Source: Acinetobacter sp. 10FS3-1 (GTDB lineage: Bacteria; Pseudomonadota; Gammaproteobacteria; Pseudomonadales; Moraxellaceae). Taken from it: DNA of 64,000 nt. The translations under genes were made by a program, and so were the position numbers. This document shows, piece after piece, positions 1 to 64,000 of this stretch. Every line of letters begins with the position of its first letter. The first letter of the stretch is position 1. The notes beneath the pieces are model-generated. The model searched no databases. It saw only the letters and a list, made by a program, of their open reading frames with translations, and was not told the DNA's origin. The stretch is from the NCBI RefSeq assembly GCF_013343215.1, contig NZ_CP039143.1:1860001-1924000 (forward strand). Direction: 5' to 3'.

Positions 1-1
1 A

Positions 2-1129
2 CAAGGTGTTTGCCTCGGTCTTAATTTAATTTTATTAGACACGCCTGGACTGCATTCTGTAACTCCCCAAAATGCCGAACTAACTCAACGGTTTTTAGAC
101 AGTGCCGATGGTGTTTTATGGTTAAGCAGTTCATCTTCACCCGGTCAGGTCAAAGAACTCATGGCTTTGGGACAGGAGTTACGTAGGCATAAACCCTTAC
201 TGCCTGTGATTACCAGAAGTGATTATTTTGATGAAGACGAGGTGGATGGAGAAATTTTCCAAGTCTTATGCAATAAAAATTCGGATCAACGCAGTTTGCA
301 GGAGCAGGACGTCTATACGCGTGCCACATCGCAACTGGTGGAAATGCAAGTTGATCCTGACTTATTGCAAGTGCCAGTATCGATTTCTTCGCAAATGTTA
401 AAAGATGCAGATTTTAATGATCAAGCTATGCAATCTGCTGGATTTAATAGCCTATTTAATGCTCTTTTTCATTTAATTGAACCCGCCTTAGCCTATAAAC
501 AGCGAAAACCTGCCGAAGCCTTGCTTCATCATTTGCAGGAAGAAATATTAGCGCCGTTACAACTTGAAGTTGTGCCGCAGCTTAATCAATTGCAGGTGTG
601 TTTGAACAATGCCAGCAATGCATTAGTGCAGCATAAGTCTCAAATCATGACACAGACTTGGCGCAGCGTTATTGCCACTTTACCAAGCCTATTAGAACAA
701 TTTGCCGCGCAGCAAGCCTTGCCTGATTTATATCGCACGCTTACACAGCAAACCAATCAATTACTGGTAGTACACATTTCAAATCATTTGGTTGATTATC
801 AATTGAAATTTATGCCGCTTGAGCATTTAGAGTTTTCGGAGCATTTGGCATACGACGTCATATATGCAGAGGAGGATAAGGACATCTTAGCCATTGGTCA
901 TGAGCGTTTATATACTGAAATTTCGAATGGTTTATTGCAGAAAGTAGACAACTATTTGGATGATGTCATTGAGCAATGTCAAAACGTGCTGAGCAACATT
1001 GAAAAGCAAATTGAGACCATCCATCAGGGCTTAATCAATGATGAACAAGAACTAAAATACATTGCCGATTATTTAAGAAGGCCAAGTTCTGATTCGTCAA
1101 AAGCGAGGAATCTTTTGAATCTATCCTAA
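2..1129 (+). CDS. Dynamin-like GTPase, 5' end outside window
   Basis: The reading frame is open from base 2, so the true start lies upstream of the window. About 375 C-terminal residues are present. Near the left edge a DTPG motif (G3) is followed about 60 residues later by TRSD (G4-like, T/N-K-x-D position). The rest is long, Gln/Leu/Glu-rich and probably helical, as in the stalk of bacterial dynamin-like proteins that remodel membranes. The P-loop must lie upstream, out of view. The gene converges on catM with a 57-bp gap and no clear terminator. The dynamin-family call rests on the G motifs plus the helical tail; the cellular role is unknown. Confidence 0.7.
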   Translation, partial: QGVCLGLNLILLDTPGLHSVTPQNAELTQRFLDSADGVLWLSSSSSPGQVKELMALGQELRRHKPLLPVITRSDYFDEDEVDGEIFQVLCNKNSDQRSLQEQDVYTRATSQLVEMQVDPDLLQVPVSISSQMLKDADFNDQAMQSAGFNSLFNALFHLIEPALAYKQRKPAEALLHHLQEEILAPLQLEVVPQLNQLQVCLNNASNALVQHKSQIMTQTWRSVIATLPSLLEQFAAQQALPDLYRTLTQQTNQLLVVHISNHLVDYQLKFMPLEHLEFSEHLAYDVIYAEEDKDILAIGHERLYTEISNGLLQKVDNYLDDVIEQCQNVLSNIEKQIETIHQGLINDEQELKYIADYLRRPSSDSSKARNLLNLS

Positions 1130-1186
1130 TTAGATCCTAAATAGGCACATTAGGAAAAACTTCAGTGCAGCTTACCAACCATTATG

Positions 1187-2104
<918 letters not shown>

Positions 2105-2108
2105 TTAT

Positions 2109-2123
2109 ATACCTTTTAAGTAT
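2109..2123. promoter_or_regulatory. CatM/BenM operator, ATAC-N7-GTAT
   Basis: ATAC and GTAT separated by seven bases form the exact consensus dyad described for CatM and BenM. It sits immediately upstream of the catM start, so it could serve both catB activation and catM autoregulation. Confidence 0.7.
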
Positions 2124-2160
2124 TCAAAAATACCAATTTGGCTCTAGTTTAAGATATTAC

Positions 2161-2175
2161 ATTAACTTAGGGTAT
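2161..2175. promoter_or_regulatory. Possible second CatM subsite overlapping the catB promoter
   Basis: ATTA-N7-GTAT, one perfect and one degenerate half-site, lies 52 bp from the first dyad. It overlaps a TATACA that could be the catB -10 element. LysR regulators often use a strong site plus a weaker promoter-proximal site; the assignment is inferred from pattern alone. Confidence 0.3.
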
Positions 2176-2206
2176 ACAAATAGCTAAACACAGAAGATTT
2201 TTTGCA

Positions 2207-3316
2207 ATGTATAAAACTATAGAAACATTGCTTGTTGAGATTCCAACGATCCGTCCACATAAGATGGCTGTTGCAACAATGCAAACTCAGACACTCGTAC
2301 TGGTTAAAATCAGCACAGACGACGGTTTTATCGGCTGGGGCGAAGCCACCACAATTGGTGGCTTAGGATATGGCGAAGAAAGCCCTGAGAGCGTCAAAAC
2401 CAATATTGAAACCTATTTTGCACCTCTACTCAAAACATTGAAAGATGTGAATGTCGCGCAAATTATGCAGGTCATTAATCGCAATATTAATGGTAACCGT
2501 TTTGCAAAATGCGCCATTCAAACTGCATTACTCGATATCCAAGCACAGCGTCTGGGTTTGCCTCTTAGTGAGGTTTTAGGTGGTCGCCTAAGAGACAGTA
2601 TTCCAGTGTTATGGGTATTAGCTTCTGGTAATACTGAAAAAGACATTCTTGAAGCGCAAAAGATGATTGCTAGCAAGCGTCATAATATTTTCAAACTCAA
2701 AATCGGTTCACGCCCTGTTGAACAAGATGTTGAACATGTATTGGCAATCAAAAAAGCCTTAGGTGATGACATTTCAATTCGTGTCGATGTCAATCGTGCA
2801 TGGTCAGAATTAACCGCGATTAAAGGTATTCAAATGCTGCAAGATGGTGGCATTGACCTTATTGAACAGCCATGCGCGATCCATAATATTGATGCTATGG
2901 AACGCTTAACACGTAAATTTGATATTGCGATCATGGCAGATGAATCACTCATGGGTCCACAAAGTGCTTATGAACTGGCAAAACGAAGCGCTGCCTCTGT
3001 ATTTGCAGTAAAAATTGCGCAATCGGGCGGCTTACTTGAGGGCTGCGAAATTGGAAAGATCGCCAATCTTGCAGGTATAGATTTATACGGTGGCACCATG
3101 CTAGAAGGTTCTGTAGGCACAATTGCTTCAGCCCACGTATTTTCAACCTTCAGCAATTTAGCATATGGCACTGAGTTATTTGGTCCATTATTGCTGACTG
3201 AAGAAATTTTAAAAACGCCACTTAAATATGAAAATTTTGAGCTACAAATCCCTACAGGTTTAGGCTTAGGTATTGAGTTGGACGAAAATAAAATCGACAA
3301 CCTACGTCGTCAATAA
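2207..3316 (+). CDS. catB: Muconate cycloisomerase
   Basis: A 369-residue enolase-superfamily enzyme that converts cis,cis-muconate to muconolactone, the step after catechol ring cleavage. The family's KxK motif is visible in IFKLKIGS (K163, K165), with metal ligands D194, E220 and D245 and a second-side lysine K269 in AVKIAQSGG. Length matches CatB. It heads the cat operon and catC follows after 14 bp. The MR/MLE fold is certain; the CatB identity is strengthened by catM on one side and catC on the other. Confidence 0.93.
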   Translation: MYKTIETLLVEIPTIRPHKMAVATMQTQTLVLVKISTDDGFIGWGEATTIGGLGYGEESPESVKTNIETYFAPLLKTLKDVNVAQIMQVINRNINGNRFAKCAIQTALLDIQAQRLGLPLSEVLGGRLRDSIPVLWVLASGNTEKDILEAQKMIASKRHNIFKLKIGSRPVEQDVEHVLAIKKALGDDISIRVDVNRAWSELTAIKGIQMLQDGGIDLIEQPCAIHNIDAMERLTRKFDIAIMADESLMGPQSAYELAKRSAASVFAVKIAQSGGLLEGCEIGKIANLAGIDLYGGTMLEGSVGTIASAHVFSTFSNLAYGTELFGPLLLTEEILKTPLKYENFELQIPTGLGLGIELDENKIDNLRRQ

Positions 3317-3330
3317 TTTAAGGAGTCATC

Positions 3331-3621
3331 ATGCTTTTCCAAGTCAAAATGGACGTACATATCCCTTTAGATATGCCAAGCGATAAAGCCAATGAAATTA
3401 AAGCTGTTGAAAAAGCTTATTCACAAGATTTACAGCGCCAAGGTAAATGGCGCCATATTTGGCGTATTACGGGTCAATATTCAAATATCAGTATTTTTGA
3501 TGTTGAAAGCAATGAAGAGTTGCACAACATTTTGCAAGGTTTACCACTCTACCCGTATATGGATATTCAAGTAACAGCGTTGAACCGCCATCCTTCTTCA
3601 GTTCGTGAAAATGATAGCTGA
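3331..3621 (+). CDS. catC: Muconolactone delta-isomerase
   Basis: A 96-residue protein with the start MLFQVKMDVHIP and the conserved GKWRHIWRITGQYSN segment of CatC. It isomerises muconolactone to 3-oxoadipate enol-lactone; the family forms decamers. AAGGAG lies a few bases before the ATG. It is followed by a hairpin and a 200-bp gap before catI, so catIJF may be expressed partly from its own promoter. Confidence 0.93.
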   Translation: MLFQVKMDVHIPLDMPSDKANEIKAVEKAYSQDLQRQGKWRHIWRITGQYSNISIFDVESNEELHNILQGLPLYPYMDIQVTALNRHPSSVRENDS

Positions 3622-3630
3622 TCAGAACAT

Positions 3631-3659
3631 TAAACCACTCTAATTTTTAGGGTGGTTTA
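3631..3659. terminator. Hairpin after catC
   Basis: Inverted repeat AAACCAC / GTGGTTT around an AT-rich loop. There is no long T tract after it, so it may attenuate rather than terminate transcription into catIJ. Confidence 0.4.
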
Positions 3660-3822
3660 TCTCTCATTTATATACTGAGATGTATTACAGGAGTTTTAAA
3701 GGAGCAGTTTGAAATAGGTCCTAATTGTACAGTGATAACAACCCAATAATTTTTATGCATAGGTATTTTTGAAATGATATTTACGCATAGCAATTTAAGC
3801 ATATACAAATAAGAGTAGGCAT

Positions 3823-4494
3823 ATGATTGATAAAAGCTCAACATCCTTAATGGATGCACTGTCCCAAATTAAAAATGGTTCAACTGTCATGATCGGTGGC
3901 TTTGGTACAGCTGGTCAGCCTGCTGAACTGATTGACGGACTGATTAAGCTTGGCATCAAAGACCTCGTAATTGTGAATAACAATGCAGGCAATGGTGATT
4001 ATGGCCTTGCGAAACTGCTTAAAGCAGACTCTGTCCGTAAAATCATTTGTTCTTTCCCGCGCCAGTCTGACTCTTGGGTCTTTGATGAACTTTACCGTGC
4101 TGGAAAAATTGAATTAGAACTTGTGCCACAAGGCAATTTAGCATGTCGTATTCAAGCGGCGGGGATGGGTTTAGGCCCAATCTATACGCCTACAGGTTTC
4201 GGTACGCTTTTAGCTGAAGGTAAACCGACACTCAATTATGAAGGTAAAGACTTTGTTTTAGAAAATCCAATCAAAGCCGACGTTGCACTCATCAAAGCGC
4301 ATCAAGGCGACCGTTGGGGCAACTTGGTTTACAACAAATCTGCACGTAACTTTGGCCCAATTATGGCCATGGCTGCCGATGTGACTATTGCGCAAGTATC
4401 TGAAGTGGTTGAACTGGGTGGCTTAGATCCAGAAAATATCATCACCCCAGGGATTTTTGTTCAACACGTTGTTGAAGTTACACCTACTCAATAA
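3823..4494 (+). CDS. catI: 3-oxoadipate CoA-transferase, alpha subunit
   Basis: A 223-residue family I CoA-transferase alpha subunit with the GGFGTAGQPAELIDGL start typical of PcaI/CatI. Together with CatJ it moves CoA from succinyl-CoA to 3-oxoadipate. catJ follows after 20 bp. PcaI and CatI are near-identical in Acinetobacter; the cat context decides the name. The 200-bp upstream region has no exact ATAC-N7-GTAT site (the nearest match has N6, at about 3672). Confidence 0.88.
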   Translation: MIDKSSTSLMDALSQIKNGSTVMIGGFGTAGQPAELIDGLIKLGIKDLVIVNNNAGNGDYGLAKLLKADSVRKIICSFPRQSDSWVFDELYRAGKIELELVPQGNLACRIQAAGMGLGPIYTPTGFGTLLAEGKPTLNYEGKDFVLENPIKADVALIKAHQGDRWGNLVYNKSARNFGPIMAMAADVTIAQVSEVVELGGLDPENIITPGIFVQHVVEVTPTQ

Positions 4495-4514
4495 TTGGAT
4501 ACGGAGATTTAAAA

Positions 4515-5168
4515 ATGAGTTATACCCAATTAAGCCGTGATCAAATTGCTGAACGTGTGGCCCAAGATATTCCAGATGGTGCTTATGTGAACTTAGGCAT
4601 TGGTTTACCGACTAAAATTTCGAATTACCTACCTTCAGATAAAGACATATTTCTACACTCTGAAAATGGTCTATTGGCTTTTGGCCCACCTCCAGAAACA
4701 GGTCATGAAGACCCAGAGCTGATTAATGCTGGTAAAGAATTTGTCACCATGTTGACTGGCGGTGCATTTTTCCATCATGGTGACTCATTTGCCATGATGC
4801 GGGGCGGTCACTTAGATATTGCTGTACTCGGTGCATTCCAAGTGGCTGAAAATGGCGACTTAGCCAACTGGCATACAGGCGCTCCCGATGCAATCCCTGC
4901 AGTGGGTGGTGCAATGGACTTGGCTGTGGGTGCAAAGAAAGTATTTATCACCACAGATCATGTAACTAAAAAAGGCGAGCCTAAAATTGTCGCTGAATTA
5001 AGTTACCCTGCCACTGGCTTGAAATGCGTAGACCGCATTTATACCGACCTTTGCGTGATTGATGTGACGCCTACAGGCATGACCGTGATTGAAAAAGTAG
5101 ACGGTCTGAGCTTTGAAGAGTTGCAGGCAATGACTGGTGCAAAGTTGGTGGATGGGACATCTAAATAA
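4515..5168 (+). CDS. catJ: 3-oxoadipate CoA-transferase, beta subunit
   Basis: A 217-residue CoA-transferase beta subunit. The catalytic glutamate lies in the SENGLLAFGP motif (E50), which forms the glutamyl-CoA thioester in this family; YVNLGIGLPT near residue 25 is also diagnostic. It pairs with the upstream alpha subunit. A 110-bp spacer with two palindromes separates it from catF. Confidence 0.9.
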   Translation: MSYTQLSRDQIAERVAQDIPDGAYVNLGIGLPTKISNYLPSDKDIFLHSENGLLAFGPPPETGHEDPELINAGKEFVTMLTGGAFFHHGDSFAMMRGGHLDIAVLGAFQVAENGDLANWHTGAPDAIPAVGGAMDLAVGAKKVFITTDHVTKKGEPKIVAELSYPATGLKCVDRIYTDLCVIDVTPTGMTVIEKVDGLSFEELQAMTGAKLVDGTSK

Positions 5169-5177
5169 AAAAGGGAG

Positions 5178-5254
5178 TCCCCTTTTACAAAGGGGGATTT
5201 TTCGAATAAATCAGCTTTTTAAAATCGCTCTCAACCTCCCTTTTAAAAGGGAGG
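5178..5254. repeat. Two palindromic intergenic repeats (REP-like)
   Basis: The catJ-catF gap holds an imperfect inverted repeat (TCCCC...GGGGA, 5178-5197) and a perfect 20-bp palindrome (CCTCCCTTTTAAAAGGGAGG, 5235-5254). The two share the same core. Similar stem-loop repeats occur between Acinetobacter genes; here they could attenuate or stabilise the polycistronic mRNA. Confidence 0.55.
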
Positions 5255-5277
5255 AGCTTTCAGTAAAGGATTTAAAA

Positions 5278-6029
5278 ATGAAAAACGCATACATCATTGA
5301 CGCTATTCGTACACCTTTTGGTCGCTATGCAGGCGGTCTAGCGCCAGTTCGTGCAGATGATCTGGGTGCATTCCCCATAAAGGCTTTGATGGAACGAAAT
5401 CCGACGGTCAATTGGGAAAATGTTGATGATGTCATTTACGGTTGCGCGAACCAGGCCGGTGAAGATAATCGTAATGTCGGACGTATGTCTGCCTTTTGGC
5501 TGGTGTGCCTTATCAAGTGCCTGCAACTACGGTAAACCGTTTATGTGGCTCATCTTTAGATGCTATTGCAATGGCCGCACGTGCAATCAAAGCCAATGAA
5601 GCTGATTTAATTATCGCGGGTGGTGTAGAAAGCATGAGCCGTGCGCCTTTTGTAATGGGTAAATCTGAATCTGCTTATGGGCGCAGCCAGAAATTTGAAG
5701 ACACTACCATGGGCTGGCGCTTTATCAATCCTAAGTTGAAAGAAATGTACGGTGTAGAAACCATGCCGCAGACAGCGGAAAACGTTGCAGAACAATTCAA
5801 TATCAACCGCACGGATCAAGACATCTTTGCATATAACAGCCAACAGCGCACCGCAGCAGCCCAAGCCAAAGGTTTTTTTAAAAGCGAAATTATTGCTGTC
5901 AGCATCCCTCAACGTAAAGGCGATGCCGTAATTGTTGATACAGATGAACACCTGCGCGCTTCAACCACACTGGAAGGTTTAAATAAACTCAAACCGGTTG
6001 TGAAAGCAGAAGGTACAGTCTTGGCATGA
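5278..6029 (+). pseudogene. catF: 3-oxoadipyl-CoA thiolase, frameshifted and 3'-truncated
   Basis: The start is ATG 5278 behind AAAGGA, giving MKNAYIIDAIRTPFGRYAGG. At about 5492 a one-base deletion in a T-rich run (family sequence MSALLAGVP, here MSAFW...) shifts the frame. The correct sequence resumes as AGVPYQVPATTVNRLCGSS, holding the nucleophile cysteine. It ends abruptly after VVKAEGTV near 6024, where the family continues with NASG. About 250 of 400 residues remain and the C-terminal His/Cys catalytic motifs are gone. Two independent lesions make this non-functional. The junction abuts the leader of the sigma-54 regulator, showing a deletion that also removed catD if it was once here. 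Confidence 0.9.
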
Positions 6030-6111
6030 TACTATTTATGTATTGTTAAATTTTCACGAATTTGCATAAGATAGCTAACCAGCCACGAATTTAATGGATT
6101 AAACACGGCGC

Positions 6112-7779
6112 ATGGCACTAGTAAAATACGACAGTAGCGGCAAAAATGCAGGCTATCCTCAGGAAATTCACGACCTGCTTTCCAAGCTACATTTTGACAC
6201 TGAGCATGGACAAATCTGGTTTGACGAATACCGCATGTTGCTGATGCATACCAGCGTCATCGGCTATTTGCGTAAAGACCTTGTCAATATGATTGGAATA
6301 CAACGCACCAAACGCTTTTTTATTCGTTTAGGCTATCAGGCAGGTCTAAAAGATGCAGAAGTCACCACGAAAATGCGCCCAGGCTTAAATGAAGAGCAGG
6401 CTTTTATGGCAGGGCCACAAATGCACGGTATTCGTGGCATGGTACAAGTTTCTGCCAATCAACTGATTATAAATCAAAAGAAAAAACAGTTTTATGCAGA
6501 CCTAAACTGGCATAACTCCTTTGAAGCCGATGTACATCTTGAACAGTTTGGACCGAGCAATGAACCTTCTTGCTGGATGCTGCTAGGCTATGCTTGCGGG
6601 TACAGCAGTTATGCCACAGGCATGACCATTATTTATCAGGAAATGGAATGTAAAACCTGCGGACATGCTAACTGTCGCATTATTGGTAAACCACTCGGTG
6701 AATGGGAAAATGCCGATGAACTGATTCAGTTCATGTCACCCGAACCGATGAAACAGGAACTCATTGCACTACAAGCCGAATTGTATGAACTGAAAAAATC
6801 GATTTATACCACCAGTAAAAATGACTACAGCATGTTCAGCTCAGTCGGCCAATCGGCAGCCTATCAACGGGTTTGTGACTTACTCAAAAAAGCCGCAGGT
6901 GCCAAAGTTTCCATTTTGTTGCAAGGTGAAACAGGTGTCGGGAAAGAAGCCTTTGCCCGTGGTGTACATGAACTGAGTCAACGTAAAGAATATGCTTTTG
7001 TCGCAGTCAACTGTGCGGCAATTCCGCCTGAACTGGTTGAATCTGAACTGTTTGGTGTTGAAAAAGGTGCATTTACAGGTGCACATCAATCACGTGTAGG
7101 TAAATTTGAACGCGCCCATGGCGGTACTATTTTTTTAGATGAAGTGATCGAACTTTCACCACGTGCTCAAGCGGCTTTGCTGCGTGTGCTACAAGAAGGT
7201 GAAGTGGAACGTGTCGGAGATTCACAAACCCGTCATATTGATGTTCGCGTGATTGCTGCAACCAATGAAGATTTAGAACAAGCGGTTAAAGCTGGGCGTT
7301 TCCGTGCCGATTTATATTACCGTTTAAATATTTTTCCTGTCCAAATTCCACCTCTGCGTGAACGCCGTGAAGATTTACCGCTGTTAGTCGAACACTTTTT
7401 AAAACGCTTTGAAAAAATGTATGACAAACAAATTCAGGGCGTCAGTGAAAAAGCCACTGATTTTATGCAAAGCTATGCTTGGCCTGGCAATATTCGTGAA
7501 CTGGAAAACCTGCTCGAACGTGCGGTACTGCTAACGGAAGATCAACAACTGATTAAACTGAAAGCCTTATTTCCACAAATGCACAGCGAGCATAGCGTAG
7601 ATGAACAAGCCAACGTAGATTTAGACAAGCTGTTGACTGAAGGTTTTGATTTAGAACAACATGAACAACAACTGATTATCACCGCGATGCAAAAAGCCAA
7701 ACACAATGTGTCTGAAGCGGCCCGTTTGTTGGGTATTAGTCGAGCAAAGCTCGATTATCGACTTAATAAATATTATTAG
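6112..7779 (+). CDS. Sigma-54 activator of the XylR/DmpR family, MopR-like
   Basis: 555 residues. Residues 1-205 form the XylR_N/V4R aromatic sensor, followed by a short linker. The AAA+ domain carries GETGVGKE (Walker A), GAFTGA (sigma-54 contact) and FLDEV (Walker B). The tail is a Fis-type helix-turn-helix (NVSEAARLLGISRAKLDYRL). By alignment from memory to MopR, the zinc ligands C154, E177, C180 and C188 and the phenol-contacting H105 and W133 are conserved with an offset of one, so a phenol-like effector is plausible. No phenol hydroxylase genes or -24/-12 promoter target are visible nearby. Its stop codon shares its last base with an IS end. Confidence 0.88.
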   Translation: MALVKYDSSGKNAGYPQEIHDLLSKLHFDTEHGQIWFDEYRMLLMHTSVIGYLRKDLVNMIGIQRTKRFFIRLGYQAGLKDAEVTTKMRPGLNEEQAFMAGPQMHGIRGMVQVSANQLIINQKKKQFYADLNWHNSFEADVHLEQFGPSNEPSCWMLLGYACGYSSYATGMTIIYQEMECKTCGHANCRIIGKPLGEWENADELIQFMSPEPMKQELIALQAELYELKKSIYTTSKNDYSMFSSVGQSAAYQRVCDLLKKAAGAKVSILLQGETGVGKEAFARGVHELSQRKEYAFVAVNCAAIPPELVESELFGVEKGAFTGAHQSRVGKFERAHGGTIFLDEVIELSPRAQAALLRVLQEGEVERVGDSQTRHIDVRVIAATNEDLEQAVKAGRFRADLYYRLNIFPVQIPPLRERREDLPLLVEHFLKRFEKMYDKQIQGVSEKATDFMQSYAWPGNIRELENLLERAVLLTEDQQLIKLKALFPQMHSEHSVDEQANVDLDKLLTEGFDLEQHEQQLIITAMQKAKHNVSEAARLLGISRAKLDYRLNKYY

Positions 7780-7968
7780 GGCGTGTCCTCATTTAAAGAA
7801 TTGGTTTTAAATACTTAAAATCTTCCTTTGACTTATTTTTATTTCTATATTTTCAATGGCACGTACTCTTCTTACCGATGATATCTGGCAGCAAATTCAA
7901 GATACTATGCGATTACATGATTGCTACCGTTCAAAGAATAGTAGAAATATCATGGAAGCGATCTTATG
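7779..7968 (+). mobile_element. 5' stub of an IS5-family (IS427-type) element
   Basis: Begins with the terminal repeat GGGCGTGTCCTCATTT right after TA. It contains the first ~110 bp of the transposase gene (MARTLLTDDIWQQIQDTM...), matching the full copy at 55661-56499. Homology stops at 7968, close to the left end of the IS3-family element, so the rest was lost. Confidence 0.8.
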
Positions 7969-8038
7969 TAATATGGTTCCGTTAATTAGACCACTCAATT
8001 CAGTTTTATAAGTGATAAATCCGCTCTAAATATTTAAA

Positions 8039-8866
8039 TTATGCTGCCATTACTTTTAGTAAATGTTGATCATAAAATTCATTCGGTGTTGCCTTATTCA
8101 AACTTGAATGAGGACGTATCATGTTATAAAAATCCAAATATTCAGCAATTGATTGTTTCGCTTGTTTAACCGTATCGTAAGCCTTCAAATAGACTTCCTC
8201 ATGCTTCACGCTGCGCCATACACGCTCAATCATCACATTATCCATCCATCGTCCTTTCCCATCTATACTGATACGGATATTTCGCAATTTTAACTCATTC
8301 AAAAATGCTTCGCTTGTGAATTGACTGCCTTGGTCTGTATTAAAGACTTCAGGACAACCATATTTCACAATTGCTTCTTGCAACGCATCTATGCAAAAGT
8401 CTGTTTCCATACTGCTCGATACACGATGAGCCAGTACTTTACGACTATGCCAATCTATAATTGCACACAGATAGACAAAGCCTTTAGCCATAGGAATATA
8501 CGTTATATCTGTACACCAGACTTGATTAGAGTGATCTATGACCGTGTTTTTCAACAGATATGGGAAAATACGGTGTGCAAGATTAGGCTTACTGGTATTG
8601 GGTTTTGGATACAAGGCATGTATTCCCATCAAGCGCATTAAACGTCGGACTTTACGCCGACCTATTTGATGCCCTTGACGCTGTAGCATATCTCGTATCA
8701 TTCGACTGCCCATAAATGGGTAGTCGAGATGAATTTCATCGATTAGACGCATCAAACTCAAATCAGTGGATGAAATCTCTTTGGGCTGGTAATACAACGT
8801 ACTGCGATTGATTTGAATCAATTGCGATTGTTGTCGTACCGAAAGTTGATGGGTCTTATCGATCAT
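8039..8866 (-). CDS. IS3-family transposase OrfB (DDE domain)
   Basis: 275 residues with an HTH_21-like N-terminus and an rve integrase core. The DDE triad is visible as D in VWCTDITYI, D in NTDQGSQFT and E in MIERVWRSVKHEE. It overlaps orfA by ATGA. The junction GGC AAA AAA TGA offers an A6 slippery run where a -1 shift gives the OrfAB fusion, the usual way this family makes active transposase. It appears full length. Confidence 0.9.
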   Translation of the reverse strand: MIDKTHQLSVRQQSQLIQINRSTLYYQPKEISSTDLSLMRLIDEIHLDYPFMGSRMIRDMLQRQGHQIGRRKVRRLMRLMGIHALYPKPNTSKPNLAHRIFPYLLKNTVIDHSNQVWCTDITYIPMAKGFVYLCAIIDWHSRKVLAHRVSSSMETDFCIDALQEAIVKYGCPEVFNTDQGSQFTSEAFLNELKLRNIRISIDGKGRWMDNVMIERVWRSVKHEEVYLKAYDTVKQAKQSIAEYLDFYNMIRPHSSLNKATPNEFYDQHLLKVMAA

Positions 8867-9168
8867 TTTTTGCCGCTCAACTGCCCTATTTTTCTGAGCG
8901 CACCTTCTAAAAAATCAATTTGCAATGCCTGATGTCCTATCTTGGCATGTAAAGCTTTGAGGTCAATCTCTGGTTCTTGTTGTGCTGTTGGTCGTGAAAA
9001 AATATTGACTGATTGCTCAAGCAGTTGATTTTTCCAATCAATGATTTGGTTTTGATGTAAGTCGAATTGAGTAGAAAGTTCAGCGAGTGTGTGGTCGCCT
9101 TTAATTGCTGCGAGAGCAACTTTAACTTTAAACTCTGCTGAATGATTACGACGTTTTCTTCGTGTCAT
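8863..9168 (-). CDS. IS3-family OrfA (helix-turn-helix)
   Basis: A 101-residue HTH_Tnp_1 protein starting MTRRKRRNHSAEFK at 9168, preceded by TTGGAG, with a leucine-zipper-like C-terminal half (HAKIGHQALQIDFLEGAL). It binds IS ends and feeds the -1 frameshift into OrfB at its last codons. An upstream TTG in frame is less likely to be the start. Confidence 0.85.
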   Translation of the reverse strand: MTRRKRRNHSAEFKVKVALAAIKGDHTLAELSTQFDLHQNQIIDWKNQLLEQSVNIFSRPTAQQEPEIDLKALHAKIGHQALQIDFLEGALRKIGQLSGKK

Positions 9169-9257
9169 GGTTGACTCCAAAAACAAGCATTTCCCATGCT
9201 TATTGGGGAGTAGATTATCACTTATAGGCGTGGTCTAAAATCCTAGACCCACATCAA

Positions 9258-9338
9258 TTAATTGATAAAATTTTCATAAAATCCCTTTAAATCATAGCTT
9301 CTATATACTCTTTTCCAACCAAAATACCATTTTCCAAA
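9258..9338 (-). pseudogene. Orphan gene tail between two mobile elements
   Basis: Reading leftwards from 9338, 26 in-frame codons give FGKWYFGWKRVYRSYDLK... and end in TAA at 9258. It does not match the transposases nearby, so it may be the 3' end of a gene displaced by the IS insertions. Too short to assign. Confidence 0.25.
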
Positions 9339-9451
9339 GGCTTTGTTGCATAAATATGTAAGCATCTGATTTAAATAAATTTAATTTTGGATCAAAAAAT
9401 AATCAAAACTTTTAAAATCATATAGTTATGAAATCTTTGTGCAACAAAGCC
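9339..9451. mobile_element. 113-bp MITE-like element with IS17-type ends
   Basis: It starts GGCTTTGTTGCATAAA and ends TTTGTGCAACAAAGCC. These are one copy of each end type of the IS17/ISAba12-like elements in this window (GCATAAA is the right-end form, GCACAAA the left-end form). The interior is AT-rich and non-coding. It interrupts the transposase remnant at 9452. The 9-bp flanks differ, so no target duplication survives. Confidence 0.6.
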
Positions 9452-10236
9452 TGTTCGAAGTAATTCATTTCGCTCTAGCGAGCTACTCTTTGTATCTTTC
9501 CATGGTTTCGCATTTTTTCTAGGTGGAATCACCGCATGCGCTTGCCGATCTGCAATGACCTGGCGGCATTGCTTGGTGTCATAAGCTCCATCGGTATAAA
9601 CAGAGTCAATCCGCTCATCTTGTGGAATCTGATTAAGTAAATCACCAAGCACCTGTGAATCACTGACATTATTGGTTGTAAGCTGAACTGCTCGTATTTG
9701 CAGGGTTTTAGCATCTATACCAATATGAAGTTTACGCCATTGGCGACGATATTCAGGTCCATGTTTCTTGCGTTTCCATTCGCCCTCACCTAGAAACTTC
9801 ATGCCTGTAGAGTCCATGAGTAGATGCAGCCCATCGCTACTTTTTTGGTAGCTGATTACAATATCAATATGCTTTTGTCTTCTACAAAGCGTGGTGTACG
9901 AATATCACTGATATTCGGGGCTGCTCATCCGCAAAGTTTAATCAGACTTTGCACAAAGCCAGTGACCATACGTAAAGACAGACGGAATAAGGATTTAATC
10001 ATTAAGCAGCATTGGATGGCTGCGTCGGAGTAGGTTTGATTTCGCCCTTGTTTGCCTTTTGATGGCGCATACCATTGCGTAGCAGGATCAAACCAAATGG
10101 CAATATTTCCGCGACTCATGAGTGCTCGGTTATATGCGGGCCAATTGGTTGTGCGGTAGATTTTGTGTGTAGGCTTCTTCATTTGAAAATTATATCGCTG
10201 AAAAACCCTTTACAGATAGGTTTGTGCAACAAAGCC
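9452..10236 (-). pseudogene. Decayed IS17/ISAba12-like transposase copy
   Basis: The left terminal repeat of the IS lies at 10221-10236 (reading leftwards GGCTTTGTTGCACAAA). The transposase starts at 10182 (MKKPTHKIYRTTNWPAYNRA) but is broken by changes between about 9818 and 9925. It then resumes through the DDE region and stops after NELLRT, where the 113-bp element begins. The C-terminal quarter is missing. It is diverged from the two intact copies in this window, so it is an older insertion. Confidence 0.8.
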
Positions 10237-10256
10237 GTAAAAATTTAAAATATAAT

Positions 10257-11159
10257 TTATCTATTTCTGAAATTATTGACAAGCATATCCCTTAAAGTCA
10301 ACGTTGATTTTTCATTTTTAAATAATTTATGATAAATAACATCCACTTCTATCAAATTCTCCTTAATTAAAATAGGGAAAATTTTAAATGTATTATGAAA
10401 ATTATATTTTTTAGCAATAAAACTCGGCATAATGACCCCATAATCTGTTTTTTCAACTATATCCGGGGCAGCACTATAATAAGGTATATTCATTTTATTT
10501 TTACACCCCAATTTATTTAAAATTTTATTAACAACTTCAGAATGACCAGTTATATTATTATCCACACCAATCAGACTTAATAAGTTATAATTATTAAAAT
10601 CCCCATCAGATTTAATCAATGGGTGTCCATCCCTAATCATTAAAACAAAGCAATCTTGAAATAAATTTTCAGATATTAAGTTAATATTATCTTTTAAAGC
10701 GGGAAAATTACCAATTGCAAAATCAATTTTACCCTCCCTCATTTTCACTTCCATTTCCAATTGATTAACTTGCAAGATATTGATATCAATATTTAAATTC
10801 GCCTCATCCAATAACAAGCAAAGTGGTGGAATAAAAAAAGATTGTGCTAAATCAGACATAACTATATTATAATTTTTCTTATAGAACAAATTATCATTAT
10901 ACCCCTTTTGATTCAATGATAACTCTATTAACTCAATCGATTTTTTTAGATTATCAATAATCTTCCTACTGAAAATTGTAGGTTTCATATTTCCAGACGT
11001 ACGAACAAATAAATCATCATCATAAATATTTCTTAATTTTTTTAATGATTGGCTCACTGCAGGTTGTGAAATATTAAGAATTCTTGCTGTTTCTGTTAGA
11101 TTTTCAGTATCGAATAAACTACAGAACACTTTGACCAAATTATAATCAAAATTTTCCAT
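10257..11159 (-). CDS. LysR-type regulator of the aromatic-oxygenase cluster
   Basis: The start MENFDYNLVKVFCSLF at 11159 is chosen because AAGGAGG lies 6-7 bases upstream; a longer in-frame start lacks this. About 300 residues with an N-terminal HTH (TARILNISQPAVSQSLKKLR) and a C-terminal effector domain. It is strongly AT-rich with AT-ending codons, unlike catM, which suggests transfer from another background. Being last in a co-directional run with an MFS transporter, porin and ring hydroxylase, it probably regulates them. Effector unknown. Confidence 0.8.
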   Translation of the reverse strand: MENFDYNLVKVFCSLFDTENLTETARILNISQPAVSQSLKKLRNIYDDDLFVRTSGNMKPTIFSRKIIDNLKKSIELIELSLNQKGYNDNLFYKKNYNIVMSDLAQSFFIPPLCLLLDEANLNIDINILQVNQLEMEVKMREGKIDFAIGNFPALKDNINLISENLFQDCFVLMIRDGHPLIKSDGDFNNYNLLSLIGVDNNITGHSEVVNKILNKLGCKNKMNIPYYSAAPDIVEKTDYGVIMPSFIAKKYNFHNTFKIFPILIKENLIEVDVIYHKLFKNEKSTLTLRDMLVNNFRNR

Positions 11160-11228
11160 GCAATTCCTCCTTGAAAAACAAAATTCCATAGTTGATATTA
11201 AATATTAACTATGGAATTAGATAACGAC

Positions 11229-12620
11229 TTACTTCATAAGTTTTCTGGCTAGACCATCAGGATTTAAAAATAAAATTGTAAAAATCCCAATAATAATCAT
11301 ATAGATACCAGCAGAGTTAAAACCAATATTGACACCTCTAATCAGATTTTCAGCCATTTCTTTAGATACCATTATACCTTTAGCAGGTTGTATATAACCA
11401 GCTGTATCCATTAAATATCCCACCATAGTTGGAGAGACTATACCTCCAATAGACGCAGTTGCAACTAATGTTGCCATGACTGCAGCACGTTGTTGTGAAC
11501 ATACACTGAAACCTACTGCCATGGTCGCTAAAGGGAAACACATTGCGAAACCAGCTGCAATAGTAATCAATATGATACACATACTATTCGATGCCATTGG
11601 TATTAAGAAAAAGCAAATACCTGATATCAAAATCATTGATCCGAAAATCATACCTAATGAAACATATACAGTCTTGTCCTTCCGCATCAAAATTCTTGAA
11701 ATATAACCGGCTCCAGCTAGGCTTAATGCACCCATAATCCAAGGAAAGCTTGAAACTGTTGCGATTACTTCTGGTGAAAAGGACCCTAGTGCTGCAATAT
11801 ATTTAGGTGTCCATGTAGTTAAAAAACCTAATGACCAAAAACACCCTAAACCAGCTAAAAATGCAGAATAAAACATTTTTGAATTTAAAATTTTAAAGAA
11901 TGGTACAGGTTTTAGGTCATCTACAAAATGAACAATACTTTTACTATTTAAGTTCACTTGTTTTTTTTCAATAGGTAGAGTTTTTTCCTTACTAAAATGG
12001 CTATATGGACCTTCTTTGAATACTATTGCCCACAAGATTGTCCATATAAGGCCTACCGCACCCAAAAATCCAAATGCCCAGCGCCATCCCCAATCTGGAT
12101 GAGCAATAATATAAGCTAAGATTGGCGCAGCAATTACAGGACCTAATGTAGTACCGGAAGCAACCAAACTACTAGGAAAACCTCGTGATGAAGGTTCAAA
12201 CCAACTTTGAACATGTGTTAAAGATATAGATGAAGCAGGACCCTCTGCTGCCCCTAGAACAATTCGAGTCACTAGGAGAGCCATTGCTCCACCACCAAAT
12301 AACATAGGAAATTGTAAAATTGCCCAACTCAAACCCATAACCAAAATAATCCACCTGGTTTGAATCTTTTCAGCAACAAATCCAACAATGATTCCTGATA
12401 TCGCAAATAAAAAGAAAAATGAACTTCCAATAAAACCAAACTGAGTACTTGTCATCCCTAACTCAGACATTACAGATTCAGCAACTAAACCTAATACAGC
12501 TTTATCTGCAAAATTCACCATTTGAAAAACTACTAGCAATGTCGTAATAATCCAGGCTTTTCGCATAATTCTTTTTCTATACTTAAAATCCGTATCAATT
12601 ATCTCATTCTCTGACTTCAT
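11229..12620 (-). CDS. MFS transporter, anion:cation symporter family
   Basis: 463 residues with about 12 hydrophobic segments. Early residues FADKAVLGL and the inter-helix region resemble the ACS family of aromatic and sugar acid:H+ symporters. The loop SWFEPSSRG corresponds to the conserved cytoplasmic region after helix 4, and a longer hydrophilic loop near residues 200-235 separates the halves. It is an inner-membrane importer. Its place beside a porin and a ring-hydroxylating oxygenase suggests uptake of that enzyme's aromatic carboxylate substrate; the exact solute cannot be read from sequence. Confidence 0.85.
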   Translation of the reverse strand: MKSENEIIDTDFKYRKRIMRKAWIITTLLVVFQMVNFADKAVLGLVAESVMSELGMTSTQFGFIGSSFFFLFAISGIIVGFVAEKIQTRWIILVMGLSWAILQFPMLFGGGAMALLVTRIVLGAAEGPASSISLTHVQSWFEPSSRGFPSSLVASGTTLGPVIAAPILAYIIAHPDWGWRWAFGFLGAVGLIWTILWAIVFKEGPYSHFSKEKTLPIEKKQVNLNSKSIVHFVDDLKPVPFFKILNSKMFYSAFLAGLGCFWSLGFLTTWTPKYIAALGSFSPEVIATVSSFPWIMGALSLAGAGYISRILMRKDKTVYVSLGMIFGSMILISGICFFLIPMASNSMCIILITIAAGFAMCFPLATMAVGFSVCSQQRAAVMATLVATASIGGIVSPTMVGYLMDTAGYIQPAKGIMVSKEMAENLIRGVNIGFNSAGIYMIIIGIFTILFLNPDGLARKLMK

Positions 12621-13662
12621 TAATCATCCCCTCTTTCATTAAATATTATTTAGAATTTAAATTCATATGTTGTAATGACACGATTTTCTTTAAAACTATT
12701 ACCTGAATTGTTTTCAATACCATACCGAGTATCAGTTTGTGTGTATCTCCATTCTAAACTCAATCCTTTAAATTTACCTTCAGGAACAGCATATATAAGA
12801 CCAACAATAGTTTCCTCTTCTTTATTATCATTTAATCCCGGTCTTTTAATATTATGACCATAATGGTAACCTAATCTTGTTTTAAAGCCATCCATTCCAT
12901 GATTCTTAAAATCATGAATATAATTCAGATGCCATGTTAATTCTTCAGGATTATAAAAAGGAAGATTTGACCATGCTTGCAAATAAGGTTGTGGCGGATA
13001 ACCAGCAAGGGTTGGGAAAATATCTTTCCCCATATTCTTTTGTACCCCTATACTGAGTTGATTATCATACTTATAATACGTACCCATTAAACCCACAGCC
13101 TGACTATCTATTTCTCCATATAAATTTTTTCCATCTTCTACATTATAAAAATAACTACTTTCAATTTTTAATTTTGATTGTTCAAATTGCTTTGTGTAGG
13201 CCAAACCTAGATAATTTTGTTGATAAATATCTTCAAGCTGACCAAACTAGTAAGATCCCGAAAAATACTCACTGAATTTATAATCCAAGCCAATAAAATT
13301 TAATCCATCACTTTCATATCTTGGTCCAGATCTTAATAAACTTAATTTTTCATATTGATCATCATTCCTTGCATTAATATGCGTAATCCGCCCCATATTA
13401 ATATTTAAATTTTTGATTTCTTTTGACTCTAGCATCACCCCTGCATATGAAGTCGGGAGCTGCCTTGAAGTATCAATAAATACAATTGGATTTTTTGGAT
13501 TTAATTCCCCCACCTTCAACTCTGTATCTTTATATTTAAATTTTAAGGTGACTCCATACTTCCCATAGGACTCTTTTAATTTATTATCCTGAGTGTCGTA
13601 AGGAAAATTGGTATCACTGAGCTGTTCATTTTTATCATTGAGCCGAAATGCATACCTTAGAC

Positions 13663-14701
13663 GGCTTTGTTGCACAAACCTAGCATCAAAAGCTTATTCA
13701 GCAATATAATTTCAAAATGAATAAGCCTGCCTCTAAAATCTACCGTACAACCAATTGGTCATCCTATAACCGAGCCTTAATTAACCGAGGTAATATTTCC
13801 ATTTGGTTTGATCCAAAGACTCAGTGGTATGCACAATCACAAGGCAAGCAAGGTCGAAATCAAACCTACTCCGATACAGCGATTCAATGCTGCTTAATGA
13901 TCAAATTACTATTCCGACTCTCTTTACGTATGGTCACAGGTTTTGTTCAAAGTCTGATTAAACTCTCTGGATTAGATTGGACAGCTCCGGATTATTCCAC
14001 CCTTTGTCGTAGACAAAAGCATATTGATATTGCGATTAGCTATCAAAAAAGTAGTGATGGACTGCATCTACTCGTAGACTCTACTGGTTTGAAGTTTCTT
14101 GGTGAAGGTGAATGGAAACGCAAGAAACATGGGGCTGAATATCGTCGCCAATGGCGTAAGCTTCACATTGCTATAGATGCTAAAACCCTGCAAATACGTG
14201 CAGTACAACTCACCACAAATAATGTCAGTGATTCTCAAGTACTCGAAGATTTACTTGCTCAAATTCCCTTGGATGAACCAATTGATTCTGTTTATACAGA
14301 TGGTGCTTATGACACAAAGCACTGCCGACAAGTCATTTTAGATCGAGATGCACATGCGATCATTCCACCTAGAAAGAATGCAAAGCCTTGGAAGGATCAG
14401 CAAGCGAGGTCTATAGAGCGGAACGAATTATTAAAGACAGTCAAACGGCTAGGCAGATCGCTTTGGAAAAAGTGGTCTGGTTATCACCGTCGAAGTTTGG
14501 TTGAAACCAAGATGCATTGCATCAAATTATTAGGCGATAAATTAACAGCGCGGAGTTTTCCAAGTCAGGTAAATGAGATCCACGCACGCGTAGCGGTTTT
14601 GAATAAATTCACAGAATTAGGTCGCCCGCATACCCAAGTTGTCTCTTAAATTTGGATTACTTAGAGGAGTTCAGCCTTTCAAACCTTTATGCAACAAAGC
14701 C
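13663..14701 (+). mobile_element. IS17/ISAba12-like element (IS5 family, IS903 group), 1039 bp
   Basis: Ends are GGCTTTGTTGCACAAA on the left and TTTATGCAACAAAGCC on the right. Flanked by the perfect 9-bp direct repeat ACCTTAGAC (13654-13662 and 14702-14710), so this was a simple transposition into the porin gene, apparently recent. Confidence 0.93.
13717..14649 (+). CDS. IS5-family transposase
   Basis: 310 residues starting MNKPASKIYRTTNWSSYNRA, with DDE residues in LLVDSTGLKFLGEG, VYTDGAYDTK and the C-terminal YHRRSLVETKMHCIKLLG (the Y-(2)-R-(3)-E-(6)-K signature of IS4/IS5-like enzymes). It is one residue different from the copy at 22434-23366 (V versus I near the end). Intact and probably active. 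Confidence 0.93.
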   Translation: MNKPASKIYRTTNWSSYNRALINRGNISIWFDPKTQWYAQSQGKQGRNQTYSDTAIQCCLMIKLLFRLSLRMVTGFVQSLIKLSGLDWTAPDYSTLCRRQKHIDIAISYQKSSDGLHLLVDSTGLKFLGEGEWKRKKHGAEYRRQWRKLHIAIDAKTLQIRAVQLTTNNVSDSQVLEDLLAQIPLDEPIDSVYTDGAYDTKHCRQVILDRDAHAIIPPRKNAKPWKDQQARSIERNELLKTVKRLGRSLWKKWSGYHRRSLVETKMHCIKLLGDKLTARSFPSQVNEIHARVAVLNKFTELGRPHTQVVS

Positions 14702-15031
14702 ACCTTAGACTAAAATCAGTTCCCATTTGTATAGCAGTATCTGTATATCCAGACTGATATAATGCATTGATCGATTGTGACCAGCTCCCCAAATCATGAG
14801 ATTGCGGATTTGAAAATGTCCTTTCAAAATAAAAATTTCTCAGATCAATTTTAAATTTATCATCTTGAAAAAATTCTGCATGTGTATGTGTTGATATTAA
14901 AATTGACATCATGATACCGAGTGGTATTTGCTTGAGTATCCCTGACCCTTTCATAAATATTCCTTGTTAAGTTATTTCCAGCATCTCTTTTACTTGGTAA
15001 GGAGAGATGTATGTTTGCTTATTGATTGACA

Positions 15032-15985
15032 TCAAATATCCAGAACCAGAAATTTTGATTTTGATCGTGAACAGCACACCAAAATCTGTTCATTACTTTC
15101 TTTTTCTTCATCCGTTAAATACACATCACGATGATCAGGTTCACCTTCTAATACATCACACAAACATGTACCACACACACCTTGTTCACATGATTTCTCA
15201 ATCTTTATGCCTTCTCTCGCTAATGCATCGATCAAACTTTCATCCGCTGCAACCGTAATAATTTTATTACTGCGCTGCGCAACGACTTCAAAGCTATCGC
15301 CTGTGACATCTGTTTCAACTTTAAAATATTCTCTGTGAATCTGCTGATCAGCAAAGTGATTCACTTTAGCTAAATCAATGACCCAATCCATAAAGCCATT
15401 CGGACCGCACGTATATATATGTGCTTCAGAGTTGAGCTGTTTAAAATGGTCTGTGAGGTGGTCACGATGACTTGAACCTTCTGCTTTAAAGTGGAAGGTT
15501 GTAAATGGTGCAAGTGGTCCCTGTTCTATTTCTTCGACGAAAGCACAGCGATCGCGACTACTGCCACAATAATGCAATTCAAAGGATTTGCCCTGAGCCA
15601 GTAGCTCATATGCCATGGTAATGAGTGGTGTAATGCCAATACCGCCACCGATCAACACTGAGTGGGAAGCATCAACCAAAGGGAATAAGTTTCTTGGTGC
15701 ACTCACCTGCAACTGCATACCCGGTGTAAGTTGCTCAAATGCACATGTTGAACCACCACGTGACTGAGGATCTTTCAAAATACCGAGGCGAAAAATGCCG
15801 ACTTGTTTAGGATCTTGGCAAAGTGAATATTGGCGTATTAGACCATTCGGCAAATGCACATCAATATGTGCCCCTGCTTCGATTTCAGGGAGTGTATTTT
15901 CATTCGCAGATGCCAATTCCAGTACTGCGATTGTGCCGCCTTGTATATAACGATCTTTTACGACCACATCATGTAAACACATCAT
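15032..15985 (-). CDS. Oxygenase reductase, FAD/NAD plus C-terminal 2Fe-2S
   Basis: 317 residues in phthalate-dioxygenase-reductase order. The FAD-binding barrel has R51-Q-Y-S, the NAD domain has GGIGITP (about 113-120), and the plant-type ferredoxin has C266, C271, C274 and C304 (C-X4-C-X2-C-X29-C). It passes electrons from NADH to the Rieske oxygenase encoded just upstream. The beta subunit stop is 62 bp away. The domain order is like VanB and type IA/phthalate reductases and unlike BenC, where the ferredoxin is N-terminal, arguing against benzoate dioxygenase. Confidence 0.9.
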   Translation of the reverse strand: MMCLHDVVVKDRYIQGGTIAVLELASANENTLPEIEAGAHIDVHLPNGLIRQYSLCQDPKQVGIFRLGILKDPQSRGGSTCAFEQLTPGMQLQVSAPRNLFPLVDASHSVLIGGGIGITPLITMAYELLAQGKSFELHYCGSSRDRCAFVEEIEQGPLAPFTTFHFKAEGSSHRDHLTDHFKQLNSEAHIYTCGPNGFMDWVIDLAKVNHFADQQIHREYFKVETDVTGDSFEVVAQRSNKIITVAADESLIDALAREGIKIEKSCEQGVCGTCLCDVLEGEPDHRDVYLTDEEKESNEQILVCCSRSKSKFLVLDI

Positions 15986-16047
15986 TTTTTCTCATTCGAT
16001 CCTTTTAAACAAATAGGGATTAGCAAAAAGCTAATCCCTATTTCCTC

Positions 16048-16533
16048 TTACAAAATATAGCTAATACCCGCCAGGGTATCGGTTGAATTAATGAGGTTAA
16101 TCACCTTGCGACGAATCTTGAAGCCATTTTCTTCATCACGTACCAAGTGGTAAATCACATCTGCTGTGTAATGGCGCAAGTTTTCTTTACGGAATTCTCG
16201 CAAGTTTTGTGAACAGCGTAAGACAATCTCACCATCTTGTTCTTGAAGAATGCGTACACGCGATAAACTACGCACTGTATTCGCTTTTGGAGATGTCGAA
16301 ATCGCTTCACCATTTTCTAAACGTTCAACACGTAGTTGACGCATATGATGATTGTCATATGCATAGTTCAGATGATTTTCATAATCGGTTAAGGCTGGGT
16401 CGATTGGAATAATATACTGACCTTGCTCTTCCCATAATGCTAACCAAGTTTGGTAATCCGAATGGTCAAGCATATCCGCTTCTGCCCAGATAAATGCGGT
16501 TACTTCATTTACTAAATTTACGTCGATTTTCAT
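16048..16533 (-). CDS. Ring-hydroxylating dioxygenase beta subunit
   Basis: 161 residues of the SnoaL-like beta-subunit fold, with a typical N-terminus (VTAFIWAEADMLDHSDYQTW) and a C-terminal VIYHLVRDEENGFKIRRKVI strand region. It has a structural role in the alpha3-beta3 oxygenase. AAGGGGAAT precedes the ATG, and the alpha subunit ends 10 bp upstream, so the two are translated together. Confidence 0.88.
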   Translation of the reverse strand: MKIDVNLVNEVTAFIWAEADMLDHSDYQTWLALWEEQGQYIIPIDPALTDYENHLNYAYDNHHMRQLRVERLENGEAISTSPKANTVRSLSRVRILQEQDGEIVLRCSQNLREFRKENLRHYTADVIYHLVRDEENGFKIRRKVINLINSTDTLAGISYIL

Positions 16534-16543
16534 TGCATTCCCC

Positions 16544-17821
16544 TTAAGCCGTCATAATCTTTTTCCACTGCTGATAAGCAGCGCGCATACCTGTTTCAGC
16601 ACTTACATCACTTTTCAGACCATCTTCGGTTTTAACTTCACCGGGTAATCCGCGATGTAGCATGATCCAAAGATCATTGCCTGCATTGGAGCCTTTTTGT
16701 ACACGTTCCCAAGCCTCGGCATCATCTGGCGTACCAAAGCCAAACGGTCCTTGGAAGTGTTCGTGTAGACGTAAGCGATATTGGTTGGCAATTTGAGGTC
16801 CACCATCCATCGTAATAACAGAGTGATGAATTTCAGTTTTATCGACTGCTAAAGGCTGCATAACACGGAAAAATGCCATTGAACATGCGATGTTCGGGAA
16901 GATGTTCAGGTTAAAGCCCGTACCACCTACAGCTCGGCAGATACGTCGTACTTCAAGTTCTTCATGCCCTTCATCACGAAGTGCTTGTGCCAGCTCTTCG
17001 AAACGCTCTTGAATTGGACGTTCCATTAGTTCTTCTTCGAGATCGATCAGTTCAGGAATCATGACCATGACACTGTGACCATTTCCAAGATCTTCAACAT
17101 AACCAGGCTGATTTTCGAAGTTGAAAAGTTCTTCAGTTTTTTCGTCAACAGAGCTCAGGAATGATTTGTGTACCAATGGGAAATGGTAAGCATCCGTTGT
17201 ATTTTCTAACTGAATCTTCCAGTTGCCAGGGAATGTAAAGCGATGTTCGCCCAAGACTTTGACTGGGTAGCCTGCACCCTGTTTCATGAACAGATCAATC
17301 CACTTTTTAGCAGGACCAAGGAAATCTACAAGCGGCTCAATGTCTTGTTTAAATGTAGCGAAGATCATGCCGTTATATTCTTCGACACGTAAACTCACCA
17401 TAGGGAGTTCAGATTTGTCTAAGCATTCGCCATAACTTTCCGGAGATGGTACGCCACGTAATGTGCCATCTAATGCATAGCTCCAACCATGATAAGGACA
17501 AACGAAACTATTGGTTTTGCCTTTTTTATGTTCACATACTGTCGCAGCACGGTGACGGCAACGGTTTAAAAGTACATGAACTTTTTTCTTACGGTCACGT
17601 ACTACGACAACAGGCTGTAAACCTACATTAATCGTTTTATAGCTTCCTGCTTCAGGAAGTTCACTTGCATGTGCAACCCATACCCAAGTGTTGTAAAAGA
17701 TTTTTTCCATTTCTTCTTCAAAAATGGCTGGATCTTTATACAGCGAAGTATGTACACGGTCACTTTGAACCAGTTCGTTGTAATCAATTTCGATATTTTT
17801 AATTTGGATTGCATTATCCAT
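16544..17821 (-). CDS. Rieske ring-hydroxylating oxygenase alpha subunit
   Basis: 425 residues. The Rieske cluster ligands are C88-x-H90 and C108-x2-H111. The mononuclear iron site is in NTTDAYHFPLVH (D210 bridging, H213, H218). Length and paired beta subunit place it with benzoate/anthranilate/toluate-type oxygenases, which insert O2 or hydroxylate aromatic acids. It is the first gene of a minus-strand run (alpha, beta, reductase, porin, MFS, LysR) behind an AT-rich 305-bp control region. The substrate is unresolved: the sequence does not match my recollection of AntA, and the reductase is not BenC-like. Confidence 0.88.
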   Translation of the reverse strand: MDNAIQIKNIEIDYNELVQSDRVHTSLYKDPAIFEEEMEKIFYNTWVWVAHASELPEAGSYKTINVGLQPVVVVRDRKKKVHVLLNRCRHRAATVCEHKKGKTNSFVCPYHGWSYALDGTLRGVPSPESYGECLDKSELPMVSLRVEEYNGMIFATFKQDIEPLVDFLGPAKKWIDLFMKQGAGYPVKVLGEHRFTFPGNWKIQLENTTDAYHFPLVHKSFLSSVDEKTEELFNFENQPGYVEDLGNGHSVMVMIPELIDLEEELMERPIQERFEELAQALRDEGHEELEVRRICRAVGGTGFNLNIFPNIACSMAFFRVMQPLAVDKTEIHHSVITMDGGPQIANQYRLRLHEHFQGPFGFGTPDDAEAWERVQKGSNAGNDLWIMLHRGLPGEVKTEDGLKSDVSAETGMRAAYQQWKKIMTA

Positions 17822-17898
17822 AATTTGCCCTCATTACTATCTTTAAAAGATCATGTTTCTTACTAATAAATTACCTGTTTATAACCTATATTAATTAA

Positions 17899-17969
17899 TC
17901 AACTAAGACTATTTTCTAGTTGAAGATTTAATATTAAATTCAATTAATTAGAGTATTAAATTGAATTTA
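17899..17969. promoter_or_regulatory. Two inverted repeats upstream of the Rieske operon
   Basis: TCAACTA-N11-TAGTTGA (17899-17923) is a perfect 7-bp dyad with T-N11-A geometry, the hallmark of LysR binding sites. About 12 bp further on, an 11-bp inverted repeat TAAATTCAATT / AATTGAATTTA (17935-17945, 17959-17969) follows. Both lie in the 305-bp gap 17822-18126, which otherwise holds only AT-rich DNA, so the LysR protein encoded at 10257-11159 is the likely binder. Confidence 0.5.
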
Positions 17970-18126
17970 TAATCGAAATAACTCATTCATTTTTAAAGCC
18001 TTGAATTTAAACGACTCCCCATAGTCTTAAAGTTCTTGTATCCAGTCTTACAAACCACCTAGATTACGAGAATAGAAAGTAAGTTCTAAGTTGCCTAAAT
18101 TCTGAATAAGACTTGTGGAGACATAG

Positions 18127-19278
18127 TTACTTGTCTATTACCATCTGCTTCTTAAACTGATGTGATTTATTTGGATCAAAGATTTTTGCTATTAGGCATA
18201 ATTTTTCATCTTTGTTATGCCCTGAAACTAGTTGCAAACCAACCGGTGTGCCTAACTCCGTTTCTAGAGGCAGGGTAATCGCCGGATGACCAGAAACGTT
18301 AAATGGTCGTACTAATGCAGTTAAATTTAATAGCTTAAGCGGATCATTTATTTCACTTAGTAGTGGCGGCGCTGTAGGCAATGTAGGTAGTAACAAAGCA
18401 TCGTATTTCTTCAGCAATAGATCTAGTTCAGCTTTAAATAAATGCTGCACATCTTGTGCTTTTTCATATTGTTCAATGGTAATTTGAGATGCTGCTAATA
18501 ATCTTTTTCGAATGTCTGTACCCAATTTACCTGTGGTTAGCAAATGTGAAAATGAATGCCAATTTTCATAGCTGATTAAAGTCATACCTGCCTCATATGC
18601 AGCATTAAAATGACTCAGCTCCATCTCTTCAAAGTGAATGTCATTGATCTGAGAAACATGTCTATTAATGCACTCCCAAACCAGGTCATCCGCATCGACA
18701 CGTAAAATACCAACTCTAGGTATATGCACTTGATTATGCTGAACCTTAGAAAGGTCAAAGGTTGGGTCAATAATTTGCATAGCTTGAATAAGCATATTCA
18801 TAGCAAAAGGCCCAACACAATCTAAGCTAGAATATTGCGGTAATACGCCTTTGCGGCTTATTCGTCCATATGTTGGTTTAAGACCATAAACCCCACAACA
18901 AGCCGCTGGTAATCGAATAGATCCGCCAGTATCTGTTCCTATTGAAAAGTCACAAATTTTCTCTGCAACAGCTGTGGCAGATCCACTAGAAGAACCTCCA
19001 GGAATTAAATGGAGATATTTAGGATTTATCGGACTACCTGTATACTCATTTAAACCTGTAATACCAAATGCCAGTTCATGTAAATTAGCTTTACCTATAA
19101 TTTCACAGTCATGTTCTAAAATATTTTCTACTACATCAGCGTGCTTTATTGCTGCAGATACATTTGCTAAAGTCGGACTAGCAGCACATGTAGGATATTT
19201 CTGAATATCAATTGTGTCTTTAATGACGACTTTTATTTCTCCAATCCCTAAATGAAGATTTTGAACCAAAGATGTCAT
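18127..19278 (-). CDS. Amidase-signature hydrolase
   Basis: 383 residues with the Ser-cisSer-Lys catalytic set of the amidase family: K20 in VVIKDTIDI, cis-Ser S96 in GGSSSGSA and nucleophile S120 in DTGGSIRLPA. The N-terminus starts only 19 residues before the catalytic lysine, so it lacks the ~60-residue N-terminal helices of typical 450-500-residue members; short forms of this kind exist. It probably hydrolyses a small amide. It lies upstream of the Rieske operon on the same strand but 305 bp away, so a role in releasing an aromatic acid for the oxygenase is an inference from position. Confidence 0.8.
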   Translation of the reverse strand: MTSLVQNLHLGIGEIKVVIKDTIDIQKYPTCAASPTLANVSAAIKHADVVENILEHDCEIIGKANLHELAFGITGLNEYTGSPINPKYLHLIPGGSSSGSATAVAEKICDFSIGTDTGGSIRLPAACCGVYGLKPTYGRISRKGVLPQYSSLDCVGPFAMNMLIQAMQIIDPTFDLSKVQHNQVHIPRVGILRVDADDLVWECINRHVSQINDIHFEEMELSHFNAAYEAGMTLISYENWHSFSHLLTTGKLGTDIRKRLLAASQITIEQYEKAQDVQHLFKAELDLLLKKYDALLLPTLPTAPPLLSEINDPLKLLNLTALVRPFNVSGHPAITLPLETELGTPVGLQLVSGHNKDEKLCLIAKIFDPNKSHQFKKQMVIDK

Positions 19279-19689
19279 ATTTTCTCAACCTATGATGTAC
19301 GATTTCAGATCACTACAGACCTAAACTTGACTTTCTATAAGTTATATACATGCCCTTCGATTATCACAAATTAGTGATGCTTATATATGTCCAAATACTA
19401 TTAGCGATATAAATTTAATACTGATCAAATTAAGGAATATTGAAATACCCAAGAAAACTAGGAATCATACTTTTAGATTAGTTTTACTGGACTGCTTACA
19501 AATCCTGTAAATCACGAGTGGATGTAGTACAACAAGCTCTGAAAACACTTTTAAAGAAAAGACGAAATTCGCCTTGGAGACTAGGAGTAGTCCATATCTG
19601 ATTATCAGGTATTTACCAAAGTGTTTGTTATTCAATCATTAATACTTCCTTCTAACTGCACATTTACTTCACTAAATTTCATTTAATAA
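19279..19689. other. Gene-free stretch between amidase and helicase remnant
   Basis: About 410 bp upstream of the amidase. I see no coding pattern, tRNA or IS end. The amidase promoter must lie in its left part, but I cannot pick a convincing -35/-10 pair. Confidence 0.4.
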
Positions 19690-19717
19690 ACTAAAGATTA
19701 CTACTGTAATCTTTAGT
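19690..19717 (-). terminator. Hairpin downstream of the helicase-nuclease remnant
   Basis: A perfect 12-bp stem ACTAAAGATTAC / GTAATCTTTAGT with a 4-nt loop. It lies 47 bp beyond the stop of the minus-strand gene. Read leftwards it is followed by an AT-rich stretch with short T runs. Confidence 0.6.
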
Positions 19718-19764
19718 TCCGTAAGTATCCGCTAGCGAATCCATTTAAATAGAAGCTAGTACAA

Positions 19765-22381
19765 TTAAACAATTAACAAATCTTTTTCGATATCACTTTT
19801 CCCACGCATTTCAGATTCGTCATCTAGCCATTCTTTATGTTCAACATCATTAACTAAACTACTCATACCATGTGTAGCTGTAATCCCCATAGAATTTAAT
19901 TTTGCTTGTAATGATTGAATCATGTTAAATCTTTCAATTTCCCAGCTTGATGCAAAGCATCTCCAGAATGTCCATCCTGCACGTTCTAAAGCACGTTGAC
20001 GAATCATGTCATCATGCCATTGTTCTGGCCCATGATAGCTATCACCATCACATTCAACAGCCAAACGCTGATCACCATCTGACTCAACGACTAAATCGAT
20101 TCGATAGCTACCAACCTTAACCTGTGGAGTAACTGTGTAACCCATTTCATGGAGTGTCGTAAATACAGATTTTTCAAACTCCGATTCACACAAGTCTAAT
20201 TTTGCTTCAAATGATGCTTTTTGATCTTCTTGCAAATCATAAAAATGATTGAGTAAATTCAGCCTTAGATCTTTTGGAGATATATGATCACGATTCACGG
20301 AGTGGACAAGATACATCCTTTCACGAGCACGACTTGCAGCCACGTTAAATCTCTGTTCATGATCAGATCGACTCAAAGCATGACAATTCTCAGGATCTGC
20401 TACCATAGATAAGAAAATAATATCTCTTTCTGCACCCTGAAATGCTGAAGCATCTCCACAAGCAAATTGAACCTTAGTAAGAGTTCCTGCGCCAAACTCA
20501 TTCAAAGCTTCTGATTGAATGAACTCAGCCTGTGCTGGACCTAGCAACGAGATCACGCCAATTGATCTATTCGTATATCGTTCATCTTTAATAAGTAGCT
20601 TCATTTCCTCAATAATTGCTTTCGCTTCTATTCGATTAATATGTTTGCTGTTTTTAGATTCTCTATACCCCTGCGGGGTATAAATTGCGACTAAAGCTGG
20701 GCTTAACTGCTCAGACTTCTTCGATAGTCGCATTGGCTTAATACGGTTACCATAAAAGTTTTTATTACTATAACTAATGATTGCAGGATGACAGCGGAAA
20801 TGCTCTAGAAGCATCACGCTTGACTCATAGATAGAAGAAGCCATGTCGTATAAAGACATATCTGGTGTTAAATATGCAGCATGTGGCTGACCATGTAGAT
20901 AACGATTCCTTAATACATCAATTTGAGCACTTGCTAGGCCGACATTACTCGGAGAAACCTGCTTATTATCCCCCACAACTAATAACTTTTTAGCACGCAT
21001 TAAAACGGGTAATACGTCAATTGATGATTGTGATGCCTCATCCACAATCACTAAGTCAAAGAGCCCTAATTCAGCAGGCATAGATTCAGATACCTGAAGA
21101 TGTGACATGACCCAGCAAGGAATAGCTGCTGTTGCCTCTTTAAGGGCTACTTGAGCATCTTTTCTATAACGTGGAGCATTCTTACCTGTCCCTTTTCCAT
21201 AGTGTTGTACAGCAATTTTATAACGCTGTAATGCAACTAAAATTTTGTCTGAGGCATTTTCCTTTAATGCCAGCCATGTCTTATTTGCTGCCAATTGAGC
21301 GTAATTTTGAGATAGATTCTTCTCGTGAATACGACGGCGCTCATACAAATTTTCAATTTGACCTGTATTACTGATGGCCATTACAAAAATCTCAAGACGT
21401 TTCCACTCCCAAGCCTCTAGCAGTGTATTACGTAATACAGGATCCTCAATTTCTTCAGCGTACGGAATTTCAAGAATGTCTTTACTAACAATCAAAGCAT
21501 TTGTTTTACTCAATCTAATACTGGCGGATTTAACTCTTTCAAAATCTTCAGTTAGATCTTTTAAATGTGATAATTTTTTTAATAGATCAGCATACTCTCC
21601 AAGTTCACTTTCATATAATGAATTGGAATCAATCTGAGATACAATTTTTTGTAACTGATTTGATATCTTATTACCAAACTCTGATAAATAAAGGATTTGA
21701 TCAGCCAGTTGTTGTTGATAGACTTCTAAATTAAATATTTTTAATTTCTGCCCTAACAATTGAATCAAGTCATCAATATTTTTAGGTAATCCGTAGAAAT
21801 CAAAAGATTTAGCTCTCTTAAAAACTTTTAGATAATTCGCATTAAATAAATCCAAATATTTATTTTTTAAATCTAGGCATTTTTGGGTTCTACTGATGAG
21901 CTGGGTGAACTCTTTTAATATTTCATCGATATTACGATTATTTAACTCAATTAAAGGAATGTCTAATTGTGCGGCAATACTATTCCATTTGCTCATAAAG
22001 ACGTTAAGAGTCTGCCTTCTATCAAGATATTCTTTAAGTCTTTTCCATTCATCCGATGTATCAGGATATTTTCCAGAAACTTTAATTGACTTAAAAAGGT
22101 CTTGTAACTCAGCAGTACCAAAATGATACCAATTAAATGGCTTACCTGTATCAACAGCACGTTGAACAGCTTGATATTCTTTTGAGTTTGGTTGTATCTC
22201 AAAATTCAGCTCTATAGGATCAATTAGTAGCGTTTTCCTGTATTCCAATAAAGGCTGAACTTCTTGAATAAGGTTACTATAGATATCAAGTTCCATAGCC
22301 TTATCTTCTGAATTTATCTTTTTGAAATAGCTCAATAACCATGGTTCTGCATGATCAAGAACAAGGTTTAGATCTTCTAGA
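19765..22381 (-). pseudogene. SF1 helicase with C-terminal nuclease domain, 5' end lost
   Basis: About 870 residues remain. They carry SF1 motif II (DLVIVDEASQSS, near residue 460), motif III (VVGDNKQVSP), motif V (FQGAERDIIFLS) and motif VI (RFNVAASRARERMYLV). A C-terminal restriction-like domain has YRIDLVV...AVECDGDSYHG followed by RQRALERAGWTFWR, as in MTES_1575/DUF559-type modules. No Walker A (GxGK[ST]) motif is present: it was on the missing N-terminal part. An open frame continues 50 bases into the adjoining IS but only by chance. Related helicase-nuclease proteins often act in defence against foreign DNA; this copy should lack ATPase activity. Confidence 0.8.
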
Positions 22382-23420
22382 GGCTTTGTTGCATAAAGGT
22401 TTGAAAGGCTGAGTTCCCTTAAGCTACTCAAATTTAAGAGACAACTTGGGTATGAGGGCGACCTAATTCTGTGAATTTATTCAAGACTGCTATGCGTGCA
22501 TGGATCTCATTCACCTGACTTGGAAAACTCCGCGCTGTTAATTTATCGCCTAATAATTTGATGCAATGCATCTTGGTTTCAACCAAACTTCGACGGTGAT
22601 AACCAGACCACTTTTTCCAAAGCGATCTGCCTAGCCGTTTGACTGTCTTTAATAATTCGTTCCGCTCTATAGACCTCGCTTGCTGATCCTTCCAAGGCTT
22701 TGCATTCTTTCTAGGTGGAATGATCGCATGTGCATCTCGATCTAAAATGACTTGTCGGCAGTGCTTTGTGTCATAAGCACCATCTGTATAAACAGAATCA
22801 ATTGGTTCATCCAAGGGAATTTGAGCAAGTAAATCTTCGAGTACTTGAGAATCACTGACATTATTTGTGGTGAGTTGTACTGCACGTATTTGCAGGGTTT
22901 TAGCATCTATAGCAATGTGAAGCTTACGCCATTGGCGACGATATTCAGCCCCATGTTTCTTGCGTTTCCATTCACCTTCACCAAGAAACTTCAAACCAGT
23001 AGAGTCTACGAGTAGATGCAGTCCATCACTACTTTTTTGATAGCTAATCGCAATATCAATATGCTTTTGTCTACGACAAAGGGTGGAATAATCCGGAGCT
23101 GTCCAATCTAATCCAGAGAGTTTAATCAGACTTTGAACAAAACCTGTGACCATACGTAAAGAGAGTCGGAATAGTAATTTGATCATTAAGCAGCATTGAA
23201 TCGCTGTATCGGAGTAGGTTTGATTTCGACCTTGCTTGCCTTGTGATTGTGCATACCACTGAGTCTTTGGATCAAACCAAATGGAAATATTACCTCGGTT
23301 AATTAAGGCTCGGTTATAGGATGACCAATTGGTTGTACGGTAGATTTTAGAGGCAGGCTTATTCATTTTGAAATTATATTGCTGAATAAGCTTTTGATGC
23401 TAGGTTTGTGCAACAAAGCC
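22382..23420 (-). mobile_element. Second IS17/ISAba12-like element, 1039 bp
   Basis: Same length and ends as the copy in the porin gene, reversed. The 9-bp flanks differ (TCTTCTAGA versus TTAACAAAC), so there is no target duplication. Both flanking genes are truncated exactly at its ends, which points to a deletion by recombination or adjacent transposition rather than a clean insertion. Confidence 0.92.
22434..23366 (-). CDS. IS5-family transposase
   Basis: 310 residues, nearly identical to the transposase at 13717-14649. The DDE motifs and Y-(2)-R-(3)-E-(6)-K signature are intact. The near-identity of the two copies indicates recent spread within this genome. Confidence 0.93.
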   Translation of the reverse strand: MNKPASKIYRTTNWSSYNRALINRGNISIWFDPKTQWYAQSQGKQGRNQTYSDTAIQCCLMIKLLFRLSLRMVTGFVQSLIKLSGLDWTAPDYSTLCRRQKHIDIAISYQKSSDGLHLLVDSTGLKFLGEGEWKRKKHGAEYRRQWRKLHIAIDAKTLQIRAVQLTTNNVSDSQVLEDLLAQIPLDEPIDSVYTDGAYDTKHCRQVILDRDAHAIIPPRKNAKPWKDQQARSIERNELLKTVKRLGRSLWKKWSGYHRRSLVETKMHCIKLLGDKLTARSFPSQVNEIHARIAVLNKFTELGRPHTQVVS

Positions 23421-24192
23421 TTAACAAACTAATAGCTGTGAGATAAATTTGTTTAATTTGGTATGGTTTATCGAGATAGACTAAATTCGCATATTTCTCA
23501 TTTTCTACTGGATAATTATATAAGTAACCCGTTTTTGATGAACCTTTACGATATAGGGATACAAGTCCACTCAACAATTCTGATGGTTTTAACTGATCAT
23601 TTGAAAAATATGCTCTGAGTGACCTTAGAATCGCCATTAAGTCCTCTTTATAACTACACCCACAATCAATAACTAGTGCTATTAAAAATTGTCGAAGAAG
23701 TAATTCCTTTTGCTCATCCGTAAAATCAGCATTAAAAACATCAGTTTTAAGCCTTTTCGGTAATTCAGTCTCCCAAAAGAAATGCAACTTGAGCTTAAAC
23801 TCATGTAACCTTTGCCCTCTAAGCAACTTAATTTGCGTTGATTCAATATCTTTAATATTTGGAGCTGAATATGCTCTTTGAATAAGCTTAATTTCATATT
23901 GATCCTTTAACCACGGTATTTGTGACTCTATTTCTTGCTTTTTTTTCACACATAATTCAGACCAATATCCCCTTAATTCTTCCAAATCTTTTTTTGAGAT
24001 TTTCCTATTGCGAAAGTATTTCTCTACTTTAGCTCGATTCGAATACATTTCGTTTTGAATAAGATCATCAAGTTTCTTTTTTTCACAAGATTCCGTGATC
24101 TCATGGATAAGAAATTCTGAGATTTTTTCAAATAAAACATTCGTCGAAGACTCTAGCTTAGTTCGAATTTTTTGTAACTCTTCATCTTTCAT
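23421..24192 (-). pseudogene. Third gene of the recombinase module, 3' end lost
   Basis: The start ATG at 24192 overlaps the stop of the recombinase gene by ATGA, so the genes are translationally coupled. About 257 native residues remain, charged and helical (for example KKDLEELRGYWSELCVKKKQ and LLRQFLIALVIDCGCSYKEDL). The native sequence ends at the IS boundary after YLTAISLL, and the last codons to a stop at 23374 are IS-derived. No catalytic motif is visible in what is left. In comparable modules a second recombinase-like protein occupies this place; whether that holds here cannot be told without the missing 3' part. Confidence 0.65.
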
Positions 24193-25596
24193 GATTGGCT
24201 CACCACTGATTTTAATCCCAGTCTTTTAAACAGCTGATTTACTGCATCTTGAATTTCAATCATGTAGGTGTAGGGCTGTAAAGATGAATATTTTGAAAAT
24301 CCGATCTCATTTTGTTGATCGTGCGCATACCAACTCTTAAAAATCGCATCAGGCAATTCCAGAAAATTCCTTACAAAATGGCGCGTCCAATTGGGATATA
24401 ACTCATCAATTTCAGGAAAGTTTTCTGATAAATAAGATGCTATATGCTTTTGTGTAAGTGGCTCCAATGTGAAGCTCATGAATTCTGAACCTTTCTTCCA
24501 ATAAGAAAGGTAATAGATATGATCTGCTGTATTAGCTAGCTCTAAGGCATTAATGTTTTTGATAAATTCATCATAATGCTGTAACTCATTAACAACGAAT
24601 TCGATCAGAGGTGAATAACGACCATGTGGACGAGATCTACTGCTCTTATCATGGATATATGCAATATTAGTAATAAAATCAAAATTTTCTCTGATACTAG
24701 ATGCACCTATAGCAGGACGTGCACCTGAAGACAATAGACAACAAAACCAAATCCAAACACTGAAAGCATTAAATTTTTCAGCAATGTCTTGTTCTTCTTT
24801 TAAAACTTGGACAACTTTCAAGTTTAATGTATTTAAGAATTTTTTCGCTTTATCAAATGACCATACACGCTGACTTCCTACGCGGGCTTGCTCTTCTACT
24901 TGAATAAATTGCGGACGATCTAAAACATTTACCTCGTTTTTATTTTGAAACCATAGATATATATACTTCTCATATACCTCATTTAACTGTTTATAAGAAA
25001 ATCCCCCATACGCTAGATCAGGTTGATGTGAAACCTGTCTACCGATTAAGAAATTTTTCGTAAGATCATCTTTACATATACGGTTCAAATGAAAGGAAAG
25101 TTGTAAAGCAATTGAAGTAACTGATATCGGGCCTATACGACGATGATAAAACCATTCTGATAAAGATTTTTCGAAATCTGTATTCGTTAGATTGGAAAGG
25201 TTAGCCTCTCTAATTCTATCAATCCACATAGCAGGAATTTGAAATGCCCAAGTTGTATGCTCGTTATATTTATTGTCTTTTTTAGCAATTTGACCTTTCA
25301 AATTTTTATTTAAATTTGCATCAACGATCCACAAATAATAGGCACGATTGGAGCTACGTTTTAATTGCTTAGTTTTTAGCAATTGGTCGATATCTTGAAA
25401 TATAACGGCACTCTGCCCGGTAAAGATTGACATCAAGCAACAAGCTGCTTTTGCAGATTCCATGATATCTTTGTTTTCATGAAGTTGGTCAAGTAAAATC
25501 TGGTTTACAATTTTTAATAAGGGTATGTCCAAATAGTAAATATTACTCACCGTTGGTTGCTGAGTTGTAAGCGTCCGCTGAATCCCATACCAATTT

Positions 25597-27222
25597 TTAA
25601 TTCGATTTAGGTTTCCAGCAGTGTGGCAGTAACTCTTCAATCTGGGTCACTTTATGTGTCGGCAGCCTTTTCAGCACATCACTTAAATAGGCATACGGAT
25701 CCAAGCCATTCAGCTTTGCTGACTGGATTAAAGTCATGATATTCGCCGCTCGCTGGCCGCTGCGCAGCGAGCCAGCAAACAGCCAGTTCTTGCGCCCTAA
25801 GGCCCAAGGTCGCATTTGATTCTCTACCCAATTATTGCAAATCGGTAGATTGCCATCATCCAAATAGCGGCTTAAAGCTGGCCAACGCTTCAGAGTGTAA
25901 TTGATGGCCTTGGCGGTGGGAGAACTCGATGGCACCGTCAGATGATGTTGGTTGAGCCATTCATATAGTTGTTGCATCACTGGTTGACTATGCTGTTGTC
26001 GGTATTCGCGGCGGTCTTCCGCTGTACCATCGGTCTTTTTCCTGAGCTCTGCTTCTATCGCATACAGTTTCTGAATCAGCACTAATGCCTGTTCAGCGAC
26101 CTGACTTTTCCCAGTTACATGCAGTTCATGGAATTTACGACGTGCATGGGCCATGCAGCCCACCTCAATGACCTGGCCTGATTTAAAGCGTGCTTTATAA
26201 CCACTGTAATCATCACAGACTAGATAACCCTGCCAGCCTTTCAAGAACTCTGCAGCATGCTGGCCTGAACGACTATCCTGAAAGTCATAGATCACCGCCT
26301 GAACTGGATTGTACTGTGTAGTGGCATAGGCCCAGACATAACCTTTCTTCGGTTTTTTATCATTCTCACCCATCCGCATGATGGTGACCGGTGTTTCATC
26401 TGCATGCAGCACCTGCTGTTGTAGTACCACCTCTTTTAAGGCATTGGCCAGAGGCTCCAGTTCTACACCGCAGCGACCTATCCAGTCAGATAACGTTGAT
26501 CTAGAAAGCTCGATTCCCGCCCGCTGATAGATCAGACGCTGACGGTACAGCGGTAAATGATCGGCATACTTCGATACCAGCACATGGCTGAGCAGTTCAG
26601 GTGAAGCAATGCCTTTATCAATCACATAGGCAGGCATCGCTTGCTGAGTCAGGGTGTCACACTGATCACAGACCCATTTGCCACGGACATGCTGTTCCTT
26701 GTAGAACTGTGCCGGTCTGAAATGCAGTTTTTCACTGATATCTTCGCCGATACGACGTAACTGGCAGCCACAACTGCATTGGGTTGATGCAGGTTCATGC
26801 TCAATACGGATGGTGTGTAGATGATCGGGCAGCAGTCGACGTTTAGGTTTATTTGCTTTGGCTTTGTGTGTCGCTGCATCGGTTTTATCTGCATTCAGCC
26901 GTTCCAGTTCCAGATCAACGGCTGCAATATCTTCTTCGACCGCTTCATCCCAAAGATGGATTTGTTTTGCAGTGAGATGTTCGTTTTTACTGCCGAATTT
27001 GTGCTGTTTAAATAGTGCGAGTTCATGCTCGTATTTTTGATTGAGAATAGAAAGATGTTGAACTTTAGAATCTAATTGCTGATTGGTGACTTCAAGATGT
27101 TGAACTCTGGCATCTAATTGCTGGTTTGATTGTGCTAGAGACTGATGCTGCAGCGCCAACTGCCTGGTGAATTCCAGCAGTTGTTCATGGGTCAGTTGGC
27201 TTAAGTCAGGCAGCGTATTCAT
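25597..27222 (-). CDS. tnpC: IS66 transposase TnpC
   Basis: 541 residues. An N-terminal coiled-coil leucine/glutamine-rich region (repeated LDARVQHLEV-type heptads, residues 20-75) is followed by a Zn-ribbon (CSCGCQL ... CDQC) and the DDE catalytic core (HADETPVTIM, VCDDYSGYK, CNNWVENQMRPWALGRKNW). It ends HCWKPKSN just inside the terminal repeat. It appears intact. Confidence 0.93.
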   Translation of the reverse strand: MNTLPDLSQLTHEQLLEFTRQLALQHQSLAQSNQQLDARVQHLEVTNQQLDSKVQHLSILNQKYEHELALFKQHKFGSKNEHLTAKQIHLWDEAVEEDIAAVDLELERLNADKTDAATHKAKANKPKRRLLPDHLHTIRIEHEPASTQCSCGCQLRRIGEDISEKLHFRPAQFYKEQHVRGKWVCDQCDTLTQQAMPAYVIDKGIASPELLSHVLVSKYADHLPLYRQRLIYQRAGIELSRSTLSDWIGRCGVELEPLANALKEVVLQQQVLHADETPVTIMRMGENDKKPKKGYVWAYATTQYNPVQAVIYDFQDSRSGQHAAEFLKGWQGYLVCDDYSGYKARFKSGQVIEVGCMAHARRKFHELHVTGKSQVAEQALVLIQKLYAIEAELRKKTDGTAEDRREYRQQHSQPVMQQLYEWLNQHHLTVPSSSPTAKAINYTLKRWPALSRYLDDGNLPICNNWVENQMRPWALGRKNWLFAGSLRSGQRAANIMTLIQSAKLNGLDPYAYLSDVLKRLPTHKVTQIEELLPHCWKPKSN

Positions 27223-27296
27223 GACCGCAGTATGCCTGAGGTCATGAGAAGAATGAAATAGAACGTTTGGAGAATAGCAGAATGGAACAGCCTGGT

Positions 27297-27632
27297 TTAA
27301 AGCATCGTCACCACCTGCTGTCGTCCAATGCGCTGCCAGGGCAAACCTTGGATCAGTGCCTGTAACTGTTCCGGGCTGAGGGCCACGCTTTCACCTTGGT
27401 GAACTTGAGCCCAGTGAAATTTGCCCTGTTCCAGCCGCCTGGCACACAGCCAGATGCCCAATCCATCATGTACCAGTACTTTCATGCGATGGCCACGTTT
27501 ATTACAGAACAGGTAAGCACAATGCGGTTTGATGTAGCCAAAGGCTCTCACCACCTGAGCCATGGTCGTATCCATACCTGCACGCATGTCCATGGGCTGA
27601 GTAGACAACCAGATTTCATCAATGCGGATCAT
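27297..27632 (-). CDS. tnpB: IS66 accessory protein TnpB
   Basis: 111 residues from MIRIDEIWLSTQPMDMRAG; the start at 27632 overlaps the tnpA stop by ATGA. It contains the conserved LFCNKRGHRMKVLVHDGLG segment of IS66 Orf2 proteins, required for transposition but of unknown biochemical role. It is unrelated to the IS200/IS605 TnpB nuclease. Confidence 0.9.
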   Translation of the reverse strand: MIRIDEIWLSTQPMDMRAGMDTTMAQVVRAFGYIKPHCAYLFCNKRGHRMKVLVHDGLGIWLCARRLEQGKFHWAQVHQGESVALSPEQLQALIQGLPWQRIGRQQVVTML

Positions 27633-28012
27633 GTTGCAAGTGCCTTGAGTAATTCTGCCAAGGCAGGTATTTCTGATGTCTGCCATTTTAGCTGAATATC
27701 ATTATTCGTATGAGGCACGGTGATACACAACGTGATCCTCTCATCAATAGGTTGGCTGATTGCAGCAGTGTAAGGCAAAGCAATAAATGCTGGATTCACA
27801 TGAGTAGGATCCTGCACGGCACCCTCATGATGGCTGAAGATCCTGATCCAACGACTGACAAGGTTGGCATTAATACTATGTTGCAGTGCGACCGAAGCGA
27901 TCGAGGTATTAGGATTTTTGCAGGCATTGACAATACTGAGTTTGAATTCTTTGCTGTATGTTCTGCGTTTTTTAGCAACAGGAGGTGTTGCTGAATATAT
28001 ATCCATGTTCAT
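27629..28012 (-). CDS. tnpA: IS66 accessory protein TnpA
   Basis: 127 residues with an HTH_Tnp_1-like N-terminus (RRTYSKEFKLSIVNACKNP) typical of IS66 Orf1. First gene of the three-gene transposition operon, coupled to tnpB. Confidence 0.88.
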   Translation of the reverse strand: MNMDIYSATPPVAKKRRTYSKEFKLSIVNACKNPNTSIASVALQHSINANLVSRWIRIFSHHEGAVQDPTHVNPAFIALPYTAAISQPIDERITLCITVPHTNNDIQLKWQTSEIPALAELLKALAT

Positions 28013-29057
28013 GGATTAAGTCCCCACTTGTTTTTAGGTGGGAACTAAATTAAGGCTTATAGGATCGCTTGGTAAGGCTGTGTTAGCCGGATGCTTACGC
28101 TGAGTTCTATCTATATGACGATTCAATCTTTGATTTGAGACAAATGGTGCTAGTCTACGCGTATCTTCATTTAGATTATAATCATACTGCTTAGAAGTCT
28201 TATCTTCATCGACTTCATCATCAATGTTATCTTTGTCATCTGAGTAATCAAACTGGCTCTCGGTGACCAAAGGCGGATTATGATATGTCTGCGGATCAAC
28301 GTCCAAATCGTCTATATTCTCAATCTCATCCGTCTTTTTAATTCTTACATTGTTGTGATAAAAGATATCCTCAACTGCAATTCTGTACTCGTCTAAATAC
28401 CTTGTTAGAGCTTTGATTATATTTTCTGAAACATTAACATCAAGGCCCTTACAGAATTCTGTGACATCTACATTTTGGGCTTTTGCATACGTATTGAACT
28501 CTTTAATGGTCTTAGCTGTATGATCGAACTCAATAAGATGATTAAAATATTGAGAAACTATCGGCAATACTTCGAAAATAAAATCCTTAAAACTTTTTCC
28601 CATCATTTTTAAAATTAGATAGAAATTATAGTTTAGCCTTTCAATTTTATTTTGAGAGTTCTCCATATTGGACATCAACACAATTAAAAAATTTACAACA
28701 TTAAAAATTTTTAAAATATTTTGGTTAATCGAAAGTTGTTTTTCTTTATTTATAACATCCGAATCTTTAACATTTTTATATAAAATGCAGATACTTGATG
28801 ACCCTAAAATACTTTTATATTGGGTTTTAGCTTTATTTATGTTTAAATATGAATATATACCTTCACATAAAACTTTTAATTCCCTCATAAATTCATCAGT
28901 CATATAAGTATTATGAAAATCTTTTAAATCACATGATTCTAATAGAAGCAAACCTTCTCTATATGAAGATAAAATTTCAGCTAAACAAGCACACCTTGAT
29001 TTAAAAACTTCTAAATCTAATTTATTATTCATTTCAGCATTCCACAATATCAACTTT

Positions 29058-29573
29058 CTATTTTTCAAAAATATTTCTAGGTAATTTAAAATAATTTACA
29101 AAATCTGTTTTATAAATTATTTTAGGAATATGATATTTATCCCTCTTCAAGATTTCCTTATTAATTAAATAAAATAAATTTTCATCTTCTAATTTAGTTA
29201 AATAATCAAAAAGTTCCTTATAGAAGTTAATTCTATATTCACATTTTATTTTGTGACTTTGAAGATAAGTAAATAGCTCTGACCAAAAAATATAGTTAGC
29301 TTGATTCTTAAACCAATCTTCATGACTTTTAGCTTCAATAGATAAAAGATACGTATGTTGTGTAAGACTCAAATAGTCTTTCTTAACGCGAGTAATCATT
29401 GAATTTTTCAGTCGATCTTTTGCATTTTTTTGATCACCTACCTCAACATTAGTAAGCTTTATTGTCTGGTCGATTATGTCGGAGAATTTTCTTAGCGAAC
29501 TTTCAGTTAATTTGTCTTGTTTCACACAAGATAGCTTAGAACTCTTCTTTGGTTTAGCTTGTTTTTTGGACAT
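29058..29573 (-). CDS. First gene of the recombinase module, unknown function
   Basis: The start MSKKQAKPKKSSKLS at 29573 is chosen for the TTGGAG upstream; a longer frame to 29627 is less likely. 171 residues with a basic N-terminus (many Lys/Ser), then helical and Tyr/Phe/Lys-rich. No known motif is recognised. It ends within the leader of the recombinase gene (11-bp overlap with its TTG frame), so it is transcribed and perhaps translated with it. Very AT-rich. By position it could be a DNA-binding accessory factor, but that is only a guess. Confidence 0.6.
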   Translation of the reverse strand: MSKKQAKPKKSSKLSCVKQDKLTESSLRKFSDIIDQTIKLTNVEVGDQKNAKDRLKNSMITRVKKDYLSLTQHTYLLSIEAKSHEDWFKNQANYIFWSELFTYLQSHKIKCEYRINFYKELFDYLTKLEDENLFYLINKEILKRDKYHIPKIIYKTDFVNYFKLPRNIFEK

Positions 29574-29715
29574 TATTAGCTCCAAATTCATCATTCTAAA
29601 AATTTCATAAAGGCTTTTTTTGAGCATGAGAAATCTTAGGACCTAAATCTCAATCAAATTTAAGCTAATGATATTTTTAAAAAATCAATTATAAATTTTT
29701 TCTGGATGAGCTAGC

Positions 29716-29775
29716 TTTTCTTGTTATTGCATGTCTTTTTTATATCAAATGCAATAAGCATTAATAACAAGAAAA
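29716..29775. repeat. Nested inverted repeats upstream of the recombinase operon
   Basis: 13-bp perfect arms TTTTCTTGTTATT / AATAACAAGAAAA (29716-29728, 29763-29775) enclose a second inverted pair ATTGCAT / ATGCAAT (29726-29732, 29749-29755). The structure lies between the AlpA-like gene and the first module gene. It could terminate the former, or be a recombinase or regulator binding site. Confidence 0.5.
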
Positions 29776-29790
29776 ACTGTCTCGATTTTT

Positions 29791-30003
29791 CTAGGCCTCT
29801 TCTTCGACACCAGCAAATTTGTAGACTTCCGCCTTACTCCAACGAAGAGTACGTCCATGTCTAATAGGATTAATTGGGCCATTTTCATATAAAGCCCACT
29901 TACGTAAAGTCTGTTCTGCATACCCTAAAAGCCTAGCTGTCTCTCTAGTGGTCAATAAAAGCCGATCATCTGTAATCGGCTTATGTTTATGCTTTAGTGC
30001 CAT
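29791..30003 (-). CDS. AlpA/excisionase-like DNA-binding protein
   Basis: 70 residues from MALKHKHKPITDD (ATG 30003, AAAGAGAG upstream). It contains a winged-helix of the MerR/excisionase kind: LTTRETARLLGYAEQTLRKWA followed by GPINPIRHGRTLRWSKAEVYKF. Such proteins control integrase expression or direct excision in satellite phages and integrative elements. It lies directly upstream of the recombinase operon on the same strand. A longer frame to 30135 is an unlikely extension. Confidence 0.8.
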   Translation of the reverse strand: MALKHKHKPITDDRLLLTTRETARLLGYAEQTLRKWALYENGPINPIRHGRTLRWSKAEVYKFAGVEEEA

Positions 30004-30048
30004 ATTTCTCTCTTTAAAATGCTTTAAAACTATAAAAGCACGTTTAAA

Positions 30049-30090
30049 GGGGTAAAGAAAAGAGGTATAATTACTAAATAACTTTACCCC
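30049..30090. promoter_or_regulatory. Inverted repeat in the divergent promoter region
   Basis: GGGGTAAAG (30049-30057) and CTTTACCCC (30082-30090) are perfect 9-bp arms 24 bp apart, in the 109-bp gap between the AlpA-like gene and the divergent 295-residue gene. AGGTATAATTA between the arms contains a TATAAT that could be a -10 element. A likely operator, perhaps for the AlpA-like protein. Confidence 0.5.
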
Positions 30091-30112
30091 AACTTTAGTA
30101 TGGAATGGAAAA

Positions 30113-31000
30113 ATGGGACGCAATGCTCGTGGCATTTTGGAATATGCAAAAACAATTACTTGGTTTGACTATTTATTCAATGAAGCTAAAAAATTAAAGC
30201 ACTTAAACATAACAAATGATTACAAGTTTTATAAATTCATGTATTCAAATTCTAAACATTCACCTGAAGATAAATTATTTAAAAAATATAAATTTGGTTT
30301 ATCTACACCTCAAAAATCATGGAAAGAAAGCACTGAGAAAAATATACCCGGTGCAACCTGTATTATTCAACACCCTATTTGGGATATTGAAAACACAAAA
30401 TTTACATCAAATAAAATTATAAATGACATGCATAACTTATCTTCAGATATTCGCAGCTATGTAATATCCGATGGATTAGGTTGTCCACAACCCATATGTT
30501 ATCCAACACTTGAAAAAATTATTTCTTTTGAAAATCTTGATGCTATCTATTCTATATATCTTCTATATCAATGGGGATTAATTATTAATAACTATGAATT
30601 ATGTAACTATTGTGCTATAGCTCTTGAAAAAAACTTAGAAACTCTCTTATTAAATATTAGCTATTTGCATAGATCTCACATATTTTTATTCGACATAATT
30701 TTCGATAAAATTAGAAAAATATCTTATCGAGGCCTGACTATAGCTGACGTCACAAATATAAATTGGCGCCTGCTAAGAGCTAAAAATTGGATCAGTGATA
30801 TTCGAATGAACTCATATGTATCCGAATATGAGTTGTTCAAAAAATCTGTTATATCAGAAAAATTTAAAAATAAAGAAATTTACATTTCCAATTCTGATTC
30901 TTTAATATTGCATGCGAAAATTGCTACTGATCCAAATGATCTAATCACCCTTAACCTTAATAAATTTTTTCCTTCCCACATCATATTGTATTCCAACTAA
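30113..31000 (+). CDS. Unknown protein divergent from the AlpA-like gene
   Basis: 295 residues from MGRNARGILEYAKTITWFDYL. It is soluble by composition and very AT-rich, with many Ile/Asn/Lys/Tyr codons, unlike the chromosomal genes to the right. Possible metal-ligand pairs occur (CNYC near residue 165), but no known fold or active site is recognised. It shares a bidirectional promoter with the AlpA-like regulator, which suggests it belongs to the mobile module as cargo. The upstream GGAATGG gives a plausible ribosome site. Confidence 0.6.
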   Translation: MGRNARGILEYAKTITWFDYLFNEAKKLKHLNITNDYKFYKFMYSNSKHSPEDKLFKKYKFGLSTPQKSWKESTEKNIPGATCIIQHPIWDIENTKFTSNKIINDMHNLSSDIRSYVISDGLGCPQPICYPTLEKIISFENLDAIYSIYLLYQWGLIINNYELCNYCAIALEKNLETLLLNISYLHRSHIFLFDIIFDKIRKISYRGLTIADVTNINWRLLRAKNWISDIRMNSYVSEYELFKKSVISEKFKNKEIYISNSDSLILHAKIATDPNDLITLNLNKFFPSHIILYSN

Positions 31001-31044
31001 AGCGGACACCCACAATTAACACCCAGGTATGGCAGCCTGCCCTT

Positions 31045-31189
31045 TTATCGTTTGTAAACCTTTTTCCATGTGCTCATGCTGCCTGCCCCTGCACCAAATG
31101 CTGTATTGGCAATAATACCTTGAACATCGTCACCTGAAGCAGGTGAGATCCCAGCTGAAATTGTCCCGGCTAATTCAACATTGCTCTCT
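31045..31189 (-). pseudogene. C-terminal gene fossil
   Basis: 47 in-frame codons reading leftwards (ESNVELAGTISAGISPAS... ending TWKKVYKR, stop at 31045) look like the tail of a Gly/Ala/Ser-rich protein. No start or upstream part remains. Unassigned. Confidence 0.3.
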
Positions 31190-31254
31190 TAAATGTATTT
31201 CTTAATGCGGCACTGCCAGCCAATTTTTACCGTGTAAAAAACCCATTTACTGCC

Positions 31255-31598
31255 TTGGTAAATTCTATCACCAGATCCCCAAAGGGGCGAGCCAAGCTGT
31301 ATAGAGTGTGGCTAAAACAAAGTCATCCCTGCTGCGCCTGTCTTAAACCAGTCACCAAAGATACACCATGGCACAGCCGTCATATTGTGAAGCTAAGTCA
31401 TGGTAGGATGGATGCGGTCGCTCATCTTGAGATTTACCATCTATCTGTATTGTCCGAGGAGTGTTCAGTTTGCCAATGTCAACGAGGTATAACCGGGTGC
31501 CGAATGGCGCCTTAGAAGAGGCTTGAGCCGTGTGCTGGGAAACTCGCATGCACGGTTCTTAGGGGGTTGACGTAGGCAACTGCGTCTGACTACCCGAC
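31255..31598 (+). mobile_element. 3' fragment of a group II intron
   Basis: Codons from about 31255 to 31515 encode the C-terminal HNH part of an intron-encoded reverse transcriptase (LKQSHPCCACLKPVTKDT then WHSRHIVKLSHG). Ribozyme domains V and VI and a 3' end near CTACCCGAC follow. The reverse transcriptase core and domains I-IV are missing, so it cannot splice or move. Confidence 0.75.
31525..31558 (+). ncRNA. Group II intron domain V
   Basis: A 34-nt hairpin GAGCCGTGTGC ... GCATGCACGGTTC has the length and sequence of domain V, including the AGC catalytic triad position. It is the most conserved part of the ribozyme and is well preserved in this remnant. Confidence 0.8.
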
Positions 31599-31834
31599 AA
31601 CCAAATGCGCCCTTAGGCCTTGGGAAGTAAGAACTGGCTGTTTGTTGGCTCGCTGCGCAGTGGTCAACGAGCGGCGAATATCAAGACTTAAATCCAGTCA
31701 GCAAAGCTGAATGGCTTGGATCTGTATGCCTATGTTACCGACACATAAAGTGACCTAAATAGAAGAATTACTGCCACACCGGTGGCAACCCGACCAAAAT
31801 TAAAAAATAGGTGTGGGGTTCAGCCCACGCTTAC
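31599..31834 (+). mobile_element. Fossil of the 3' end of a second IS66-family element
   Basis: Downstream of the intron, a decayed TnpC frame reads NQMRP-ALGSKNWLFVGS and GQRAAN...IQSAKLNGLDLYAYV with stops. It ends in a terminal repeat whose reverse is GTAAGCGTGGGCTGAAC (to 31834). It differs from the intact IS66 element at 25567-28098. The intron sits exactly in the NQMRP codons. Confidence 0.75.
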
Positions 31835-31916
31835 GAAACTTGTAATAAACTGATCTAAAATTCGATCATATACTTCATATCTCAAAGTATTGACTTAAAT
31901 TATGATTAAGCCATGC

Positions 31917-32005
31917 CAGAATTAGATCGCCCCATACCCAAGTCGTCACTTGAATTTGAGTAACTATAGGAAATTCTATCTTTAAAGTCTTTATCCAACA
32001 AAACC
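31917..32005 (+). mobile_element. Fossil right end of an IS17-like element
   Basis: AGAATTAGATCGCCCCATAC and following bases match the last ~90 bp of the intact IS copies, including a decayed terminal repeat TTTATCCAACAAAACC. About three quarters of the bases agree, so it is old. Confidence 0.7.
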
Positions 32006-32067
32006 AATTAAGAATAATGTTGATTTAAGCTGCTTACCATTTGCTTACCAGAATCTAAAAACAAAAA

Positions 32068-32098
32068 AACCACTTACGATTAGTACACGTAAGTGGTT
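32068..32098 (-). terminator. Terminator of the tRNA gene
   Basis: An 11-bp stem AACCACTTACG / CGTAAGTGGTT sits just beyond the tRNA 3' end. Read leftwards it runs into a T-rich tract (A7 on the plus strand). A strong rho-independent terminator. Confidence 0.8.
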
Positions 32099-32106
32099 GT
32101 TTTATA

Positions 32107-32183
<77 letters not shown>

Positions 32184-32456
32184 TATAGGCTGAATTTGTT
32201 ATATATCAACAAGTTCAGGCGCAGTGAATACTAGCGGAGATTATTTTAAAATACAAGCCTTTTTCATACCGCTTGCACATTAACGCAACAATTCAAATCA
32301 GCAAATTTCTCTAATGGATGAAAATTATTGAAATGAAATGATTACTTATCGTTTTTAAATATTACTCAAAACATATAACTAAAGGATTAATGATAAAAAA
32401 CTTTTATTTATAGGAGTTTTAACACTTCACATGATTGAAATATGAAAGTTTTAAAA

Positions 32457-32567
32457 TTAATCAAATTGCTTAATTCTCTTAGATTCCGTATAAAATTCAA
32501 TCAAAGACCATACAATAACGAGTGCAAAAATGACAGATGCAAATAGAACAGCAGTAATATACGTCAT
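32457..32567 (-). CDS. 36-residue single-pass membrane microprotein
   Basis: ATG at 32565-32567 is preceded by AGGAG at good spacing. The product is MTYITAVLFASVIFALVIVW followed by a short charged tail (SLIEFYTESKRIKQFD). One hydrophobic helix of about 20 residues spans residues 3-22, with the tail likely cytoplasmic. The strong ribosome site and clean topology argue for a real gene in the 714-bp gap between the tRNA and the acyltransferase. Function unknown; it resembles in form the small subunits that attach to larger membrane complexes. Confidence 0.6.
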   Translation of the reverse strand: MTYITAVLFASVIFALVIVWSLIEFYTESKRIKQFD

Positions 32568-32897
32568 TTTTTCCAGTCTCCTAGGGGCAATTTGTTTGAA
32601 TAAAACTCAAAGCTCAACTTTTGAACCTACGACAAAAGTCTAATAAGATTCACGCTTTCTGAATAGCCCCTAAAAGACCTTTTTAATATATTTTTTATAT
32701 CAACTCATATTTATTTTATATTTAATCAATTATATTTATTACATCTACGTCTAAGTAAGATTCGCTTTTGGCGACCCCTGCCTTTTCCATACCTCTGCAT
32801 TTTATTTGCGTATTAACTCCACTTTTCTATTGACTGCACACCAAAACAGGCAGAAATTAGCACTCACTATTTCATAGATATACTTTGACTTTCTCTT
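32568..32897. other. Intergenic stretch before the acyltransferase
   Basis: AT-rich, with no credible coding frame. It must hold the promoter of the membrane microprotein (leftwards) and of the acyltransferase (rightwards). No hairpin or operator stood out. The other side of the microprotein (32184-32456) is also gene-free. Confidence 0.35.
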
Positions 32898-33452
32898 ATG
32901 CTGAACAAATTTCTTGGTGAATCTGCATTTAAACTTGCCGGTTGGCAATACCATGTGGAACCGAATGTATTGGAAGACAAACAGGTCATCGTTGGCTTTG
33001 AACATACTTCAATGCTAGACGCTGTACTTTCACTGGCACTATTTCAGATTTATGACCTGAAGATTCATACGCTAATCAAAAAAGAGTTATTTAAAGGACC
33101 ATTGAAACCACTTTTAAAAGCCATAGGGGGTATCCCTGTTGATCGTCAAGCGAATAAAGATATTGTGAGCTTGATGGTGGACCATTTCCAGCAGCATGAA
33201 AAATTTAATCTGGTCATTGCGCCAGAAGCAACTCGTGCCAAAAGTGCTGAAGTACGCAAACCGATCCGCACAGGTTTCTGGCATATTGCCAAAGCAGCCA
33301 ATGTTCCCATTGTCTTGATGTATGCCAACTCAAAAACCAAACAAGGTGGTATTTTTGGAAAAATCTATCCGACTGAACTGTCTCATGATCTAGCTTTAAT
33401 CAAGCAGCTTTATAAAGATCATGTAGGGCTAGAGATTATTATTCCAGAATAA
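32898..33452 (+). CDS. PlsC-like acyltransferase
   Basis: 184 residues. The acyltransferase H-x4-D motif appears as EHTSMLD (H36, D41). A second block GIPVDRQ matches motif III, and PEATRAKS stands in place of the usual PEGTRS. It probably acylates a lysophospholipid or related substrate at the inner membrane, although no clear transmembrane helix is present. It is shorter than PlsC (about 240) and starts close to motif I. The ribosome site is weak, so the start is uncertain. Confidence 0.75.
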   Translation: MLNKFLGESAFKLAGWQYHVEPNVLEDKQVIVGFEHTSMLDAVLSLALFQIYDLKIHTLIKKELFKGPLKPLLKAIGGIPVDRQANKDIVSLMVDHFQQHEKFNLVIAPEATRAKSAEVRKPIRTGFWHIAKAANVPIVLMYANSKTKQGGIFGKIYPTELSHDLALIKQLYKDHVGLEIIIPE

Positions 33453-33686
33453 ATACTGAGGCAGAGCTCATGAGCAACGCCTTGTTTCCCTTGCTGAGTT
33501 TGCCTCTCTATTTGTATTATTTTCTGCCTTATTTTTCGTTTCTGTTGCTATAGTTTTCCTTTTTAAGGATTTTTTTGACATTATGCTGAAATCTCAAATC
33601 TAGCCTCTATTTTCAAAAAAATACCTTATGGTAGAATCTGCCCAATTCGATAGGCATACAGCCGATCTACAAGGAGCATATTTCGC

Positions 33687-34436
33687 ATGGCGGGTCATTC
33701 CAAGTGGGCCAATATTAAGCATCGCAAAGCAAAACAAGATGCTAGTCGTGGTAAGTTGTTTACCAAATATATTCGTGAATTGACAACTGCTGCTAAACTC
33801 GGCGGTCCAGATGTCGGCAGCAACCCTCGTCTACGTGCTGTAGTGGAAAAGGCATTATCTGTGAATATGACACGTGATGTCATCAACCGTGCAATTCAGC
33901 GCGGTGCAGGCGGTGAAGATAATGACGATCTAAAAGAAGTCACTTATGAAGGTTATGGCGTAGGCGGCGTTGCCGTAATTGTAGAAACCATGACTGACAA
34001 CCTGAACCGTACCGTTCCGGATGTCCGCCACTGTTTTTCTAAAACAGACGGTAATCTCGGTACAAATGGCTCGGTTGCGTTCCTGTTCACCAAACGTGGC
34101 GAAATTTCTTTTGAGGATGTGTCTTTAGAAGACCAGATTATGGAAGTTGCACTTGAAGCAGGTGCAGATGATATTGAAGTGGATGAAGATCAGATTCTGG
34201 TCATCACCACGCCAGAAGCCTTTGGTACGGTACAGGATGCTTTATCCGCTGCCGGCTTAAAGTCTGACAATGCCGAAGTGGTGATGAGTCCTTCAACCAA
34301 GGCTGAAATCACAGACATTGAACAAGCGAAAAAAATCATGAAAATGATTGATATGCTTGAAGATCTGGATGATGTTCAAAACGTGTATACCAACGTAGAG
34401 TTCTCTGATGAAGTATTAGCGCAGCTAGATCCCTAA
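33687..34436 (+). CDS. yebC: YebC/TACO1-family protein
   Basis: 249 residues beginning [19 protein letters not shown], the family signature, with [16 protein letters not shown] and a C-terminal [20 protein letters not shown]. YebC-type proteins act in translation at difficult (for example proline-rich) codons, and some were earlier described as transcription regulators (PmpR). AAGGAG lies before the ATG, and a strong terminator follows at once, so this is a single-gene unit. Confidence 0.95.
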
Positions 34437-34449
34437 TGCGCTTTAGAAT

Positions 34450-34477
34450 AAAAAACGCACCTTCAGGTGCGTTTTTT
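34450..34477 (+). terminator. Terminator after yebC
   Basis: Stem AACGCACCT / AGGTGCGTT with a two-base turn and A/T tracts on both sides. It can work for yebC and for the converging Lrp-type gene. Confidence 0.9.
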
Positions 34478-34507
34478 ATTGAAACTTGTTAAAAATAATT
34501 GGGGATT

Positions 34508-34978
34508 TTAAATTTTGTTTAATAGCCCACTACAATTAAAGACATTGTATTCCTTGATCACAAAACTGGAATGCAGAGCCACCACATGCTCGATCTTGCC
34601 AATTTTATTTAACAGGATTTCACTGTAGTTTTCCATATCACGCGCAACCACTTCTACAATAAAATCGGCTGATTGTCCCGTCACGAGAAAAGCATGAATG
34701 ACCTCAGGAATATCTTCCAGCTCTTCCAGAAATTTGGCAAAAGTATCAGTATCATGTTTGCTTAAAGAAACCTGCAACAGTACATGCAGGCTAAAGCCAA
34801 GCTTTTGATAATTAATCTCCCGCTTCAAACCACTCATAACATTCTGATCAATCAGATGCTTGATGCGGCGGTGTACGGAACTAACTGACAAATTTACCCG
34901 CTCCGACAGCTCATTCAGGTTAATGTCTTCATGGGTTAAAATTTCCAGAATATGTTTATCGAAACGATCCAGCTCCAT
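34508..34978 (-). CDS. Lrp/AsnC-family regulator
   Basis: 156 residues. An N-terminal HTH (LSERVNLSVSSVHRRIKHLI) is followed by the alpha/beta RAM ligand domain (VTGQSADFIVEVVARDM). Members sense amino acids and bind DNA as multimers. It stands alone, convergent with yebC, and its target is not evident. Confidence 0.9.
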   Translation of the reverse strand: MELDRFDKHILEILTHEDINLNELSERVNLSVSSVHRRIKHLIDQNVMSGLKREINYQKLGFSLHVLLQVSLSKHDTDTFAKFLEELEDIPEVIHAFLVTGQSADFIVEVVARDMENYSEILLNKIGKIEHVVALHSSFVIKEYNVFNCSGLLNKI

Positions 34979-35176
34979 ATTTATACTCTTATCTATCTCT
35001 TTAGAAATGCAGGATTAACTTTAAAAAATCCTACCCAACATTTCGGTAATTTTCACAAAATTTGCTTATTTTGAAAATATTTTCGGAATAGCCAGCAGCT
35101 TTCAAGATTTTTTATATCTTACGATTTAAATCTTAAAACTTTGCTGTCATTTAAGATACAGAGAGTATAGCTCACG

Positions 35177-35941
35177 CTATACTCCACGCCAGTCGACCCG
35201 CGCACCACGTTCAGTTCGGTAGATCCGGCAGATATATTGTCCAAGGGGTAAGTCTTCCAGATACTGCTGATATTCACGGTATTCTTCGGACAGATTTTCA
35301 AAGTTTTCTTTTTCCCAGGGCGTACCGGGAATGGCCAATAAAGGGGCCAGCATCGAACACACGGCAATATCCGCCAGCCCCAAACGTGAACCCACAAAAT
35401 ATTGTCCACCCGCTTGCACCAGCAAGGCATTGAGCCGCTGTACCGCAACATCAATCTGCTGTCTGGACTCCGCCACTGTTTCTTCATTCAGCGCATAGCC
35501 TCTGGCCACCACCGCTTTTAAAAGAGGCCGGGAGTATTTTTCAAACTGACGTAAATAACCCTGCTCACCAATTAAAATATCCATGGATTCATCATCATAT
35601 GCCAAAGCCTGAGCCAACATCCAGCGTCTGACATGCCGCCCTAGCTCCAAGGTCATTTCATTAATATTTAAACTTTGCTGGCGCCATGGGCCTTCTGGGT
35701 ACAGCAGGCCATGTTCCGGATAGGCATCATCTAGATATAGTGCAATCTGGGTGGAATCGGCAATCCACCGGTCCTGATCACGCAGAATCGGCAGGCGGTT
35801 TTGTCCGGTCTTCAGTCGGGCAAATGCCCGATGTACCCCGGGAATCAGGTTCTGTGCAACATAGTCCAGCTCTTTATGGTCCAACATCCAGCGCGCTTTT
35901 TCACAAAAGTGAGATAAAGGAAACTGGTATAGAGTTCGCAT
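35177..35941 (-). CDS. Glutathione S-transferase family protein
   Basis: 254 residues. A thioredoxin-like N-terminal domain starts MRTLYQFPLSHFCEKARW (Ser9/Cys13 near the usual catalytic position), with the cis-Pro region RLPILRD and the DSTQIALYLDD glutathione-contact motif. A helical C-terminal domain contains YFVGSRLGLADIAVCSML. A detoxification or reduction role is likely; the substrate is unknown. Confidence 0.85.
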   Translation of the reverse strand: MRTLYQFPLSHFCEKARWMLDHKELDYVAQNLIPGVHRAFARLKTGQNRLPILRDQDRWIADSTQIALYLDDAYPEHGLLYPEGPWRQQSLNINEMTLELGRHVRRWMLAQALAYDDESMDILIGEQGYLRQFEKYSRPLLKAVVARGYALNEETVAESRQQIDVAVQRLNALLVQAGGQYFVGSRLGLADIAVCSMLAPLLAIPGTPWEKENFENLSEEYREYQQYLEDLPLGQYICRIYRTERGARVDWRGV

Positions 35942-36236
35942 GCATGCTCCGTATATATGCCAAGATGAGGACTATTTTCGTCTAATGGTTATTCCAGCTA
36001 CTTTAGACATTCGCCTGTTTAAAAACAATGTGATTTTTATTTAAAATTAACATCATGAGGGTCAAGCCGCTCTTGTCAGGCCAGCATCTGCTTATTTTCC
36101 TCCGGTTTTTTCGATTTATCCAGACTCTATCAAAAATGGTCCGATTGCAATAAAGCTAATACACATCACCTGACTTTGGTGCGGCTTTCATGTAAAATCA
36201 CAGGCAATTTTTATATAACGCTTTGTGAGTTATTTC

Positions 36237-37328
36237 ATGGGTTTTAATTGTGGTATTGTAGGCCTGCCGAACGTTGGTAAATCTACACTTTTCAATGCAT
36301 TAACTAAAGCTGCTATTGCTGCAGAGAACTTCCCATTCTGTACCATTGAGCCCAATACAGGTATCGTGCCTGTACCGGACATGCGTTTAGACAAGCTTGC
36401 TGAAATTGTAAAACCACAACGCGTTATTCCAACCACGATGGAATTTGTGGACATCGCAGGTCTGGTGGCAGGCGCATCGAAAGGTGAAGGTCTGGGTAAC
36501 CAGTTCCTGGCCAATATCCGTGAAACGGATGCAATTGCACATGTAGTTCGCTGTTTCGAAGATGAAAATGTCATTCATGTGAATGGTAAAATTGATCCTT
36601 TAGATGATATTGCGACCATTAATACCGAACTGGCCCTAGCTGACCTGGAAACAGTGACCAAAGCTGTCACCCGTCTGGCCAAGTCTGCAAAAGGCGGCGA
36701 TAAAGAAGCCGTTGCGACCAAAACCGTACTTGAGAAAATCCTGCCTTTGCTAGATGAAGGCAAGCCTGCCCGTGCTGCCGATCTGGATGATGATGAACGC
36801 AAACTGGTTCGTGGTTTTGGTTTATTGACATTAAAACCTACCATGTATATTGCCAACGTGGCTGAGGATGGTTTTGAAAACAACCCGCATCTGGATGCAG
36901 TACGTGAACTGGCAAGTACGGAAAATGCAATTGTAGTGCCTTTGTGCAACCAGATTGAAGCTGAAATCTCACTGCTTGAAGATGAAGACCGCAATGAATT
37001 CCTTGAAGCACTGGGTATGAAAGAACCTGGATTAAACGTGGTTATTCGCGCAGGTTATGCTTTGCTTGGCTTGCAGACTTATTTCACGGCAGGCGTACAG
37101 GAAGTTCGTGCCTGGACTGTAAAAGTAGGTGCAACTGCTCCTCAGGCCGCAGGTGTGATCCATACAGACTTTGAAAAAGGTTTCATCCGTGCTGAATGTA
37201 TTGCTTATGATGATTTCGTACAGTACAACGGCGAAGCAGGTGCCAAAGAAGCGGGTAAATGGCGTCTGGAAGGTAAAACCTATATTGTTCAGGATGGTGA
37301 TGTTCTACATTTCCGTTTTAACGTGTAA
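36237..37328 (+). CDS. ychF: Ribosome-binding ATPase YchF (Obg family)
   Basis: 363 residues from ATG 36237 ([17 protein letters not shown]), matching the family length. A GTG four codons upstream is a possible but unneeded start. The G1 motif is GLPNVGKS, G3 is DIAGLVAGA, and the G4-like NVAE follows MYIA; the NxxE form is linked to ATP rather than GTP use. The C-terminal TGS domain ends in [10 protein letters not shown]. It binds ribosomes and affects stress and redox responses. Confidence 0.95.
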
Positions 37329-37365
37329 TTGATTTTTAAGCTTAAGTTTTTCATTGTTTTTAATT

Positions 37366-37390
37366 AAAACCCCTTTCGAGGGGTTTTTTT
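37366..37390 (+). terminator. Terminator after ychF
   Basis: AAAACCCC / GGGGTTTT stem followed by a T tract, 37 bp after the stop codon. Confidence 0.9.
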
Positions 37391-37461
37391 ATGGTGTGAA
37401 GAAAATATCTTGCACAGCAGGTTAGCATCTGAACAAGGACTTAACGCACCGCAACACTAAC

Positions 37462-37480
37462 GATAATAATTCTCATTGTA
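37462..37480. promoter_or_regulatory. Fur-box-like site upstream of sodA
   Basis: GATAATAATTCTCATTGTA matches about 14 of 19 positions of the Fur consensus GATAATGATAATCATTATC. It sits about 70 bp before the sodA ATG, where it would overlap a promoter. sodA repression by Fur is known in E. coli; here it is inferred. Confidence 0.5.
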
Positions 37481-37550
37481 TTTTATGGGATTCAGGCGTA
37501 TTTTATTTCTTAGTCCAATCCGCAATCCGGTGACACTGAGGAACAATAAA

Positions 37551-38129
37551 ATGAGCTATGTACTTCCGCCACTGCCCTATGCTTATGATGCACTTGAACC
37601 TCATCTTGATGCCAAAACTATGGAGATCCATCACAACCAGCATCATCAGACTTATATCAACAATATTAACGCGGGTATTGCAGGTACAGAATGGGAAGAT
37701 TTATCGGTTGAAACACTGGTAACAAAATTCAATCAAGTACCAGAACATTTAAAAAACAATGTCATTAATAATGCGGGCGGTCATGCCAACCACTCTTTGT
37801 TTTGGAGCATCATGAGTCCTGAAGGCGGTGGTCATCCCCAAGGGGAAGTTGTACAAGCTATTGATACAGAATTGGACGGTTTTGAAACCTTTAAAGAGGC
37901 TTTGACCAAAGCTGCACTGACACGTTTCGGCAGTGGCTGGGCATGGCTAAGTGTCGCACCGGATAAAACAATCATTATTGAAAGCAGTGCAAATCAGGAT
38001 TCTCCACTGATGCATGGCAATATCCCTATTCTTGGGCTGGATGTCTGGGAACATGCTTATTACTTGAAATACCAAAACCGCCGTCCTGAATATATTGCTG
38101 CTTTGCGGCGTGTGGGTAATTTTGTTTGA
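37551..38129 (+). CDS. sodA: Superoxide dismutase, manganese type
   Basis: 192 residues from [17 protein letters not shown] at 37551; an upstream in-frame ATG at 37476 lies in the promoter region. Metal ligands are H27, H81, D164 and H168. The [10 protein letters not shown] motif and Q149 in ANQDSP are features of the Mn form, while Fe enzymes have AAQVWNH and place the glutamine elsewhere. It is cytoplasmic, with no signal peptide. A Fur-like box upstream fits induction of the Mn enzyme when iron is scarce. Confidence 0.88.
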
Positions 38130-38250
38130 ATATCTTCCCGGATCATTGTTTTAAAAACCAAACGATCTGTCGCTTAAATGATATATCTCCAGCACAGTTA
38201 ACAACACTACAATAGCGGTATATTGAATAATCAAGCTAAGGATAAATATC

Positions 38251-38949
38251 ATGAAGGCTTTTTTACATCCGAGTGAAAACCGTGGTCATGTGAAAATGGA
38301 TTGGCTGGAGTCTAAACACAGCTTCTCCTTTGGTACCTGGTATAATCCGAAATATATGGGCGTTAGTGTATTACGTGTTATCAATGATGACCTGATTAAT
38401 GCTCATCAGGGTTTTGGTCAGCATCCACATGACAATATGGAAATTTTGACCTGTGTTTTAAAAGGTACCATTACCCACAAAGACAGTATGGGCAATCATG
38501 GCGGAATTTCTGCTGGTGAATGGCAGCTGATGAGTGCCGGCACAGGTGTACGTCATAGTGAGATGAACCAGGGTGATGAGCAGGTGCATTTATTGCAGAT
38601 CTGGATTGTGCCTAATGAGCGGAATGCCGAACCCAGCTATCAACAAATTAGATGTGATCCGCACGAGCAGCCCAACCAATGGCATTTGATTTGTGGACCA
38701 AATGACAATGCGCCTATGCATATCCGCCAGAATACTGAAGTCAAAACTGCAGTGATTCACAAAGGGCAAAGTCTGGAGGTTGAAGCAACACAGCAGGTGA
38801 ATTATGTACATGTGATTTCCGGTTCAGTCCAGATTGCAGAACATACTGTAGCGGCTGGTGGTGCAATTGCTTTCATTGAAGCAAGTCAGATTAAGGCGCT
38901 GGAGGATGCTCAAGTGATCTGGTTTGATTTGCCAGAAGCCAACAACTAG
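38251..38949 (+). CDS. Pirin-family protein (YhhW-like)
   Basis: 232 residues of the bicupin pirin family. The metal ligands are H58 and H60 in GQHPHDNMEI, and H102 and E104 in GVRHSEMN, equal to the YhhW set with an offset of one. YhhW-type pirins show quercetinase activity in vitro; the physiological role is unclear. It lies 84 bp from the distal end of the CRISPR array. Confidence 0.9.
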   Translation: MKAFLHPSENRGHVKMDWLESKHSFSFGTWYNPKYMGVSVLRVINDDLINAHQGFGQHPHDNMEILTCVLKGTITHKDSMGNHGGISAGEWQLMSAGTGVRHSEMNQGDEQVHLLQIWIVPNERNAEPSYQQIRCDPHEQPNQWHLICGPNDNAPMHIRQNTEVKTAVIHKGQSLEVEATQQVNYVHVISGSVQIAEHTVAAGGAIAFIEASQIKALEDAQVIWFDLPEANN

Positions 38950-39033
38950 CCCCTACTCGGCTCAAAGCATATGGTGAGTGATTCAGGTGATCAGTCACCA
39001 TTTTTAAAAATGGTAATCAGGTGTAGGTATTAA

Positions 39034-42000
39034 GATTTAAACTGCCTATATGGCAGTGAACTATTAGCTGGTTGTTCTGTTCGAGTAGCTTTATTTCTAA
39101 GCTGCCTATATGGCAGTGAACATTGTTCGCAATAACTACTTTGACCCACGTTTTTTCTAAGCTGCCTATATGGCAGTGAACGCAGACAATCACGATGCAC
39201 AGCACAACAATCATTTCTAAGCTGCCTATATGGCAGTGAACCATATTCGCAACTTTTCGGAATTATTCGCAATTTTCTAAGCTGCCTATATGGCAGTGAA
39301 CGAACGCGCTGAAGAATTGTTGCGCCACATGCATTTCTAAGCTGCCTATATGGCAGTGAACGCCCAGGCGGTGCCGGAATGGATCAGCGTCAATTTCTAA
39401 GCTGCCTATATGGCAGTGAACTCAAGCTCAGTTCGAATATAGATTCATCTATCTTTCTAAGCTGCCTATATGGCAGTGAACGATGAGATGAAGCAAATCC
39501 GTGTGGATGCTGATTTCTAAGCTGCCTATATGGCAGTGAACAAGGTATCAGTGATTGGAATGATGTTGTGGTTTTTCTAAGCTGCCTATATGGCAGTGAA
39601 CGACAGCTCACCCGCTAATTCTGGCTGAACGATTTTCTAAGCTGCCTATATGGCAGTGAACTAGCATAAATAAAACCCCCTCTACTTTGCTTTTTTCTAA
39701 GCTGCCTATATGGCAGTGAACACGAAGTTATATATCAACGAACTGACCCGTTCTTTCTAAGCTGCCTATATGGCAGTGAACCAGCATGCTCATAGCGGTT
39801 GTCTTTTACTACATTTCTAAGCTGCCTATATGGCAGTGAACCGGTTAAAGGCCAATCTATATCTAAAAATAGATTTCTAAGCTGCCTATATGGCAGTGAA
39901 CTTTAACTTCCGAGCTATTGCAGGCATCTATCATTTCTAAGCTGCCTATATGGCAGTGAACTCTATCACGAGTTCACGCTTAAATTTGCCAACTTTCTAA
40001 GCTGCCTATATGGCAGTGAACCATCCCTAAAAACTTGGCCGACATGGGGTAAATTTCTAAGCTGCCTATATGGCAGTGAACAAGCCCAAGCAACGTACTG
40101 GCCACTGGTGCGATTTCTAAGCTGCCTATATGGCAGTGAACACCGTAGGCCAAAACACTGCATCAATTCAGGATTTCTAAGCTGCCTATATGGCAGTGAA
40201 CTGAGATTGAATGAGCTGTGCAGCCTTGAAAAATTTCTAAGCTGCCTATATGGCAGTGAACATGTTCTTGTGAATACAAGTATCAGTTCAGGTTTTCTAA
40301 GCTGCCTATATGGCAGTGAACAGCGACAACGCTAAGACGCTCGGTATCAATATTTTCTAAGCTGCCTATATGGCAGTGAACTTCCAGGGCCACCTAAGTA
40401 AACCACCTTCGGGTTTTCTAAGCTGCCTATATGGCAGTGAACCGTACCGGTCAATGAATGTGGCATCGATGTTATTTCTAAGCTGCCTATATGGCAGTGA
40501 ACGTCAACCATCACTTGCAGTACTTCTTTGGCTTTTTCTAAGCTGCCTATATGGCAGTGAACTAAGAGCTAAGAAAACAATCATCACCGATTCTTTTCTA
40601 AGCTGCCTATATGGCAGTGAACTGAGCTGCATCGCTGCGGTATCGTTTCAGAGTTTTCTAAGCTGCCTATATGGCAGTGAACTTGCATTTACTTGGATTA
40701 TTTTTGATTTTCAATTTCTAAGCTGCCTATATGGCAGTGAACATGACGAGCTGCACAACGCTCGTATGTCGTCATTTCTAAGCTGCCTATATGGCAGTGA
40801 ACAACAACTTTGCGCATAAGGTGGGCTTCGTACATTTTCTAAGCTGCCTATATGGCAGTGAACAGATGATTAAAACCTACGGCCACCAATCCAAATTTCT
40901 AAGCTGCCTATATGGCAGTGAACGTTTAAGCTTGGCTTTTTTTCGTTCAGCCTTGTTTCTAAGCTGCCTATATGGCAGTGAACAAGTGGTTCAATTAATC
41001 GAACTCATTTCGTTCTTTCTAAGCTGCCTATATGGCAGTGAACTTATGAGATCGATTTAGACAACTCAATAGTTGTTTCTAAGCTGCCTATATGGCAGTG
41101 AACATAGCGCGACCGAACTGACTGGCAACGGTGCATTTCTAAGCTGCCTATATGGCAGTGAACCGGCTGCTTAGTGGCTCGGCAGGATTCATAGCTTTCT
41201 AAGCTGCCTATATGGCAGTGAACTAATTGATAAAGTTGGTGGTGGTATTATCGCGTTTCTAAGCTGCCTATATGGCAGTGAACAGCCTGTTTCGTCATAG
41301 TACGGGCGCTCTGACTTTCTAAGCTGCCTATATGGCAGTGAACTGGCTTTGCTGGTGATATCTTCTCAGGACGATTTTCTAAGCTGCCTATATGGCAGTG
41401 AACGGCATAAGCAAAGCACTTTCTTTTTGCTGAGTTTTCTAAGCTGCCTATATGGCAGTGAACGGCTTTAAGCCCTGTATTGGATTTTTTATATTTTTCT
41501 AAGCTGCCTATATGGCAGTGAACAAGCATGAATGTATCAAGCGTTTCCCTAACATTTTCTAAGCTGCCTATATGGCAGTGAACACACATTGCAAAGCTAA
41601 AAGACCGCCTTTGGATTTCTAAGCTGCCTATATGGCAGTGAACATATGCTTGGTAGCGGTTCCAATTCGCTTCGTTTTCTAAGCTGCCTATATGGCAGTG
41701 AACTAGCCACTAGCCTGCTATATCCACACATTGACTTTCTAAGCTGCCTATATGGCAGTGAACCCGTCTTGGGCGACCAAATGAATTAGGTTTTTTTTCT
41801 AAGCTGCCTATATGGCAGTGAACGCCTAGAAGAAATCCGCAAGAACGCGCCAGATTTTCTAAGCTGCCTATATGGCAGTGAACTAAAACTCTTTTTTCAT
41901 CTAGCCCGAAATTATTTTCTAAGCTGCCTATATGGCAGTGAACATTTTATCTCCCGATAAGCAAAAAAAATGAATTTTCTAAGCTGCCTATATGGCAGTG

Positions 42001-45000
42001 AACGGGGTCTGTTGAAGCCCCCCCCAAAACAACAATTTCTAAGCTGCCTATATGGCAGTGAACCAACGTGAATGGACACGCCTTGGCTATCTCATTTTCT
42101 AAGCTGCCTATATGGCAGTGAACATAGCTGTCTGTAATACGCTGACGGAAGGTGATTTCTAAGCTGCCTATATGGCAGTGAACTGAATGGTGATGCACTG
42201 TTTGGTGCAGTGATTTTTCTAAGCTGCCTATATGGCAGTGAACCCCCAAGACGTAAACGCCTACGTGAACAGAAATTTCTAAGCTGCCTATATGGCAGTG
42301 AACATTTGACCAGACGACCACATTTCACGATACGTTTTCTAAGCTGCCTATATGGCAGTGAACTGTTGGCGTAACTATGGACGCTCATCTGGTGTTTTCT
42401 AAGCTGCCTATATGGCAGTGAACAAGATGAAGCAGCACAAACAGCAAACGTCATTTTTCTAAGCTGCCTATATGGCAGTGAACAAACAGTACATGTTTAA
42501 AATACTTCGGCTTTCTTTCTAAGCTGCCTATATGGCAGTGAACGCAATTGCTTTGGACCGTATCATGATTGGTTTTTTCTAAGCTGCCTATATGGCAGTG
42601 AACCCTAATAAAGTCGTTGATAGTACGGATAGTAATTTCTAAGCTGCCTATATGGCAGTGAACTTTTCACCCATCAATTGAAAGCGACCCCAGCTTTTCT
42701 AAGCTGCCTATATGGCAGTGAACATGATGCGTCTGACAATACCAATGTATTGGCTTTTCTAAGCTGCCTATATGGCAGTGAACAGAAAGATGACTGAATT
42801 TATTATCAATGCAGGTTTCTAAGCTGCCTATATGGCAGTGAACCTCGCGCTTTGTATTATCACGGAAAACGTCATTTTCTAAGCTGCCTATATGGCAGTG
42901 AACGCTAAATATAGCGCGCCATTCCCTTGCGCTCTTTTCTAAGCTGCCTATATGGCAGTGAACCAACAAATTGCATCAACAGTGTCATTCTGAACTTTCT
43001 AAGCTGCCTATATGGCAGTGAACTTCACAGTAGCGAAGAAAGGCTTCAAACTGCATTTCTAAGCTGCCTATATGGCAGTGAACTAATGTGTCGTGTTGGG
43101 CGAGTTCGGCTCTGATTTCTAAGCTGCCTATATGGCAGTGAACCAATTGTAACGGGTGTGCGGAGTTTGCTAGCATTTCTAAGCTGCCTATATGGCAGTG
43201 AACCAGGCTCGTTTACTATGGCATGGTCTGCTAACTTTCTAAGCTGCCTATATGGCAGTGAACGCATGTCTATTTCTCTCTGTATGCTCGATATATTTCT
43301 AAGCTGCCTATATGGCAGTGAACCAAGCGCAACGGCTGACACCGTAAAGGCTTCGTTTCTAAGCTGCCTATATGGCAGTGAACAAGTTCAGCTTCACGCG
43401 CTTGTAATTTCTCTTTTTCTAAGCTGCCTATATGGCAGTGAACCGTAAATCGGCATTCGATGACCTGGGTGTTTGTTTCTAAGCTGCCTATATGGCAGTG
43501 AACTCCACGTTTGATGATTTATACAGCGCCGTTGCTTTCTAAGCTGCCTATATGGCAGTGAACGTGATGTATTTAGCCCTGAAATCGTGGCATACTTTCT
43601 AAGCTGCCTATATGGCAGTGAACAACGCCACCTGAAAAAAACACAGAAACGGACATTTCTAAGCTGCCTATATGGCAGTGAACAGTTGAACCCAAGCTAG
43701 ACCATGCGTTCCAAATTTCTAAGCTGCCTATATGGCAGTGAACTTTTTCGCATGATTGCGCTTGTCTAGGTATTATTTCTAAGCTGCCTATATGGCAGTG
43801 AACATAGGGAATGCAAAGCGTCCTAAGCTGTAGACTTTCTAAGCTGCCTATATGGCAGTGAACGTCACCTTCATTTCAGTAATAGCATTTGGGTTTTTCT
43901 AAGCTGCCTATATGGCAGTGAACAAACCGATGTTCGTACTGAGCGTAAGTATTCTTTTCTAAGCTGCCTATATGGCAGTGAACTGTAAGGTCTGTTTTCC
44001 GTCTACTTTTCTTTATTTCTAAGCTGCCTATATGGCAGTGAACAAATACGGCATTGAACATGGTGCGATCTAGTCTTTCTAAGCTGCCTATATGGCAGTG
44101 AACTTCCGGTTAGCTCCGCCAAGGCCGTCCGTCTTTTTCTAAGCTGCCTATATGGCAGTGAACAACACGGCCTTTAATGCGTTCGCGGTTTACCCTTTCT
44201 AAGCTGCCTATATGGCAGTGAACGAGAAATATCACTGTGTGCATTTTCTGATTGATTTCTAAGCTGCCTATATGGCAGTGAACTTGATTTTGCAGTCGCT
44301 TTCACTTCTGAATACTTTCTAAGCTGCCTATATGGCAGTGAACCAGAAGATCAAAGACAAGATTCCGCACTGTCATTTCTAAGCTGCCTATATGGCAGTG
44401 AACAATTCAACCTCATGCCTCAATGCAGCAAGCACTTTTCTAAGCTGCCTATATGGCAGTGAACTGGTTATTCCCTACTCCACTGGAACTCACAAATTTC
44501 TAAGCTGCCTATATGGCAGTGAACCACAACTTGAGCTGATTACCCAATCTCTGTCATTTCTAAGCTGCCTATATGGCAGTGAACGGGTAGTCACCATTGG
44601 TATTCAAACCCTCAGATTTCTAAGCTGCCTATATGGCAGTGAACTTTACAATTAATTACAGATAAAGCATCCTATATTTCTAAGCTGCCTATATGGCAGT
44701 GAACTTACACCTATCCGAAATCGGTGTGCATTTTCATTTCTAAGCTGCCTATATGGCAGTGAACAACAAACCCTTCCGGCACCGCCTGGGCTTTGTTTTC
44801 TAAGCTGCCTATATGGCAGTGAACGAGTGATTGGCATATGCCTCCGAGAGTCGAGATTTCTAAGCTGCCTATATGGCAGTGAACCCGCACTGTCAGGAGT
44901 ATTACGCAAAGCTTATTTTCTAAGCTGCCTATATGGCAGTGAACCTGTTGAATTAATAAACGTAACCTTAGCGGAATTTCTAAGCTGCCTATATGGCAGT

Positions 45001-47104
45001 GAACCATGCAACTGCCTATTAATCGGCTCAGCATCATTTCTAAGCTGCCTATATGGCAGTGAACCCGGTCAAACCATTGCAGGTATGGCCCACGACTTTC
45101 TAAGCTGCCTATATGGCAGTGAACTTGGTTGCTATTTTTTCCATGAATACTTTCTATTTCTAAGCTGCCTATATGGCAGTGAACGCAAATACGATCCCGC
45201 TGGTATTGTCCATAAATTTCTAAGCTGCCTATATGGCAGTGAACATGCAACTGCCTATTAATCGGCTCAGCATCATTTCTAAGCTGCCTATATGGCAGTG
45301 AACTCCCCCGTGGCATGTTCTCAATTGGTACAAATTTTCTAAGCTGCCTATATGGCAGTGAACCGCTATGAAGACATGACAAAGCTTGGCGACATTTTCT
45401 AAGCTGCCTATATGGCAGTGAACAACGGTGTTAAGCGCTCAGGATTTGCGTTAATTTTCTAAGCTGCCTATATGGCAGTGAACGCTTTAACGCTTTTCTC
45501 GGTCACTACGCCATCTTTCTAAGCTGCCTATATGGCAGTGAACGAATTTACCATGGTATGGGCAAACCACAATAATTTCTAAGCTGCCTATATGGCAGTG
45601 AACAAATGGCAGCAGCGGTTTATGTGATTCGTCAATTTCTAAGCTGCCTATATGGCAGTGAACATACAATCCGGCGAACATTTGCTGATTGGTATGTTTC
45701 TAAGCTGCCTATATGGCAGTGAACTCTTGTTCATGCCCTTTGTGGCTGCTTCTGTTTTTCTAAGCTGCCTATATGGCAGTGAACAATGATTTTTTGCCTG
45801 TGCTTGCGATTGTATATTTCTAAGCTGCCTATATGGCAGTGAACGGTGCTTGCATACTATGGCCATTATTAAGAGCTTTCTAAGCTGCCTATATGGCAGT
45901 GAACGGCATATTGTCACAAGCTCCCGATGTGTCACGTTTCTAAGCTGCCTATATGGCAGTGAACAGTCTGGACTGGATCATATCTCTGATGCTCTATTTC
46001 TAAGCTGCCTATATGGCAGTGAACTTCATTTTCATTTCCTTTTAGCTTGTTTGCTTTTTCTAAGCTGCCTATATGGCAGTGAACGCGACTATTCAATCTG
46101 GTGGAGGTATTGGTAATTTCTAAGCTGCCTATATGGCAGTGAACAGGGAATGTTTGTAGCCGTTCGCATTCCAGTGTTTCTAAGCTGCCTATATGGCAGT
46201 GAACACACGACAGCGCAGATTGTCGCTGAACTTCGATTTCTAAGCTGCCTATATGGCAGTGAACTCTTTTGCGGCTTCTAGTTGCACACCGCGCAATTTC
46301 TAAGCTGCCTATATGGCAGTGAACATGGCTTGTCAAATTATTTTTGCCCCTCGAACTTTCTAAGCTGCCTATATGGCAGTGAACATTTCCAGCTACAAGA
46401 CAATTCTTTTCAGCATTTTCTAAGCTGCCTATATGGCAGTGAACTTTTGAAAGTAATCAAAATTTGTGCTGCTGCTTTTCTAAGCTGCCTATATGGCAGT
46501 GAACTGACTGCTGCAAGCCAAAATCAAAAAGAAACATTTCTAAGCTGCCTATATGGCAGTGAACAATGATTTTCCGACTCCGCCCTTACCTTGCAATTTC
46601 TAAGCTGCCTATATGGCAGTGAACGAAAGTACATTACCCAAAAGAAACACCAAAAATTTCTAAGCTGCCTATATGGCAGTGAACCTCAATAAGTTTTTGC
46701 TTCTGATTTTGAATCTTTTCTAAGCTGCCTATATGGCAGTGAACAAAGGTGCTATTTATGAGCAAGATTTTAGATTTTTCTAAGCTGCCTATATGGCAGT
46801 GAACTTTGATGAGTATTTTCAGGTTCAGGAGTGGGATTTCTAAGCTGCCTATATGGCAGTGAACCAATGCCTCTCTTTTTACTGCCATTTCTTTTTTTTC
46901 TAAGCTGCCTATATGGCAGTGAACTCGAGCGTCAGATTAGTAAAGGTCGTTTAGGATTTCTAAGCTGCCTATATGGCAGTGAACATTGCCGAAACTCTCT
47001 CAACCGTTCACCAAAGTTTCTAAGCTGCCTATATGGCAGTGAACGTTATGAAAATATGGTGGATGAATCTGTTACCTTTCTAAGCTGCCTATATGGCAGT
47101 GAAC
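39034..47104 (-). CRISPR. Type I-F CRISPR array, 135 repeats and 134 spacers
   Basis: The 28-bp repeat on the minus strand begins GTTCACTGCCATATAGGCAG and ends CTTAGAAA. CTGCC-ATATA-GGCAG forms the 5-bp hairpin cut by Cas6f after the last G. I count 135 repeats from 39034 to 47104. Spacers are 32 nt except four of 33 (at 40382, 40803, 44404 and 45664) and one of 31 (45245); these lengths add up exactly to 8071 bp. The repeat furthest from the leader (39034-39061) has four changes at its 3' end; the others look identical. The leader is at the high-coordinate end, so new spacers enter near 47104 and the oldest lie near the pirin gene. Confidence 0.98.
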
Positions 47105-47235
47105 AGTAATTTTACAGCAAAAAATAAAGTTATAACAGTAAGTTAACCCTTTAAATCCACAAAAGACCCAAGTTTCAACCTACCGCTATAACTTATTGAT
47201 TTTATTAAACTGTTAAAGAGTGAAAAAATATTGGG
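47105..47235 (-). promoter_or_regulatory. CRISPR leader with IHF-consensus site
   Basis: The 131-bp gap between cas6f and the first repeat is AT-rich. Read on the minus strand it contains AATCAATAAGTTA (47189-47201), a perfect match to the IHF consensus WATCAANNNNTTR. It lies 85 bp from the first repeat. Type I-F adaptation uses IHF bending of the leader. A TAAAAT just before the first repeat could be a -10 for array transcription, but no good -35 accompanies it. Confidence 0.75.
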
Positions 47236-47853
47236 TTAAAATTCGGGTACAGATGACACCGAACTTAAACCATAAGTACTAAAAACCTGAGTTTCAGATT
47301 TTTCAGCAGGTCGCTTTTCAATAAATAATTTAAAACGCTTCTTATCCTGTTCATTAGAAGTGCTTAGGCTGAGCATTTGAATATAAGGTAAATCCGTAGT
47401 TGTGATAAATTTTTGATAATGTGCTAAAGCATTTTCATAACTATAACGTCCCTTATTTGCCTCATGACGTGCCAAGCGTTCAGCATTGGTTTTAACCTGT
47501 TTACGACTATATATTGCATAGCCCCTCACTTTAGTTTCAGGTACTTCGCGAATCGAAGTAATATGCAAATAATCAGTTAAACGGTCTAGCCATTTCTTTA
47601 TATCTAACCTTTCCAAATCAGCTTCTGATTGAGCAAAAACACGTAATTTATCACCTAAATGAGCTTTAGCTTTTTGACTTCCAATCTTTTCTTCAAAAAC
47701 ATACTTTGGAAAAGCCACTCCTATATTGACCTTATTATCAATATTTTTATTTCCAGCCAGAGCAATATGCAGCTGTGTAAATAGCTTTGACCAAATAAAA
47801 TAAGGAGAAATCTCAGCCTGATCAATCAGTGTGATTTCCTGAAAATATTTCAT
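47236..47853 (-). CDS. cas6f: CRISPR endoribonuclease Cas6f (Csy4)
   Basis: 205 residues from ATG 47853 with AAGGA upstream; a TTG two codons earlier overlaps the cas7f stop. With the ATG start the catalytic histidine falls at H29, as in Pseudomonas Csy4. Also conserved are the arginine-rich helix (SRKQVKTNAERLAR), a serine-rich loop after DLPYIQM (LSLSTS), FKLFIEKRP and the C-terminal TYGLSS. It cuts pre-crRNA 3' of the repeat hairpin and stays bound in the Cascade complex. It is the gene nearest the array. Confidence 0.95.
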   Translation of the reverse strand: MKYFQEITLIDQAEISPYFIWSKLFTQLHIALAGNKNIDNKVNIGVAFPKYVFEEKIGSQKAKAHLGDKLRVFAQSEADLERLDIKKWLDRLTDYLHITSIREVPETKVRGYAIYSRKQVKTNAERLARHEANKGRYSYENALAHYQKFITTTDLPYIQMLSLSTSNEQDKKRFKLFIEKRPAEKSETQVFSTYGLSSVSSVPEF

Positions 47854-47855
47854 GA

Positions 47856-48869
47856 TCAATCCTTTCCACTTTGCCCAAATACACCACCACGCACTAAAAC
47901 TGCCATGACATAGTGTTCTTGGTCAGTATTTTCCAAAGTTTCACCCAACGCATATTTATCAAATAGCGTGAAGAAATCTTTTTTATCTTTTGGAGTACGA
48001 TAAGCTTTACCTAAATTTGTCACTGCACCATAAGGCTCAATTGCAATAGCAGTTTTCTTCTCATCAAAGTCAGGATACCAAGTATCAATGGTTCGCAAAG
48101 CGTTCCCGACTTTTTGAGAATGCATGGCAGCAACATCATTGACATGGTAAAGAATTTTACTTTTTGTACCCTTCCCTTTATCCAAGACTAGCTCTTCACT
48201 TGGATAAACCTCCTGTGCTTTTCCAACCAGAGCGTAAGCTTCTATTTTGATTAATAAATACGGCAATTCACCTTTAAGTGCTTGCGCAATTTGATCAGCA
48301 AGTACTTGTACTTTCGCATCGACATGTTCAAAATCATGCAATGAGTACTCAAGCGCATTAAAAGTGATTGCATCCTGATTATTCACCTGGACCACTACTT
48401 CGACTTTTTCAGCGCCAACACGGTTACGCCATAAAAAACGTGCATTGGCAATATTTAAAGCATAGCGCTTTGCAAGTTCAGTAAAGCCATATTTTTCAAT
48501 ATAGTTTTTGGCAACTGTCTGATAAGAATTCAAAAAAGCTTCGTTATTACATGCCGATGGATTTTCAATTCCACCTAAAACCTTCAAAGTAAAAGCAACT
48601 TTCAACGCATCCTGATTTTCACCCAATGCACATGCATCTACGGTTTGTAAGTTTGCTTTTTCAACTTCTGCATTTAATTTCATTGGGTCACCTGCCACTG
48701 CAGGTTTTAAACGATTTGAAATTGTACCGCGTACAGATTTTTCAATTAGTTTTAAAGCTGTTTGTTCTGTACGATTTTCCCAAGTTGTTCCATAAAAATA
48801 TCCATCAGATGGCACAAGTTTTTTTTCAAATGCCAGTACACTCGCTACTGCTTTTTCATTTTTAGCCAT
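47856..48869 (-). CDS. cas7f: Cascade backbone Cas7f (Csy3)
   Basis: 337 residues of the Csy3 family. The start is MAKNEKAVASVLAFEKKLVP behind AAGGGGATC. GTTWENRTEQTALKLIEKSVRGT and the RFLWRNRVGAEKVEV core are characteristic. Six copies are expected to line the crRNA in the type I-F complex. It is followed by cas6f with a gap of only a few bases and lies 27 bp after cas5f. Confidence 0.95.
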   Translation of the reverse strand: MAKNEKAVASVLAFEKKLVPSDGYFYGTTWENRTEQTALKLIEKSVRGTISNRLKPAVAGDPMKLNAEVEKANLQTVDACALGENQDALKVAFTLKVLGGIENPSACNNEAFLNSYQTVAKNYIEKYGFTELAKRYALNIANARFLWRNRVGAEKVEVVVQVNNQDAITFNALEYSLHDFEHVDAKVQVLADQIAQALKGELPYLLIKIEAYALVGKAQEVYPSEELVLDKGKGTKSKILYHVNDVAAMHSQKVGNALRTIDTWYPDFDEKKTAIAIEPYGAVTNLGKAYRTPKDKKDFFTLFDKYALGETLENTDQEHYVMAVLVRGGVFGQSGKD

Positions 48870-48896
48870 GAGTTTGATCCCCTTTTTAATACCCAG

Positions 48897-49781
48897 TTAG
48901 TTTGTTGTAAAGCTTTGGCAAAGATATAAATTATTTTCAAGATCAACATGATATTGCCATAATAGTTGATCAATACTTTCTATACGGTAAGGCATTTTAA
49001 ATTCCCCAAGCGTGATGACACTTTCAGCAAAACGATGTGGTGTATTGGCATCTCGTTGATTTTTTGCTTGCCCCAATTCAGAAATACCCTGAAAACCGAC
49101 TGCAATGGGTACGAGCCAGCCCTGTGCTTTTCGCTTTGAAGTCCAAGTCACTTTGTCATGATCATCGATAGTTGAACTATGGGTCACTTTTAGATAATCC
49201 AATACTGCATCTAAGGCATCTTTCCCTTCATTCATGCTTTCAATGACAAGATCACGGCGTTCGATCAGCACATGTCCAAGCATTAATTTATTCAAAATTG
49301 GACGCAGTTCTTTATCTATAGAAGCTTCATCATCAAAATTTAGAATTTCACATTTTTTGACAGCCAGAACATCTCCACTTGCAAACTTCATACTGATCAC
49401 AAGCTGATTGACCAAATTCAAAAACTCATCTTTTTCATCAGGATCAATATTTTCACATTCAATCAAAAGAGAGACTTCTAAATGACAGCGTGCTTCTTCA
49501 ATAAATGCAGGACGGCTACCATCTTTATCTAAGGGATTTGCAGTACCAATAATCGAATGAACAAAGTCCCCATACCCTTTATAAGTTTGTAAATTAAACT
49601 CATGACAGCTAATTGCGAGTTTAGTTAACTCAACATCATGATTTTTTACTTTTAATTTACGCTGAAGCGCATGAACTGCTCCCAGCCATGCCGTCATCGC
49701 AGGAAATCCGATGGTATAAGGACTACTCATTGCATTGGCATTATGAATTTTAAGATGCGGAATCAACAAAAATTGGCGCAT
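48897..49781 (-). CDS. cas5f: Cascade subunit Cas5f (Csy2)
   Basis: 294 residues starting MRQFLLIPHLKIHNANAMSS. SPYTIGFPAMTAWLGAVHALQ is the Csy2 signature region. It caps the crRNA 5' handle and contacts Cas8f. Its start overlaps the cas8f stop by one base (TAATG), so the two are translationally coupled. Confidence 0.95.
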   Translation of the reverse strand: MRQFLLIPHLKIHNANAMSSPYTIGFPAMTAWLGAVHALQRKLKVKNHDVELTKLAISCHEFNLQTYKGYGDFVHSIIGTANPLDKDGSRPAFIEEARCHLEVSLLIECENIDPDEKDEFLNLVNQLVISMKFASGDVLAVKKCEILNFDDEASIDKELRPILNKLMLGHVLIERRDLVIESMNEGKDALDAVLDYLKVTHSSTIDDHDKVTWTSKRKAQGWLVPIAVGFQGISELGQAKNQRDANTPHRFAESVITLGEFKMPYRIESIDQLLWQYHVDLENNLYLCQSFTTN

Positions 49782-51031
49782 TAGAAAAACTCCTGCACTT
49801 TATTTAATGCTTTTTCAACACGTTGCTTTACCTCTACCAGCTCACCTGTACCTAATTTATAGGCATCATTAATGACTTTTTCATAACTGCGTAAAATCCA
49901 GCGCGCAATTTCTTCACTTACCTTTTTTCGCCACTCACCCTCTTCCTGACGCTGTTCTGCATAGATGTTATCTAGCCAGATACGCTGTAATTTCGGTAAG
50001 CTTGTGTAGTAATCCTGACTTGACCAGCCCGCATCATAAGATTCACGTATCTTGAATGCCTGTAAAAGAACTTGATCAATGGCGTACTGAATAATGTTTC
50101 TAATTGCGGTACGAATATCGATATTATTCAAATCAAGCTGCATGAATTGATGTAATTGAATAAAGCCTTCTTGAAAATTTCTCCGATATAAGCTCTGTGC
50201 AAAAAAATCAGTTTTAGGCAATCTCACAGTTCTTTTTTCCAAAACAGGCGGATAACTTGGCAGTAAATAAGCTCTTCCCGCATTTTGACTATTTAATACA
50301 CTCACGTTTTGCGGTTGCGTACCACCATATGCCGTCACCGTAAGCTCATAAATATCGGCATAACCTTGTTCATCATGCTCATTCTTTTTCCTGTTTTCTT
50401 TTGCATTTTTTGTAGCTTCAGAAAAGCGCATTGCATCAATCGCTTGCTTCAGTTTCGTAATCAAACCTGATGGTGTTAATACTGATAGCAGATGATAGTC
50501 AGCATCTTTTATTGGAAAATAAACTTGCTTAATCAAATGATCAGTTTTATTAGAATGATCACCATTTTTAATGACTAAAAAAGCTTGTCGTAAGGTCTCG
50601 AAGTCCAAAGAAGCTTGTTCAAGCTTTTTCCTGAGTTGCACATCTTTCTGCTCAAAACCATCTAGAACCGTATGCTGTTCAGTTAAATTAAGTGATAAGA
50701 ATTTAAATACATCCATTGCAGCAGCATTGCCAAATACATCTAATGGATAATCCACATTCCCGCTACGCCAATAACCATCTGCTTTGTATTTCGCCTGAGC
50801 AATGACACTTGAAGTCTTCGCACTTGGATGGCTGAATTTACTTGGATGGCTGACCATAGAAAGTTGTGCCACTCGTTTGGCAGCATCAGGCAACCATTCC
50901 TGCAAACTGAATTTATCATGTGCCTGTTGCTGTAATTCAGCGATTACTGCTTCATTCTCTGCTTTCTTTACACGGTCTTTTAACCAGAGCTCTTTGCGCT
51001 CATTTAAAAAGGCATCAATATTTGTCGTCAT
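49781..51031 (-). CDS. cas8f: Cascade large subunit Cas8f (Csy1)
   Basis: 416 residues from MTTNIDAFLNERKELWLKD at ATG 51031, chosen because GAGGGGGAAGT precedes it; an in-frame start five codons earlier sits inside that site. The family traits SHPSKFSHPSA and the C-terminal SEEIARWILRSYEKVI are visible. It recognises the PAM with Cas5f and helps recruit Cas2-3. It lies 31 bp after cas2-3. Confidence 0.94.
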   Translation of the reverse strand: MTTNIDAFLNERKELWLKDRVKKAENEAVIAELQQQAHDKFSLQEWLPDAAKRVAQLSMVSHPSKFSHPSAKTSSVIAQAKYKADGYWRSGNVDYPLDVFGNAAAMDVFKFLSLNLTEQHTVLDGFEQKDVQLRKKLEQASLDFETLRQAFLVIKNGDHSNKTDHLIKQVYFPIKDADYHLLSVLTPSGLITKLKQAIDAMRFSEATKNAKENRKKNEHDEQGYADIYELTVTAYGGTQPQNVSVLNSQNAGRAYLLPSYPPVLEKRTVRLPKTDFFAQSLYRRNFQEGFIQLHQFMQLDLNNIDIRTAIRNIIQYAIDQVLLQAFKIRESYDAGWSSQDYYTSLPKLQRIWLDNIYAEQRQEEGEWRKKVSEEIARWILRSYEKVINDAYKLGTGELVEVKQRVEKALNKVQEFF

Positions 51032-51062
51032 ACTTCCCCCTCGCACATTTTATATCCCCTTT

Positions 51063-54000
51063 TTATTTATCCAAAACAACCAAACCGAACTGTTCCGAAT
51101 ATATGAGTTTTTTATTTTCATCATATTCAGGCAACATAATTTCCCCATAACGCTTTGATAATACTTCTAGCTTTGTGTCAATATCGTCATTTTCTGAAAG
51201 ATGATCAAGAGCCAAACGACGTAGAATGTCGTAATAATGACGGTCTAACCAAAGACGTTGTTTTTCAGGTGCACTTAACTCAATAAAGTTAATGTTATAA
51301 AATCCGCTGCGATCAATATATTCACCAAAGTCATCTTTTTCACAAAATATAAGCTTGCCATTTTGCCAAGTCGCAAATAATTGAATATTCGGAGAACTTT
51401 GTCTGAATGGATTAAAACGCTGCGGTAAAGCCGTCAAAAACCAATGTTGTGTTAACCAGGCATTCAAAGGCTTTGCACCCTTTTTACTATATGCAGTCAG
51501 TGCATCTGCCATGACGGCATGTTCTAAATCTGCAAGCTTCAAAGCCGGCTGTAAAGGTGAAGGAACCTGAATTCTCGGAATTGCATTGATGCCGTTGTCA
51601 AAAATATTTGGATCAAGTAGTTGTTTTAAATCTTTAGTTTCTAAGCGGAAATTACCCTTATCAGAATTAACCTCAAAACCGGGTTTTTCAAACGCAATTT
51701 TGGCATTTTTTAAACCCCTTAAATTATATTGCAGCAAAGCGATGTTTGGTTTTTCAATATCTTGAGTACATTTACGATGCCTTAAAACACGACCTGCCAA
51801 TTGAATAATTGAGCGATAAGATGATGGCTCTACAATCGCCCAATCAAAATCATGGTCACGTCCCACCTCTTCTACAGGCGTTGCAATTAAAATAAAAAGG
51901 ACATGCTCATCATTTGTATTATCAAGATGTTTTCGGATGACTTCATTGGAAAATGCTTTGGGTTGCTCACCTGATTTCTCTTTACGCTTTAACACCTCAT
52001 CCAAATGATGCTCCTGCTCACTACGCAATAACAACACTTGACGACTATGATAGGCCATCACTCTTGGTGAAATATTTTCAGACCACTCTGCATTTAATAA
52101 ATAACGAGTCAGTGCCACACAGGGTGGAATATTGGCAACACGAATCACCCCAAAGGAAACTTTTTTACCCGTTTTTTGATCAATACTATGATGCTGCTGA
52201 TGCAACTGCTCTGCATGCTGCTTAATCCGCTCAAAATACTGATTTTGTAAGCTTTCATCCAAACGATCTACTGTTTTCTCTGCAACTAAGTCAGCACATT
52301 CGATAATATAAGCCTTATGTTTAATGACTTGTTTTGCCAATGCATCGGCTCTAATTTTGACAAATTTACTGTGCGCTTGCTGGTACTCAGCAATAGTTTC
52401 CGTCTGCCCCTTTATTTCGATAGATTGAATCTGAGTTTTAAACTCATCCACCCACATAGACACCACATTGCTTTGTTTTGATTTTTTAAATGCTGTATAA
52501 AGTGTCCAACCCTGTTGATAAGCATTAAAGAAACCTTCAGCCAAAGCTGGTGGAATGGTCGCCGAAGAAATCATCACTTTCCTGCCAAGCATACCTGCCA
52601 AATGCACCAAGCGTGCAATAGCAATCAAGTCTTGACCATTAAAATCATCCACTTCATCTATGACTAAATCTGAGGATGAAAGTCTTAGGCTTGGTAAAAT
52701 ATATTTCCCACCGCGTTTGGTTTCAGTCGCAGACATGATGTGATCAATGGTGCATGCCAAAACAGGTTTATAAAGAAATGCCTTATTACGTTCTGCCTGA
52801 TTTTGTGGAAAAAGAGCATCCATAAAGTCAGCCTGTGGCATAGTGGAATAATCTAATTCATTGTCCAATAATTCTTCCAAGGATTCTGAACCAATTTCCT
52901 CTATATCCACTTCATTATTCTGCTGTTGAGCAGTATTTTTATGATGCAATTCTTGTACCGCTTTGGAGCCAATCAATACCGCTAACTCATCATTCCCTAA
53001 ACCAATATCATTTCGGTAGGAATCACCTGTTTGCAAAGTTAAAGTTCTCAGCCCCAAGGCTAAAATATAACGTAATGACTGCGCATCTCTGGACAAAGCC
53101 TGCATGATTTTTGCATTGGCAATGGTTTTACCTTTGCCCGTACTCGCCATATTGACAATAAACCAGCCTTGTTCAGCAGCCTTTTCATTTTTTTGAATAA
53201 AATTTTGAATCCCCTTTACAGCCTGATCTTGCCATTCAAATCCCTCTGGACTTTTCTTTTTCAGTTTTTGAATATCATAAGCAGGTTCCATCTCATCCGC
53301 CAAACGGCTTAAAGACTGCGCCACACGCATTGCTGTATCACTGACATGAACCAAATGTTCATCTAAATATTGTTTGGCTTGCTTGGTTTTAGGGTCAGTA
53401 TTGGCAATTAAAGTTAAATCGGTTTTCCAGTCTTTATCAGCCTTGCAGGATGAATAATAGTGATCCCCCAACATGAGGCATAGTCGAGCATGATGCAAAA
53501 TAACGCGCCAACTGCCATCTGCAAAAATCTGCGGAAGATGTTCAGATTGCTGCTGTAATCGTGCTGACCATTTTTTTATTGCTTTTGTCCATTTGACTGA
53601 CTTAGTCAATAATCCCTGCTCAAACTCAAAACACAGTTTTAAACGCTGTTGATATTCCTGCTCTTCAAACTTGTTTTGATAACCCCAATCAACCTTAATG
53701 CTTTTCAATAAGCTCGATAATGTATCCTTATTTACACCTGCATAGTCTTTACGGCGTTCTTCTTCTTTTAAATCAGGCAGACGATGATGCGAAACAATTA
53801 ACCAGGCAAGCAATTGCGCCAATGGAGGAAGTTGATCCAAAGCCTTAGTCTGATCAAGATTTTTACTGATGGTTTGCTTTAAAGTATTTTCATCCCAGTT
53901 TTGTTCTATTAGTAAATTTAACCACGCATCATCTGTTTCAATATTTCCAGACGATTGCACCAAAGCATTAAGCAATAAACAGGAAATCCATTCATGCCGA

Positions 54001-54443
54001 ATCGGATCACCTTTAAATCGGTTATTTTTATTCAATAATTTTTGTTGAAATAAAACGGTTGCTTTACCCCAGTCATGCAATAAAGCAGAAACTGCTACCA
54101 ATGCCTTGATCAACGGTAAATAGTGCCAATTATTTTCCCATTTATTTTGATCTAATTTTTTTCTGGTACTATTCACAGGGACGATCCCCTCTGAATTAAA
54201 CTTATTCCGATTCCCTACGATCCACAACAGCTCACTTCTACGTCGCCCGCGTATCCAATGACAACTCACCGCAGTGCTTTTGGTCACGGTTTTACGCAGC
54301 AACTTTTTTACGGCAATCAAACCATCTTCAGTGATAACCGTTTGCCAAGTGTTATCCCCTATTCGATCTGCAAAGGCATCTAAAACACGGCGTGTACGTG
54401 GAATGGCTTTCTTTTCACATTGGGAAATAAAGGTCACAATCAT
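51063..54443 (-). CDS. cas3: Cas2-Cas3 fusion helicase-nuclease
   Basis: 1126 residues. An N-terminal Cas2-like segment (about 1-95, MIVTFISQCEKKAIPRTRRV) is followed by an HD nuclease domain (H123-D124 in LLHDWGKA, SHHR near 219). The SF2 helicase has Walker A ASTGKGKT (433-440), DEVD (596-599), and motif VI QLAGRVLRHR. A C-terminal domain follows. It degrades target DNA and joins Cas1 for spacer acquisition. It overlaps cas1 by ATGA. Key motifs are intact. Confidence 0.96.
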   Translation of the reverse strand: MIVTFISQCEKKAIPRTRRVLDAFADRIGDNTWQTVITEDGLIAVKKLLRKTVTKSTAVSCHWIRGRRRSELLWIVGNRNKFNSEGIVPVNSTRKKLDQNKWENNWHYLPLIKALVAVSALLHDWGKATVLFQQKLLNKNNRFKGDPIRHEWISCLLLNALVQSSGNIETDDAWLNLLIEQNWDENTLKQTISKNLDQTKALDQLPPLAQLLAWLIVSHHRLPDLKEEERRKDYAGVNKDTLSSLLKSIKVDWGYQNKFEEQEYQQRLKLCFEFEQGLLTKSVKWTKAIKKWSARLQQQSEHLPQIFADGSWRVILHHARLCLMLGDHYYSSCKADKDWKTDLTLIANTDPKTKQAKQYLDEHLVHVSDTAMRVAQSLSRLADEMEPAYDIQKLKKKSPEGFEWQDQAVKGIQNFIQKNEKAAEQGWFIVNMASTGKGKTIANAKIMQALSRDAQSLRYILALGLRTLTLQTGDSYRNDIGLGNDELAVLIGSKAVQELHHKNTAQQQNNEVDIEEIGSESLEELLDNELDYSTMPQADFMDALFPQNQAERNKAFLYKPVLACTIDHIMSATETKRGGKYILPSLRLSSSDLVIDEVDDFNGQDLIAIARLVHLAGMLGRKVMISSATIPPALAEGFFNAYQQGWTLYTAFKKSKQSNVVSMWVDEFKTQIQSIEIKGQTETIAEYQQAHSKFVKIRADALAKQVIKHKAYIIECADLVAEKTVDRLDESLQNQYFERIKQHAEQLHQQHHSIDQKTGKKVSFGVIRVANIPPCVALTRYLLNAEWSENISPRVMAYHSRQVLLLRSEQEHHLDEVLKRKEKSGEQPKAFSNEVIRKHLDNTNDEHVLFILIATPVEEVGRDHDFDWAIVEPSSYRSIIQLAGRVLRHRKCTQDIEKPNIALLQYNLRGLKNAKIAFEKPGFEVNSDKGNFRLETKDLKQLLDPNIFDNGINAIPRIQVPSPLQPALKLADLEHAVMADALTAYSKKGAKPLNAWLTQHWFLTALPQRFNPFRQSSPNIQLFATWQNGKLIFCEKDDFGEYIDRSGFYNINFIELSAPEKQRLWLDRHYYDILRRLALDHLSENDDIDTKLEVLSKRYGEIMLPEYDENKKLIYSEQFGLVVLDK

Positions 54444-55402
54444 TCTTCATCTCCATTTTTAGAAGATAAAGCAGCTAATTTCACCTGATCAAACATCCAA
54501 TCCAAGCAGCGATGCTCTGTAAATTTCTGCAATAACTGCTGTCTAAACTCTTGCTCAGTCATCTTCTCCTTGGCACAGATAAAGGCATAAGGCAGAACGA
54601 CCGCATCCTTAACCAAATCCGCCACATCAAACACCAAAGCACCACGGCGGGTTTTTCCATGCATCACCGCAAAACCATGCGGAATACCTAAAACCCAAAG
54701 TGTTGTTGCTGCGAGTCCATAGGCCAAGTAATTGCCATGATTGAGGAAATCATTGGCTAAATCCCCCTGTTCCGGATTGCGGCTAAAATCTTTTAAGCCT
54801 GTGCGGGTTGCCGCAATTTTATAAAGCTGTTTGGTCATGGCCGCTTCGGTCAACAAGAGGTCGCCGACTTTATTTAAATGCGGTATTTTCTTCTCAAAAC
54901 CTGTCAGTGCCTGCTGAATATCCAGATCATCCAGATAAAAACCTTCGGCTTTTAAATCACGGTCTTTGTCCCAAACTTTTCTGATAAATTCAATCCGAGC
55001 CTGCTGAAACTGCTTGGCAACTTCTAAACGTTTTGCATCATCAAACCAGAATTGCATCCAGCCTTGCATGTATTCGGTTGGGCGATATTCACTTTGCGGT
55101 GTCATCCATTCAATTTCACAGCCCATAAATAAAGGTGTGCCGCCTCCGCCACAAAACCCAACCAGAACACCTGCACTGGCCAGCATACGCATCGCCGCCT
55201 GGGTAATTGATGTTCCCGTTCCCAGCATAATGACCGTGGTATTGGCGATCGGAATATTCCAGTACTGGTTTTCATTTTTGGCTTCTGTCAAATACAGGAC
55301 CCGACCATCTTTTTGCATGACCCGGGCATGTTCCAGGTAGTACACATTCGCGCGTTTGGAATGCAAGATGGCTTTAAGATCTGAAGGATTAAGTTGTTCC
55401 AT
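54440..55402 (-). CDS. cas1: CRISPR integrase Cas1 (type I-F)
   Basis: 320 residues. The metal-binding active site is E186 (TEAAMTK), H248 (AVMHGK), and D259 and D262 (FDVADLVKD), matching the spacing in Pseudomonas Cas1. It inserts new spacers at the leader end with Cas2-3. It is the first gene of the cas operon; the 258-bp upstream region should hold the promoter, but no strong -35/-10 pair stands out. No disabling change seen. Confidence 0.96.
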   Translation of the reverse strand: MEQLNPSDLKAILHSKRANVYYLEHARVMQKDGRVLYLTEAKNENQYWNIPIANTTVIMLGTGTSITQAAMRMLASAGVLVGFCGGGGTPLFMGCEIEWMTPQSEYRPTEYMQGWMQFWFDDAKRLEVAKQFQQARIEFIRKVWDKDRDLKAEGFYLDDLDIQQALTGFEKKIPHLNKVGDLLLTEAAMTKQLYKIAATRTGLKDFSRNPEQGDLANDFLNHGNYLAYGLAATTLWVLGIPHGFAVMHGKTRRGALVFDVADLVKDAVVLPYAFICAKEKMTEQEFRQQLLQKFTEHRCLDWMFDQVKLAALSSKNGDEE

Positions 55403-55660
55403 TTTCTATTATTCTTGGTATCAAGTTAAGATCAATATAATGAGATTTATCAACAAATTCGAGCCTAATTTCAAGTTAGGCGACATTTTATGTCTCTTAT
55501 TCGTCTCTATAGAAATACAGTTTTAGGCCGTCTCTTGGAATGCCTAGCTGTCTTATTCAAAAGGATTGAGCTTAATTTCATGCGAATTGCTCTATCCCCA
55601 TCCTCTGCTGGATGAACTCTATTGATTAAGTTATTGGTCTTCTGCTTTATTTTTATATTA

Positions 55661-56499
55661 GGGCGTGTCCTCATTTGGCTTTACACCAAATAAACATGCA
55701 AGCAATGTAAATCATAGAATGATAATTTCGTGCAAGCTTATCAAATCGGGTAGCAATAGCACGGAAATGTTTTAATCTCGCAAATGCATTTTCAACTAAA
55801 TGTCTTAATTGATATAGATATTTATCAAACTCCTTATTCGACCTCTTATTATTTGATCTCATTGGAATAATGGGAATCATATCCTTATTCTGGGCATATA
55901 TTCTAATGTGCCCAGCATCATATCCCTTATCAGCAATAAGATAAGTTGCCTCATCTACAGTATCAATCAGTTGTTTTGCAACTTGACTGTCGTGGACGTC
56001 ACCCCCAGTGATTTTAAAATCAATCGGTACTCCATTCGCGTCGGTTGCAAGATGTATTTTTGTTGTTCGTCCACCACGTGATTGTCCAATTGCTCTTTTG
56101 AAACCATGCCGAGCTCCACTTGCATGTTGATGCACGCGTATGTAGCTTCCGTCAATGAATACCCATTCTTGATCCAGGACGCCTCGTAATCTAAAAAAAA
56201 TTTATCCCACAATCCCTTCCTTGCCCAACGATTAAAGCGATTGTAAGCAGTTTGCCAAGGACAAAATTCTTGGGGAATATCCCGCCATGTGGCGCCTGTA
56301 CGCAGTTTCCATAAGATCGCTTCCATGATATTTCTACTATTCTTTGAACAGTAGCAACCATGTAATCGCATAGTATCTTGAATTTTCTGCCGGATATCAT
56401 CGGTAAGAAGAGTGCGCGCCATTGAAAATGTAGAAATAAAAATAACTCAAAGGAGGATTTTAAGTATTTAAAACCAATTCTTCAAATGAGGACACGCCC
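55661..56499 (-). mobile_element. IS5-family (IS427-type) element, about 839 bp
   Basis: Terminal repeats GGGCGTGTCCTCATTTG at the left and the same in reverse at the right, flanked by TA on both sides (target duplication of this group). The same element left the stub at 7779-7968. It lies 258 bp upstream of cas1 without touching the operon. Confidence 0.9.
55671..56422 (-). CDS. IS427-type transposase in two frames joined by -1 frameshift
   Basis: The first frame starts at 56422 (MARTLLTDDIRQKIQDTM) and reaches WDKFFLDYE at a run of eight T. The second frame (to 55671) contains the catalytic WVFIDGSYIRVHQHASGARHG, LIADKGYDAGHI and the C-terminal VENAFARLKHFR. A -1 slip on the T run joins the two in the order expected for a DDE transposase, as in other members of this group. 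A simple mutation in a homopolymer cannot be excluded. Confidence 0.8.
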
Positions 56500-56854
56500 T
56501 AGAGTTGTTTCACAAATCATTCTTTAATTAACGTAAAGGAAATTCCCTTTCCTTGTACGAATGGGTCAGGGAGAGGCTCTTATAAAAATCCCCTTATCTT
56601 CTTGCGGAGCATGCTCTCATCCCAAAGAGAGAAGGAACTTTTAATCTCTGTTTAAACATGTAATTAGTATCATTATTTTTTGATTGAAGAAAGCGACCTA
56701 CTGATCAGACATTTATATAGAATCAGAACGCCTCAGTCTGCCCCAACACCTCATATAGACGCGTGCTTCAAAACGCCTCATTCTGCCATAATGATCATTA
56801 AAAAGTGATTCATTTTTGATAGATATCATCAACCTTTAAATGAATGTTTTAAAA
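56500..56854. other. Gene-free stretch with short repeats
   Basis: Contains imperfect palindromes of the REP kind (around 56535-56640, for example AAGGAAATTCCCTTTCCTT) and a direct repeat AACGCCTCA-TCTGCC at 56727 and 56771. No coding frame is credible. These resemble dispersed Acinetobacter intergenic repeats. Confidence 0.4.
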
Positions 56855-58375
56855 TTAGCTGGTTTTTTCAGTTTGATATGTCACTTCATAATCATTTAAA
56901 TCTAAATGTCTTAACCGCTGCTTCAATGTTTTTAATGACCATGGCCAAGCCGCAAAATTACGCCCATTGGCATCCAGATAGTAACTCTTACAACCACCTG
57001 CATTAAAGACCGTTGTTTTTAAATGTTTTTGTACCAGCTCATTATGTTTTCTGATCACTTCCGGCTTAATGTTCAGTTGACTAATTCCCTGTTGCTTAAT
57101 TTTAAGCAGACCATCCACAATATAGTCCAGTTGTGCTTCTGCCAAGCCAATAAATGAATCATAAACCAATACATTCGGCCCCAAGATCAAAAAAGCATTC
57201 GGTACATTTTCAATACTGGTGCCTAAATAAGCTTCTGGTGAACTATTCTTCCACAAATCATGCAAACATTCCCCCTTCTCATTGCTAATCCGCTTACCAA
57301 TCGGTGGATGAGAAACCTCAAAACCTGTTCCCCAAATAATGACATCAACTTCATGGCGTTCACCATTTGCAGATACCACGTGATTGCCTTCTACTTTCAC
57401 CAAGCCATGTGGAATCAACCGGATATTTGCCTGCTGTAAGGCGGGATAATAATTATTGGCAAATAACAAACGTTTACAGCCAATAGTAAAGTTTGGAGTT
57501 ACATTTTTGCGTAGTTCAGCGTCTTCAATCTGAAAACGCAGTATCAGTTTAGCCAGTTCACCCACTGGTTTTAATACTGCTGGGTTACGTAGTCCAAAAT
57601 TAATTGCATTCAGTGACTGAGCCACTGTTTTCCGCCACGCTGTCTGAATGAAAGGAAATTTTGCAATCATTGCCTTGCTGAAGTCACCCAGCTCCATATC
57701 CGGTTTTGGAACCACCCACGGAGCTGTGCGCTGGAAGACATACAGTGCTTTGGCTTTGGGTTGAATCTGGGGCACAAACTGAATGGCCGATGCACCCGTG
57801 CCAATTACTGCAATCCGCTTATCTGTCAAATCATATTCATGATTCCATTGCGCTGAATGGAACATCTCCCCTTGAAAAGTGTCAAGGCCTTCAAGCTGTG
57901 GGGTTTGAGCTTCGGTAATAGGACCTGTGGCAAAAACCACGGTCCTGGACAGGTATTGGCTTTTATTGGTCTTAATCACCCACAGATGACACTGTTTATC
58001 CCATGCCGCATTTAATAGTTCAGTTCCAAATTCAATCTTGGCGCGGATCTTAAACTTTTCACTGACCTCTTCCAGATAGTTCAGGATTTCAGGTTGACGT
58101 GCAAACAGATGACTCCAGTTTGCACTGGGCGCAAATGAATAAGAATATAACGCCGAGGGCACATCACAGCCACAACCTGGATAAGTGTTTTCACGCCAGG
58201 TTCCACCGACTTGGGTCGCCTTTTCAATCATCTTGTAATTGTGATAACCCGCCTGATCAAGGCGAATGGCGGTGGCAATGCCTGAAATACCTGCACCCAC
58301 AATAAATGTATCGTAAATATGTGGGGTTAATGCTTTTCTTTTAGCGATGTCTAATTTTTCTGCTTGAGCTGTCAT
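56855..58375 (-). CDS. Flavin monooxygenase, Baeyer-Villiger-like
   Basis: 506 residues. The FAD Rossmann motif is VGAGISG (26-32), followed by GGTWRENTYPG, a hallmark of Baeyer-Villiger and related NADPH flavoenzymes. The fingerprint FxGxxxHxxxW appears at 167-177 but with Asn178 where Pro or Asp is usual. A second Rossmann motif GTGASA lies at 192-197 for NADPH. It probably oxidises a ketone or similar lipid-like substrate. It is followed (higher coordinates, same strand) by an SDR and a PF10118-type protein, suggesting one lipid or ketone pathway. Confidence 0.82.
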   Translation of the reverse strand: MTAQAEKLDIAKRKALTPHIYDTFIVGAGISGIATAIRLDQAGYHNYKMIEKATQVGGTWRENTYPGCGCDVPSALYSYSFAPSANWSHLFARQPEILNYLEEVSEKFKIRAKIEFGTELLNAAWDKQCHLWVIKTNKSQYLSRTVVFATGPITEAQTPQLEGLDTFQGEMFHSAQWNHEYDLTDKRIAVIGTGASAIQFVPQIQPKAKALYVFQRTAPWVVPKPDMELGDFSKAMIAKFPFIQTAWRKTVAQSLNAINFGLRNPAVLKPVGELAKLILRFQIEDAELRKNVTPNFTIGCKRLLFANNYYPALQQANIRLIPHGLVKVEGNHVVSANGERHEVDVIIWGTGFEVSHPPIGKRISNEKGECLHDLWKNSSPEAYLGTSIENVPNAFLILGPNVLVYDSFIGLAEAQLDYIVDGLLKIKQQGISQLNIKPEVIRKHNELVQKHLKTTVFNAGGCKSYYLDANGRNFAAWPWSLKTLKQRLRHLDLNDYEVTYQTEKTS

Positions 58376-58594
58376 TTTAAATGTCCCTTAACTCTGATAT
58401 TGACTTGGCTGTCTTGCCAAGCTTTTTATCCTGATCTCCGCACTGACTTTAGGCGTGAACTATTTATATGTCAGACACGCTGCTATGTTTATTGATTTAA
58501 CTTTCAAGTGAAGAGATTTCTTATTCCGCCTCATGGCCCAGATCACGAAGAGTATTTCCTATCTCCTACGAAAAAGGCTGGAGATTTTTATATT

Positions 58595-59419
58595 TCACTT
58601 CATTAACCGGTACAAATTACCCAAAAATTTCGCATATAAATTTGGAGCTATCCGTTTCATCAACCAGAATAATTTGGCATCAAGCTGCGGAATAGTATAA
58701 AGCTGGCCTTGATCCAGACGATCCAAAGTCAGTTCCGCGACTTTATTGCTAGTGGTCAATGCCAGATTGGTCAGGGCATAATCCATAATTCCTTTATGCG
58801 GGAGCTTGCCATTTTTAATAATATTGGTCGGCACCAGCGTCGGACAGACGACATTGACTTGGATATTAAACTTTCTCAGCTCGGCAGCCAGTGTTTCCGA
58901 TAAAGCTCGCACACCGGCTTTAGTGACGTTATAGGCGGTCATTTCTGGAGCGGCGGTATAGGAGGCTGCTGAAGCGACATTAATAATGGCCCCATTTCCT
59001 AACTTTTTAAACTTGGGCACAAAATAATGACAACCATGCACCACGCCCCACAAATTTACATCAGTGACCCATTTCCAGTCGTCCAGCGTCACTTCATCAA
59101 ACTTGCCACCCAAGCCGACCCCTGCATTATTAATCAGCAATGTGGTGGGGTGCTGCATTAACTGCTCGGCCTGATTCGCCAGCTGCTCGACTTGTCTGGC
59201 ATTACCCACATCACATTTCACGGCAAACGCTTGGGCACCCGAGGCTGTAATCAGCGCAACAGTTTCTTCAGCAGCCTCCAGATTAATATCAGCACACACC
59301 ACCATACCGCCCCGTTTGGCCAGCTCAAGGGCGAAATTACGGCCAATTCCGCTTCCAGCACCTGTCACCACGGCAAAAGCATTCTGGCTGGGCTTGGTTT
59401 TTTTTCTAAATAATTTCAT
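58595..59419 (-). CDS. Short-chain dehydrogenase/reductase
   Basis: About 274 residues from ATG 59419 (MKLFRKKTKPSQN); an upstream TTG is a weaker start. The cofactor motif is TGAGSGIG, NNAGVG lies mid-protein, and the catalytic pair is YNVTK with an upstream serine in VASAASY. A classical SDR oxidising or reducing an alcohol or ketone with NAD(P). It lies 38 bp after the PF10118-type gene, and the monooxygenase starts about 220 bp on, on the same strand. Confidence 0.88.
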   Translation of the reverse strand: MKLFRKKTKPSQNAFAVVTGAGSGIGRNFALELAKRGGMVVCADINLEAAEETVALITASGAQAFAVKCDVGNARQVEQLANQAEQLMQHPTTLLINNAGVGLGGKFDEVTLDDWKWVTDVNLWGVVHGCHYFVPKFKKLGNGAIINVASAASYTAAPEMTAYNVTKAGVRALSETLAAELRKFNIQVNVVCPTLVPTNIIKNGKLPHKGIMDYALTNLALTTSNKVAELTLDRLDQGQLYTIPQLDAKLFWLMKRIAPNLYAKFLGNLYRLMK

Positions 59420-59457
59420 TTTATTATCCAGCAAATATAGTCTTGGGCAGAATTAGC

Positions 59458-60432
59458 TTAGGCAGAAGCTGCAGGTACAGGCGGTACAAATTCTTTCAGG
59501 AAATAAGGTGTCAACAATCCGGTTTCAGGATGCAATAATCGCTCTTTGTAATAGGCCAGATAGGCTGTCGTATCATGGTCATTGGGATGAAAGCTCGGAC
59601 GCAGATATTCCAGAATATGCACAAAGCTGCTACCAAACACGCCACGCTCACTGCCAAATAACAAGGCTGTGCTTTCTAGCACATCTTTCATATAACGCGG
59701 ATTTATTAAATTGCTGGGTTTACGCACAAATGGCATGAGATAACCGCCAAGCGACACCCCGCCCAGAATGGTTAAGCTTGCCAGTAAAAAACCGGTAATT
59801 CGTAGCCAGTAATTACCTGATAATTCCAGAAACACATCATAAGCAATATCTTTATGTTCGGATTCTTCCAGCATATGCCACATCCACATGGCACGCTGTC
59901 TTTCATCTTGTGAACCCAGCAGATATGCCTCGTGCTGCATCATAAACTCGGCTAGAACCGCCGTATAATGTTCAATGCCGGCCATTAAGGAAAGCTGTAA
60001 AGAATGGGGCAGTTTGTAAATGCCATAATCAAACACTTTTGCAGCGATAGCGCGCAGCAACTCGACGGGGTAGCCATTTTCTTTTAAAACTTCATCATTA
60101 AACTGATTATGAATTTTGGAATGAATGGCCTCTTGTCCAATCAGGGAGGTGAGCCTCTGTTTCAACACCGGATCATCAATAAAATCCCGATGATGACGTG
60201 CAGTTGCAATCACCACATCTTCACCAAAAGTCAAAAAAATTGACAAGGCATGAAAATAAGAAGAGGCTAATTCTTTATTGAGGAAAAAGCGCTTATCTAG
60301 CTCTGCCGGGTTAAATTTAAAATCAAAGTGACGAATCGGAATGGGGGATTTATCGACAATATTTTGAACAATTCCCTGATATTTCGTACTTAATTTTTCT
60401 GTAAAAACGTTTCTAATAGTTTGAGTGACCAT
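59458..60432 (-). CDS. Predicted metal-dependent hydrolase (PF10118-like)
   Basis: 324 residues, mostly helical. A possible di-iron or dimetal set is IGQEAIHSKIH, IEHYTAVLAEFMMQHE and MLEESEHKDIAYD, arranged as in ferritin-like folds. A hydrophobic segment (about 208-230) suggests membrane contact. Proteins of this family often sit beside SDR and flavin monooxygenase genes in Acinetobacter and Pseudomonas, as here. The reaction is not known with certainty. Confidence 0.75.
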   Translation of the reverse strand: MVTQTIRNVFTEKLSTKYQGIVQNIVDKSPIPIRHFDFKFNPAELDKRFFLNKELASSYFHALSIFLTFGEDVVIATARHHRDFIDDPVLKQRLTSLIGQEAIHSKIHNQFNDEVLKENGYPVELLRAIAAKVFDYGIYKLPHSLQLSLMAGIEHYTAVLAEFMMQHEAYLLGSQDERQRAMWMWHMLEESEHKDIAYDVFLELSGNYWLRITGFLLASLTILGGVSLGGYLMPFVRKPSNLINPRYMKDVLESTALLFGSERGVFGSSFVHILEYLRPSFHPNDHDTTAYLAYYKERLLHPETGLLTPYFLKEFVPPVPAASA

Positions 60433-61049
60433 AGTTTAATCCCTATAGAGAGAATAAAAAATCTAAAACCAGCACCTGAGTTGAAGCGTAAAATTGTTTA
60501 TAAGGTTGTTTCTGCAATTTTACTGAATACCCTCCTTCAAACCTCAAGCCAGATCGTGCCGCATCCTTCCTGAAAAAGTTTAAAGGGGTGCCTGAATTCC
60601 TAACAGCATAGTGCACTGATAAAATATGACCAGAACCAAACTGCCCATATCACTATGAACTTTTTTGCCAATTCTGTGGATTAACATCTGCCTTACAGAT
60701 GTGGCTTAGACGCCAGCCTCTGGATTTATTTTCCATGGCACAGCAAGTGCATGTTGGATGGCAATGCAGACTCTAATTCAGAGGATGGATTTACTTACTT
60801 CCAGGGATAAAATTAAAAAGTTATTTAAAAAAAAATACTTGATTGCAAATATTAAAAAACACATAGCTCTGCCCTGATGTACCAGTGACAGTTAAAACGA
60901 TGGGATCAATACCTCAGCATACCTAAGAGTAGTGCTACAAAATATTAGCTCGGAGATTAAAGGATTCTGAAAAACGGTTAGCTCAAGTCAAAACCTTAAC
61001 AAAAATTTAGATGGTAAAATATAAATTCAGTTTGATCTTCGCCTAAAAC
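60433..61049. other. Gene-free stretch upstream of the PF10118 operon
   Basis: About 620 bp without a supported gene. Short frames (for example ATG 60656) end quickly and lack ribosome sites. It must contain the promoter of the minus-strand operon to its left. I see no tRNA or IS end. Confidence 0.4.
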
Positions 61050-61083
61050 AAAAAAATGGATATTAAAACAATATCCATTTTTT
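61050..61083. terminator. Bidirectional terminator after phnX
   Basis: AAAAAATGGATATT / AATATCCATTTTTT forms a long stem with A and T tracts on both sides, 19 bp beyond the phnX stop. Confidence 0.9.
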
Positions 61084-61101
61084 AATGCCTGACTTAACTG
61101 A

Positions 61102-61917
61102 TCAAGGCTTTTCACCTTGAGCCAAGCGCTGCTCAATCTCATTTAGCACAGCAGGCAAGTCTGCAATACTGTCAATGACATAATGCGCTCCTGAAGCATG
61201 CATTTTTGCATAAGCTTTTTCTTTTAGACTGACCTGTTCAGACTCAGGCAGTGCCTTCCATTCTTCATAGCTCAGACCAACCTCATTGCCACTCACGGCC
61301 AAGCCTACTGTCCAGCACCCTCCATTTAAGCCCTCATGAATACCCACGACGGTATCATCCACTTTCACCACTGTTTTAATATCCAGAACATCCAGTTCAA
61401 TCAAGTTTTTCCATAACATTTCTGGATACGGACGACCATGTTTCACGTCACTCGCAGTAATAATGCAATCAGGCACATAACCTTGTTGCGCTGCATCTTT
61501 TACCAACTCAGTAATCATCATGCTGGCATAACCGGTATTGCTGCCGATTTTTGCTCCACGTGCGCGAATATCTGCAAATGTTTCCAGTGCGCCCGGAATC
61601 AGCTGTGAACATTGCGGAATGGCTTTTAACTGATAAGGAATAAAGTCCTGATATAAACGGTCAATATCGGCAATGGTCACTTCTGCCCCATGTGCCTGCT
61701 TCCATGCAGCTGCCACACGCGGCATGGCTAACACAGCTGCAATATGATCGCGTTTCTCCAACCCCATCGGCGCACGTGCTTCTTCAATGGTGATTGCAAC
61801 CTGATTATCTGCAAACAATGCCATGAAAGCTAAAATTGGAGCACGTGAGCCAAAATCGACTGTGGTTCCAGCCCAGTCGAAAATAACTGCTTGCAAGGTA
61901 TTATATGAAATTGTCAT
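61102..61917 (-). CDS. phnX: Phosphonoacetaldehyde hydrolase
   Basis: 271 residues of the HAD superfamily. Nucleophile D14 lies in VIFDWAGTTVDFGS, and the Schiff-base lysine K55 in MGLEKRDHI, both two positions later than in the Bacillus cereus enzyme. It cleaves phosphonoacetaldehyde to acetaldehyde and phosphate, taking the product of PhnW encoded 48 bp upstream. Confidence 0.94.
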   Translation of the reverse strand: MTISYNTLQAVIFDWAGTTVDFGSRAPILAFMALFADNQVAITIEEARAPMGLEKRDHIAAVLAMPRVAAAWKQAHGAEVTIADIDRLYQDFIPYQLKAIPQCSQLIPGALETFADIRARGAKIGSNTGYASMMITELVKDAAQQGYVPDCIITASDVKHGRPYPEMLWKNLIELDVLDIKTVVKVDDTVVGIHEGLNGGCWTVGLAVSGNEVGLSYEEWKALPESEQVSLKEKAYAKMHASGAHYVIDSIADLPAVLNEIEQRLAQGEKP

Positions 61918-61965
61918 GAGTCTTTCCTTAAAAAATTAAATATAAATCAATAAAAATAAGCTAAA

Positions 61966-63078
61966 TTATTTCTGGCAGTAGACTGAGATTGCAGCCAGTA
62001 AACGTTGAATGTCTTCCAGATAAACCTCGCCAATATTGCCAATCCGGAAACAGTTCAAATCGGTGACTTTGCCGGGATAGATGACAAAACCCGCCTGTTT
62101 TAAATTCTCATAGAGCTCCTGAAAGCTAAAATCGGCCGTATTTGGATACATAAATGTGGTAATGATTGGTGATTGTGGAATATCAGTATCAAGTACCAGT
62201 TTAAAACCAAGTTTTTGCATGCCATCCGCAAGACATTTTTGATTATTCACATAACGCTGATAACGGGCTTCAACCCCGCCTTCCTGCTCCAGTTCCAGTA
62301 AAGCCTGATAAAATGCACGTACCACATGTGTAGGTGAAGTAAAACGCCATTTACCATCATGCTGTTCCATGGTGTTCCATTGATCGTAAAGATCCAGACT
62401 TACTGAGCGCGCCTGACCTTTGCAAGCTTGTAATTGTTCACGTTTTGCCAGAATAAAACCAAAACCGGGCACACCCTGAATACATTTATTGGCACTTGAA
62501 ATTAAAAAGTCGATTTCAAGCTTTGCAATGTCCATCGGCACCCCTCCAAATGAACTCATCGCATCGACAATCCAGACTTTGCCGGCAGCTTTCACAAGAC
62601 GGCCAATCTCTTCAATAGGATTGAGCAAGCCCGTCGTAGTCTCACAATGCACACAAGACACATGAGTAATACTTGAATCGCTTAATGCCTTTTCAATATC
62701 ACTTAAATCAGGAATTTGAGTCTCCGGATAAACCAGCTCAACCACTTCAATATTTAAGCAACGTGCCATCTGCACCATGCGAGCACCATAGGCCCCATTA
62801 TTAATAATTAAAATTTTGCCATTTTTAGGCAGGGCTGAACCCAATACAGCTTCTACAGAAAAACTGCCACTTCCCTGCATCAACACGGCGCTGTAAAGTT
62901 CTGTTTCTGAGGTCGCCAAAGCCACTAAACGCTGGCGAATATCTTGCACCAGACTATTGTATTCTTTGTCCCAGGTACACCAGTCACGCTGCATTACCCG
63001 GCGCACGGCTGGAGAAGTCGACAATGGCCCAGGAGTAAGCAGTAAATATTTGTTTTCTAGTTCAACATGCGCGTTCAT
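61966..63078 (-). CDS. phnW: 2-aminoethylphosphonate:pyruvate transaminase
   Basis: 370 residues of the class V aminotransferase family. It begins with [15 protein letters not shown], and the PLP lysine is K198 in [15 protein letters not shown]. It converts 2-aminoethylphosphonate and pyruvate to phosphonoacetaldehyde and alanine. With phnX it makes the standard two-step route giving the cell phosphate, carbon and nitrogen. Confidence 0.95.
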
Positions 63079-63146
63079 TCATCAATTCCTTACTGAGACT
63101 TTCACTTTAATTACAATCAATATAGCTCAATCTGGTTTAAACCAGA

Positions 63147-64000
63147 TTACAGAATATGGTTTTTTAATACTTCTTGCATAAAACCTGCACCTGTAGTCAT
63201 CCCCTTGCCTGCAATGGCACTTATCAAGTAAATATTCGGTTCTGCTTCGGTTACACAGGCCAACTCTTGAGGATGTGTGAGGTAATAACCATTCCAGCGA
63301 GACTCAATGGCTGGAAGTTTCAAACCTATTTTTTCTTTACAGTATTTAAGAATAAATTGGTTAATTTCTTCACGCTGATTAAATTGTGGTGCATCTTGAA
63401 TGGCATGATATTCATGACTGTCGCCTAAAATAATCTGTCCAAATTCATTTTGTTTGATCAAAATATGAATTCCGTAGTCTTTGACCAGACCTTGCTGTGA
63501 TTCTTCTTTTAATGCTTGATGACTCGGGCAAATTTCAAAAGCAGGATAACGGGAGATAGATAAACCCGAATAAATCGATGCTTTCAGATCATGCGCCAAA
63601 GGCTGAGTCAGGGCCATTTGTAAAGCACAGCGCTGCAGACCCAAGTGCTGCAAGAGTTCTGGATATAAAATTTGTGTCGTTTCACCATGACAGATCAAGA
63701 CTTTCTCTGCGCGATAATGCTGTCCTGAAGCCAGCTGGATTTCAGCATGTCCACGGTGATAACGGGTGCGTACCACACAAGTATTACAGTAGATTTCAAT
63801 ACCCAGTTGCTTGGCATATTGCAATAAACGATGTCCTGCCAGATGTGGTTCAACCGAATAATCTTCCTGAAATATTAAGGCACCGCTGATGTTGGCGCTG
63901 TGGTCCAGGTAACCATAACGTTCAAACACTTGTGTGCGGCTCAATAGTTCGACCGGAATCTGGTAATCCGGTGCAGCTTGAGCAAACTCATTCAGCACTT
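63147..64000 (-). CDS. FAD-dependent oxidoreductase of phosphonate clusters, partial
   Basis: About 284 C-terminal residues; the frame is open to the window edge and the FAD-binding GxGxxG would be on the missing ~90 residues. A DAAO-like fold is indicated by GALIFQEDYSVEPHLAG, the RAEKVLICHGE strand and the C-terminal AIAGKGMTTGAGFMQEV, where FAD contacts lie. It resembles the TIGR03364 type found beside phnW and phnX, thought to prepare modified aminophosphonates for PhnW (compare PbfC/PbfD, from memory). It is 68 bp upstream of phnW. Confidence 0.8.
   Translation of the reverse strand, partial: VLNEFAQAAPDYQIPVELLSRTQVFERYGYLDHSANISGALIFQEDYSVEPHLAGHRLLQYAKQLGIEIYCNTCVVRTRYHRGHAEIQLASGQHYRAEKVLICHGETTQILYPELLQHLGLQRCALQMALTQPLAHDLKASIYSGLSISRYPAFEICPSHQALKEESQQGLVKDYGIHILIKQNEFGQIILGDSHEYHAIQDAPQFNQREEINQFILKYCKEKIGLKLPAIESRWNGYYLTHPQELACVTEAEPNIYLISAIAGKGMTTGAGFMQEVLKNHIL

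What the first reader, a model, noticed from the sequence alone, without database searches (positions are those of the whole stretch)
23421..30003. Overlapping three-gene module built around a very large tyrosine recombinase, with an AlpA-like regulator
Seen: after removing the IS66 element, the genes 29573-29058, ~29032-24189 and 24192-23421 overlap or nearly touch. The middle one restores to 767-779 residues with the R, K, H-x-x-R, H, Y set of tyrosine recombinases. An AlpA/excisionase-like gene precedes them, and a 295-residue unknown gene is divergent. Known: some mobile elements (RIT trios, gamma-mobile-trio elements) encode several large recombinase-type proteins in one operon and carry defence cargo. 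Inference: this is a mobile module of that general sort, whose first and third proteins I cannot assign; the helicase-nuclease at 19765 may be its cargo.
Basis: partly seen in the sequence, partly recalled or inferred. Interest (0 to 1): 0.72.

Follow-up and report, generated by a model that had tools for sequence, protein, structure and literature searches.

The report
Broken Acinetobacter recombinase trio cassette
The stretch holds the wreck of a little-known three-gene recombinase operon, common in Acinetobacter plasmids and islands and also found in related genera, in which one recombinase keeps its cutting tyrosine and its partner seems to have lost it; whether it moves DNA, maintains plasmids or defends the cell is still open.

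Summary
Genes 1 and 2 and the start of gene 3 are there, gene 2 split by an IS66-like element. The "third gene" is only the first ~260 residues of a ~1,127-residue protein cut off by an IS5. Intact relatives show a conserved trio: gene 1 (small, helical), gene 2 (~770 aa, recombinase fold, no conserved tyrosine, Asn for the first His), gene 3 (~1,100 aa, complete R-K-H-R-H-Y in 46 of 46). The order small-gene2-gene3 holds in Acinetobacter and in 8 of 10 loci fetched outside it; in the other 2 gene 2 and gene 3 are fused. The window copy sits in a ~37.6-kb tRNA-Met island with its own integrase and att repeats, so the trio did not insert the island. In related islands the trio differs between conserved flanks, like a cassette. 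It misses the GMT recombinase model and differs from GInt, SE, RIT and Tsy in gene order and size. The helicase-nuclease is not supported as cargo. Best reading: a two-subunit site-specific recombination machine, activity untested; the window copy is dead.

The parts
32107..32183 (-). tRNA-Met (CAT); the island's insertion site
   Evidence: ARAGORN, Rfam
32044..32155 (-). tRNA-proximal att repeat (3' part of tRNA-Met plus terminator-like hairpin); direct-repeat partner at G000:C1:1854533-1854644, 91% over 112 bp, outside the window
31523..31834 (+). remnants: group II intron match (31523-31598) and sequence like the end of the IS66-like element (31596-31834)
30113..31000 (+). divergent 295-aa protein; relatives lie beside alpA in tRNA-Met islands, remote relatives beside Tn7-like operons
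29791..29958 (-). AlpA/excisionase-like HTH gene
29708..29783 (.). spacer with a 21-nt inverted repeat between alpA and gene 1; similar spacer in L009, L040, L044 and, diverged, L045
29058..29573 (-). gene 1 of the trio (~171 aa from the conserved start; ORF 189 aa), all-helical in the model of a relative
28082..29032 (-). gene 2, N-terminal piece (residues 1-317 of the intact relative)
25570..28098 (-).
24192..25565 (-). gene 2, C-terminal piece (residues 310-767) with the recombinase-fold domain
23413..24192 (-). gene 3, N-terminal fragment only (residues 1-260 of ~1,128); catalytic domain missing
22434..23366 (-). IS5-family transposase gene at the end of the gene 3 fragment and of the helicase-nuclease
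19765..22431 (-). helicase-nuclease (MTES_1575 nuclease, AAA_12), abutting the IS5; link to the trio not supported

Best explanation
The window carries a dead copy of a conserved operon that encodes a two-subunit site-specific recombination machine. Gene 3 is the catalytic tyrosine recombinase. Gene 2 has the same fold but apparently no dedicated nucleophile and would act as a DNA-binding, site-selecting or structural subunit; gene 1 is a small helical accessory; the AlpA-like protein would control expression or direction. Shown here: gene order, fold of gene 2, catalytic residues, fusions of gene 2 with gene 3, trios that differ between conserved flanks inside tRNA-Met islands, presence on plasmids. 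Inferred: recombinase activity, its sites, and that it serves mobility of its cassette or of the DNA beside it, possibly via circle formation. The island in which it sits is bounded by att repeats with a different, P4-type integrase. The window copy cannot work: gene 2 is split and gene 3 lacks its catalytic domain.
For: Order: gene 3 follows gene 2 in 40 of 40 gene-2 ORFs of 700 aa or more, and a small ORF precedes it in 35 of 40 (at least five places counted twice). In a second, overlapping census gene 3 follows in 45 of 45 loci and the script found a small ORF before gene 2 in 41 of 45, one of which (L137) is a piece of gene 2. Outside Acinetobacter 8 of 10 fetched loci have small ORF, gene 2, gene 3. 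Fusions: the other two, L190 (1,350 aa) and L191 (1,785 aa), match gene 2 and gene 3 in separate, ordered stretches. Gene 3: R, K, H, R, H, Y in 46 of 46 unique sequences, from 48 ORFs of 800 aa or more; PF00589 5e-8. Gene 2: Xer-like fold; a distant gene 2 (L185) reaches PF00589 at 2.8e-5, under the cut-off. Cassette: G107 is 99.9% identical to the window over 2,376 bp from tRNA-Met into alpA, then carries a gene 2 of 36% identity and, behind the trio, the conserved 96-aa ORF. Type II trios of a chromosomal island (L053) and a plasmid (L042) are 84.8% identical over 6,586 columns, the match starting at the gene 1 start codon.
Against: No recombination site, circle or clean empty site was found; the swap could be homologous recombination between flanks. 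The four full-length trios of the own genome are not near-identical copies, unlike a transposon: their gene 2 proteins are 19-49% identical. In L078, a trio-free plasmid 98.7% identical to L042 over the par region, the junction lies inside a rep gene with the rest of rep missing from L042, not a precise insertion. A right-end match to the left-end palindrome was seen only in L042/L047, which are 99.5% identical. The type III trio of G107 has no small ORF before gene 2 (L014). Profiles of gene 2 and gene 3 do not match each other significantly.
Confidence: 0.5

Rival explanations
1. The trio is a replicon-maintenance recombinase (multimer or cointegrate resolution), kept by plasmids and islands for stability rather than for movement.
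For: On several backbones it lies directly behind parA/parB-like genes (L042, L047, L048, L083, L136-L138; some ParB labels are mine, by position); usually one per record: 265 places in 250 plasmid records; the own genome's C3, C4 and C5 carry one each, of different types.
Against: Chromosomal trios in tRNA-Met islands and elsewhere need no plasmid resolution; many of the 45 loci show none of the par queries within the ~9 kb looked at; a ~770-aa tyrosine-less partner is more than XerCD-like resolution needs (recalled).
Confidence: 0.25
2. The trio is an anti-phage or anti-plasmid system that uses a recombinase fold to cut or trap foreign DNA.
For: Neighbours are often defence-type genes: BREX genes within about 3-17 kb of the trio in L040, L051/L063, L183, L186 and L187, HNH/methyltransferase pairs and HipA- and Fic-like genes (HipA label is mine); the slot varies between conserved flanks, as defence loci often do.
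Against: No PADLOC-DB hit at E 0.01 for the three proteins of L040; no brxC or WYL match in the 45 loci; BREX also occurs without a trio in the stretches L078 and L081; the catalytic set is that of a recombinase; enrichment was not tested against a background.
Confidence: 0.15
3. It is a diverged member of a known multi-recombinase element family (GMT, GInt, SE, RIT or Tsy).
For: All combine recombinase-fold proteins, some without catalytic residues, with a small protein (PMC5385486, PMC10214605, PMC10293859; parts and passages read).
Against: No GmtY match at the own trio, profile E 0.09-0.23 against one GMT locus; gene order and sizes differ; in the plasmid collection gene 2 and gene 3 match only Acinetobacter records (250 of 250 and 254 of 254), although pSEA1, which carries two SEs, is in that collection.
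Confidence: 0.1

Closest known systems
Tsy transposon and TnsF of Tn6022 (PMC10293859; passages read)
   Same: Two recombinase-fold proteins plus a small protein in Tsy; in Tn6022 TnsF has an inactivated recombinase domain and selects the target, the role proposed here for gene 2
   Different: In Tsy YRec and a small HTH gene lie upstream of TnsF; target comM; TnsF is ~500 aa with zinc fingers; here the small protein comes first, then 770-aa and 1,100-aa proteins; no comM link was looked for
SE, strand-biased circularizing integrative elements (PMC10214605; first part and passages read)
   Same: IntA/IntB recombinases, Tfp with recombinase fold lacking the catalytic motif, small Srap; reported in Gammaproteobacteria incl. 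Acinetobacter plasticity regions
   Different: Four genes in the order intA-tfp-intB-srap, small protein last; here three genes, small protein first
GInt (PMC5385486; first part and passages read)
   Same: Operon of recombinase-fold proteins, one (GinC) missing a catalytic Arg, plus small GinD
   Different: ginABCD order with the small gene last, operon at the element's 5' end; no sequence comparison made here
Gamma-Mobile-Trio, GMT (paper not held; NCBIfam NF040693 used)
   Same: Mobile trio module, described as rich in defensive and offensive systems (citing passage in PMC12715929)
   Different: In the one locus seen (L062) the order is 441, 908, 200 aa; no profile similarity
P4-type tRNA islands with AlpA (recalled)
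   Same: tRNA-Met 3'-end integration, arm-type integrase at the distal end, AlpA-like gene
   Different: The trio is an additional internal cassette

Membership tests
Tyrosine recombinase (gene 3) | R-K-HxxR-H-Y catalytic set | tested here: met
   46 of 46 unique gene 3 sequences from fetched loci; the window fragment itself lacks this domain
Tyrosine recombinase (gene 2) | Catalytic-domain fold | tested here: met
Tyrosine recombinase (gene 2) | HxxR and a conserved tyrosine | tested here: not met
   Asn for the first His 29 of 29; Y743 in 22 of 29, F or L in 7; an invariant Ser736 29 of 29
Gamma-Mobile-Trio | GmtY model NF040693 over cut-off | tested here: not met
   own genome: 2 weak matches elsewhere, none over the cut-off and none at a trio
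Gamma-Mobile-Trio | GmtX and GmtZ present | tested here: inconclusive
   single GMT locus used; hhalign E 0.22-0.23 against its 908-aa protein; GmtX not compared
SE | intA-tfp-intB-srap order | tested here: not met
   three genes, small one first where present
SE | imperfect inverted-repeat ends, strand-biased circles | not tested
   ends not defined
GInt | ginABCD order, small gene last | tested here: not met
   order differs; homology to Gin proteins not tested
RIT | three consecutive recombinases | tested here: not met
   gene 1 is a small all-helical protein
RIT | terminal inverted repeats of 34 bp | not tested
   no systematic search of ends
tRNA island with P4-type integrase | direct repeats of tRNA 3' end and adjacent integrase | tested here: met
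   att pair, and integrase at 1854794-1856059, 92-94% identical to those in the G050 and G107 islands

The most novel reading that the evidence does not exclude
A previously unrecognised class of recombination machine of Pseudomonadales: a heteromeric recombinase in which one subunit lost its tyrosine and kept R, K, R, H plus an invariant Ser, coupled to a giant catalytic partner, working as an exchangeable ~6-kb cassette that shuttles between plasmids and AlpA-marked slots of chromosomal islands. A bolder version not excluded: the invariant serine of gene 2 is a substitute nucleophile in a tyrosine-recombinase fold.
Probability: 0.3. Interest if true: 0.8.

Novelty: new variant of a known kind. 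Interest (0 to 1): 0.6.

Why it matters
A gene-2 profile matches 75 of 175 genomes of the genus at E 1e-10 and gene 2 matches 250 plasmid records, yet gene 1 and gene 2 of L040 have no match in NCBIfam (E 10), PHROGs or PADLOC (E 0.01) and nothing above cut-off in Pfam, and gene 2 is mostly annotated 'hypothetical protein' in the listed records. If the trio recombines DNA, it is a common, unstudied route by which Acinetobacter plasmids and islands are rearranged; if it does not, it is an unstudied maintenance or defence system. The tyrosine-less partner and the natural fusions give a direct handle on how recombinases become target selectors.

Full report
What is in the window. On the minus strand lie an AlpA/excisionase-like gene, gene 1, gene 2 split by an IS66-like element, and the first part of gene 3 ended by an IS5. 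Relatives of the parts are close: the gene 2 pieces match residues 1-317 and 310-767 of the intact 767-aa protein of plasmid pYUSHP14-1 (L040) at 86% and 99%, and the third ORF matches residues 1-260 of its 1,128-aa neighbour at 88%. That neighbour is annotated 'integrase' and has PF00589 at 5e-8. In A. variabilis NIPH 2171 (L009) gene 3 is open over 1,127 aa while gene 2 is interrupted by an IS66-like element at another point.

The trio as a family. Among 40 gene-2 ORFs of 700 aa or more in loci fetched by then, gene 3 follows in 40 and a small ORF of 145-227 aa precedes in 35; at least five places are counted twice because two loci cover them. In a second, overlapping census of 45 loci gene 3 follows in all; the script reports a small ORF before gene 2 in 41, one of which (L137) is really a piece of gene 2, and one of the four misses (L155) starts at a contig end. 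A profile of 29 gene-2 sequences matches 75 of 175 genomes of the genus at E 1e-10 and 15 of 293 genomes of the order, in 6 of 118 genera, at E 1e-6, two of the 15 being of the own genus. Of 10 stretches fetched outside the genus, 8 show small ORF, gene 2, gene 3 in that order, and 2 show a single long protein (1,350 and 1,785 aa) in which the gene-2 and gene-3 profiles match separate stretches in the same order. A class-wide search with a narrower profile found 4 of 369 genomes including the own. In plasmids, gene 2 and gene 3 match 250 and 254 records, all Acinetobacter.

The island. The 3' half of tRNA-Met and the following hairpin occur twice in the own genome: at the tRNA next to yebC (window 32044-32155) and at C1:1854533-1854644, 91% identical over 112 bp. 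Immediately inside the distal copy lies a 421-aa integrase 92-94% identical to those in the islands of G050 and G107; its relative L044:2912-4168 has PF00589 and Arm-DNA-bind_3. The island is therefore about 37.6 kb and includes window 1 to about 32.1 kb. The trio did not place it.

The cassette. G107 shares 2,376 bp at 99.9% identity with the window from tRNA-Met through the 295-aa gene into alpA, and then has a trio whose gene 2 is 36% identical. G096 (L052) and G107 (L046) share the left flank and, beyond different trios, a right flank of 837 bp at 90% that starts with the same GCGTTAAATAATTTAAC and a 96-aa ORF, also found behind the trios of L040, L009 and L045. That ORF matches in 7 of 175 genomes of the genus, one match being partial and one with stops; the own genome has none. 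In G022 the slot holds a decayed trio and in G012 a AAA_25 protein. Type II trios of a chromosomal island and of a plasmid are 84.8% identical over 6,586 aligned columns, starting at the gene 1 start codon. This shows exchange as a unit; it does not show who does the exchanging.

Function. The most economical reading is a heteromeric recombinase: gene 3 cuts, gene 2 binds, gene 1 helps, AlpA regulates. The fusions make joint action of gene 2 and gene 3 likely. TnsF of Tn6022, an inactivated recombinase that chooses the target, and the two-recombinase transposon Tsy are the best functional precedents (PMC10293859, passages read); Tfp of SEs and GinC of GInts are others (PMC10214605, PMC5385486, first parts and passages read). 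Membership in each was not met or not shown. Against a mobility role: no defined ends, no clean empty site, and no near-identical copies in the own genome, whose four full-length gene 2 proteins are 19-49% identical. Against a pure plasmid role: chromosomal islands. A defence role is suggested only by neighbours: BREX genes near trios in L040, L051/L063, L183, L186 and L187, but no brxC or WYL match in the 45 loci, and BREX also occurs without a trio in the stretches L078 and L081.

Verdict. A real, broad and largely unannotated gene family, represented in this window by a non-functional copy. Interest 0.6.

Noticed in passing
window 30113-31000; L129 8852-9658; L130 8653-9477; L131 8721-9572: The divergent 295-aa protein family is remotely homologous (hhalign probability 99.2, E 7e-20, 229 columns) to genes divergent from Tn7-like tnsA-tnsB-tnsC-tniQ operons (Pfam on L129), so one accessory protein may serve two kinds of element.
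   Followed up: partly
L190 6413-10465; L191 4319-9676: Natural fusions of gene 2 and gene 3 in two other genomes of the order.
   Followed up: yes
L082 15270-20977: A 222-aa protein and a 1,680-aa annotated tyrosine-type recombinase on an A. ursingii plasmid; neither matches the gene 2 or gene 3 profile.
   Followed up: partly
L127 5373-7160: In G012 the slot behind alpA at tRNA-Met holds a 595-aa AAA_25 protein instead of a trio.
   Followed up: no
L009 10576-15399: In A. variabilis NIPH 2171 gene 2 is also interrupted by an IS66-like element, at a different position.
   Followed up: no
window 31523-31834: Group II intron match joined to an IS66-like end between the 295-aa gene and tRNA-Met.
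   Followed up: no
window 13717-14649 and 22434-23366: Two near-identical IS5 transposase genes in opposite orientation; one splits an OprD-like gene, the other ends gene 3 and the helicase-nuclease (OprD name recalled).
   Followed up: partly
L042 6496-6524 and 13079-13107: Inverted repeat TTAGGCT-N15-AGCCTAA upstream of plasmid type II trios, with a second perfect copy downstream in L042/L047 only.
   Followed up: partly
window 40370-46336 and 47236-55402: Repetitive ORFs typical of CRISPR arrays beside ORFs that look like a type I-F cas operon, just outside the island (naming recalled).
   Followed up: no
L063 9124-16688: Two large ORFs (1,327 and 1,191 aa) without PADLOC match inside the BREX-bearing part of the A. 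variabilis island.
   Followed up: no
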